Source: a virus. Taken from it: a stretch of 31,535 bases of DNA. The notes under the pieces are model-generated. The model had not been told where the DNA came from. It ran no database searches and was given only the letters and a program-made list of their open reading frames with translations. The translations under genes and the position numbers were made by a program. Shown in pieces: positions 1 through 31,535 of this stretch (position 1 is the first letter of the stretch; each line of letters opens with the position of its first letter). The stretch lies in the IMG/VR virus record IMGVR_UViG_3300037584_002990, positions 1-31,535 of that record. One strand, written 5' to 3'.

Positions 1-3000
1 ACAGTTCCATCACCACTTGATAAAGTAGGTACTCCTAATGCACAAACTGATGATGAATCTCCAGCATCTACAGACTCGTATTGTGTTGCACCACTACAAT
101 CAGTATAACTAAAGTTACCAACTGAAACTGAACCTCCCTCTAAATCCCATTCATTACAACCACCTGGCGTAGGTGTTGGTGTTGGAGTAGGAGTAGGAGT
201 AGGAGTGGGGTTAGTAGCTATACAAGTATCACAATCTGGGTAAACATTAGTATAGTCATTAGCGTTTACAGTTGAACTAGTTTCATCTATCTCGTAACAT
301 CTACCGTCAGCCATTAACACTATATCACCCGGTGCGTTTCCACTAGCATCTGCTACTCTAACATTAATATAGTTAGCACTACCTTGTCCTGGACACATTG
401 TAACAGTATAATAATTAAATGCAAAGGTTGGTGTCGGTGTTGGCGGAGGTGTAGGCGTTGGGCCAACCGGAGTAACTGTTGGTGTCGGTGTTACAGTCGG
501 ACTACAACTTACTCCTGTGTCACTTGCACTACCACCACTTATTGTAGGTGTTGTTCCGGTTAATACACACACGTCAACATCAAAATCTCCTGGCAATATT
601 CCTGTTTGTGTGTTTCCATTACAGTCTGTATATGAGTAATTACAACCACCGCTTCCACTTGGACAAGTCAATGTCCACTCAGTACAAGAAGGTGTTGGCG
701 TAGGTGTTGGAGTCGCAGTTGGAACAGGCGTAACAGGCGTTGCAGTTGGAACAGGCGTAGGCGTTACAGTTGGTGTAGGTGTAGGTGTAGCAGATGCACA
801 TAAAGAACAATCTGTATAAGTTTCTACTATATCTACTGTACTAGTTGAACCTGTTACAGAAGGACTTTCATAACAAACACCACTATGCTTTACAACAGCA
901 GCAAATATACCTCCTGATGGCAATCTAAATACTTGAGTGCTTCCACCTCCACACTGAGTATATTCTCTATAGTCATAAACAATAGGTGTCGGAGTCACAG
1001 TTGGTGTCGGAGTCACAGTTGGTGTCGGAGTCACAGTCGGAGTCGGAGTCACAGTTGGTGTCGGAGTCACAGTTGGAACTGGAGTTGGGGTCGGTGTTGG
1101 TGTGCCAGTAGATCTATAATCCCATATTAAATATAAAATACTTCCGTTTGATGGCATTATAAAATCTGCCGAATAAATTGAAGGAGCACCAACAGTAGAT
1201 ATCGGTGTTGCGTCAATTGCTAAAGAAAGTAAACTTGTAATATCTGTTACGTTATTTTGATAGAATGTGTTTGTTCTTAAATATTTTAATCTGTCTACTG
1301 AGGGGTCAAATACAAAATCATCAAAATTAATTTTGTTTGAATAAATAGTCACAGTAGATCCGTCAACTGGGAAAACTCCGCTACCTTGCGAGCCTGAAAA
1401 CAACTGGTATTGTGATACAGCAAAGGAAGAAGATGTGCTTGTAAATTCTACTAAATTGGATTCTGTAGGTGAAACAGTCACACCGTCAGTCCAACCAAAT
1501 TCATTATGTATAAATTGTCCAGCTTCAACTGGATCAGTTACACAAATGTTATATATGTTTAAAGCGTTTGCTCTTGGACAACTTACATTTATTTGAATTG
1601 TATCATTTTGGTTTGAATTTGAGCTAACAACTATTGTCACCTCTTGTACATTTGGAACATTTTTATTAAATGTAAAACTACCCGAAGCCTTGACAGAGCC
1701 TGAAGTATATGTTACTCCTTTATAAATAGCGTTTATTGTATAAGCAGTTTGAGATTGAGACCCCTCTGTAATTAGCTGAACTCCCGACTCGTCAGTCATT
1801 AAAACATTTGTTTCGCTTTCAATATCTTGTTCTCCTTCTTTTGGAATTACAAAACTTACTGTTACAAGCCCTGTCTGCTGAGTAACATCTACACAATAAA
1901 CAAAGTCCTGATTAGCTATTACTGTTATATCTTTAGTAACACCACACGCTAAACAAACTGGTATTTCAGGTTTTAATATTGTATTTGAAGTTAATACATA
2001 CTCGTCCATATAAGGGTCATAACCCCCTAATTTTTGAGTGGTAAATGCTTCAGTAAATAAATCTCTAAACCAGCTTCTCATACCAGTTTCAGATATAACT
2101 ATAAGTCTTTCATCTGAGGCTGACCCACCTAGTAGTTGAAGTACCGCTCCTCTTTTTACATCAGTAAAATATTTGTTTTCTCCCCAAGCCACGAAGCTTT
2201 CTGGGTTGTTACTAATACCATAGTTCTCAATACGTGCTATTTGATTTCCTAAAATTTCTGGGACTGAAGCAACTAAACCTCCTCCAGTTGAGTCAGATAT
2301 AATATTTTTGGAAGCCAGAACGTATGATATTTTATCTTCTTGTAAAACAAGTATATCGGTTCTTCTGCCAAATAATATTTCAATATCTCCATAACTTTCT
2401 TCTAATGGTTTAAAGTTAGCTAAACCTAAATTAAATTCATTTAATTTATTGACATTAGTTTCATCATTATATACACCGCTATAGGTTAAATCAGCAAACC
2501 TATTAGCTTCTTTATATTCTACGTTAGAAGTTGTAAATACTCTGTTACCTAAATTAAAAGATTTACCATTTAAAGAGTCTCTTACTTTATAACTTTCTAC
2601 ACCATTTCCAAACGCAAAACAATTAAAAAATTTAGTATCAACCACACCAGCAACTCCTGCAGTTATATCTTGATTAGTTATGTTCCCGCTATGATTACCA
2701 TTTGAATCAATAGAAAATGATTCATCGTTTTCAAACCAAACATCAGGCAGTGCTTCAGCTGGCTCTGTTTCAAATACAACAACTGAATCTCTTCTAAAAA
2801 CAGTAAATGTAATTTCAACACGAGATCTATATCTGCTTGATGAACCAGCATTATTACAGGCTTCAGTACCGCTCACTAATAAAGAATATGTGTTATCCGT
2901 CCCATTTTCATAAAACCTATAATAGTTATTTAATAGTAAATCACTTGAGGTCGATGGGCTGTTTGATTGACCACCAAAAATGGTAAACATTGTAGAGTTA

Positions 3001-5657
3001 CCTAAATTATCTCCTGCGTATCCATTAGATTGTGGAGTGCCTGTGGGTGAACCGGGAACTAAACCTGATATAACAACATTACCCACCGGGTCTGAAGGGT
3101 CTCCCGTCAAAGTAATCGCATTATTTTCTATAGCAAAAGTTGCATTACTATTAATGAACCATTGATACATATCTGTGTAAGTATCTTGAGCAATAAATTG
3201 TTCCTCTATCACACTCTCTCTTTCTTCACAGCCTCCGCCTCCACCCGCTCTTCTTTGTTTTATTTTCATTACTATTCTACTTCCGCTAGGCACATTGTAA
3301 TTTGTGCTTGTACCTCCAGATGTAGTATAAAAAGGATATGCTGCTACTGGATTTTCTTGAGGATTATCTGCTGTTTGCTGAAAAGTTCCTAAAGAGATAA
3401 TATCATCAGCGCTTTCCTCAGTTGAAAAATCTTGAGAGTTCATCTTCATATATGTTCCTCCTGGAACAGGATTTCCACTTGCAGGCGTAATAAAGTCTGC
3501 AACCTGTGTTTGTTTTTCCAAAACAGTTGCGAATACACAAGATTCAACTGGACCGTTTGCATCTCTTTTAACAATTAATCTATCTCCTTCTTCAACTTTA
3601 GCAATATTATCTCCTTCTAACAATAAAAATGTATTATTAGAATTTGGGTCATTTATAAATATGCTTGAGTATATAGTCTCATAAGTTGTTCTATCTGGTT
3701 TTAAACAAAACTTATATCTTGTTGCCCAAGAAGGAGCTCTCTGAGTGGTTGGTATAGTGGCAATAATTTTATTTAAAGTCTTAGAGTTTCTACATGGAAT
3801 GTTTACAGTATTATTATTACTAACTAAAGCTGTTGAAGCCCTGTTATATTCATCCATGTATATTATTCCTAATTCATAACCTCTATTACTATGTAAGCTT
3901 TGTAGGTCTGCCGTAGCTTGTAATGTAGCAGTAATAGATGTAAAGGTATTGTATGATATAATTAAATTAGTTGTTCCTGGTGATGTTTGAATGTATTGAG
4001 CTACAGGAAATTTTAGCTCTATTTGAGTTCCGTTTAATGTTGAAGCAATTGGTTCACCTTTATTAGTAGATGGAGGAACTGAGGCTGTGCTTGATGTTAA
4101 TCCTGTTTGATTTAAAGAGTAACTAAATCCTCCACCTGTTAAAGTTGGTGATAAAGAAAAATTAAACGCATCCGTTAAGGTTGTACCTAAGCCGTTTTGA
4201 GCATCTGAAACAGTTTGAATAGCAGAACTTATTAAACCAAATTTAGATTTAAAATCTGAGCTATTATATAAATCTGATACTGAAGAATAATTATCAACTA
4301 AAACATATTGGAAATTAATTAAGGTTTCACCTTGTTGTTGAGTTGGAGTATCTGCTCCATTGTAAGATAAATGTTGATAGGTAAAAGAAAAATTTAAAGC
4401 TGCCCCTTGAACTAATTTGCTTTCAAATCCACCTAAATCAAAAGTAAAACCAGCGGTGGTTACGTTTAAAGTATTACCAAAAGCTGTATAATTAAATGCT
4501 AATGAATTAGAAGAATTTAAATCTACTCCACTAGCATCTTCAGTATCTAAGGCGACTGTGTATTGTAAATTTAGTGGTAGATTATTTTTATCAATCAGAT
4601 TATATCCTTCTGTGTAATTACCATAAATTAATCTATTTCCCATTAAAGTTTGAGCTTTAGCTAATCTTGGAACATTATCATATAATCTTAATATTTCTGA
4701 CTCTGGTAATACAGTAAAAATTTTACTATTAGTAAAAGTGTATGTTGCATTAGTATTGTTAGGACCTAATGGAGATTTAGGAATTCTTTCTATTATTTTA
4801 ATAGTAGGATCATTGGCTTCCTTGAATAAAATATCAATACCCACTACCAGGGAGCTACCTGTATTATAAGTTATTTGAACTCCAGATTTAGAGTTTACCA
4901 TTCCCTCATTTAAAAAACTATTTGGAGAAAATTCAAAAAAACTTGGTTGAAAAGCTGGTTGACTAAATTGAGAAACAGCGGAATACTCGTTATTAGCGTA
5001 TTTATATCTGTAGGCAAAACAAATAAAATTATCTTCTAAGAAAGAATCTTCTAGTGTGGTTGTTAATAAATTTAAAGTTGGTGCAGCAATAGGCGGTTGT
5101 TTAATTACTAATATTTCATCACTAGTAAACTGGTCTATATTATTAAACGGATCCTGGTAATTAAAATCAATATTAATTACCCTCGGAGCATTTAAATTAT
5201 CAGTAAAAAAAATTAAATTATCAATTTTATTTACACCAGTTATTAAAAAGTTTGGATTAAAATTTAATGTTGTGTTCGTATTGTTACCATCATTAACACT
5301 TACAATATGATATATAATAGCACCTGTAATAACATTATATGAAACAATTAAATCTAGTTTTCCAGTTGCTCCAACAGTAAATGCAGGATCGTGAACAAAC
5401 CAATAAATGGTTTCATTTGCTCCATCTTCAAATGCTCCTATACATCTTGCTTTAGAACTAAGTTTTGTTCCATCTGTATATTGAAGAGAAGTTACTTGAA
5501 CATTTCCTTTGGCATTTTCAACAGCACCTATTTCTGATTCTTCAGTAGAACCTAGTCTGACATTCAAAGCATCTATATACTCTCCGTTAGGAACAAGCCT
5601 TTCATCAAGGCTTTTGTTCATTCGGCCTGCTACAAAATTTCTTTGAATGTTTGCCAT
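1..5657 (-). CDS. Giant tail-hub/stabilisation protein (P22 gp10-like N-terminal region) with modular C-terminus, 3' end outside window
   Basis: The frame starting with ATG at 5657 stays open to base 1, giving at least 1,885 codons; the stop lies beyond the window. The N-terminus (NFVAGRMNKSLDERLVPNGE, residues 7-26, followed by a DALNVRLGSTE stretch) matches the stabilisation protein of crAss-like phages, thought to be equivalent to the P22 gp10 tail hub. Around residues 1190-1222 the motifs GMRSWFRDLF and KLGGYDPYMDEYVL are also typical. After about residue 1230 the protein continues as beta-rich, Ser/Thr-rich sequence, then as Cys-rich modules separated by Thr-Pro linkers (linkers near residues 1518-1560, 1623-1660, 1720-1743 and 1812-1832). 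It begins 1 nt after the preceding connector gene, as expected for the head-tail module. Role inferred: distal short-tail hub, with the C-terminal extension as a surface-exposed, possibly receptor-contacting arm. Family assignment of the N-terminal part is fairly firm; the function of the extension is unknown. Confidence 0.85.
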   Translation of the reverse strand, partial: MANIQRNFVAGRMNKSLDERLVPNGEYIDALNVRLGSTEESEIGAVENAKGNVQVTSLQYTDGTKLSSKARCIGAFEDGANETIYWFVHDPAFTVGATGKLDLIVSYNVITGAIIYHIVSVNDGNNTNTTLNFNPNFLITGVNKIDNLIFFTDNLNAPRVINIDFNYQDPFNNIDQFTSDEILVIKQPPIAAPTLNLLTTTLEDSFLEDNFICFAYRYKYANNEYSAVSQFSQPAFQPSFFEFSPNSFLNEGMVNSKSGVQITYNTGSSLVVGIDILFKEANDPTIKIIERIPKSPLGPNNTNATYTFTNSKIFTVLPESEILRLYDNVPRLAKAQTLMGNRLIYGNYTEGYNLIDKNNLPLNLQYTVALDTEDASGVDLNSSNSLAFNYTAFGNTLNVTTAGFTFDLGGFESKLVQGAALNFSFTYQHLSYNGADTPTQQQGETLINFQYVLVDNYSSVSDLYNSSDFKSKFGLISSAIQTVSDAQNGLGTTLTDAFNFSLSPTLTGGGFSYSLNQTGLTSSTASVPPSTNKGEPIASTLNGTQIELKFPVAQYIQTSPGTTNLIISYNTFTSITATLQATADLQSLHSNRGYELGIIYMDEYNRASTALVSNNNTVNIPCRNSKTLNKIIATIPTTQRAPSWATRYKFCLKPDRTTYETIYSSIFINDPNSNNTFLLLEGDNIAKVEEGDRLIVKRDANGPVESCVFATVLEKQTQVADFITPASGNPVPGGTYMKMNSQDFSTEESADDIISLGTFQQTADNPQENPVAAYPFYTTSGGTSTNYNVPSGSRIVMKIKQRRAGGGGGCEERESVIEEQFIAQDTYTDMYQWFINSNATFAIENNAITLTGDPSDPVGNVVISGLVPGSPTGTPQSNGYAGDNLGNSTMFTIFGGQSNSPSTSSDLLLNNYYRFYENGTDNTYSLLVSGTEACNNAGSSSRYRSRVEITFTVFRRDSVVVFETEPAEALPDVWFENDESFSIDSNGNHSGNITNQDITAGVAGVVDTKFFNCFAFGNGVESYKVRDSLNGKSFNLGNRVFTTSNVEYKEANRFADLTYSGVYNDETNVNKLNEFNLGLANFKPLEESYGDIEILFGRRTDILVLQEDKISYVLASKNIISDSTGGGLVASVPEILGNQIARIENYGISNNPESFVAWGENKYFTDVKRGAVLQLLGGSASDERLIVISETGMRSWFRDLFTEAFTTQKLGGYDPYMDEYVLTSNTILKPEIPVCLACGVTKDITVIANQDFVYCVDVTQQTGLVTVSFVIPKEGEQDIESETNVLMTDESGVQLITEGSQSQTAYTINAIYKGVTYTSGSVKASGSFTFNKNVPNVQEVTIVVSSNSNQNDTIQINVSCPRANALNIYNICVTDPVEAGQFIHNEFGWTDGVTVSPTESNLVEFTSTSSSFAVSQYQLFSGSQGSGVFPVDGSTVTIYSNKINFDDFVFDPSVDRLKYLRTNTFYQNNVTDITSLLSLAIDATPISTVGAPSIYSADFIMPSNGSILYLIWDYRSTGTPTPTPTPVPTVTPTPTVTPTPTVTPTPTVTPTPTVTPTPIVYDYREYTQCGGGSTQVFRLPSGGIFAAVVKHSGVCYESPSVTGSTSTVDIVETYTDCSLCASATPTPTPTVTPTPVPTATPVTPVPTATPTPTPTPSCTEWTLTCPSGSGGCNYSYTDCNGNTQTGILPGDFDVDVCVLTGTTPTISGGSASDTGVSCSPTVTPTPTVTPVGPTPTPPPTPTPTFAFNYYTVTMCPGQGSANYINVRVADASGNAPGDIVLMADGRCYEIDETSSTVNANDYTNVYPDCDTCIATNPTPTPTPTPTPTPTPGGCNEWDLEGGSVSVGNFSYTDCSGATQYESVDAGDSSSVCALGVPTLSSGDGT
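169..210. repeat. Hexanucleotide repeat (seven units), Thr-Pro linker coding
   Basis: Seven imperfect hexamers (gtaggt, gttggt, gttgga, gtagga three times, gtgggg) encode an uninterrupted Thr-Pro stretch of the tail protein on the minus strand. As with the 18-bp repeat, it is in frame and prone to slippage. Confidence 0.8.
988..1077. repeat. Tandem 18-bp repeat, five units, inside the giant tail gene
   Basis: Five consecutive 18-base units with consensus gtcggagtcacagttggt (units start at 988, 1006, 1024, 1042 and 1060). The third and fifth differ slightly at their ends. On the minus strand they encode the Val-Thr-Pro-Thr-Pro-Thr linker of the tail protein. The unit is a multiple of three, so gain or loss of units would change linker length without breaking the frame. 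Confidence 0.9.
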
Positions 5658-5658
5658 T

Positions 5659-6579
5659 TTATTTTATCCACTTATCTTCACCTCTAAGATTCATAAGCAA
5701 TCTACTTGGGTGAATGTTACTTAATCTGATTTTAGCATTTCTTAATAAAGCTTGTTTGTTTTTCCTTGCTCTATTAACTATATACTCTTGAACTCCAAAT
5801 TTACTATTTAATAAAGCATACTGAATGTAAGCATAAATATATTCTTCAAATAATTTATTAACGCTTATTTTAGAGTCATCACCATTTTCCATTCCATCAG
5901 ATATATACTGTAGTACACATTGTTGATTTGCCATGGTAGAATCAAAATTAATAACACCAGCCTTTTTATCTATAGTGAATGTAGGATTAAAATTTGCTGT
6001 TTCAGTATTCAAACCATATCTAGCTCCTATTCTTGAATTATAAATATCATCATCACAATCATTACAGATTGCATTTACGTCTCCTTCTGTATCCTGATTT
6101 AAATAAATACTTTTTAATGCACCGCTTTTTCTTGAGGAATCTAAAGTAGATTCAATTGTTGACACATTATTGTCACCATCATAACCAAATACAGCAGTTG
6201 AATTTTGTAAATATTGAACAGCAGATTGGACTTGAATATTTTCTGTTAGTTCCCTTAAAACATTATCTTTTAAAAGATATAACTTAACCCAATTCACATA
6301 ATCAGAAGGAAGTACATATCTTAAATCATCATAAACTTTTAATTCTAAAGATTTAATTTCTTTGAAAGCATCATAATTTAATTCTTGTATAGCTCTTTTA
6401 GCGTGAAAAAGTATTTTATATCTATTTACATTATTTATTAATGAATGATTTCCAGCATACATTAATTCAAAATTTGTAATAACTTCATCTAAACTTACAT
6501 ATTGGTAAGATCCCCAATTAGAATCCGTAGGATTGATGCCGTCGTTAGTATAATATTTTCTTTGATTTATATATGTCAT
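5659..6579 (-). CDS. Connector/tail-tubular protein (P22 gp4-like adaptor of crAss-like phages)
   Basis: A 306-aa protein. Residues 50-100 carry the pattern NRYKILFHAKRAIQELNYDA, then KSLELKV and LPSDYVNWVKL. I recognise this from the tail tubular or gp4-like neck protein of crAss-like phages, where it joins the portal ring to the tail hub. The C-terminal half is helical and basic (residues 235-306, with VNRARKNKQALLRNAKIRLS). It sits between another ring-type gene and the giant tail-hub gene (2-nt and 1-nt gaps), the usual neck order. It has no enzymatic motif or membrane segment. The short acidic Cys motif CNDCDDD in the middle (about residue 172) could bind a metal, but nothing else supports that. 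The structural role is fairly secure; the exact ring position is inferred. Confidence 0.75.
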   Translation of the reverse strand: MTYINQRKYYTNDGINPTDSNWGSYQYVSLDEVITNFELMYAGNHSLINNVNRYKILFHAKRAIQELNYDAFKEIKSLELKVYDDLRYVLPSDYVNWVKLYLLKDNVLRELTENIQVQSAVQYLQNSTAVFGYDGDNNVSTIESTLDSSRKSGALKSIYLNQDTEGDVNAICNDCDDDIYNSRIGARYGLNTETANFNPTFTIDKKAGVINFDSTMANQQCVLQYISDGMENGDDSKISVNKLFEEYIYAYIQYALLNSKFGVQEYIVNRARKNKQALLRNAKIRLSNIHPSRLLMNLRGEDKWIK

Positions 6580-6581
6580 AA

Positions 6582-7307
6582 TTATTCTTGATTTTCTTTT
6601 TGTTCTTCAACCTGACCAAACTGATATACATCTCCCTCTCTAATAGATATACCTGCGTATTGTAATATTCTTGCAACTAAGTTATTAGAATCATCAATAG
6701 GTAACTCAAAGTCTTGATAATCTGTTTGTGTTTGATCAAACACTGGCTCACCATTATATAAAGTTATAAATGTCCATTTTGGATCTTTTGGATATCTTAT
6801 GTAAGTTGCCTGTACATCTAATGCACCATTGAAAGTGGTAGGAAAAATTGTCACACTATCTCCTTTTTGAGTATATGCTGGATATGAATCAGAGGGAGCA
6901 GTTAAAAGAGATTTATTTAATAAATTAATTTTACTATTACTAACTTTCTCAGCTTCACCTTTTAATACACCAGCGTTGTAACATAATATTTTATTTATTA
7001 AATAATAATCATCACCAGTAGTGGTTTGACTTGGTAAATAGTAAATATTATTTACGTTTTGAGTTAATGTTTTAGTAACTGCAAAGCTGTCAATAACCTC
7101 TTCATACCCTAATTTCAAATCAGCATAACCTGTTCCTGATATTCTTGCATTTTCTTCGTTAATCTGTTGATTATAATTTGTAAAGTATTCATCAAATATA
7201 TCTAATTGAGCTTGTTTTGCAAATAAGTTAAAATCACTTGGAGATATATACCCGTAGTTATTCTTGTTTATAATTGCAAGTACAGTATTTCTTACAGAAT
7301 TTATCAT
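6582..7307 (-). CDS. Neck/ring protein, crAss-like tail module
   Basis: A 241-aa protein. The N-terminal region, with YISPSDFNLFAKQAQLDIFD (residues 20-39) followed by EYFTNYNQQINEENAR, is a pattern I associate with the first ring or tail-tubular protein of crAss-like and related Bacteroidota phages. The middle is beta-rich (residues 60-190, with FPTTF and VQATYIRYPKDPKW). The end is helical, with VARILQYAGISIREGDVYQF and a Gln/Glu-rich tail. It is the first gene after a hairpin terminator and has its own TATCTTTG box 15 nt before the ATG, so it probably opens the transcript for the neck and tail-hub genes. No catalytic residues are apparent. Confidence 0.7.
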   Translation of the reverse strand: MINSVRNTVLAIINKNNYGYISPSDFNLFAKQAQLDIFDEYFTNYNQQINEENARISGTGYADLKLGYEEVIDSFAVTKTLTQNVNNIYYLPSQTTTGDDYYLINKILCYNAGVLKGEAEKVSNSKINLLNKSLLTAPSDSYPAYTQKGDSVTIFPTTFNGALDVQATYIRYPKDPKWTFITLYNGEPVFDQTQTDYQDFELPIDDSNNLVARILQYAGISIREGDVYQFGQVEEQKENQE

Positions 7308-7322
7308 TTGAAAATCTTTTTA

Positions 7323-7330
7323 CAAAGATA
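7323..7330 (-). promoter_or_regulatory. Bacteroidota-type -7 promoter box (TATCTTTG) before the ring-protein gene
   Basis: The minus strand reads TATCTTTG, an exact match to the Bacteroidota TAnnTTTG element, 15 nt before the ATG at 7307 and directly after the hairpin terminator. No good TTTG element is seen about 20 nt further upstream, so the -33 box is weak or absent. Confidence 0.6.
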
Positions 7331-7341
7331 CACAAAATAAA

Positions 7342-7366
7342 AAAGCACCTAGGATTTAGGTGCTTT
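7342..7366 (-). terminator. Rho-independent terminator after the 93-aa gene
   Basis: A perfect 10-bp inverted repeat (AAAGCACCTA / TAGGTGCTTT) with a 5-base loop is followed on the minus strand by TTTTTTATTTT. It lies 33 nt after the stop of the 7400-7681 gene and just before the next promoter box. Confidence 0.88.
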
Positions 7367-7399
7367 CTCGCTGTCGATAGTAAAGGAAGGATTAAATCG

Positions 7400-7681
7400 T
7401 TATGAGACTGCTATTCCACTTACAGCATAAGGTAGGTTCTCTACATTATACGCTGGGTTTGTCCAAGAAGTAGTTAATGCTGCCACAACTGCATCTTGTA
7501 TTGCATCTCTTTGCGTTTCATCTCCCGCACCTGCTGTTGCGTGAGTAATAGTTGTTGCTTTTCCACCATCATAAGTAATTACGACTGTAGTAGTAGAAGC
7601 TTGTTCTATTAACACAATTCCACTAACGGCTACCAATTGGTTTTGCTCATTAGTTACTGGGATATTTAAAAATTTTTGCAT
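7400..7681 (-). CDS. Small beta-rich structural protein, probable head decoration or head-fibre subunit
   Basis: A 93-aa protein of unrecognised family. It is almost all short hydrophobic and Thr/Ala-rich strands (VAVSGIVLIEQ, TTTVVITYDGGKATTITHAT), plus one amphipathic helix (residues 55-71, ETQRDAIQDAVVAAL). It has no Cys, signal peptide or membrane segment. It is flanked by its own TAACTTTG promoter box, which overlaps the stop of the gene before, and by a strong hairpin terminator, so it forms a single-gene transcript. That fits a highly expressed virion protein, and a decoration protein is the likeliest role given its position two genes after the capsid. The function is inferred from position and composition only. 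Confidence 0.6.
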   Translation of the reverse strand: MQKFLNIPVTNEQNQLVAVSGIVLIEQASTTTVVITYDGGKATTITHATAGAGDETQRDAIQDAVVAALTTSWTNPAYNVENLPYAVSGIAVS

Positions 7682-7710
7682 TGTAAAAAAATTAATAGTT
7701 AAACTTACGG

Positions 7711-7718
7711 CAAAGTTA
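7711..7718 (-). promoter_or_regulatory. TAACTTTG -7-type box overlapping the upstream stop codon
   Basis: The minus strand reads TAACTTTG, matching TAnnTTTG, 29 nt before the ATG at 7681. Its TAA is also the stop codon of the 267-aa gene. It would drive the 93-aa gene alone. Confidence 0.55.
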
Positions 7719-8519
7719 CGAATTTTTTGCTAATGCTTTTAAATGCTTATAAGAGTCCAAACCATCATCACTTTGAAAATAAGAACCTATTATAAATAAC
7801 GGATCTTCTCCGTATGGTATATTACACATTTTCTTTTTATTAGAATCTGTATTAAACCATACCTCTTTTTTATTATTTCTAAGCTGTATTAAGTTTTTAT
7901 CTAACATATTTTGAATGTCTGCATTAAATTTCAAAGCAGGATCTTTTAAGAGATTCATAAAACCTGCTGGCTGTTGCTTTGCAAAAATTAATATATCTCT
8001 TTTAAGTTCAGCAGTAGTAACTTTAGAAACATCTTTTTGAAATAAAACTCTAGCCACATTTTCTACTTGTTCAACCGTTAGTTGTCTAGCTTCTATTAAA
8101 GCATCCACTTCTAAATTTAAGTCTTCTACAAGATCAGCAGCTTCTTTTGCTTTATTAACCTCAACAAATACTCTTCCCTTCCCTGGATGTAAGTCCATGA
8201 ACTTTTGAAGTACTTGATTATTCTTGGGTACGTGTAAGAATCCATCTTCAAATACAATTGGCTCAACAATAGCATTATCATCTTGCTCATCTTGAAATGG
8301 AGAGTTTTGATTTCTTGCATATCTCAAAGGCCTGTTAAGACCTGTATCCTCATCAAAGTGTAACAGCGGAAACCTTGTTGTATGCCTTGATGCTAATATC
8401 AAAGATAAGGGAGCTGTTTCTCTTGTAAGTTTATATTGTTTATCTACAAATTTTGGTGTAGATTTTTTGGGAGTAATTTTAACTGTGTCCATTTTTGGAC
8501 TTGTCTTTTCTTTTTTCAT
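7716..8519 (-). CDS. Conserved head-region protein downstream of the capsid gene, function unknown
   Basis: A 267-aa protein. The first 30 residues are Lys/Thr/Pro-rich and disordered (MKKEKTSPKMDTVKITPKKS). Residues 40-90 contain ASRHTTRFPLLHFDEDTG and LRYARNQNSPFQDEQDD, a stretch I believe is conserved next to the capsid gene in related phages. Residues 125-200 are helical (LVEDLNLEVDALIEARQL, VARVLFQKD), and the C-terminus carries a WFNTDSNKKKM and YGEDPLFIIGSYF segment. No enzyme motif is seen. It lies between the capsid terminator and the 93-aa gene and starts with the same 18-nt A/T leader as the scaffold gene. A role as head-completion or inner head protein is plausible but unproven. 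Confidence 0.65.
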   Translation of the reverse strand: MKKEKTSPKMDTVKITPKKSTPKFVDKQYKLTRETAPLSLILASRHTTRFPLLHFDEDTGLNRPLRYARNQNSPFQDEQDDNAIVEPIVFEDGFLHVPKNNQVLQKFMDLHPGKGRVFVEVNKAKEAADLVEDLNLEVDALIEARQLTVEQVENVARVLFQKDVSKVTTAELKRDILIFAKQQPAGFMNLLKDPALKFNADIQNMLDKNLIQLRNNKKEVWFNTDSNKKKMCNIPYGEDPLFIIGSYFQSDDGLDSYKHLKALAKNS

Positions 8520-8537
8520 TTGATTTAATTTAATTTA
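8520..8537 (-). promoter_or_regulatory. Conserved A/T leader before ATG (identical to the one at 11236)
   Basis: The 18 bases directly before the ATG (plus strand ttgatttaatttaattta) are identical to those before the scaffold gene, and a near copy precedes the 74-aa gene at 17001. There is no Shine-Dalgarno. An unstructured A-rich leader is the usual favourable context for translation in Bacteroidota. Confidence 0.55.
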
Positions 8538-8547
8538 AAATTTAAAA

Positions 8548-8571
8548 AAGGGGCACATATCTGTGCCCCTT
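8548..8571 (-). terminator. Strong rho-independent terminator after the major capsid gene
   Basis: A perfect 10-bp GC-rich stem (AAGGGGCACA / TGTGCCCCTT, 4-base loop) is followed on the minus strand by TTTTTTAAATTTT. It begins 12 nt after the capsid stop codon. Confidence 0.9.
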
Positions 8572-8582
8572 GTAATTAATTA

Positions 8583-10040
8583 TTAGTCTTGGAATAAGAA
8601 GAAGTTGTTTGCACCTAAAGTACATACAGCTCTCTCACTCAAGAAGTTTACTTGCATGTTATCGATATCGTTAGTCGCAGCACCACCAGCAGAACCAGTA
8701 ATCCACGTCTTATATCTTCTGTCTTCTGTTTCAGAAGCTCTATATCTTACATGTAAGAAAGGTCTCTTAGCGTTTTTACCAAGAATTTGGTCATAAACAC
8801 TTGTAGAACCAGCTGGAACTAATAGTCCATTGATTTTACCTGAACCTGCACCTGATGGTAAACCACCTCTCATTGTAGGGTCGTTTAAGTATTTCCAATC
8901 AGTCTTATAGAAATCGTATCCTCTTCTAAATCCAGAGAATCCTAAGTTCAATGCCATTTCTTCGTCATTGTCAAATAGACCGTAAGAAGTACCACCCGCT
9001 CCGTAAGAGTTTTGAGCAGCTAACATATCGTCCATATCAAAAATGAATTGTCTGTTTGCGAAAATTACATTTTCTTCAATAGCTCCTTGCTTGTCTAGTC
9101 TACTAATGATAGAATCGAAATCTGCTAGGGTAGTTGGGTTACCACCATCCCAGATGTTTCCTCTATTTGCAACTGCAAAGAAGATACCGTCTGACCCAGC
9201 ACCTGGGTTAGCAGCAGCACCTGAGCTACCTAAGATAGCAGCAGCACCAGAGTTTTGCTCTGCTGGTACAGCTTCAATCATAGCTGTTTCTAAATAGTCA
9301 TCGAATCTTAATCTTGTTTCGTGCTCAGATTTTAAGTACCAAAGGTAACCAGTAGCACCGTCTTCAGTAGTAACTTCAATCCATCCGATTTGAGCCATAT
9401 CAGAACCAGATACGTTGTAAGTATCTTTAATGATGATTGGCTTGTTGTCAAAGATGAAGTCATTAGATTCTAGTGAACCTACCATACCTGCTGTTCCTTT
9501 TTTAAATTCTGAACCGTAAATAAATACTGTAACGTCTGCATTACCCGCTCCAGTACCTGCAGTTACTAAACCACCGCCTTCGTAAAAGTCAGCTGTGAAC
9601 TGTCCTTTACCACCACCGGCATTGTTTACTGCACTTACTACTGCTTTGTTAAGACCTGAACCATCGTTTTGAACAACAACAATTGTCTGTCCTACTCTGA
9701 TTACTTGCTCAGCAGTCGTTGGGTCGATTGCATCGTTTACCTGAAATACTGCTTGGTCAGCCGCTTGTGCTGCTCCAGTACCTACTTGTGTATATTTCGT
9801 GTGTAACCTACCTTGTTCAGCCCATTTGATAAGGTCTGAGTTTGTAGGCATTTCCGCTCCTACCATTCTTAAGAATGAAGAAATCGTTCTATTACCGTAT
9901 CTTTCAAATTCTTTTTCATACGTATCTGGTAGATACTGATTTAAGAAATCAAAATTTACAATATAGTTTTGGGCTGTTGGAGTTCTTTCTGAACTCGGAG
10001 TCAACGCGAATGTTGGCGTTGCTTTTACTTGTCCTGCCAT
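8583..10040 (-). CDS. Major capsid protein (HK97-type fold expected)
   Basis: A 485-aa protein, close to the size of crAss-like capsid proteins. The N-terminal segment NFDFLNQYLPDTYEKEFERY (residues 29-48), followed by NRTISSFLRMVGAE, and the C-terminal ETEDRRYKTWITGSAGG and NMQVNFLSERAVCTLGANNF are patterns I recognise from capsid proteins of crAss-like and marine Bacteroidota phages. Codons look more regular than in the neighbouring genes, with repeated use of GGT, GCA and ACT, as expected for a very highly expressed gene. It follows the scaffold gene by 22 nt and ends in a strong hairpin terminator. An HK97 fold is inferred from the family. Confidence 0.88.
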   Translation of the reverse strand: MAGQVKATPTFALTPSSERTPTAQNYIVNFDFLNQYLPDTYEKEFERYGNRTISSFLRMVGAEMPTNSDLIKWAEQGRLHTKYTQVGTGAAQAADQAVFQVNDAIDPTTAEQVIRVGQTIVVVQNDGSGLNKAVVSAVNNAGGGKGQFTADFYEGGGLVTAGTGAGNADVTVFIYGSEFKKGTAGMVGSLESNDFIFDNKPIIIKDTYNVSGSDMAQIGWIEVTTEDGATGYLWYLKSEHETRLRFDDYLETAMIEAVPAEQNSGAAAILGSSGAAANPGAGSDGIFFAVANRGNIWDGGNPTTLADFDSIISRLDKQGAIEENVIFANRQFIFDMDDMLAAQNSYGAGGTSYGLFDNDEEMALNLGFSGFRRGYDFYKTDWKYLNDPTMRGGLPSGAGSGKINGLLVPAGSTSVYDQILGKNAKRPFLHVRYRASETEDRRYKTWITGSAGGAATNDIDNMQVNFLSERAVCTLGANNFFLFQD

Positions 10041-10062
10041 GTTATATTATTTTAAATTATTA

Positions 10063-11235
10063 TTACGTTTTTTTTATACTCTTAATTCTGAGTCCTCGGC
10101 TTGATGGCTGAGAAACAGATTTAACTTGAAAACCTGATTTGACAGAAACCTCTGGTGCACTACGCTCACTCATGTTTACATTTTTTGTTTTGCGCATCAC
10201 ATCGTCAGTTGCCTGTGATTTACCTTGTTCGTAAAAGAACTGAGCAAACTTTTCAGGATTCATTGCAATTGCTAAAGAGCGGTGATAACCTTCTGCATCT
10301 TTCAAATACCCATTAGAATCCAAAAATTTATTTACAAAATTTAATGGTGTCTCTTGAGCTTTTTTAAGTTCAGAAGCACTGCCTGGAGTATAAACGACTT
10401 GATCTTCACCTATCTTGAATTTAAAACCTTTAAACTCGGTGTTAAAAACTTCATCGCTTTTTTTTACAAACCATTGTCTTTTATGGTTTGCTTGCTCCTC
10501 TTGAGTTTTAGCTGTCTCAAGGTATTGCCTATATTCAATAAGTTCATCGTTATTAGCAGTGGCAGAACTTTCCCTTGACTCAAGGGGCTGTTTGTATTGT
10601 TCCTGCTGTTGTTTTAGAAACCTTTTTGCTTTGGCAATTTCTTTTTTCTTTGCTAGTTTTATTTTTTTGATTTCAGTTGGTTCATGAATTTCTTCATCAA
10701 ACACAAAATCTTCCATCAATAAATCTATATCTTCAGAGTCTAAGCCTTCTTCAGTTATAGAATAATATTCTCGTAGCAAAGCATCTGGACTTAAATCAGC
10801 ATAATCTCTTTGCAGTTTTGCAAAGTCATTAAACCCACGTCCAGTTTCTTTTTTATATTTTAGGTAAGCCGCAACGTCTTCAGGAAGCGGTTCGCTTTCC
10901 TCACGTTCACTAACCAACTCATCAATTGAATTGATTTCCTTACCATATCTTTTTCCAATATATGAAAGAACTTCATTTTCATCTAATTCAGTAGGTGTTT
11001 CCATTTGAGGCGGTTGCTCTTCAACAACTTGCTCTACAGGTTTTTCCTCCTGATCAGTATCATTTACTTCTTTTACTTCAACTTCCTGCTCTGGTTGTTC
11101 TTCAACCTTAACTTCAGTCGTTTCGACTTGCTCAGTTTGTGACTGAGTTTTCTCCTCATGCTTGTCAAGGAGTTCTTGCTCTATTTCTTGAGACGACTTT
11201 TCTTCAGTCGTTACTTCTCTTACTTTAATATCCAT
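10063..11235 (-). CDS. Probable capsid scaffolding protein
   Basis: A 390-aa protein of typical scaffold make-up. Residues 1-130 are extremely acidic and Gln-rich with low complexity (KVEEQPEQEVEVKEVNDTDQ). Residues 180-260 form charged helices and a coiled coil (KKIKLAKKKEIAKAKRFLKQ, then a Gln-rich run). The C-terminus is basic (SRGLRIKSIKKT), the usual capsid-docking feature of scaffolds. It sits directly between the portal and the capsid gene, the standard place. It has no Ser/His/Asp protease pattern. A TAACTTTG box and the conserved A/T leader precede it, so scaffold and capsid probably share one transcript ending at 8548. The call rests on position and composition, not on a recognised domain. 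Confidence 0.75.
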   Translation of the reverse strand: MDIKVREVTTEEKSSQEIEQELLDKHEEKTQSQTEQVETTEVKVEEQPEQEVEVKEVNDTDQEEKPVEQVVEEQPPQMETPTELDENEVLSYIGKRYGKEINSIDELVSEREESEPLPEDVAAYLKYKKETGRGFNDFAKLQRDYADLSPDALLREYYSITEEGLDSEDIDLLMEDFVFDEEIHEPTEIKKIKLAKKKEIAKAKRFLKQQQEQYKQPLESRESSATANNDELIEYRQYLETAKTQEEQANHKRQWFVKKSDEVFNTEFKGFKFKIGEDQVVYTPGSASELKKAQETPLNFVNKFLDSNGYLKDAEGYHRSLAIAMNPEKFAQFFYEQGKSQATDDVMRKTKNVNMSERSAPEVSVKSGFQVKSVSQPSSRGLRIKSIKKT

Positions 11236-11253
11236 TTGATTTAATTTAATTTA
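11236..11253 (-). promoter_or_regulatory. Conserved A/T leader before the scaffold ATG
   Basis: Exactly the same 18 bases (plus strand ttgatttaatttaattta) as directly before the gene starting at 8519. No Shine-Dalgarno is present. Confidence 0.55.
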
Positions 11254-11257
11254 TTTG

Positions 11258-11265
11258 CAAAGTTA
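11258..11265 (-). promoter_or_regulatory. TAACTTTG -7-type box for scaffold and capsid genes
   Basis: The minus strand reads TAACTTTG 22 nt before the ATG at 11235, in the 47-nt gap after the portal stop. It matches the Bacteroidota TAnnTTTG element. No clear -33 TTTG is visible. Confidence 0.6.
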
Positions 11266-11282
11266 CGCAAAATTTAAACACA

Positions 11283-13718
11283 TTATCTTGGTTCAAACTC
11301 TGCTAAATCAAAACCATCTAATGTATCCTCGTTAGATTCAAAGTTCTGTGGAGGAAGATTATTCTTTCTTTGAGTAATCAATTTAGATTGTTCTGTGTTT
11401 TGTTGACTTATTCTATCGCTTTTAGCTTTTTCTTTATCAGACTCTCTTTGTGAAAGCTGTGCTTGCGTCATACCTTGGAGCTGTAAGTTATAATTAAACT
11501 CCTGCTGCATAAGTTGAGCTTTGAGTTGAGCTTCGGCTTTTTGTTTTTCTATTTCAAAAGCAACATCTGCCTGTCTATATTGCATTTTGGCTTGTGTCTC
11601 AGCTTGTATCTTTTGCATAGCTACTTGAGCAGCTAACTCTTGAGATTTTAATTGTTGCTGAGTAATCATAGCTTGCTTCTGCATTTCGATTTGCTGATCC
11701 TGTTCTTGTTTAGCTTTACGTTTTACCTTAAGAAGTTGGTTAGCAAGCTTAAGATTTTTAATCTCACGTATATCAATTGCATCCTCAAGGTTTATATCTC
11801 CTTTTGACAATGCCATTTGAATATTTTGCTCAAGCATAGCTTTTTGCTCCTCATCTGGAGACAGCTCAATAAATATTCCAAAGTCATATATATATAAATC
11901 AGATATATCTCCAAGTATGCTAACATTGTATTTTCCTATTTTATTAATAAAGTCTTCTTTAAAATCTGCGTATTCTAAAATATCCGCTACCCTATAAGTT
12001 AGCGCTTCTGCTAACGTTCTATATATGTAAAGACTTCCATCTAATATATGACGAGTAGCGGTATTAGAACTTAATGCTGCTAACTTCTGAACACCTACTA
12101 AAGCGTCAGAGTTTGCTATTGTACCGTCTCTCGCTTCATTTAAGCCTGTTACAGCACGAATCATGTCTAAGTAGTGGTTAAGGTTACCTATGAGCATTTG
12201 TGCCTTAGAAGCTCCCGAATTGCTTGTAAGCTGCTGTATAGGAACTTTACCCTGATTGAAGTCACCCTCTTGAGTATAACTTCTACCAATAACAGAACCT
12301 GTTTGGAAATAAAGTCTTAATGCGTCTTCTGGATTATATGCAGAACCTGTTCCTAAATCTACCTCGTTCAATCCATCTGCATCTATATATACACCATCTG
12401 GAACTGTTCTAGCTATAACTTGCTGTAGTTTCAAGTGAGTCATCTGAATTAAATCAGCATAAGGTATCATTCTTCTTACAAGAGACTCTATAACTCCTTT
12501 ATACATTCTTGGCGCTACTGCTACATAATTAGGTATTGCGTGTTGCGATGAAGACTTAGGCCTTACCATGTTTTTTGCAAGCTCCCATTTTAAAATTATG
12601 TTTGTTCCCATTACCATAACACCATCATACCAAACATCAATAGTCTTTTCAACTTTTTCAAAGTTACCATCCTCCATCATTTCATCAGGTGGATTAAAAC
12701 CATCATCTTTTTCAATCATTCTTATGTTTCCATTTTCATTTATCTTTTTCTTATAAACCATCTTCTTAGTGGTTTTATAATTAAAATACATCAATGTACA
12801 AGTATCACGATAAAATATATCGTTCTCATAAAACTGAGCAACGTTGAAATAATCATACCAGCTTTGTGAATATTTAGATATTTTATCTAAATCGTCGTTT
12901 GTAAGTGTGGGGTCAATTTTAATAAGTTCAGCTATCGGAACTGTTTTAATTTCACCCCAATAAAAACAATCTTTAAAATGAGGATCTTCTGTATAACTAT
13001 AAACAACATTAGCTGGGTCAACATAAGAAACATTTACACCAGCTCCTGGTAGAAACTCATGTTTTGCTACAGCCATACCCGTCACCATCATGTCGTAATC
13101 TAATCGCTTACGTATATCATTATAATGATTCTCGGCAAACATTGTGTCAATCGCCTCTTCTTCAGCAATTTCTATGGCTGGTTTGTAATTTAAATTCATA
13201 TAAAGCGATAACTCTTCGTCGCTTGCTGGTAATTCATCAGGGTTCATTATAAAAGGATCAAACCCTGTATTTTTTTGTACTATCTCAAGAACGTCTTTTG
13301 CAGCCATTTGTCCTTCAATCATTTCTTGATACTTACTTCTTTTTGATTGCGATAAAGCATCCTGAGCATAAGCTTTTACTTTGAAAAGTCTATCAGACAT
13401 ACCATTTACAACAATGTCAACGAACTTTGGAATTATAGGAACTGGTGTCCAGTCTAAATTTAGGTAAGATAAATCACCATCTACGGCTAATTCATTTTTA
13501 TATTTTGCTATTGATTGTTCACCTCTTGCATACAGGCGTAATCTATTAAAGTCCCTCCACTGACTATAGTATCTACATCCGTTAGAATCCTTACGAAACC
13601 ATTCATATTGAATAGCCTGCCCTATTTGTAATCCAAACTCGTCAGTTGCTTTCTCAGCATCAGACACAAACTGACTAGGAAATCCTACAGATGAAATGTT
13701 TATGTTTACCTCTTTCAT
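11283..13718 (-). CDS. Portal protein
   Basis: An 811-aa protein, the usual size for crAss-like portals. Segments such as FRKDSNGCRYYSQWRDFNRL followed by RLYARGEQSIAKYKNEL, VVNGMSDRLFKVKAYAQDAL, and the Asp/Pro-containing FLPGAGVNVSYVDPANVVYS are recognisable portal-family sequence. Residues about 640-770 form a long Gln/Lys/Ala-rich helix (QMQ and KQKAEAQLKAQLMQQEF type), consistent with a barrel or coiled-coil region facing the capsid interior, and the end is acidic (DGFDLAEFEPR). The ATG overlaps the terminase stop by four bases (ATGA), so the two are translationally coupled. A TAACTTTG box inside the end of the terminase may add an internal promoter. The dodecameric head-vertex and DNA-channel role is inferred from the family. 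Confidence 0.88.
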   Translation of the reverse strand: MKEVNINISSVGFPSQFVSDAEKATDEFGLQIGQAIQYEWFRKDSNGCRYYSQWRDFNRLRLYARGEQSIAKYKNELAVDGDLSYLNLDWTPVPIIPKFVDIVVNGMSDRLFKVKAYAQDALSQSKRSKYQEMIEGQMAAKDVLEIVQKNTGFDPFIMNPDELPASDEELSLYMNLNYKPAIEIAEEEAIDTMFAENHYNDIRKRLDYDMMVTGMAVAKHEFLPGAGVNVSYVDPANVVYSYTEDPHFKDCFYWGEIKTVPIAELIKIDPTLTNDDLDKISKYSQSWYDYFNVAQFYENDIFYRDTCTLMYFNYKTTKKMVYKKKINENGNIRMIEKDDGFNPPDEMMEDGNFEKVEKTIDVWYDGVMVMGTNIILKWELAKNMVRPKSSSQHAIPNYVAVAPRMYKGVIESLVRRMIPYADLIQMTHLKLQQVIARTVPDGVYIDADGLNEVDLGTGSAYNPEDALRLYFQTGSVIGRSYTQEGDFNQGKVPIQQLTSNSGASKAQMLIGNLNHYLDMIRAVTGLNEARDGTIANSDALVGVQKLAALSSNTATRHILDGSLYIYRTLAEALTYRVADILEYADFKEDFINKIGKYNVSILGDISDLYIYDFGIFIELSPDEEQKAMLEQNIQMALSKGDINLEDAIDIREIKNLKLANQLLKVKRKAKQEQDQQIEMQKQAMITQQQLKSQELAAQVAMQKIQAETQAKMQYRQADVAFEIEKQKAEAQLKAQLMQQEFNYNLQLQGMTQAQLSQRESDKEKAKSDRISQQNTEQSKLITQRKNNLPPQNFESNEDTLDGFDLAEFEPR

Positions 13719-15961
13719 CTAATTAATTCACTTAATGTTCCTTTATTATTATATGTTGCAAAGTTAAGACTTATTTTTGATTGTTTTTTCTCTGGAAGAT
13801 AAACATTCTTTTGGTTTGCCATTATTGCTAAGCCAGAACTAATACTTGCATCAAACTTGGTTCTAGCGCTAATATCAAATCTTGCCCAATCTTCTAGGGT
13901 TCTAGTAAAATATACATTGCCCATTTCATCCATAGGTCGATTGACACCTTCCAAATCTATACCTACATGTTTCTCTATGTAAGATTCTATAGCTGCTGCG
14001 TGTGATTGTTTTACATCCTCTGATGTATTAGGTATACCCCCCAGCTCTCTTTCTGTTTTGGAAAGTTTATTGTAGTGTTTGTCAGGTCTATTCATACTGA
14101 AACCTCTATATCCTCTGTTTTTAAAATGATATAAGAGTCTGGGTTTGTTATTCTCAACTAGTATGGGCATTCCATAAAATACACAAGCCATTAGCACCTC
14201 TTCAAAAAATATCTCAGCTGTTTGTGGTCTTGCAACATATTCTAAAAAAAATTCATTACTAGGCGCTTCTTCCATATTATACTTAGTTAAACCATGTAGA
14301 GCTCCATTAGATCCTCCACCACCTACTGTACCAGATATGTCATAAGAGTCACAGCCAAATGCACCTATATGTTCGTTGACTGGAAAATATATACCATGTT
14401 TCTTTATTTTTTTATTAGATAACCCTTTGTTAGGCGTCCAAGACACCTTAAACCTACCTCTTGAATCTGGAGTCCATATTACCTCTGAGTCTTTTACACC
14501 ATCCTTCCAATAGAATCTACCTCTTGTTACATGATGCTCCATAATAAGAGAATCATTATAATCTATCTGCTGGTAAATTTTAGTTAGATTAAATAAAGAA
14601 GATTTACTTTCATCTCTAAAGGCGTGAGACTCTGTTCTTGGAAACTGTCTGTAAAATTCATTTAATGCGTCAGCATCTTTCTTTAATGAATCTACTTCTG
14701 CCTCCCAGTAATCTATTGCTCCATTTGTAATCCACTCATCATCTACACCTCTGACTTTTTTTTCTGGCTTTCTAAAGACTGGCATACCAAACCTATCAAT
14801 AAAGCCTTCCATATTCCACTCCATTGGAATAAAAAGTGAATACAATCCTGATTTAGTTTGACCGTTGGCATTTCTTGTCTCAATGCTAGAATCTTCAAAT
14901 AATTTTTTAAAATTCTCACCACCTTTACTTAGAGCGTTTGACGTAGAACCCATCATACACTTGCCTATAATTTTACTACCCAGTCTCAAACAAGTTTTAG
15001 TTACACGCCAGTTATTCTGGATGTTATTTGGCTTGAGCCACTTACCTGATTCATCGTGTACTAGCAGTAAAAGCTTCTCACCATCATAAGAGTTATCATC
15101 TGTATTCTTCCAGTCGATAGTTGTATCTAATCCTGTTAACTCTTCATCCATAACTTCGTGCATATTCTTTTTAGTAATCTTAGATGCAGGAACTCTGAAC
15201 GCTAATTCAGTTTTTGGTTTATCCATACCATCTTGGATAGGTTTGAAAAAGAATGGAAGTCTATTTGCAATAGGAACAACTTTATCAGTAAACATTTTTT
15301 TTGCGTCAGATCCTGTTTTAGATAAAATACCGACCCTAGAATCTCTTGCTAGCGTTCCTGTATTGACACACTCAGAAGACCCCATAAAAGAAAAACCTGA
15401 ACGTCTTATCTTAAGATAGTCCATGCCAAAGCATCTTTTATCTGCCTTGCAAGCCTCCCAGTACAAAAAGAATATTCTATTAGCCTCTCTATAATCAGGA
15501 TACCCAACATCAATACTTGTCCACTGTAGATACATATAATGCGAACCTGTTATGTATATAGGTTTGCCATTATTATAAAACCAGAAACCTAGCTCTCTTC
15601 TATCAAACTCTGATTCTATATAATCAACCCATTTGTTTTTAAAAGCTGGAGGTCTGTCGTTCCATTGAAAGATAGAATTTATCCTAGACAAATCTCTAGG
15701 TAGTTCTTCTCTCTCCCAAAACTGTTCCTTTTTATCTGAATCTCTTTTGTATATTTTTTTTGGAGTTGGTGGCAACGCTATCGGTAAACCATTAATCGAA
15801 ATAATATCTCCTATCTGTCCAGACTTAGATATAATTACTATATCATATTTTTCATTATACCCATAGAGCCAAGTTTTAGAGTTATTTTTTCTTTTGTAAA
15901 CTCCGCTAGGCACATAGTCCTTTAATAATCTATATAGTTTATTTTGATCTTCTTTCTGCAA
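13715..15961 (-). CDS. terL: Terminase large subunit
   Basis: A 748-aa DNA-packaging motor and nuclease. The ATPase part shows a degenerate Walker A, KIRRSGFSFMGSSE (about residues 184-197), a Walker B LLLLVHDESG (about 297-306, with the Asp-Glu pair) and a coupling motif MMGSTSN (336-342). The phrase FYRQFPRTESHAFRDESKSS (436-455) is typical of this family. The nuclease domain begins near AFGCDSYDISG (534-544, first acidic residues D538 and D541), with MPILVENN (598-605) supplying another Glu. The ORF starts 23 nt inside the end of the small upstream gene and ends with an ATGA overlap into the portal gene. Length is as in crAss-like terminases. Confidence 0.92.
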   Translation of the reverse strand: MQKEDQNKLYRLLKDYVPSGVYKRKNNSKTWLYGYNEKYDIVIISKSGQIGDIISINGLPIALPPTPKKIYKRDSDKKEQFWEREELPRDLSRINSIFQWNDRPPAFKNKWVDYIESEFDRRELGFWFYNNGKPIYITGSHYMYLQWTSIDVGYPDYREANRIFFLYWEACKADKRCFGMDYLKIRRSGFSFMGSSECVNTGTLARDSRVGILSKTGSDAKKMFTDKVVPIANRLPFFFKPIQDGMDKPKTELAFRVPASKITKKNMHEVMDEELTGLDTTIDWKNTDDNSYDGEKLLLLVHDESGKWLKPNNIQNNWRVTKTCLRLGSKIIGKCMMGSTSNALSKGGENFKKLFEDSSIETRNANGQTKSGLYSLFIPMEWNMEGFIDRFGMPVFRKPEKKVRGVDDEWITNGAIDYWEAEVDSLKKDADALNEFYRQFPRTESHAFRDESKSSLFNLTKIYQQIDYNDSLIMEHHVTRGRFYWKDGVKDSEVIWTPDSRGRFKVSWTPNKGLSNKKIKKHGIYFPVNEHIGAFGCDSYDISGTVGGGGSNGALHGLTKYNMEEAPSNEFFLEYVARPQTAEIFFEEVLMACVFYGMPILVENNKPRLLYHFKNRGYRGFSMNRPDKHYNKLSKTERELGGIPNTSEDVKQSHAAAIESYIEKHVGIDLEGVNRPMDEMGNVYFTRTLEDWARFDISARTKFDASISSGLAIMANQKNVYLPEKKQSKISLNFATYNNKGTLSELIR
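13759..13766 (-). promoter_or_regulatory. TAACTTTG box inside the end of the terminase gene, possible portal promoter
   Basis: The minus strand reads TAACTTTG about 40 nt before the portal ATG. It lies within terminase codons (Leu-Asn-Phe-Ala), so chance coding use is possible; its distance to the portal start supports a promoter only weakly. Confidence 0.35.
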
Positions 15962-16217
15962 ACCCTTGCTTTGTATTTGTTTTATCTATTTGTCCTCCAG
16001 AGTTTATTACCTCTTCCTCTGAATCAATTTTATTTAGTATTTCAAAAGCATCAAATATAGCTAGCTTTTTTGTAGCTGCTGCGTTCTTTAATCTATCCGC
16101 TGCTAATTCATCATCAGGGTCAGGCTTTATAATATCTTCTTTAGCAACTTTAATTAGTTGCTCTACAGCTCTACGACCTGCGTGTATAATTTCTTTTTTT
16201 AAATCTTCTGACTTCAT
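15939..16217 (-). CDS. Candidate terminase small subunit
   Basis: A 92-aa helical protein. Residues 9-30 carry EIIHAGRRAVEQLIKVAKED and residues 36-66 carry DDELAADRLKNAAATKKLAI, followed by FDAFEILNKI. It has no HTH that I can define with confidence. It lies directly before and overlaps terL (23 nt), and its own start overlaps the upstream gene by ATGA. The position, small size and charged helical content fit a small terminase that recognises phage DNA. I have a sense that this sequence type is conserved just before terL in related phages, but the function is inferred from position. Confidence 0.55.
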   Translation of the reverse strand: MKSEDLKKEIIHAGRRAVEQLIKVAKEDIIKPDPDDELAADRLKNAAATKKLAIFDAFEILNKIDSEEEVINSGGQIDKTNTKQGFAERRSK

Positions 16218-16777
16218 AGTTTCATTGTAATTTGATGGTCAAACATTCTGTATAGTTTCTCATCATCAACCGTAAACTCATACTCACTGTTAGGCTTGAA
16301 TGATATTCTGTCACCACTCTTGACTCCTTGTGAAGATAAATATTTATTTGGGTATTTCATAATACCAATAAGAGGCTCTTCTCTGCCAAGCTTCATTATA
16401 AATGATTCTTCCACAGGCACAGGTTTTACAAAGCAATACCTGTCATGACATATCCACTGGTCATTATGTTTATACATAAAGAACTGGTCATGCTCTATAA
16501 AAAACAAATCATCTTTAAAAAAACTCTTCCCACTTTTTTGCCTCCCCTTCATGTCATTGTAAAACTTAAATACATTATGGTGCACTAAAAGTAAATCTCC
16601 TACTTCTATCTCTCCTTTATAGCCAAGTGGTGTAGCTACCACTACGCCCTGTCTGTTTGATGCCATGTGGTTTTCTTCCGAAGTACTTGTTATAAAATTC
16701 ATACCATCTATATCTTTTGTGTTGGTATATCTTTTATCATCAAGTGGTTTAACGATAAAATAAAAAGGTGACCTCAT
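16214..16777 (-). CDS. Divergent protein with two tandem GroES-like (cpn10) barrels
   Basis: A 187-aa protein. First half: FYFIVKPL (5-12), then a loop with DGMNFITS (24-31) where GroES has its GGIVL mobile loop, then GVVVATPLGYKGEIEVGDLL (44-63), which matches the GroES pattern of a strand, a Gly/Pro turn and VGD before the next strand, and finally FFIEHDQFFMY. Second half: CFVKPVPVEE (115-124), PLIGIMKYP, GVKSGDRISF (151-160), EYEFTVDDEKLYRM (165-178) and a closing DHQI, mirroring the GroES end (GD-x-V-x-F, then glu-x-x-val-asp, then a DI-type strand). The second repeat lacks an obvious mobile loop. Start and stop codons overlap those of both neighbours. It could be a head-assembly cochaperonin in the manner of T4 gp31, or merely a barrel-fold structural protein. 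The fold call is by eye. Confidence 0.6.
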   Translation of the reverse strand: MRSPFYFIVKPLDDKRYTNTKDIDGMNFITSTSEENHMASNRQGVVVATPLGYKGEIEVGDLLLVHHNVFKFYNDMKGRQKSGKSFFKDDLFFIEHDQFFMYKHNDQWICHDRYCFVKPVPVEESFIMKLGREEPLIGIMKYPNKYLSSQGVKSGDRISFKPNSEYEFTVDDEKLYRMFDHQITMKL

Positions 16778-17001
16778 TAAAAGTTTATATTATATTCTAT
16801 TGAAACTGGCATATTTGAATTAAACTCTTTCCAGAGTAATATCTCTCCCTCTCTTTGTATCCATATCTTTATACTATCACTTCTCTCTACATATTGTATC
16901 AGGTGAATAAAATACTTGCCGCCTAATACCTCTTGACCTACTATATAGTGCATAGCATCGGACTTATAGTTTGGCCCTATTGAGATTTTACGAATATCCA
17001 T
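16777..17001 (-). CDS. Small conserved phage protein of unknown function
   Basis: A 74-aa, beta-rich protein. Residues 1-30 read MDIRKISIGPNYKSDAMHYI, then VGQEVLGGKY; the end carries ILLWKEFNSNMPVSIEYNIN. It has no signal peptide, Cys or membrane segment. I think similar proteins occur at this site in related Bacteroidota phages but know no function. A TATCTTTG box and a variant of the conserved A/T leader precede it, so it probably starts the transcript leading into the double GroES-like protein, small terminase and terL. Its stop shares one base with the next start (TAATG). Confidence 0.7.
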   Translation of the reverse strand: MDIRKISIGPNYKSDAMHYIVGQEVLGGKYFIHLIQYVERSDSIKIWIQREGEILLWKEFNSNMPVSIEYNINF

Positions 17002-17021
17002 TTGATTAAATTTAATTAATA

Positions 17022-17029
17022 CAAAGATA
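17022..17029 (-). promoter_or_regulatory. TATCTTTG -7-type box for the packaging operon
   Basis: The minus strand reads TATCTTTG 20 nt before the ATG at 17001, followed by a near copy of the A/T leader seen at 8520 and 11236. It matches the Bacteroidota TAnnTTTG element. Confidence 0.6.
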
Positions 17030-17037
17030 TAAATAAA

Positions 17038-17163
17038 TTACCTGCCTTGACCTCTGTATTTTTTCTTGTAAGCTGTTTGACTGCGACTAGCGTTTTTACT
17101 GTGAACACCAGGTCTTTTTTTCTTAGGTCTTTCTATATAAGCGTAAACTATATTACGAGCCAT
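17038..17163 (-). CDS. Very small basic protein (41 aa)
   Basis: ATG at 17163, stop at 17038-17040. The product has an N-terminal MARNIVYAYIERPKKKRPGV and a basic C-terminus with SRSQTAYKKKYRGQGR. It overlaps the holin gene end by 11 nt. A high Lys/Arg/Gly content suggests nucleic-acid or polyanion binding, but no domain is recognised. It is supported by the overlap, by filling an otherwise empty gap, and by my impression that similar RPKKKRPGVH-type microproteins occur in related phages. Confidence 0.6.
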   Translation of the reverse strand: MARNIVYAYIERPKKKRPGVHSKNASRSQTAYKKKYRGQGR

Positions 17164-17614
17164 TCTTTTGTATTGATTTAAATTTCTCAGCTCCCCTTGA
17201 ACCGAAATATGCTACATAGACGGTAATTAATAAAGATTTCAGAAGATCAACCCAACCGCTATCCACGTCAAACCATCCGCCTGTTGAGTCTACAAATATT
17301 AATAATACCATTGATACAGTAAGAAAAACTAAAGTCAGAGGTCTTGTGTTTTTAGAGAGCCACGAATCACTTTGCATATCGCTCTGCCAACGTTTGGTAA
17401 CCTCTTGCATTTCTACGGTATCTTGATGTAAAAGAGCTAATGCTTTTTCTTTGTCTTCTGCTGGAAGCACAGGGTCTTTTTTAATTAAGTTTTTAACCAC
17501 ACCCATTATCCCTTTATCAGGAAGCACTTCTCCAAAAGAATCTATAATAGAAGATCCAGCTCCTGATAAAAACTGACCTACTTTTGTTTCTTTAAATTTT
17601 TTCTTCTTACTCAT
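17153..17614 (-). CDS. Holin-like membrane protein
   Basis: A 153-aa protein. The N-terminus is basic (MSKKKKFKETKVGQFL). A soluble helical part contains VEMQEVTKRWQSDMQSDSWL (67-86), then SKNTRPLTL, the pattern of the three-TM holin family found in gene-transfer agents and many phages. Two clear hydrophobic segments follow (about 92-109, LTLVFLTVSMVLLIFV; about 122-139, VDLLKSLLITVYVAYFG), and the tail is charged. Its ATG overlaps the stop of the M15 peptidase gene by four bases, so lysis enzyme and pore-former are coupled. Expected role: permeabilise the inner membrane and release or activate the endolysin. The pairing with a peptidase makes this call fairly firm. Confidence 0.8.
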   Translation of the reverse strand: MSKKKKFKETKVGQFLSGAGSSIIDSFGEVLPDKGIMGVVKNLIKKDPVLPAEDKEKALALLHQDTVEMQEVTKRWQSDMQSDSWLSKNTRPLTLVFLTVSMVLLIFVDSTGGWFDVDSGWVDLLKSLLITVYVAYFGSRGAEKFKSIQKNGS

Positions 17615-18072
17615 ATTACCATGTATTTAGTTTTGCCATTATCCTTATAAGCTTTTAAACATCTTTCTCTGTTCTCGTCTGGACTTACATACGAGACGTG
17701 TACCCAGTCAGGATTATTGTCATCTCCAAACTCCCATATCATCTGATCAAAACTTATGTTTTCTCTAATGTGTTTAAACATTTCAGCGTTGGATTTTACA
17801 CCAAATGTATCATCTATATCTATTGCTCTGCCCTGACAGTGCTGAGAAGACTCGCTTCCACCTATGGCTTTGTTTAGTTCTGGAGATCTAAAAAAAGAAT
17901 TTATTTTGATAGGGCCACCTACCCATTCTCGAAGTGGTTCAAATACATGCTTGGCTACCGCTTCCATATTAGTAAGTTGATACTGATTAGGTATATTATC
18001 TATGTTACGTCTAAGAGCAGTATTAGATTTTACTCCTTCTTTGTAAGATATATGTTTGCTAATATTTTTGAT
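17611..18072 (-). CDS. M15-type (VanY/endolysin-like) peptidase with non-AUG start
   Basis: A peptidoglycan-degrading lysis enzyme of the Peptidase_M15_3 type. Core motifs, numbered from the proposed start: SFFRSPELNKAIGG (59-72), SSQHCQGRAIDID (75-87, zinc ligands H78 and D85) and DWVHVSY (122-128, third ligand H125). The first in-frame ATG is at 17967, but the frame continues upstream for 35 further codons with sequence the family requires (SKHISYKEGVKSNTALRRNI), bounded by a TAA at 18076-18078. The first plausible start is ATC at 18072, giving a Lys-Asn-Ile-Ser-Lys-His opening; ATT at 18063 is an alternative. Full length would be 153 aa. A single base change (ATG to ATC) or a sequence error would explain it. 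The gene lies 7 nt after the preceding stop and overlaps the holin start by ATGA. Confidence 0.8.
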   Translation of the reverse strand: MKNISKHISYKEGVKSNTALRRNIDNIPNQYQLTNMEAVAKHVFEPLREWVGGPIKINSFFRSPELNKAIGGSESSQHCQGRAIDIDDTFGVKSNAEMFKHIRENISFDQMIWEFGDDNNPDWVHVSYVSPDENRERCLKAYKDNGKTKYMVI

Positions 18073-18079
18073 GACTTAA

Positions 18080-18442
18080 TTATTCAGATTCCACTATATC
18101 CCAAGTTTGAGTTTCCTCATTCCAAAAATATATTTTATCATCCTCTGGCATTGGTGTTGGAGCTTGCCAATCAAAATTATCGTCCAATGACCAGCTTGGG
18201 TATGGCTGAGGTGCTATAAACACATCATTATCTGAATCGTAAGTATAGCCTGTTCCAGCAAACTGTTTTCTCATATTATTATTGTATGAAGTTTGCACCC
18301 AGTTTGTATGACCAAAGAGCGTAGAACAGAACTCTACTCCTTTAGCTTCGCTTTCTGTTTCACCATCCATAAGCTCATTGTTGTGTACAACAATTACTTT
18401 GGTTACTACATTGTTTTCGTCAAGTTCTGCAAAATGTGCCAT
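18080..18442 (-). CDS. Small fibre-associated protein (paralogue of 22964-23635)
   Basis: A 120-aa protein of a type I recall as common in marine phages beside tail-fibre genes. It opens with MAHFAELDENNVVTKVIVVH, and has a central GHTNWVQTSYNNNMRKQFAG, then GYTYDSDNDVFIAPQPYPSW and an end YFWNEETQTWDIVESE rich in Trp and acidic residues. No enzymatic motif is seen. It follows the 1017-aa adhesin and precedes the lysis pair. A TAACTTTG box sits 12 nt before its ATG, so it and the lysis genes may have their own promoter. The shared architecture with the 223-aa protein suggests both attach to, or fold, fibres; the function is unknown. Confidence 0.7.
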   Translation of the reverse strand: MAHFAELDENNVVTKVIVVHNNELMDGETESEAKGVEFCSTLFGHTNWVQTSYNNNMRKQFAGTGYTYDSDNDVFIAPQPYPSWSLDDNFDWQAPTPMPEDDKIYFWNEETQTWDIVESE

Positions 18443-18454
18443 AATTTATTTTTA

Positions 18455-18462
18455 CAAAGTTA
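18455..18462 (-). promoter_or_regulatory. TAACTTTG -7-type box before the 120-aa protein and lysis genes
   Basis: The minus strand reads TAACTTTG 12 nt before the ATG at 18442, in the 32-nt gap after the adhesin stop. It matches TAnnTTTG. The short spacing implies a nearly leaderless transcript. Confidence 0.55.
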
Positions 18463-18474
18463 ATTAAATTTTAT

Positions 18475-21400
18475 TTATGAGTGAACGTATGTTCCACTTC
18501 CTGTATATGTTATTATAGTTTCACTTCCGCTTGTTGTTACTGTTGGTGAACCTGTTGTGCTTCCTGAGTAATCAGATGTGTTCATTCTAAGTATTACCAC
18601 ACCTGAACCTCCAGCACCTCCTTGAGATGAACCACCATCACCACCTGCACCACCTCCACCTCCTGTGTTTGTTGAACCTGCTGAACCACTAACATCTCCA
18701 GCACCAACAGCAGAATTACCTCCACCTCCAGTTCCTCCTGTAGTTGTACCTCCAATACCACCACCTGCACCACCACCTGCATAAGCAACTGCCGAACCTG
18801 TAATTGCAACACTCAATCCATCACCTCCTTCACCTGCTGCATCAGTATTTCCTGCTTCTGAAGCACCTCCACCTCCACCTCCGTGAAAGTTAGAGCCAGT
18901 ATATTGTCCTCCTGCAAAACCTTGATTAGCAGTTCCTGCCGCAGGATTATTTGAAGCATTTGATTCACCACCTGAACCACCACCTGAACCTCCAACTTCA
19001 GGAGCACCATTAACGTGATTATACATTCCTCCTCTACCACCACCTGTAGATGTTATTGTTGTGAGACCTGAAGCTGCAATAGAAGAATTTCCACCACTTG
19101 TCGGAGTTGTTGTGCTATATCCAACAGCTCCAGTTCCTCCTGCACCTACTGTAATTGTATAAGTTCCTGCTGCTAAAGTAATATCGCTTTCTGCAGATGA
19201 ACCCCCACCAGATGTTAAACCGTAAGATGTTCTTAATCCTCCAGCACCAGCACCTCCACCATCAGATGCTCCAGCACCACCACCACCTGCTACTACAAGA
19301 TAGCCCATATATCCAGATGCAATAGGATATTGCGCTGGGTTTTCTTTAAAAGCCATGTAGATGTAAGTTTTTCCGCTTTCATTTGCTGAAGTAGCGCTTC
19401 CTAAAGTAAATCCATCAGAGTCAAAAGATGTAAGACCTGAATTCACCCCCTCAGCATTAGCACCGTTAGGATATAGAACCTTTGTTGCTCCTCTAGCAGT
19501 ATCATATAATTCCCAGCTATCCACTCCGTCAGTTTCTTTTAATAATACCCAGTTTGGAGAAAATCCTAATCCCGTAATTGCTTGAGTGCTGCTATTTCCA
19601 GTATAACTTCCCATCTTGCTAAACCCTGGTGTGGATTTAAAACAATAAGCTACGTAAGTTCTTCCGCTTGTATTAGCATTTCCAAAAGTTTGATTTAAAG
19701 TAAAATTCGTGGCATTTGAATAAAACCAATTTGAAAACGTGTCAACACTGTTTGAGAGATTTAATGTTAAATAATCACTATTACCTATTGTTTCATAATA
19801 ATTTATCCAGTTTGTCGAGAATGTATTCATACATTTTATAATTACAGCATCCGGCGCAGAGCTTAATCCATGACCTACGGTTGACCCCGCTGTAGAATTT
19901 CCTGTGTATGTAACTATGCTAAAACCTGCTGCTTGATTTGCAGACACTATAGATTGTATGTCTCCATCATTGTTTATAGCTGGAATAGGATTTGCTTTCC
20001 AACACCACGCTACCATATTACTTCCATTTTCATTTGTGTATGGGTCTTGCCCTACTGTAAATCCATCAGTATCAAAACTATTAAAATCATTACCGGTTGT
20101 GTTAAAATCAGCTGCATCTAAGTTCGTGTAGTTTCCAGGCACAAGCTCTGAACCTAACAATCTAACATTATCAAATTCCATGTGATCTCTTGCAGAACTT
20201 CTGTTTTTTATCCAAACCCAGCTTGGGCTAAACCCTAAACCGGTGATTGCTCTATTACTAGTAGCGTTACCCGTATATAATTTGTTTGCAAAGCTATCAG
20301 CTAAAGTTGGCGCAGCTGTTGGGTCTGAAGCAAATGCTATATATAAAAACTCATCTCCATTTTGATTCCAAGAATTGTCATCATTAGAAATTTTAAATCC
20401 AGTGCTTAAAAAATCAACTGCATCACCTGTAACGTTGTCCTCAGCATTATTTAAATTTGGAAATAAAGTTCTTTGCCTGTGATTTAATGGGTTTCTTTTA
20501 TTATCAACCATTCTCCAGTTTGCTGTCGAATTTGTTTTTTTTACTATTAGCAACGCTGGCTCAAATCCTGTTACTACTAATGGGCCGTCTGGAACTCCAT
20601 TACCAGTATATGAGCCAATTTTAGAGTAGGATGCTATTGAAGTAAAAGCATAAACAATATAATCACTACCACTATTGTTTTGGTTATTAGCACTTGAACT
20701 TCCATTTAAAAAGCCAAAAGTTGTGCTGCTCATATTAGCTATATCAACACTACCATTCGTTCCTCCATTATTAGCCACAAAACCAGTATTTGCATTTAAA
20801 AAACCTACAGTATTATTTGATGTTAAATAAGTATTCCAGGCTCCACCACCTGTTCCACCACTATCAAGTTGTTTAAAAATAGTTAACTCAGGAATTGAAC
20901 CTAATCCATGCCCCACAGTTGCACTTGCAGAACCATTCCCTGTATATTTTACAATACTAAAACCTGCCTTTGTGTTGGCTTGTACTGTACTTGTAATTGT
21001 TCCATCTGTATTGCTGCTTGTAGTTCCTCCGTTTGCTTTCCAACACCAAGCTACATAAGTATTTGTATTATTATTAACAACAGCATTATTTCCAATCGAA
21101 AATCCATCTGCATCAAAAGATGTTATAAAAGTAGAATTAGTTAATTGAGCACCTGTGCCTATATATACGGGATGAGTAACTCCTCTTGTGCTGTCTGTTA
21201 TAGCATGGTCATAAGTTACATTTCTTGCTTTTATCCAAACAAAATCCGGCTGGAATCCAACCCCTGTTATCGATTGAGCAGTACCATTGCCTGTATAAGT
21301 AACCGTATTAAAATGCTCACTAGGGGTTGGGGGTATGTCTTGATCACTTAAAGTTCTCCATTTTATTCCATCCCAAAATTCTATAGTATTGCTATCCGTA

Positions 21401-21528
21401 TTATATCTCCATTCACCCGTACTTGGTGATGCAGGTCTTTGAGCTTCAGTACCCGAAGGTAATCTTAAAGCGCTATCAAGACTGCCAATGTCAAATAAAT
21501 CCGGATTTGTAATTTTTGTTGTTGCCAT
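18475..21528 (-). CDS. Large tail-fibre/adhesin with six related repeats and a polyglycine C-terminus
   Basis: A 1017-aa protein. Residues 20-60 hold the fibre-cap pattern LPSGTEAQRPASPSTGEWRY followed by NTIEFWDGIKWRTL. Residues about 75-740 contain roughly six diverged units of 90-110 aa, each with a YTGNG start, a GxGFxPxxVWIK-like strand, a SFDSDGFTLG-like turn and a Y(V/I)AxCWKA or IYMAFKE-like end. From about residue 742 (YLVVAGGGGAGASDGGGAGA) the protein is Gly/Ser/Thr-rich with repeated GGGG runs, ending in a TTSGSETIITYTGSGTYVHS module shared with the next gene upstream. Polyglycine helices of this kind form receptor-binding tips in T-even-type adhesins (gp38-like), so a host-binding role is inferred. 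Codons are AT-rich with many GGT/GGA Gly codons. Confidence 0.82.
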   Translation of the reverse strand: MATTKITNPDLFDIGSLDSALRLPSGTEAQRPASPSTGEWRYNTDSNTIEFWDGIKWRTLSDQDIPPTPSEHFNTVTYTGNGTAQSITGVGFQPDFVWIKARNVTYDHAITDSTRGVTHPVYIGTGAQLTNSTFITSFDADGFSIGNNAVVNNNTNTYVAWCWKANGGTTSSNTDGTITSTVQANTKAGFSIVKYTGNGSASATVGHGLGSIPELTIFKQLDSGGTGGGAWNTYLTSNNTVGFLNANTGFVANNGGTNGSVDIANMSSTTFGFLNGSSSANNQNNSGSDYIVYAFTSIASYSKIGSYTGNGVPDGPLVVTGFEPALLIVKKTNSTANWRMVDNKRNPLNHRQRTLFPNLNNAEDNVTGDAVDFLSTGFKISNDDNSWNQNGDEFLYIAFASDPTAAPTLADSFANKLYTGNATSNRAITGLGFSPSWVWIKNRSSARDHMEFDNVRLLGSELVPGNYTNLDAADFNTTGNDFNSFDTDGFTVGQDPYTNENGSNMVAWCWKANPIPAINNDGDIQSIVSANQAAGFSIVTYTGNSTAGSTVGHGLSSAPDAVIIKCMNTFSTNWINYYETIGNSDYLTLNLSNSVDTFSNWFYSNATNFTLNQTFGNANTSGRTYVAYCFKSTPGFSKMGSYTGNSSTQAITGLGFSPNWVLLKETDGVDSWELYDTARGATKVLYPNGANAEGVNSGLTSFDSDGFTLGSATSANESGKTYIYMAFKENPAQYPIASGYMGYLVVAGGGGAGASDGGGAGAGGLRTSYGLTSGGGSSAESDITLAAGTYTITVGAGGTGAVGYSTTTPTSGGNSSIAASGLTTITSTGGGRGGMYNHVNGAPEVGGSGGGSGGESNASNNPAAGTANQGFAGGQYTGSNFHGGGGGGASEAGNTDAAGEGGDGLSVAITGSAVAYAGGGAGGGIGGTTTGGTGGGGNSAVGAGDVSGSAGSTNTGGGGGAGGDGGSSQGGAGGSGVVILRMNTSDYSGSTTGSPTVTTSGSETIITYTGSGTYVHS

Positions 21529-21531
21529 AGT

Positions 21532-22962
21532 TTATGTTTGCACGTATGTTCCACTTCCTGTAAAAGTCATTATTGTATCTGTTCCATCTGTTGTTACAGT
21601 TGGACTTCCTGTTACTGTTCCTGTATAACTTGCTGTAGGTATTCTTAATATTATTACACCGCTTCCACCTGCTCCGCAAATAGCTCCATTTATAGCATAA
21701 TTTCCTGAACCTCCCCCACCTGAACCAGTGTTTGCTGCTCCATCTGTTCCCGCTACACCTGAATAAGTTCCTGTACCATATCCACCAGTTCCACCACCAC
21801 CAGTTCCACCTGTACCGTGACAGGAAGTCGTATTAGCCATTACTCCTCCACCACCACCTCCAGCGTAATCAACTGCAGCTCCTGTAATTGAGTTAGAAAG
21901 ACCTGGGCCTCCATTAGCTTGACTGTTTGAGCCTCCTGCACCACCACCACCTGCTCCTGTCCAAGAACCACACCAGCTTGATGACATATTTCCTGCACCG
22001 TACCCTTGACATGCCGTTCCAGAACCTGCATTTTGGTATACACCTCCTCCACCACCACCTCCAGAACCACCGTCTGAATTACCCCAGTTTGGACCGTTTC
22101 CTCCACCACCACCTACTGTTGTTATAGTAGTAGCAGCGTAAGCTAGTGTTGAGGGTTGACCACCTGCTCCGTATTTTGCTCCACTTCCACAACAACTACC
22201 ACCTGCTCCAACAGTAACCGTAAAAGTATTTGCTTCTAAATTAATAGAGCTTTCAGCCGAACAACCACCACCAGATGTTGTTCCAAATGTAGTACGAAAA
22301 CCACCTGCACCACCTCCACCAGATGGATAATATCCATTAGTTGTAGTCCAAGATTTTCCGCCTGAACCTCCTCCTGCTATAATTACATAATTTAATTGCG
22401 GAGGGGGAGTGTTGGTTAATGTTTTCCATTCTGTACCATTGTAATATTCCATACATGATTGAGAAGCCTCAGAACTATCTGATGTGTTATTTCTTATTTT
22501 CCCTGTCGTATCGGATCCTTCTCTAACATCTGTACCACTAGGCATTTTAAGACCGCTATCTGAATAAGTATAAACTAAATTATCTTGTCCACCCATATAA
22601 CCATGAATTTTACAGTAATAACTAATTGTTCCAAAGTCTGCACTAACTGTTAGCGTTACCGTTCCAGAGTAAAAGGTATATGTGTTTCCGTCTGGACCTG
22701 TAGCCGTTCCTTCATCTACAGTTCCTGTATAAGATATTTGTGAAGTTTTTCCGTTATTTATAAAAGCAATAGGATGTCCTGCGGGAACTCCAGTAAGAGT
22801 TATTGTGCCAATCTTAGCACCAAATTTTCCATACACTCCATTAAAGTTGTACTGATTACCACCAGCATTAATAACTGTCACAGCATTAGTAGAGTCCAGT
22901 ATATAATCTGGATTACCCGGGTTTAAATCTACTACTTCTCCTATTAATTTTGTTGTTGCCAT
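21532..22962 (-). CDS. Glycine-rich tail-fibre/adhesin with N-terminal cupredoxin-like domain
   Basis: A 476-aa protein. Residues 18-135 form a beta-sandwich-like segment that ends in FGTISYYCKIHGYMGG (110-125). C117, H120 and M123, together with H63 in the upstream GHPIAFINNG, give the four ligands of a type I copper site with the C-x2-H-x2-M spacing of amicyanin. Residues 136-190 carry the fibre-cap pattern (LKMPSGTDVREGSD, then CMEYYNGTEWKTL). From about 197 the protein is polyglycine-rich (YVIIAGGGSGG, repeated GGGG blocks with some Cys). It ends in GTDTIMTFTGSGTYVQT, as in the 1017-aa adhesin. It sits between the 1017-aa adhesin and the 223-aa fibre-associated protein. A structural fibre is likely; copper binding is inferred from ligand pattern only. 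Confidence 0.8.
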   Translation of the reverse strand: MATTKLIGEVVDLNPGNPDYILDSTNAVTVINAGGNQYNFNGVYGKFGAKIGTITLTGVPAGHPIAFINNGKTSQISYTGTVDEGTATGPDGNTYTFYSGTVTLTVSADFGTISYYCKIHGYMGGQDNLVYTYSDSGLKMPSGTDVREGSDTTGKIRNNTSDSSEASQSCMEYYNGTEWKTLTNTPPPQLNYVIIAGGGSGGKSWTTTNGYYPSGGGGAGGFRTTFGTTSGGGCSAESSINLEANTFTVTVGAGGSCCGSGAKYGAGGQPSTLAYAATTITTVGGGGGNGPNWGNSDGGSGGGGGGGVYQNAGSGTACQGYGAGNMSSSWCGSWTGAGGGGAGGSNSQANGGPGLSNSITGAAVDYAGGGGGGVMANTTSCHGTGGTGGGGTGGYGTGTYSGVAGTDGAANTGSGGGGSGNYAINGAICGAGGSGVIILRIPTASYTGTVTGSPTVTTDGTDTIMTFTGSGTYVQT

Positions 22963-22963
22963 G

Positions 22964-23635
22964 TTACTCTTCTAATATCCAATTTTTTGTTTCTTCATCC
23001 CAAAGATACGAATTTCCGTCTTCAGGTATTGCCACGGGAGATTCCCATAAACAAGTATCCTCATTTAAAGTCCAAGACTCAAATGGCTGCGGCGCATAAA
23101 ACGCATCTCTTACAGGGTCGTAAGTATACCCTACCCCTGCATAATTTTTTCTAAAAGGTGTGCCACCGTTTTGGTGAACACCACCAATTGTATTGTAAGA
23201 AGTTCTTTTGCATAGTCCGCCTTTTCCATAATACCCTTCCCAGTAAATTGTATTGTCTATTTCAACTGGCGGAATCGGACCTTTTTCTTCAATTTTTTGT
23301 TTTGCTTCAGCTTCTATTTCTGCAACTTCTTCTGGTGTTTTACCTACCCTTGTGTGGTATAAATCTATCATTTCTTGCTCAAATTCTTCATCCCTACCAA
23401 CCTCATATTTTATTTCAGATACTCCAGTTATAACACTAGTTACTACGCAAAGCTGGTTATCTATTTCTTGCTGCTTTGCATCTATCTCTTCTTGCTTTGC
23501 TTCAATCGAAGCTTTATCTTCTTCAGTTGGCTCTTCAATAGAAGTAAGATTACTCATCTCATTCCATAATTCGTAGAGCTCTTCTCTTAGAGTTTCTGTT
23601 GTGTGGTCGTTATTTAAAAATGCGTAATGTGCCAT
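22964..23635 (-). CDS. Fibre-associated protein with inserted coiled coil (paralogue of 18080-18442)
   Basis: A 223-aa protein. It starts MAHYAFLNNDHTTETLREEL and ends with RKNYAGVGYTYDPVRDAFYA, then APQPFESW and YLWDEETKNWILEE, matching the 120-aa paralogue at both ends. Between them, residues about 15-70 and 88-120 form very charged Glu/Lys/Gln-rich helices (EEDKASIEAKQEEIDAKQQE). The central TIYWEGYYGKGGLCKRTSYN replaces the paralogue's NWVQTSYN segment. It is placed between two glycine-rich fibre genes with gaps of 1 nt on each side. The coiled coil may let it trimerise with, or chaperone, the adjacent fibre. No known enzymatic function. Confidence 0.7.
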   Translation of the reverse strand: MAHYAFLNNDHTTETLREELYELWNEMSNLTSIEEPTEEDKASIEAKQEEIDAKQQEIDNQLCVVTSVITGVSEIKYEVGRDEEFEQEMIDLYHTRVGKTPEEVAEIEAEAKQKIEEKGPIPPVEIDNTIYWEGYYGKGGLCKRTSYNTIGGVHQNGGTPFRKNYAGVGYTYDPVRDAFYAPQPFESWTLNEDTCLWESPVAIPEDGNSYLWDEETKNWILEE

Positions 23636-23636
23636 A

Positions 23637-24620
23637 TTAACTAAAACTTATTGTATCTGTTCCTGCCGTGAACGTTGTTACTTTATCACTACCATCCGTA
23701 GCTGTTGAACTAGTTAAACCTGCGCCTACTGTTATGGTATAAGTGTTAGGGTATCTAAGTATTACAATACCGGATGCTCCAGGTCCGTTAAATCTACCTG
23801 CATTACCTCCACCACCTGTATTTGCTGCGGGTGCAGTACCTGCATTACCTCCTTGATTACCACCAGCTCCACCAGGCCCATAGCTTACGGCTGAACCAGT
23901 TATACTAACACTTAAAGCACTTCCACCACCAGTGCCCCCAGCATTCGCTCCAGTTCCACCTCCTCCTCCAGAAGTAATGTTTCCACCATTCGCTCCATCA
24001 AAACCTTGATAAGCTGACCCACTTCCACCTATAAAAGGTCCGAGAGACATACCTGCACCACCTCCACATCCACCGTTTGGGCCGTTGGTTGCGTCTCCAC
24101 CACCACCACCTCCGCCTAAGGAAGTAATTGCGCCAACTACCGAGTCGCCTCCAGTCCCCCCATTTACCCCACTACCTGTATATGAAGCGGCTGTACCTGC
24201 AGCACCTACAGTAACCGTGTATGATGTTCCACTTTTAAACCCTAATTTTGCTTCAGCGGGACTTCCTCCTCCTGCTCCAGGCCCTCCAGATGCAGAACCA
24301 AAAGAAGTTCGCAGACCGCCTCCTCCGCCTCCGCCTCCTAGATTATCTCTACTACCCCTACCACTAGAACCACTTCCTCCTCCTCCTCCTAGAACTAAAA
24401 AATCTGCAAGGAAAGTTACTGTAGGGTTTGCGGTTGTTTCCGCTAATCTTTTCCATTCTGTTCCATTGTAAAACTCTAATCTTGAATCTGTAGTGTTTAA
24501 TCTTGCATCCCCAGCTGTTGGTGATCCCGGTCTTTGAGCTTTCGTTCCCTTAGCCCACACTAGACCTCCAGTGTTACCACTCATGTCAATTACGTTTGTA
24601 GTTACTTTGTTTGTTGCCAT
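23637..24620 (-). CDS. Glycine-rich tail-fibre/adhesin protein
   Basis: A 327-aa protein. N-terminal cap: MATNKVTTNVIDMSGNTGGL, then KGTKAQRPGSPTAGDARLNT and LEFYNGTEWKRL (residues 50-60), the same cap as in the other two glycine-rich proteins. From about residue 73 it is made of Gly-rich runs (FLVLGGGGGSGSSGRGSR, further GGGGGG blocks) broken by a TSYTVTVGAAGTA strand. It ends in a short beta module (NTYTITVGAGLTSSTATDGS, then FTAGTDTISFS). It lacks the repeats of the 1017-aa protein. The glycine blocks suggest polyglycine-II packing, as in T-even adhesin tips. It starts 11 nt after the preceding 221-aa fibre gene. Confidence 0.78.
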   Translation of the reverse strand: MATNKVTTNVIDMSGNTGGLVWAKGTKAQRPGSPTAGDARLNTTDSRLEFYNGTEWKRLAETTANPTVTFLADFLVLGGGGGSGSSGRGSRDNLGGGGGGGGLRTSFGSASGGPGAGGGSPAEAKLGFKSGTSYTVTVGAAGTAASYTGSGVNGGTGGDSVVGAITSLGGGGGGGDATNGPNGGCGGGAGMSLGPFIGGSGSAYQGFDGANGGNITSGGGGGTGANAGGTGGGSALSVSITGSAVSYGPGGAGGNQGGNAGTAPAANTGGGGNAGRFNGPGASGIVILRYPNTYTITVGAGLTSSTATDGSDKVTTFTAGTDTISFS

Positions 24621-24630
24621 GAGTTAAGCG

Positions 24631-25296
24631 TTATTGTGTTATTACTACTTCAATTCCATTTGCTGCGGTTGTAGGTGGCGCTGTTGCGAAAGTTAATGTC
24701 GTTCCTGCAACTGTATAGTTCGCCGTTCCTCCAGAATCTTTGGAGTTTTGATATACACCGCTTATAAATATGTTAATATTATCAGCGCTACTTGGAGCAG
24801 TTGATAATGTAAATGCTGTTGTTGTATTGTCTCCTGTAAACTGATCTTTTACAACTGTAGTTCCTGTGGCAGTAGCAGCAATTGTAATTTCAGTAGCAGA
24901 AGTTTGAGTTAGCGTTATACCAGCTCCTTGAGTTAAATTTACAGCTGAGTCAGTTCCAGCATTTGCATCTAATTGTAAAGGAACACTACTTCCAGCTTTT
25001 GCACCTGCTTTTATAGTATATGTGTCCCCTAAAGTTGTAGTAGCTATATTTATTTCATTAGCACTAGTTCTTGATAAAGTAATATTTTGACCACCTGTCA
25101 GAGTAATCGCATCATTCGTACCATCACTACCTGCTAGGTTAATACTTTCTGTTCCTACTGGTACATCAATTGTATATGTAGTTCCAGATAGCAAGGATTT
25201 TGATATTTGTATATTGTCAGTTCCTTTATACCCTACCAAAAAATCTATATCTGCTAGAGTTGAACCTGTTGTAAATTGTGAAAATTTTACTGCCAT
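24631..25296 (-). CDS. Tail-fibre/spike component, repeat beta-structure
   Basis: A 221-aa protein. Residues 1-35 (MAVKFSQFTTGSTLADIDFL followed by VGYKGTDNIQISKS) look like a virion-attachment cap. Residues 38-140 contain two copies of a strand-rich unit (YTIDVPVGTESINLAGSDGT with ITLTGGQNITLSRTSANEIN, then YTIKAGAKAGSSVPLQLDAN with QGAGITLTQTSATEITIAAT). The end carries a common phage fibre domain (DQFTGDNTTTAFTLSTAP, NINIFISGVYQN, YTVAGTTLTFATAPP). No catalytic motif is present. It opens the run of fibre genes and is preceded by a 46-aa gene 11 nt upstream. Confidence 0.75.
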   Translation of the reverse strand: MAVKFSQFTTGSTLADIDFLVGYKGTDNIQISKSLLSGTTYTIDVPVGTESINLAGSDGTNDAITLTGGQNITLSRTSANEINIATTTLGDTYTIKAGAKAGSSVPLQLDANAGTDSAVNLTQGAGITLTQTSATEITIAATATGTTVVKDQFTGDNTTTAFTLSTAPSSADNINIFISGVYQNSKDSGGTANYTVAGTTLTFATAPPTTAANGIEVVITQ

Positions 25297-25307
25297 TTTA
25301 TTTTAAT

Positions 25308-25448
25308 TTATTCTGTTATTAAGTCGTCGCTATTCAATTCTGAAACCATTTGTACTCCTCCCTGAGTAACAATCTCTTGACTACCAAAAGGAGCAGCTCC
25401 TGATTCCTGTTGACCTATCCAATTCCCTATAGCAATAAAACTTGGCAT
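25308..25448 (-). CDS. Small protein, 46 aa, fibre operon
   Basis: ATG at 25448 and TAA at 25308-25310. The product starts MPSFIAIGNWIGQQESGAAP and ends with VSELNSDDLITE. It fills a 164-nt gap between two fibre-region genes with 12-nt and 11-nt spacers, in phase with the tight packing elsewhere. It has no recognised domain; Gln/Gly-rich and mildly acidic. It may be a small virion protein. Confidence 0.55.
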   Translation of the reverse strand: MPSFIAIGNWIGQQESGAAPFGSQEIVTQGGVQMVSELNSDDLITE

Positions 25449-25460
25449 CTTAATATATTT

Positions 25461-25931
25461 TTACCAGAGCGCTAAAATATTATCAGCACTAGTTCCTGTA
25501 TTAAACACCTTTTTTACTTGAACAGGGAAAAATTGACCTGACGATATGTTTGAGAAAGTTACCTCATCTCCAGCAACCGTAGTTACTTTTATATTACCTG
25601 CAGTTCCAATAAACAAAACTGCTCCTTCTTCGCTTTCTCCATATATTTCATAATTCTTACCGCTAGCTGCAAATATATTTGCAGAAACTGTAAGCGTATT
25701 ATTATCCTCTACACCAATAACTACAGCTTGAGTGCCATCGGTTGTGTTGACAACTATCATATTAAGTTTTACTCCACTTGTTAAAAAAGTTGCTGCCGCA
25801 TCTATTAGTTGTGTTGTACTACCAGTTGTAGTAGTGCCTGATGGGCCAGCAATACCTATATTAGGTATGTCTGTGTTGTCGCTTTTATTGACTTGCCATG
25901 CTCTTCCGGCTTGTAATTTTTGATATGCCAT
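25461..25931 (-). CDS. Beta-rich virion protein, unknown family
   Basis: A 156-aa protein. It opens MAYQKLQAGRAWQVNKSDNT and continues as Thr/Val/Gly-rich strands (STTQLIDAAATFLTSGVKLN, VVIGVEDNNTLTVSANIFAA), ending VQVKKVFNTGTSADNILALW. There is no Cys, signal peptide or enzyme motif. Proteins of this appearance occur as decoration, head-fibre or baseplate-like virion components. It lies between the microgene train and the fibre genes (3-nt gap to the gene upstream). A structural role is inferred from composition and position. Confidence 0.65.
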   Translation of the reverse strand: MAYQKLQAGRAWQVNKSDNTDIPNIGIAGPSGTTTTGSTTQLIDAAATFLTSGVKLNMIVVNTTDGTQAVVIGVEDNNTLTVSANIFAASGKNYEIYGESEEGAVLFIGTAGNIKVTTVAGDEVTFSNISSGQFFPVQVKKVFNTGTSADNILALW

Positions 25932-25934
25932 TAT

Positions 25935-26090
25935 TTATTTATTATAAGGAAATATGCGATTAAGCGAATCACGTCTTTGATCGCACCCGCAGTCCTTGTT
26001 AAACTTATCTGCTACTATGTCTACTGCTTTTTTGATTCCAGTAAACTTAGTAAATTTTTCTATGTCGTCTCCTAGTCCTCTTGATTTCAT
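25935..26090 (-). CDS. Small Cys/Gly-containing protein, 51 aa
   Basis: ATG at 26090 overlaps the stop of the upstream gene (ATGA), which favours this start over in-frame ATGs at 26099 and 26105. The product begins MKSRGLGDDIEKFTKFTGIK and ends DCGCDQRRDSLNRIFPYNK. The pair of Cys in DCGCD and the FTGIKK motif look like a small conserved phage protein type I recall from marine phages, function unknown. Two Cys alone would need a partner to bind zinc. Confidence 0.65.
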   Translation of the reverse strand: MKSRGLGDDIEKFTKFTGIKKAVDIVADKFNKDCGCDQRRDSLNRIFPYNK

Positions 26091-26248
26091 TTTATACATA
26101 TACATTCTTCTTTTTCACAATTTTTCATCTTAAATGATATTGCAAAGATAATCTTATTCCAATTACATTTTATATTATGTGTCAACTTTCCCCACCATCT
26201 TGCTATTGCATGAGACGCTTTTATGAGCCAAGCTCCTAATTTTTTCAT
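26087..26248 (-). CDS. Small amphipathic protein with C-terminal Cys cluster, 53 aa
   Basis: ATG at 26248, TGA at 26087-26089. The sequence opens MKKLGAWLIKASHAIARWWG, has a short hydrophobic stretch NKIIFAISF (residues 31-39), and ends KNCEKEECICIK with three Cys in nine residues. It starts 6 nt after the stop of the preceding gene and overlaps the next by four bases. The Trp-rich amphipathic N-terminus suggests membrane or nucleic-acid contact. No family recognised. Confidence 0.55.
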   Translation of the reverse strand: MKKLGAWLIKASHAIARWWGKLTHNIKCNWNKIIFAISFKMKNCEKEECICIK

Positions 26249-26254
26249 ATCGTT

Positions 26255-26443
26255 TTATTTTTTACACCCAAAGTTGTTTGCATAATTTGCCATAGCCACA
26301 ACTCTTTTAGTGTATTTATTTTTACTTTTCATAACCGCAGAAGCGGCAGCGCAAGTAGACTTTCCAGGCATATTCTTTTTTACCCAGTTTGTAAACTTGC
26401 CCTGATTTTTCTCCTTAATCATCGGAAATGGTTTCTTTGCCAT
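26255..26443 (-). CDS. Small basic protein, 62 aa, conserved phage type
   Basis: MAKKPFPMIKEKNQGKFTNW starts a Lys-rich protein with a NMPGKSTCAAASAVMKSKNK core and ANYANNFGCKK end. The pattern of KFT, a Ser/Cys/Ala run, KNKY, then NYANNFG looks like a family of small phage and large-virus proteins that I cannot name. Two Cys are spaced widely. It begins in the stop codon of the previous gene (TAATG). Confidence 0.7.
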   Translation of the reverse strand: MAKKPFPMIKEKNQGKFTNWVKKNMPGKSTCAAASAVMKSKNKYTKRVVAMANYANNFGCKK

Positions 26444-26670
26444 TACTTTTTAATTAATGATGATAAGTGTGCGTGAACGCTTCCTTTTTCTCCGTGAGAC
26501 TCGTAAGCCATGGAATGATCGCCACCATATTTGTGACCGTACATTTTTTTAGACATAGCTTCGCTTTCATCTCTTCTTGCTTTATAAGACTGAGATTTTT
26601 TGCCGTGCTTTGCTCCTAATGAGTCATCCAACTTATCGTTGTAACCTTGTGAGTATTTTACTGTAGGCAT
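26443..26670 (-). CDS. Small charged His-rich protein, 75 aa
   Basis: MPTVKYSQGYNDKLDDSLGA begins a strongly charged protein with a KARRDESEAMSKKMYGHKYG centre and an ESHGEKGSVHAHLSSLIKK end. Histidines are frequent (GDHSM, ESHGE, VHAH), so metal binding is conceivable. It has its own TATCTTTG box about 31 nt upstream, splitting the microgene train in two. Unknown function. Confidence 0.65.
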   Translation of the reverse strand: MPTVKYSQGYNDKLDDSLGAKHGKKSQSYKARRDESEAMSKKMYGHKYGGDHSMAYESHGEKGSVHAHLSSLIKK

Positions 26671-26701
26671 GATTTATAAATTTTAATTAAACAATTTTAC
26701 A

Positions 26702-26709
26702 CAAAGATA
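26702..26709 (-). promoter_or_regulatory. TATCTTTG -7-type box inside the microgene train
   Basis: The minus strand reads TATCTTTG directly after the stop of the 96-aa gene and about 31 nt before the ATG at 26670, within the only sizeable gap (39 nt) of this gene train. Confidence 0.55.
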
Positions 26710-27000
26710 CTAATATTTTCCTTGTCTATTTTTTGGTGAAGATTTTGTAGAACCACCTGATCCAGACCATAATGTTCTGCATGCCCAATATCTTGCAGTA
26801 AGCTTTGATTTTGCTTGAGAACATTTATGTCTAGCTCTAAAACTTTTTCTTGCAGCAGCAGAATAATTATGACCATAACCAGTAGCTCCAAAGTGTATAA
26901 GTTTTTCCTGGCCATTAGCACACGCCTTTACCATTTTCTTTTTACCTGCTCTGTCTGATTTAGTCGGCTTGTTACAAGCCATTTTACTTTTATCTGCCAT
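26710..27000 (-). CDS. Small basic Cys-containing protein with conserved KSFRARHKC...YWAC motif
   Basis: A 96-aa protein, strongly basic. Residues 30-78 contain GQEKLIHFGATGYGHNYSAA, then ARKSFRARHKCSQAKSKLTA and RYWACRTLW. The motif (I/L)xFG, then RKSFRARHxC, then K(L/T)xARYWxC is one I recall from virion or core-associated proteins of marine phages. The Cys/His residues (C9, C27, H57-x-C59, C73) could bind zinc. Its ATG lies in the stop of the gene before it (TAATG). The basic character plus possible zinc site suggests DNA or RNA contact, perhaps packaged in the head; this is inference. Confidence 0.72.
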   Translation of the reverse strand: MADKSKMACNKPTKSDRAGKKKMVKACANGQEKLIHFGATGYGHNYSAAARKSFRARHKCSQAKSKLTARYWACRTLWSGSGGSTKSSPKNRQGKY

Positions 27001-27242
27001 TATGCGTTTCTTACTTTTGCTGCTTTTGTATTTGATACTACTGTCTTTCCTTTAGCTCCTTCTCTTTTTTTCTTACGAGCTGTTTGAGCTAATTGTCTTT
27101 TAGAAAGTCTTAATGCTTTTTTTCTCGGAAGACATCGGTCTGGATTTTTTTTATCTTTACTAGTCCCGCACTTGCCTTTGATTTTACCATCCGTACCTAT
27201 GCGAACCCAGTCTTGTTTTACCCAGTTTTTTAGAGCTCCCAT
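27000..27242 (-). CDS. Small Lys/Arg-rich protein, conserved phage family
   Basis: An 80-aa protein with about a third Lys/Arg. The first half has NWVKQDWVRIGTDGKIKGKC followed by GTSKDKKNPDRCLPRKKALR; the second half has LAQTARKKKREGAKGKTVVS with an NTKAAKV end. The WVRIGTDGKIKGKCG, NPDRCLPRKKA and KGK-x-V-x-NTKxAKV blocks form a family I recall from marine phages and some large algal viruses; the function is unknown. Two Cys (C25 and C37) are conserved in position. It shares one base with each neighbour (TAATG at both ends). Confidence 0.75.
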   Translation of the reverse strand: MGALKNWVKQDWVRIGTDGKIKGKCGTSKDKKNPDRCLPRKKALRLSKRQLAQTARKKKREGAKGKTVVSNTKAAKVRNA

Positions 27243-27361
27243 TACTTTTTCATTTTAGACATTGACTTTAACATTCTGTCAATCTTTGCAGCTTGACCTT
27301 TGTGCATAGCCGATGCTTTTTTTAGCTCTCTGGATATTTGTTGTAGTTTTTTCTTTTCCAT
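27242..27361 (-). CDS. 39-aa helical microprotein
   Basis: ATG at 27361, TAA at 27242-27244. The sequence starts MEKKKLQQISRELKKASAMH and continues as one charged amphipathic helix (AAKIDRMLKSMSKMKK). Both ends overlap neighbours by one base (TGATG before, TAATG after). These junctions, not length, make it credible. Function unknown. Confidence 0.65.
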   Translation of the reverse strand: MEKKKLQQISRELKKASAMHKGQAAKIDRMLKSMSKMKK

Positions 27362-27495
27362 CACTTTTTCATTTTAGCACCAGCTATCTTATCTGCATAA
27401 GTTATACCTGGATTGTTATCCATGCCAGCTTTTACGCTTAGCATACCAAAATTTGTTCTTTTACCCTTACGGGCTTTTTTATTCATTTTACTCAT
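27361..27495 (-). CDS. 44-aa basic microprotein
   Basis: ATG at 27495, TGA at 27361-27363. The product reads MSKMNKKARKGKRTNFGMLS and then VKAGMDNNPGITYADKIAGA before a KMKK end. The NFGMLSVKAGxDNNP and ADKIAGA stretch looks conserved in related phages. It overlaps the upstream gene by four bases (ATGA) and the downstream one by one. Basic, Gly-rich, no known role. Confidence 0.65.
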   Translation of the reverse strand: MSKMNKKARKGKRTNFGMLSVKAGMDNNPGITYADKIAGAKMKK

Positions 27496-27647
27496 TTCTT
27501 ACTTTTTTTTGCGTAGTTAGGATCTTTACAATATTTACTCGCTGCCATATTTGCATAAGCAGACGGATAAGTATCAAAAGTTCTTTTAGCCCAAGCAATA
27601 CCTGCTGGACATATTTTGTTTTTTCTTCCTGTTTTTTTCTTTGCCAT
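27492..27647 (-). CDS. 51-aa basic microprotein with two Cys
   Basis: ATG at 27647, TGA at 27492-27494. The sequence opens MAKKKTGRKNKICPAGIAWA, continues KRTFDTYPSAYANMAASKYC and ends DPNYAKKSKK. The ICPAGIAWAKRTF, AYANMAAxKYCKDP pattern appears conserved in small phage proteins, function unknown. Two Cys, 13 and 40, might pair or hold a metal. One-base overlap upstream and four-base overlap downstream. Confidence 0.68.
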   Translation of the reverse strand: MAKKKTGRKNKICPAGIAWAKRTFDTYPSAYANMAASKYCKDPNYAKKSKK

Positions 27648-27958
27648 TACTTCTTATGTTTATCTATAATAGTTTGTATGCTGTCTAATGAAACATTTAT
27701 CTTCATTGTTAATCCAGCTTCAAATCTTGCTATCGGTTTGTTCTCTAAATATACTACGATTGTGGGAACGCTTTTGATAGACCTTTTGAGATTATCACTT
27801 TGTTCTTCTACATACGCATATTGAACTTTAGTATTTTTTAATCTTTCAAGTCTGTTGTAAGCATTGCTTTCATTCCATTTGTAATTGAAATGAACTGTAG
27901 TAATCTCTTGACCGTAACTAAAAACACTGAACAGTAATGCTAAAATTAATAATCTCAT
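27647..27958 (-). CDS. Secreted thioredoxin-fold protein lacking the CXXC motif
   Basis: A 103-aa protein. Residues 1-17 (MRLLILALLFSVFSYGQ) form a signal peptide with cleavage likely before EITT, typical of Bacteroidota. The mature part, TVHFNYKWNESNAYNRLERL (21-40), has the position of the thioredoxin active-site loop but no Cys. A KVQYAYVEEQSDNL strand-helix and KSVPTIVVYLENKPIARFEA (62-81) with the expected cis-Pro P65 then complete the thioredoxin pattern. So it should be periplasmic, with a thioredoxin fold but no redox centre: a binding or chaperone role rather than disulfide exchange. It overlaps both neighbours by one base. The fold is assigned by eye; a Cys-free cargo-binding protein is the best reading. 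Confidence 0.65.
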   Translation of the reverse strand: MRLLILALLFSVFSYGQEITTVHFNYKWNESNAYNRLERLKNTKVQYAYVEEQSDNLKRSIKSVPTIVVYLENKPIARFEAGLTMKINVSLDSIQTIIDKHKK

Positions 27959-28251
27959 TAGTCCTTGGTTATAATTTCAAATAATTTCTGGTCAATATCT
28001 TCTAGCTTCTCACCATTCTCCTGCACCTTCTCTTGTGTATTGATTATGGTTTCTCTAATAAGCTGATCTTTCAGGTCATACTCAGTTCGAGACACTTCTG
28101 GTTCAGGTAGTTTTTTAGCCAGCTCGATATCTTCTTGAAGCGAGTACCACATACCCACAACTGTAACCACAACTGCACCTAAAGTAATTAGGTTCTCAAC
28201 ACTAATGTTGAATTTTTTCTTTTTTAATTTTTCAATATCTAGCTCGCTCAT
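27958..28251 (-). CDS. Small membrane protein with C-terminal coiled coil
   Basis: A 97-aa protein. N-terminal basic stretch KLKKKKF, one membrane segment about residues 18-37 (VENLITLGAVVVTVVGMWYS), then charged helices (residues 40-95, with RTEYDLKDQLIRETIINTQE and LEDIDQKLFEII). This N-in, single-TM, periplasmic coiled-coil layout is like an inner-membrane spanin or a virion-injection helper. No lipobox partner lies adjacent; a small lipoprotein is encoded at 29502-29711 and might be the outer partner, but this is speculative. It overlaps the thioredoxin-like gene by one base (TAATG). Confidence 0.6.
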   Translation of the reverse strand: MSELDIEKLKKKKFNISVENLITLGAVVVTVVGMWYSLQEDIELAKKLPEPEVSRTEYDLKDQLIRETIINTQEKVQENGEKLEDIDQKLFEIITKD

Positions 28252-28253
28252 TT

Positions 28254-28400
28254 TTAGTAACCCATTTTTTTCTCCATCCCATAACCAGGGTTGTAGCTGA
28301 TTTTACCTTTTTTCATTTTGGCAAACGAGTCTGCTTGAGCTTTTCCTACTGCGTTGTATGGAAACACTCTTTTTATGTTTTTACTTTTTACTGTTGGCAT
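28254..28400 (-). CDS. 48-aa basic microprotein
   Basis: ATG at 28400, TAA at 28254-28256. It reads MPTVKSKNIKRVFPYNAVGK, then AQADSFAKMKKGKISYNPGY and GMEKKMGY. Basic with no Cys and no known domain. The start lies 20 nt inside the gene before, and its stop is 2 nt before the next start. Confidence 0.6.
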   Translation of the reverse strand: MPTVKSKNIKRVFPYNAVGKAQADSFAKMKKGKISYNPGYGMEKKMGY

Positions 28401-28500
28401 AATTACTTTTTTTATATATTAACATATTAGGGAAATCTTTAGTGCTTCCCTTTGGGCACTTGTAATTGTATTTGTTTTTATCTAATGAGCTTTTATACAT
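28381..28500 (-). CDS. 39-aa basic microprotein
   Basis: ATG at 28500 sits in the stop of the 68-aa gene (TAATG); TAA at 28381-28383. It reads MYKSSLDKNKYNYKCPKGST, then KDFPNMLIYKKSNYANSKK. It overlaps the following gene by 20 nt. Its short length makes it uncertain, but the stop-start overlap matches the pattern of the whole train. Confidence 0.5.
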   Translation of the reverse strand: MYKSSLDKNKYNYKCPKGSTKDFPNMLIYKKSNYANSKK

Positions 28501-28706
28501 TACGCTCCTCTTTTTTTCTTCTTTGGCTTTACTATGACACTGTCAGACATTGTTCTTTTGTGTGGAGGAACCATAGTTCCTGTATCTTTTCTGTATGGAA
28601 ATCCATCAGCGTTTACTCCATAGATACTGTCTAGCTTTTTGATCATTGCGTTACGAGCTGGTATGCTATCCATGGCTTTTTTTAAATGTCCTTTTTTGTG
28701 TGGCAT
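28500..28706 (-). CDS. Small basic protein, 68 aa, first of the microgene train
   Basis: MPHKKGHLKKAMDSIPARNA is followed by KKLDSIYGVNADGFPYRKDT, then TMVPPHKRTMSDSVIVKPKK and a KKRGA end. It is strongly basic and His/Lys-rich at the start with no recognised domain. A TATCTTTG box 16 nt upstream suggests it opens the transcript of the microgene train. It is divergent to the plus-strand regulator-like gene. Confidence 0.65.
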   Translation of the reverse strand: MPHKKGHLKKAMDSIPARNAMIKKLDSIYGVNADGFPYRKDTGTMVPPHKRTMSDSVIVKPKKKKRGA

Positions 28707-28722
28707 AATATTATTATTTTTA

Positions 28723-28730
28723 CAAAGATA
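28723..28730 (-). promoter_or_regulatory. TATCTTTG -7-type box at the head of the microgene train
   Basis: The minus strand reads TATCTTTG 16 nt before the ATG at 28706, in the 38-nt gap between divergent genes. No matching plus-strand element is obvious for the gene at 28745. Confidence 0.6.
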
Positions 28731-28744
28731 CTAAATCTAATAAA

Positions 28745-29188
28745 ATGAAATTAAGAGTAAACGACTGCCTAAAATACTGGCGAGTGATAAGATATTTTGT
28801 AAAGCGTAAACATGGATTGACTACATGTGATCTTGAAATGCTTTTGTTTTTATACAGCGAAGATATATTTTCTAAAAAAAAATTTGTAAGCTATGCAAGT
28901 TTACTTAGGTGGGATAGAAGAAGATTCCAAAGACTTGTTGACGAAGGGTGGATAGAGCTGTTTAGAGAGAGAAACAAACAAATAAAAAGTCTTTACTCAA
29001 TATCTTTCAAAACAAAAAGACTTTGTGATTCTATTTATAAAAAATTATCTGGAGAAGAAATACCTACTTCACTTGGCTCAAACCCGATGTTTGCTAAAAA
29101 CGTTAGCTATACAGACAAGGTTTACAAAAATATGATAATAGAGATGAATGATTTTATAAAACAACAACGACGTCTTTCTCCTGAATAA
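28745..29188 (+). CDS. Winged-helix (MarR-like) DNA-binding protein, probable phage regulator
   Basis: A 147-aa protein and the only plus-strand gene. Residues 10-70 (KYWRVIRYFVKRKHGLTTCD, then LEMLLFLYSEDIFSKKKFVS, then SLLRWDRRRFQRLVDEGWIE) read as helix-turn-helix plus wing, like MarR-type proteins. Residues 72-100 form a wing and linker (FRERNKQIKSLYSISFKTKR). The C-terminal helices include YTDKVYKNMIIEMNDFIKQQ. It is divergent from the microgene train and convergent with groES, overlapping that gene's 3' end by 35 nt. A regulator is the natural reading, since it sits between two divergent or convergent operons; its target is unknown. Confidence 0.7.
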   Translation: MKLRVNDCLKYWRVIRYFVKRKHGLTTCDLEMLLFLYSEDIFSKKKFVSYASLLRWDRRRFQRLVDEGWIELFRERNKQIKSLYSISFKTKRLCDSIYKKLSGEEIPTSLGSNPMFAKNVSYTDKVYKNMIIEMNDFIKQQRRLSPE

Positions 29189-29411
29189 TAGTAAAAGGCT
29201 CGTCATTAATTATCATTGAGTAACCAGAACGTTTATCATAAAAGATAAAGTCTCCCTCATCTAAATCAGATACCTCTGTACCTGATTTTATTATCACTCC
29301 TTTTTTGTATCTTAGTTGGTTGGCATCTTCTGAACTTAGAAGAAGACCTGAAGAAGTTTTTATTTCCTCTTCGATAGTTTTAATTATTATGTTCTTCCCT
29401 ATTGGTTTCAT
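29154..29411 (-). CDS. groES: GroES-like cochaperonin
   Basis: An 85-aa protein, a little shorter than the usual 95-97 aa. It starts MKPIGKNIIIKTIEEEIKTS (as in KP-x-x-x-x-I-x-I-K of GroES), has the mobile-loop region KTSSGLLLSSED (18-29) with LLL in place of the IVL that contacts GroEL, then GVIIKSG, LDEGDFIFYDKRSG (50-63, the VGD-x-V-x-F motif), and ends EPFTIIQEKDVVVVL. A roof loop like that of E. coli GroES is shortened or absent. The start overlaps the stop of the 38-aa gene by four bases, and the gene closes the operon that begins with groEL. The 3' end overlaps the plus-strand regulator-like gene by 35 nt. The call is secure. Confidence 0.85.
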   Translation of the reverse strand: MKPIGKNIIIKTIEEEIKTSSGLLLSSEDANQLRYKKGVIIKSGTEVSDLDEGDFIFYDKRSGYSMIINDEPFTIIQEKDVVVVL

Positions 29412-29524
29412 TTAAATAACTTTTTAAAATACTTTTCAAGTGTAAGTGTTTTTTTTCTTTTGTGTCCTTTTGCTTGACGATAAGCATTTACAAAATATCT
29501 TTTAATTAATTTTTCTATCCTCAT
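29408..29524 (-). CDS. 38-aa basic microprotein in the chaperonin operon
   Basis: ATG at 29524, TGA at 29408-29410. It reads MRIEKLIKRYFVNAYRQAKG, then HKRKKTLTLEKYFKKLFK. It is extremely basic and helical, without Cys. The start is 23 nt inside the preceding lipoprotein gene and the stop overlaps the groES start as ATGA, which supports it being translated. Function unknown. Confidence 0.6.
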   Translation of the reverse strand: MRIEKLIKRYFVNAYRQAKGHKRKKTLTLEKYFKKLFK

Positions 29525-29711
29525 AATACGAGCAATATATTTCTGTAATGTATGTAACCTCACAGATTCCATCAACGCAAACTATATCTTCTTTTTGATA
29601 TTGGTCTACTTTGTATGTTATACATCTATCGTCTTCTTTCTCACATGCAGCTGCTGTAAAAAAAAGCAGTATTAAAAAAAACAATATAACGTATTCAAAT
29701 ATTTTTTTCAT
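29502..29711 (-). CDS. Small lipoprotein with Cys-rich mature part
   Basis: A 69-aa protein. Residues 2-22 form a hydrophobic signal (KKIFEYVILFFLILLFFTAA) followed by a lipobox Cys at C23. The mature 46 aa is acidic with four more Cys (C30, C45, C50, C60), so two disulfides are possible. Its ATG overlaps the stop of the 244-aa gene by four bases. Possible roles: outer-membrane lipoprotein that blocks superinfection, or an outer-membrane spanin. It has no known family; the lipobox and signal are clear, the role is guesswork. Confidence 0.7.
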   Translation of the reverse strand: MKKIFEYVILFFLILLFFTAAACEKEDDRCITYKVDQYQKEDIVCVDGICEVTYITEIYCSYYEDRKIN

Positions 29712-30442
29712 TTTTTATTATAATATTTTTTAAGTTTATCCATATATGAACCTGTAAATTTATCTATTATCCAAACCCAACCTCCATAAGAGGAATTTTG
29801 TACTGCATTTAGTTTGGGTAATTTTTTTTCTGCACAATATGCTACAGCTAACACATCACCTTTTTTACACATATACTTTAGAGGTTTGTTTAAATCGTAA
29901 GAAAAGTTTATGTTGATGTTTGTTAAAGTTTCCTCTATTAAAGGTAGTACACCTGGCATAATAGTAAGAGGTAAACCTGGGTTATGATACATTGGCTGCA
30001 TGAAAATTAATTTAATTAAACCTGATCCTTTAGAACTTCTTATGTTTGTTGAAATTGACAACTGTATATTCCCTGTCTTTCCACCATTAAAGCCCATCAT
30101 TTGAGTTACTAAATTATGCTTTGTGACTTTTATCAAGTGTTCATTAGATGAATCAAACTTCCAATCATCCCCACCTTTAGATTCAAAGTACCAATCACAT
30201 GGAGAGGTAATAACATAACTATATTTAAAAACATCCACAAAAGAGGGGCAGTATTTAAGATTACTTACGTGTTCGTTTTTTCCTTTATACATTTGCGTTC
30301 TGACTTTCCTCCACCATGCAGGTTGATTTTCTAACGTAGGAGTAATTATATCTTTAATAAAATTATCAATTTGGTCAGGTATAATAGTTGGTGGTACTAC
30401 TAGTTCTATGCTTTTTTCTTTTTGTTTTTTAAAAAGTTTCAT
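29708..30442 (-). CDS. Unknown protein, marine-phage type, in the chaperonin operon
   Basis: A 244-aa protein. It has a basic N-terminus (MKLFKKQKEKSIELVVPPTI), then ENQPAWWRKVRTQMYKGKN, LKYCPSFVDVFKYSYVITSP and CDWYFESKGGDDWKFDS (residues 80-98), and a beta-rich second half (GNIQLSISTNIRSSKGSGLI, MQPMYHNPGLPLTIMPGV). The pattern CPS, an aromatic-rich strand, then a C/W-D-W pair resembles a family of unnamed proteins of marine phages, with no established function. It starts in the stop of groEL (ATGA overlap) and is followed by the lipoprotein (ATGA overlap), so it is translated with the chaperonin. It may be a folding client or adaptor; nothing in the sequence shows this. Confidence 0.55.
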   Translation of the reverse strand: MKLFKKQKEKSIELVVPPTIIPDQIDNFIKDIITPTLENQPAWWRKVRTQMYKGKNEHVSNLKYCPSFVDVFKYSYVITSPCDWYFESKGGDDWKFDSSNEHLIKVTKHNLVTQMMGFNGGKTGNIQLSISTNIRSSKGSGLIKLIFMQPMYHNPGLPLTIMPGVLPLIEETLTNININFSYDLNKPLKYMCKKGDVLAVAYCAEKKLPKLNAVQNSSYGGWVWIIDKFTGSYMDKLKKYYNKK

Positions 30443-31535
30443 TTACTCTCGTATGTTCTTGCCATTGTTACAATCGCATTAGTAGATAATATGGTCACTG
30501 CCACACTCACTGCATTTTGAAGTGCCTGCTTTGTTACCTTCATGGGGTCTATAATACCCATCTCAATCAAGTCACCTTCTTTCCCTGTCTTCACATCGAG
30601 GCCTATGTTTTTCTCATTGTACACTCTGGTATTTTTAATGCCTGCGTTTTCTTGAATTTGGTTGAGCGGTTCTTGAAGTGCTTCCCCCAAAATCGCCTTG
30701 GCGATTTTTTTGGTAGAATTTTTCCTCATTAACTTCAATCCTTCTTGGTACAATGCCAGTCCTGCCCCAGGGAGTATGCCTTCCTCGAGGGCACTACGGA
30801 CTGCGCACACTGCGTCATCAACTCTATCAAACAGTTCTTTTTGTTCTAGGTCGGTATTCCCGCCTACATAGATGACTCCGACTCCTCCGGTCAGGGATGC
30901 TATACGAGAGAGGATAAACTCCTTGTCCACTTTCTTCACTGTTATGGAATGAGCGTCCCAGAGTTGTGCTACCCTCTCCTCGATTAGCTTCTCGTTCACA
31001 TGAGAATCGTCTTTTAATATTATGCTAGAGTCCCTGCCTACGATTATTTTCTTTGCACGACCCAGGTCTTCAAAGTTCATAATGCTCATATCATCTCCAG
31101 TCTTTTCTGAAAAATAAGTAGCCCCTACTGACAGAGCTATGTCTTGCATCAGTTCATGTTGCTTATAGCCAAAGGAGGGTGGAATTATGGCACAAAGCTT
31201 CAAGCTGTTCTTCATCACATTCGCCGCTAGGGTGTTTATGACTTGTTGTGAACAAGGCGCTACTATTAATAATTTTTTTCCTTCATTGATAATTGGTTTC
31301 AATATATTCTCAATGACAAGTATGTTGTTGATCTCTGCATCAGAGACAAGAATATGCACATCCTCCATGATACACTCATCTTTCTTTTGGTTGTTTACAA
31401 ACAAAGGGGATGAGTACCCCCTGTCTATTTTTAAACCATTGGTAGTCTCAAAGCTGGTCTCTGACCCCTGGGATTTCTCCACCGTTACAATTCCGTTATC
31501 ACCCACCTGGCTATATGTGTCGGCTATTATTTTCC
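30439..31535 (-). CDS. groEL: GroEL-like chaperonin (Hsp60), 5' end outside window
   Basis: Partial; the frame enters at 31533 and ends at 30439, 365 codons plus stop. It aligns by eye with GroEL from about residue 155 to 525. Apical domain: DRGYSSPLFVNNQ (GroEL DRGYLSPYFI), NNILVIENILKPIINEGKKL, MQDIALSVGATYFSEKTG, then ERVAQLW. Intermediate and equatorial parts: SRIASLTGGVGVIYVGG, RVDDAVCAVRSALEEGILPG (D equivalent to catalytic D398), LNQIQENAG and EMGIIDPMKVTKQALQNAVS. It ends at VAVTILSTNAIVTMARTYES plus Lys without the GGM-repeat tail. The GGG loop near 414-416 reads GAG. Several sampled lines have 45-50% GC against 13-25% in sampled lines of the next gene. The next start overlaps its stop (ATGA). 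The family is certain; activity is not shown. Confidence 0.93.
   Translation of the reverse strand, partial: KIIADTYSQVGDNGIVTVEKSQGSETSFETTNGLKIDRGYSSPLFVNNQKKDECIMEDVHILVSDAEINNILVIENILKPIINEGKKLLIVAPCSQQVINTLAANVMKNSLKLCAIIPPSFGYKQHELMQDIALSVGATYFSEKTGDDMSIMNFEDLGRAKKIIVGRDSSIILKDDSHVNEKLIEERVAQLWDAHSITVKKVDKEFILSRIASLTGGVGVIYVGGNTDLEQKELFDRVDDAVCAVRSALEEGILPGAGLALYQEGLKLMRKNSTKKIAKAILGEALQEPLNQIQENAGIKNTRVYNEKNIGLDVKTGKEGDLIEMGIIDPMKVTKQALQNAVSVAVTILSTNAIVTMARTYESK

What the first reader, a model, noticed from the sequence alone, without database searches (positions are those of the whole stretch)
25935..28706. Train of about fourteen tiny, mostly basic genes joined by one-base stop-start overlaps
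In 2.8 kb the minus strand holds genes of 39-103 codons. Seven junctions use TAATG or TGATG (28500, 27958, 27647, 27361, 27242, 27000, 26443), and others use ATGA. Several (39, 39, 44, 48, 51 and 53 aa) are below usual annotation cutoffs. Many are Lys/Arg-rich with one to four Cys, as would suit proteins that coat or condense DNA, or that are injected. They look like coordinated, equimolar production by termination-reinitiation. A set of co-translated microproteins may be an undescribed virion or takeover cassette.
Basis: partly seen in the sequence, partly recalled or inferred. Interest (0 to 1): 0.65.

Follow-up and report, generated by a model that had tools for sequence, protein, structure and literature searches.

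The report
Late microprotein gene train, marine phage
A marine Bacteroidota-type phage packs fourteen tiny, mostly basic genes end to end in its late, particle-building half; three of them are widespread and two of those change more slowly than the phage's own GroEL, and indirect evidence suggests that they help build or fill the virus head.

Summary
In detail: 14 minus-strand ORFs, seven one-base TAATG/TGATG junctions at the stated coordinates, two ATGA. Thirteen of 14 have homologues under purifying selection. The phage is related to Flavobacterium elemo phages and Cellulophaga phi38:1. In the nearest complete relative the equivalent genes lie in the late arm, and the train's promoter-like TATCTTTG boxes belong to the class found before the portal gene, so early host takeover is unlikely. 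The core is F51, I80 and J96. F51 and J96 are more conserved than the phage's GroEL in every contig compared; F51-I80 also sit downstream of an unrelated capsid gene in another phage group. J96 is a divergent relative of Tlr6f/DUF5754, of unknown function; related domains are fused to prohead proteases between portal and capsid genes. A basic protein family found in sister trains was detected by MS/MS in phi40:1 virions. Best reading: a late cassette of head-assembly or head-interior microproteins made by coupled translation. Packaging, DNA binding and equimolar synthesis are not shown. D97 and E103 do not fit.

The parts
28500..28706 (-). A68, 68 aa, pI 10.4, first gene of the train
   Evidence: ORF; no homologue found; TAATG to B39
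28381..28500 (-). B39, 39 aa, pI 9.8, 1 Cys
   Evidence: 85% aa in L002 and L003, dN/dS 0.09 in L002
28254..28400 (-). C48, 48 aa basic
   Evidence: 21 loci, dN/dS 0.05-0.33
27958..28251 (-). D97, 97 aa, acidic, one likely membrane helix (by reading) plus coil-like tail; odd one out
   Evidence: 84% in L003, dN/dS 0.05; distant homologues elsewhere, also after the tail gene
27647..27958 (-). E103, 103 aa, signal-peptide-like N-terminus (by reading); odd one out
   Evidence: 68% in L003, dN/dS 0.16
27492..27647 (-). F51, 51 aa, core member (PSAYAN motif, phrog_27331)
   Evidence: 81-100% identity in 27 contigs, above GroEL in 27 of 27; at least 596 related stretches
27361..27495 (-). G44, 44 aa basic
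   Evidence: ATGA to F51; 9 loci, dN/dS 0.06-0.30
27242..27361 (-). H39, 39 aa basic
   Evidence: TGATG junction; 25 loci, dN/dS 0.13-0.28
27000..27242 (-). I80, 80 aa, pI 11.2, core member (phrog_23735; remote likeness to DUF5872)
   Evidence: at least 578 related stretches; HTVC homologues hit DUF5872 below cut-off
26710..27000 (-). J96, 96 aa, 4 Cys, core member; Tlr6f/DUF5754-related domain
   Evidence: phrog_7595, phrog_220; PF19058 0.0016; counterpart elemo64 2e-11
26443..26670 (-). K75, 75 aa, His/Lys-rich
   Evidence: 27 loci; dN/dS 0.06-0.33
26255..26443 (-). L62, 62 aa basic, 2 Cys
   Evidence: TAATG junction; 19 loci
26087..26248 (-). M53, 53 aa, amphipathic, 4 Cys
   Evidence: 7 loci; dN/dS 0.15 with L002
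25935..26090 (-). N51 (N56 with the longer start), CGCxxRRxxLNxxFPY motif
   Evidence: 38 loci; MW202828 homologue 2.7e-18
25461..25931 (-). O156, downstream boundary gene, tail-fibre-like
   Evidence: phrog_12296 1.5e-10; homologue elemo65
28723..28730 (-). promoter-like -7 box TATCTTTG before A68
   Evidence: TAWCTTTG: 12 on coding strand, 0 on other; 10 of 12 lie 8-60 nt before starts
26702..26709 (-). promoter-like -7 box TATCTTTG directly after the J96 stop, before K75
   Evidence: TAT[CA]TTTG kept at this spot in most sister contigs
28745..29188 (+). R147p, divergent gene at the upstream boundary ('repressor' in MW202828)
   Evidence: phi38:1 gp78 homologue 2.3e-10; 37 loci

Best explanation
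The train is a late cassette of a short-tailed phage of marine Bacteroidota, made by coupled translation from two late promoters, and most of its products are small basic proteins that work in building or filling the head. Shown here: 13 of 14 genes are conserved coding genes; the equivalent genes of the nearest complete relative lie in the late arm; the promoter-like boxes are of the class found before portal and other structural genes; F51-I80 recur beside an unrelated capsid gene; J96-type domains are fused to prohead proteases; a small basic protein family found in sister trains was detected by MS/MS in phi40:1 virions. Inferred: that the proteins enter the prohead, bind DNA or the inner capsid, and that ribosomes terminating at TAATG reinitiate on the next gene. 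D97 and E103 are passengers with membrane or envelope roles.
For: Coding and conservation. Late arm and promoters. Head context: F51 relative between scaffold and capsid genes in P-SCSP2; F51-I80 between capsid and head-closure genes in C75C1; an unrelated capsid gene 0.9-3.3 kb upstream of F51 in 62 contigs; J96 relative between Mu-F-like and capsid genes in KBS-S-2A and two small genes before the terminase small subunit in CRP-738. Fusion to Peptidase_S78_2 between portal and capsid genes. Virion MS/MS of gp80; gp80-type genes in trains of L033, L034, L069 and near that of L040. Coupling; PMC6728339.
Against: No peptide of any train protein of this phage is known; gp80-type genes are absent from this window; the MS/MS statement is a GenBank note, not read in the original paper. 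Late and head-adjacent position does not prove packaging. F51 is nearly invariant between phages with unrelated capsids, which fits a nucleic-acid or conserved host target better than a capsid-specific one. Structure models found no PDB match.
Confidence: 0.52

Rival explanations
1. Late, non-virion accessory proteins: assembly helpers, packaging co-factors, lysis or membrane factors, or proteins that act on the host late. They are made with the structural genes but do not enter the particle.
For: Late position as above; D97 and M53 look membrane-associated; GroEL-GroES directly upstream are assembly helpers in the same arm.
Against: gp80 MS/MS in virions; fusion of J96-type domains to a prohead protease, which works inside the prohead.
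Confidence: 0.24
2. A gene-exchange site without a shared function: small late genes are gained, lost and swapped at stop-start seams, and one-base overlaps are just the compact way to join genes in a host that does not use Shine-Dalgarno motifs.
For: F51 starts with a -1 overlap after 11 different upstream genes, I80 after 7; order and content vary; insertions of 150-350 aa genes; L002 has an unrelated protein in the J96 place; Bacteroidetes make little use of SD motifs.
Against: F51, I80 and J96 persist through the shuffling, F51 and J96 always more conserved than GroEL; F51-I80 stay adjacent in unrelated phages.
Confidence: 0.15
3. Early host-takeover cassette: small basic proteins that shut off or redirect host machinery.
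For: Many tiny genes of unknown function in a row, as in early regions of other phages (general knowledge).
Against: Late arm, late-type promoter boxes and structural-module context in several phage groups.
Confidence: 0.06
4. Spurious ORFs in A-rich DNA.
For: Very short, Lys-rich ORFs in AT-rich sequence; A68 has no homologue.
Against: dN/dS well below 1 in 13 genes and homologues in many contigs.
Confidence: 0.03

Closest known systems
Flavobacterium elemo phages and freshwater phage MW202828 (Elemovirus neighbourhood)
   Same: Homologous portal, capsid, GroEL-GroES, R147p, J96 and O156 genes; J96 and O156 neighbours in the same region
   Different: Only one to three train genes instead of fourteen; in elemo phages GroEL-GroES are inverted
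Cellulophaga phi38:1 / phi40:1 (Pervagoviridae, Callevirus)
   Same: Capsid 38.6% identical; gp78 is the R147p homologue; gp80 is a small, very basic protein with experimental MS/MS as virion protein
   Different: No F51, I80 or J96 homologue found; gp80 has no counterpart in this window
Tlr6f / DUF5754 (PF19058)
   Same: J96 counterpart elemo64 scores 44 bits, E 2e-11; family reported in Polinton-like viruses, giant viruses and phages, function unknown (PMC4642659, PMC12220804)
   Different: J96 itself is below the curated cut-off (18.9 against 27.4 bits)
DUF5872 (PF19197)
   Same: I80 homologues HTVC027P gp50 and HTVC023P gp52 hit it weakly (E 5e-4 and 2e-3)
   Different: Below cut-off; I80 itself has no match
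Peptidase_S78_2 (XkdF-type) prohead proteases of Aeromonas and Vibrio phages
   Same: Carry a J96-type domain before the protease, between portal and capsid genes
   Different: J96 is a stand-alone domain without a protease part

Membership tests
Tlr6f / DUF5754 | Match to PF19058 above the curated cut-off | tested here: inconclusive
   J96 18.9 bits against 27.4; homologue elemo64 44 bits, J96-elemo64 phmmer 6e-17. Member by link, not by direct score.
DUF5872 | Match to PF19197 above the curated cut-off | tested here: not met
   I80 no match at E 1; best homologue 21.0 against 27.5 bits
Virion (internal head) protein | Present in purified particles | not testable with these tools
   Only a family from sister trains (gp80) has an MS/MS note in a related phage
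Virion (internal head) protein | Encoded with late structural genes and their promoter class | tested here: met
   Position and promoter-like boxes; expression itself not measured
Translationally coupled operon | Overlapping stop and start codons kept between co-directed genes | tested here: met
Translationally coupled operon | Downstream translation depends on upstream translation | not testable with these tools
   needs a reporter assay or ribosome profiling
Early host-takeover region | Located in the early arm, transcribed first | tested here: not met
   Equivalent genes of the complete relative MW202828 lie in the late arm; timing not measured

The most novel reading that the evidence does not exclude
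F51, I80 and J96 are a portable, near-invariant head-interior kit that works with capsids of unrelated phages and shares its parts (Tlr6f/DUF5754, DUF5872-like) with giant viruses and Polinton-like viruses, so that a common way of handling packaged DNA or the prohead interior, spanning phages and eukaryotic viruses, has been overlooked because its proteins are so small.
Probability: 0.17. Interest if true: 0.82.

Novelty: new variant of a known kind. Interest (0 to 1): 0.5.

Why it matters
Tlr6f/DUF5754 has been known since at least 2013-2015 as a small protein shared by Polinton-like viruses, giant viruses and phages, with no function assigned. The fusion of its relatives to prohead proteases, and a train of late microproteins with J96 at its core in phages whose closest kin have cultivable hosts, make its role directly testable. 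The train also shows that proteins of 51-96 codons, often missed by annotation, can be among the best conserved genes of a phage, above its GroEL.

Tried and rejected
Pfam and PHROGs on the window proteins gave little beyond J96, F51 and I80. AlphaFold models of J96 (pLDDT 75, beta hairpin plus two helices) and I80 (pLDDT 81) had no usable PDB match by Foldseek or VIA-align, and sequence profiles found no credible solved relative. Paper searches for virion proteomics of pelagiphages and for phage microprotein cassettes found nothing useful; a 2026 methylation paper on phi38:1 (PMC13288928) does not list gp80 by that number. Early takeover was rejected on position. The Vibrio GR11A 'Peptidase_S78_2' label on a J96-like protein was not supported by Pfam for that short protein, so it is not used as evidence.

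Full report
What is there. The minus strand from 28706 to 25935 holds fourteen short genes. Two further junctions are ATGA, one is a 20-base overlap, and three are short gaps, one of which (39 bases between J96 and K75) holds a promoter-like box. Thirteen of the fourteen proteins have a calculated pI above 9.3; D97 is acidic and looks like a membrane protein, and E103 has a signal-peptide-like start, so the set is not uniform.

Are they genes. Searching the train proteins in 165 loci found relatives for all but A68. Codon comparisons with the nearest contigs give dN/dS mostly between 0.01 and 0.33, also for the 39-codon genes; many dS values are saturated and were not used. About thirty contigs carry a train at the same place, between GroEL-GroES with a divergent R147p gene and a tail-fibre-like gene.

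Which phage. The portal and capsid proteins are most like MW202828 (a complete freshwater phage genome), Flavobacterium elemo phages, Maribacter phage Panino and Cellulophaga phi38:1. The window is a 31.5 kb virus record, probably a fragment. A Bacteroidota host is inferred from these relatives, from TANNTTTG boxes, and from a 98% F51 match in an Aureispira bin (it may be phage DNA in the bin).

Late, not early. MW202828 is annotated in two divergent arms: replication genes on one strand, and GroEL-GroES, the J96 and N56 homologues, tail, terminase, portal and capsid genes on the other. TANNTTTG boxes stand 8-60 nt before 11 late-arm boxes-to-start pairs and 2 early ones there. In the window, TAWCTTTG occurs 12 times on the coding strand and never on the other, and 10 of the 12 lie just before gene starts, among them A68, K75, the portal gene and the gene before the capsid gene. 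The box before K75 is kept in most sister contigs directly after the J96 stop codon. TANNTTTG is also the general Bacteroidota promoter box (own knowledge), so this argues for shared transcription with the structural genes rather than for a special late factor.

The conserved core. F51, I80 and J96 stand out. In 27 contigs F51 has a median identity of 86% to the window against 64% for the GroEL fragment, and is higher in all 27; J96 is higher in 23 of 23; I80 in 20 of 27. Contigs were found by their F51 or I80 match, so these figures are biased upward for F51 and I80, but not for J96. In a second phage group the pair lies 0.9-3.3 kb downstream of a major capsid gene (phrog_371) in 62 contigs, and that capsid protein has no detectable similarity to the one in the window.

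Links to the head. Relatives of J96 form the part before the Peptidase_S78_2 domain of prohead proteases in Aeromonas 2L372D and Vibrio qdvp001, encoded between portal and capsid genes. A stand-alone relative lies between a Mu-F-like head gene and the capsid gene in cyanophage KBS-S-2A. An F51 relative lies between scaffold and capsid genes in Prochlorococcus phage P-SCSP2, and F51-I80 between capsid and head-closure genes in phage C75C1. The small basic protein gp80 of phi40:1 is annotated as found by experimental MS/MS in virions, and its family occurs in the trains of L033, L034 and L069 and near that of L040. None of this shows that the proteins of this window are packaged.

Tlr6f. J96 matches DUF5754 below the cut-off, but its counterpart in the elemo phages, at the corresponding place, matches it clearly. 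DUF5754 is the Tlr6f family, described as conserved in Polinton-like viruses, several virophages, giant viruses and some phages, without known function (PMC4642659; PMC12220804). The protease fusion is, as far as these searches show, a first lead to its role.

Junctions. One-base overlaps make up 65 of 294 train junctions against 4 of 120 downstream in the same contigs. F51 begins with such an overlap after eleven different upstream genes and I80 after seven (that gene caller did not penalise -1 and -4 overlaps, whereas the count treats all overlaps alike). So the seam is kept while the neighbour changes. Overlapping pairs are translationally coupled in the prokaryotes tested, and Bacteroidetes make hardly any use of Shine-Dalgarno motifs (PMC6728339), which makes coupling at TAATG plausible here. 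Equimolar output is not shown.

Verdict. A real, conserved, late microprotein train; most likely head-assembly or head-interior proteins (about 0.5), with late non-virion accessory roles as the main rival. New variant of a known kind.

Noticed in passing
L004:6269-6349, L008:4476-4556, L011:2499-2579, L018:3728-3808, L069:7096-7173: Sister trains hold a 25-26 aa ORF with a CDGSH-like iron-sulphur motif (MKYQPMCQCGNTSNPDGHCDGSHLNK); Pfam gives only a weak zf-CDGSH hit (E 0.54).
   Followed up: partly
L117, L135, L038, L041, L168: In the other phage group several small proteins of one phage share a C-terminal tag like ARGCGxVMxNRRKxT / RGMGAATxGG; a possible targeting tag. The window copies lack it.
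   Followed up: partly
L002:6529-6783: An unrelated 84 aa Cys-containing basic protein (SYCARSLG...RKRWKC) takes the place of J96 at the same TAATG seam.
   Followed up: no
L022: GroEL-GroES sit inside the train rather than before it.
   Followed up: no
L174:3752-4675, L175:2767-3774: PHROGs calls phrog_1530 DNA methyltransferase, but its matches here carry a Peptidase_S78_2 domain; the label looks wrong.
   Followed up: partly
window 18475-24620: Several glycine-rich, tail-fibre-like proteins in a row.
   Followed up: no
window 30439-31506: GroEL gene reaching the end of the contig, matched only from position 239 of the Pfam model on, so its start is probably cut off.
   Followed up: no
window 1-5658: No closed ORF of 90 aa or more; probably part of a giant gene like the 11.6 kb ORF of MW202828.
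   Followed up: no

Follow-up and report, generated by a model that had tools for sequence, protein, structure and literature searches.

One of the questions raised by this locus is why the two genes of a viral chaperonin, the GroEL barrel and its GroES lid, are separated by three other genes. In the window, by which we mean the whole stretch of 31,535 nucleotides that was analyzed, five minus-strand genes run from position 31533 to 29154 and each overlaps the next. These are groEL, of which the C-terminal 364 amino acids are present (31533-30439; its 5' end lies past the contig), a gene that we call X (244 aa, 30442-29708), a gene for a lipoprotein-like protein (69 aa, 29711-29502), an open frame for a basic protein of 38 aa (29524-29408) and groES (85 aa, 29411-29154). 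Overlaps of 4 nt (ATGA) are found at groEL/X, X/lipoprotein and 38-aa gene/groES, and one of 23 nt joins the lipoprotein and 38-aa genes. An operon with a phage groEL, a short groES and three genes between them, coupled by ATGA overlaps, had been described in the earlier note, and these coordinates, together with the Pfam and PHROG matches given below, confirm it. On the other side, groES meets a convergent plus-strand gene of 147 aa (28745..29188) whose 3' end overlaps it. This gene family marks a stable outer boundary of the locus: it is present in 95 of 97 distinct related loci, always on the opposite strand, and in 91 of these 95 the stretch up to groES holds no ORF of at least 40 aa.

The answer that we consider likely is that a podophage of Bacteroidota owns a group I pair, made of groEL and a roofless groES, with a variable cargo slot at the junction of the two genes. 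The pair, its coupling, the variability of the slot, the promoter motif of the relatives and the missing roof can all be demonstrated at the level of sequence.

The groEL fragment of the window matches Pfam Cpn60_TCP1 (E 6.8e-29, 101.3 bits; cut-off 34.3) and the PHROG groEL family (E 2.5e-80). Three full-length relatives exceed the cut-off of the NCBIfam GroEL subfamily NF009487 (463-499 vs 352) and stay below that of the bacterial equivalog TIGR02348 (434-470 bits vs 582.1), and by these profiles the barrel of the lineage is a divergent GroEL and not the bacterial equivalog. The missing 5' end is supplied by the relatives, most of which have about 530-545 aa when intact, and with it comes the ATP-binding N-terminus that the earlier note had left in question: all 81 full-length relatives retain T30, G32, D52, D87, T89, T90, D398 and D495, and D398 and D495 are present in the window itself. 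Two other readings of the fragment also held. The GGM tail is absent from the window and from every one of the 81 relatives, and the GGG motif read as GAG corresponds to G415A, which is shared by 26 of the 81. The short lid and the absent GGM tail are marks of the whole lineage. Residues R452, E461, S463 and V464, which we take to be the ring-ring contact positions of E. coli GroEL, are strongly variable in the 81 relatives, and at the position of E. coli Leu234 the groove of the barrel carries Glu in 78 of them. A pattern-based scan of bacterial genomes, suited to close relatives only, returned one phage-like contig and one homologue of 37% in an alphaproteobacterial MAG. The genes that flank the pair in the window are those of a phage. 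Taken with the ATP-site residues and a lid modeled as a Cpn10 fold, this supports the suggestion of a phage-owned chamber, probably a barrel with its own lid.

The lid matches Pfam Cpn10 (E 3.1e-12, 46.8 bits; cut-off 21.1) and falls below the cut-off of all 15 NCBIfam GroES models among the models listed. Its predicted structure is a Cpn10 fold (pLDDT 91.3) with structural matches to Cpn10 chains at Z 10.0-11.6, and its length of 85 aa is found in 92 of 97 relatives. The mobile loop had been thought odd for having GLLL instead of GGIVL, but GLLL is an ordinary-looking hydrophobic tripeptide, and SGLLLS in the window is also the consensus over 43 aligned relatives. The true peculiarity of the lid is the absent roof hairpin: about nine residues of the solved Cpn10 sequences are missing, presumably at the position of that hairpin, and the model shows a plain turn there. 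A passage in PMC6318259 describes the T4 gp31 lid as likewise lacking roof loops. The folds of gp31 and the lid model agree (Z 9.2 and 9.7), and gp31 is not among the 19 PDB sequences matched by the lid profile up to E 10; the simplest reading is that the loss of the roof is convergent. The two systems differ in that gp31 pairs with the host barrel, whereas the phage of the window encodes a barrel beside its lid.

Work on phage chaperonins has dealt mostly with giant-phage rings that have no lid and with lone lids that act on a host barrel. For the GroEL-like rings of the giant phages EL, OBP and AR9, function without a co-chaperonin is stated in passages of PMC7185714 and PMC9598537; these are phage GroEL homologues as here, but here the lid is encoded too. 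Phage EL and one of our relatives (L005) share 28.7% identity in GroEL. Possession of both genes, which had seemed unusual, is not so among such phages: they are also found in Elemovirus, Cellulophaga phage phi38:1, Maribacter phage Panino (GroEL with GroES, as a passage in PMC11590407 records) and podophage MW202828, and an extract of PMC5332604 counts GroEL in 36 genomes of marine Bacteroidetes phage group 2; neither passage speaks of genes lying in between. The relatives of the window are podophages of Flavobacteriia, and its virus is one of aquatic bacteria. Elemovirus (NC_062741) and MW202828 belong to the same terminase lineage and have groEL followed by groES on one strand as in the window, with similarly short GroES proteins (83 and 85 aa) and GroEL proteins 36% and 62% identical to that of the window. 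Unlike in the window, their two genes are directly adjacent (gaps of -1 and 4 nt). Phage phi38:1 (KC821614), an isolate, resembles the window in having a gene of 90 aa between the two, but its order is reversed (groES, 90-aa gene, groEL), and its GroEL is 35.6% identical to that of L005. What is new here is the interval; the barrel-lid pair in phages was already known. Among the open-licence papers listed, no report of gene exchange between phage groEL and groES was found.

How variable is this interval? Both genes lie on the same strand and in the same order in all 119 loci that match both (the window's own copy included), so their pairing is more than chance. For gap counts, 21 duplicates were removed from 118 two-gene loci to give the 97 distinct ones, and 21 loci that match one gene were excluded. 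With order and strand constant, the groEL-groES gap ranges from -17 to 2439 nt; it is at most 10 nt in 22 of the 97 loci and at least 80 nt in 73. The slot ORFs form 49 clusters, or about 44 families once gene-caller artefacts (at least 5 clusters) are removed, and 124 of the 129 slot ORFs of at least 40 aa lie on the groEL strand. Their predicted products include an oxygenase, a sulfotransferase, DNA-modification enzymes, homing endonucleases and many proteins without known function; the most recurrent families occupy 16, 15, 9 and 8 loci. Nine proteins were tested with PADLOC, and the only matches came from the cargo of other loci (a PAPS-reductase-like protein to SspD, 1e-8, and an FkbM protein to mad2, 4e-4).

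The sharpest evidence comes from close relatives. L009 and L017 differ in contents between flanks that are 98.3% (groEL end) and 94.4% (groES) identical in DNA; in L092 and L095 one junction is closed and the other holds one gene (96.3% and 96.0%); and L087 and L083 have gaps of 88 and 2241 nt (93.8% and 98.4%). Among 55 pairs with groEL ends at least 90% identical, 28 initially differed, 7 of these were artefacts, and slot contents thus differ in 21 pairs, some only slightly. The 34 pairs with common contents show that turnover is not fast everywhere. At control junctions a gap of at least 80 nt was seen in 0 of 78 terL-portal cases, in 0 of 79 and 0 of 41 others and in 2 of 34 between portal and a 390-aa gene; the terL control set is the nearest 80 of at least 599 relatives, on other contigs than the groEL set, and for these reasons it is less divergent. 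The slot is not the sole variable place, an idea that we rejected: beyond the 147-aa gene a second stretch shows 45 arrangements in 52 loci.

One could ask whether this variability is made by metagenome assembly or by the simple gene caller. Apart from MW202828 and Elemovirus, every locus comes from an uncultivated contig; caller artefacts make up at least 5 of the 49 ORF clusters, L137 appears frame-shifted, and in L024 an open HNH frame was overlooked by the caller. Yet the same contents recur in separate contigs, other junctions in contigs of this collection are constant and the slots are packed with coding sequence whose genes are tightly coupled, and we regard such an origin as very improbable. 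From the sequence comparison, the groEL/groES junction turns out to be a variable slot that appears to hold exchangeable passenger genes among related viruses.

A host housekeeping-type promoter just before groEL would drive a single transcript of the locus. The promoter of the window's own groEL lies outside the contig; in the relatives, a putative promoter motif before groEL is evident by sequence, TAnnTTTG occurring upstream in 60 of 75 stretches against 5.7 expected, with no excess in the slots. It is missing in 15 of the 75, including the close relatives L067, L068 and L008, and just 17 of the 60 also have a TTG at -33, where one would be expected. A gene inserted after the groEL stop and ahead of the groES start would be read via start-stop overlaps and would not need a promoter of its own: among 211 junctions in the relatives' slots 127 overlap and 52 more lie within 10 nt. 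This tight translational coupling (179 of 211), seen also in the window, would also suit slot genes whose products work with the chaperonin as adaptors or depend on it as clients, kept for joint expression. The recurrent families and the 90-aa gene of phi38:1, kept between the two genes despite the reversed order, point the same way. Against such partners, the gap is too short for a gene in 22 of 97 loci, the slot contents are chemically unrelated, and two common families also occur outside the slot in sister genomes (42 records searched; 7 of the 17 that match one family and 4 of the 11 that match the other), with 10 of these 11 copies in opposite orientation to groES. We therefore find it improbable that partnership explains the slot.

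In the exchangeable slot, recombination within the conserved flanks would have swapped X, the lipoprotein and the 38-aa protein among related phages. As closed and filled alleles exist in near-identical sequence, this route of phage gene exchange is directly testable. Another option is that homing endonucleases created and maintain the slot. Free-standing homing endonuclease genes occur between conserved phage genes, and here HNH and GIY-YIG-like enzymes would cut the closed junction of co-infecting relatives, after which repair would copy the endonuclease with nearby passengers, so that contents turn over at the junction. Endonuclease genes are found in 10 of 97 loci (HNH in L023-L028, L030, L031 and L047; NUMOD1-type in L040 and L047), two unrelated types thus using one junction and L047 having both. 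Closed alleles related to filled ones exist (L019, L039), and the groES of L040 and L047 lacks the usual ATG, with an in-frame ATG 3-4 codons upstream (an 89-aa frame in L047). As at known homing sites, these genes sit at one conserved junction that is closed in relatives, with cutting being putative; unlike there, most slots carry other cargo. The other 87 loci show no endonuclease, and none was recognized in the window's own slot. The HNH proteins are under Pfam cut-offs, though strong against PHROG (8.5e-24), and at the groEL end the closed alleles share just 77-82% identity with the filled ones. We hold homing as the origin of the slot to be doubtful, and perhaps it is the motor of the slot explanation rather than a true alternative; the endonucleases may drive the swapping. 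Similarly tentative is the wider picture of a homing-driven exchange site with the chaperonin operon as docking bay, joined to a private barrel-lid pair marked by the roofless lid and the groove Glu.

What the pair folds can be approached from size. Barrel and lid would fold phage proteins that fit the cage, and the capsid-type protein of this phage (52.3 kDa) is a better candidate client than its tail protein. A chamber for very large tail proteins had been proposed, but at 1885+ aa the tail protein should not fit the GroEL cage. Many barrel-plus-lid pairs occur naturally in this lineage and could serve to probe lid-barrel specificity and the purpose of a roofless lid, and the slot pinpoints a junction at which the accessory and metabolic gene content of abundant aquatic phages varies.

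Related slots differ or are closed, and the three coupled genes of the window are most likely passengers of the variable slot and not parts of the chamber. The slots of L004 and L017 hold homologues of X (50 and 48% identical), and these are the only viral contigs with a relative; annotated phages yielded none, nor did the pattern-based search of bacterial genomes. All three X proteins match phrog_7084, a family without known function (E 1.3e-9 in the window, best 1.4e-11), over profile positions 24-176 of 240; this family is absent from P-SSM2 and HTVC008M. X has no Pfam or NCBIfam match, and Pfam gave none for any of the three. An SH3 domain was rejected (best PDB sequence match E 0.041, judged chance), as were DUF6065 (PF19541, which gave no match in the window at E values up to 10) and a known defence role for X or the lipoprotein (no PADLOC match). 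The structure predicted for X from an alignment of three sequences has a pLDDT of 34.5. Support for the 38-aa protein comes from a single homologue in the L065 slot (66% identity across 38 aa). The lipoprotein-like protein has a hydrophobic start followed by AAAC, and its cluster of eight, found within the examined loci in slots only, keeps the Cys at this lipobox-like place in all eight members, the window included.

Five genes lie in the final 2.4 kb (31533-29154, minus strand) of the window, a viral record of 31,535 nt in IMG/VR: groEL (364 aa, with its 5' end beyond the contig), the gene for protein X (244 aa), one for a lipoprotein-like protein (69 aa), one for a 38-aa protein and, last, groES (85 aa). 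The overlapping operon of groEL, three genes and groES described in the earlier note is borne out by the order, strand and overlaps read in the window: at groEL/X, X/lipoprotein and 38-aa/groES, neighbouring genes overlap by the 4 nt ATGA, and the lipoprotein and 38-aa genes share 23 nt. The terminase, portal and structural proteins of this phage match PHROG head families. Its closest annotated genome is the podophage MW202828 (60.8 kb; terminase 77.6%, GroEL 61.7%), followed by a Flavobacterium Elemovirus (terminase 46.5%). L147, a contig of the same phage group with a GroEL that is 91% identical, was binned in an Aureispira MAG, which is a weak hint of the host or else binning contamination. 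A very large structural protein (1885+ aa; 3-5657, minus strand) shows runs of TPTPT-type repeats close to the protein's end within the window.

The phage GroEL and GroES look like a working chaperonin pair. The missing start of GroEL is supplied by 81 full-length relatives, and the ATP-binding N-terminus, which had been in question while the 5' end was missing, has its residues intact in all of them; T30, G32, D52, D87, T89, T90, D398 and D495 (E. coli GroEL numbering) are all kept in 81/81. The GGM tail is indeed absent (0/81), and G415 is replaced by Ala in 26/81. Three full-length relatives pass the NCBIfam GroEL subfamily NF009487, and the same three do not pass the bacterial equivalog TIGR02348. 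In the apical groove, whose positions in E. coli GroEL we take to be the binders of substrate and GroES, Y199 (73/81), S201 (80/81), F204 (81/81) and L237 (79/81) are kept, and changes are found at L234 (Glu in 78/81), Y203 (Leu in 65/81), V263 (Ala in 69/81) and V264 (Ala in 78/81). Judged from sequence, the near-constant Glu at 234 suggests a barrel that is fitted to its own lid. Ring-contact positions vary widely among the 81 relatives, and the barrel may be a double or a single ring.

GroES is exactly 85 aa long in 92 of 97 distinct loci and lacks ~9 residues compared with solved Cpn10 sequences, at a place that we take to be the roof hairpin, where the predicted model (built with 43 sequences, pLDDT 91.3) shows a simple turn. 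The lid is roofless. The closest folds to the model are Cpn10 chains (Z 10.0-11.6) and then T4 gp31 (Z 9.2 and 9.7). The T4 lid gp31 likewise has no roof loops, and the cage that it forms with GroEL is considered suited to the 56-kDa T4 capsid protein (PMC6318259). The capsid-type protein of the window phage is 52.3 kDa, and by analogy its folding is a plausible gp31-like job for this lineage's GroES.

The presence of both genes in one phage, which had been called unusual, is not so: groEL and groES occur together in MW202828, Elemovirus, Immutovirus and phi38:1, and in Maribacter phage Panino (PMC11590407), so the pair is of a known kind. For one group of marine Bacteroidetes phages, 36 genomes are reported to encode GroEL (PMC5332604), and the GroEL of locus L005 is matched at E ≤1e-5 by 247 of 50,697 phage records. 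In phi38:1 a 90-aa gene lies between groES and groEL, with the gene order reversed relative to this lineage.

The groEL-groES interval is a variable slot. From 57 groEL loci, 80 groES loci and two annotated phages, 118 loci were measurable and 97 were distinct, with the window left out of the 97. The order and strand of the two genes are constant in all 119 loci that have both (one being the window's copy), and the gap between them ranges from -17 to 2439 nt, with ≤10 nt in 22 and ≥80 nt in 73 of the distinct loci. With the window's slot counted in, 74 slots yield 142 ORFs, which fall into 49 clusters, or ~44 once caller artefacts are removed. Recognised cargo includes 2OG-Fe(II) oxygenase, sulfotransferase, adenylylsulphate kinase, cytidylyltransferase-like, PAPS-reductase-like, FkbM methyltransferase, DNA methyltransferase, Mom-like, RyR-domain and DUF1599 proteins, as well as HNH and NUMOD1-type homing endonucleases, the latter in our reading of GIY-YIG type. 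No description of a variable slot within a chaperonin operon was found in the open-licence papers searched. Two loci with slots >2.2 kb (L083:869-3014, L078:761-2563) hold 2OG-Fe(II) oxygenase, sulfotransferase, adenylylsulphate kinase and nucleotidyltransferase-like genes, which might form a module for sulfate transfer, and the Mom-like DNA modification protein and DNA methyltransferase of two others (L041:2849-3295, L011:2894-3541) are possibly anti-restriction.

Slot contents also differ between close relatives. In 55 pairs of loci the groEL-end DNA is ≥90% identical, and the scoring put 28 of them down as differing; 7 of these are artefacts of locus L024, which leaves 21 that differ (some of the differences small) and 34 alike. 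L009 and L017 have different gene sets between flanks 98.3 and 94.4% identical, the slot is 88 nt in L087 vs 2241 nt in L083 (flanks 93.8 and 98.4%), and L092 is closed whereas L095 has one gene, sitting at the ATGA overlap (flanks 96.3 and 96.0%). Between the window and L004, X is 50% identical, compared with 92% for GroEL and 95% for GroES. One possible explanation is that homing endonucleases turn the contents over, as their genes occur in 10/97 loci (HNH in L023-L028, L030, L031 and L047; NUMOD1-type in L040 and L047, in tandem with HNH in the latter) and related closed alleles exist (L019 and L039; L019 pairs measured 77-82% identical in the groEL end). However, no endonuclease was seen in the other 87 loci, and the turnover could also be explained by recombination within the conserved flanks. 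The inserts at L040:9632-10569 and L047:9097-10554 adjoin groES, which there lacks its usual ATG and has an in-frame ATG available 3-4 codons upstream.

Two recurrent cargo families were searched across 42 whole records. Matches to the membrane-like family of 60 aa came from 17 records, 10 in the slot and 7 elsewhere, each of the latter on the strand opposite to groES and >12 kb away from it. For the 88-aa family there were 11 records with a match, 7 in the slot and 4 elsewhere, three on the opposite strand and one, in record G038, on the same strand at the other record end. For these two families the slot genes are most likely passengers rather than chaperonin partners, and by analogy the window's own three (X, lipoprotein, 38-aa protein) would be passengers as well. 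It is unlikely that the three coupled genes are chamber parts.

Of 75 distinct 100-nt stretches preceding groEL, 60 contain TAnnTTTG, the Bacteroidota promoter -7 box (5.7 expected), and 55/62 sites lie 25-34 nt ahead of the groEL start; TTG at the -33 distance is present in only 17 of the 60. No excess is seen within slots (21 observed vs 30.5 expected) or before groES (1/68 vs 3.7 expected). Of 211 junctions, 127 overlap (60 by ATGA) and another 52 are within 10 nt. Since the box is enriched before groEL and not in slots, and the junctions are tight, expression of slot genes seems to rely both on the promoter of groEL, as seen in relatives (the window's own promoter lies beyond the contig), and on coupling. 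Short direct and inverted repeats of the ATGACGAA / TTCGTCAT or TGTCGATT type sit between the upstream gene and groEL in three loci (L005:7269-7450, L023:7325-7342, L073:4064-4157), as possible operator or origin iterons.

As a control we used 80 terminase-fetched loci, which are the closest ones among at least 599 relatives and so less divergent than the groEL set, and in which gaps ≥80 nt were found in 0/78 terL-portal, 0/79 92-aa gene-terL, 0/41 390-aa gene-capsid and 2/34 portal-390-aa gene junctions. Yet the groEL-groES interval is not exclusive as a variable place. A 147-aa gene (28745-29188, plus strand) is convergent with groES and overlaps it by its 3' end; its family is present in 95/97 loci, always on the opposite strand, with no ORF ≥40 aa separating it from groES in 91/95. 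It has no Pfam, NCBIfam or PADLOC match, and the MW202828 gene in its place is annotated 'repressor protein'. The interval shows 45 arrangements in 97 loci vs 45 in 52 for the next stretch past the 147-aa gene, and the stretch after that shows 26 in 46. In the window, the region separating the 147-aa gene from the tail genes (25935-28706, minus strand) encodes a series of very small proteins, most of them basic, with order and content strongly variable among relatives and 89 ORF families in one part.
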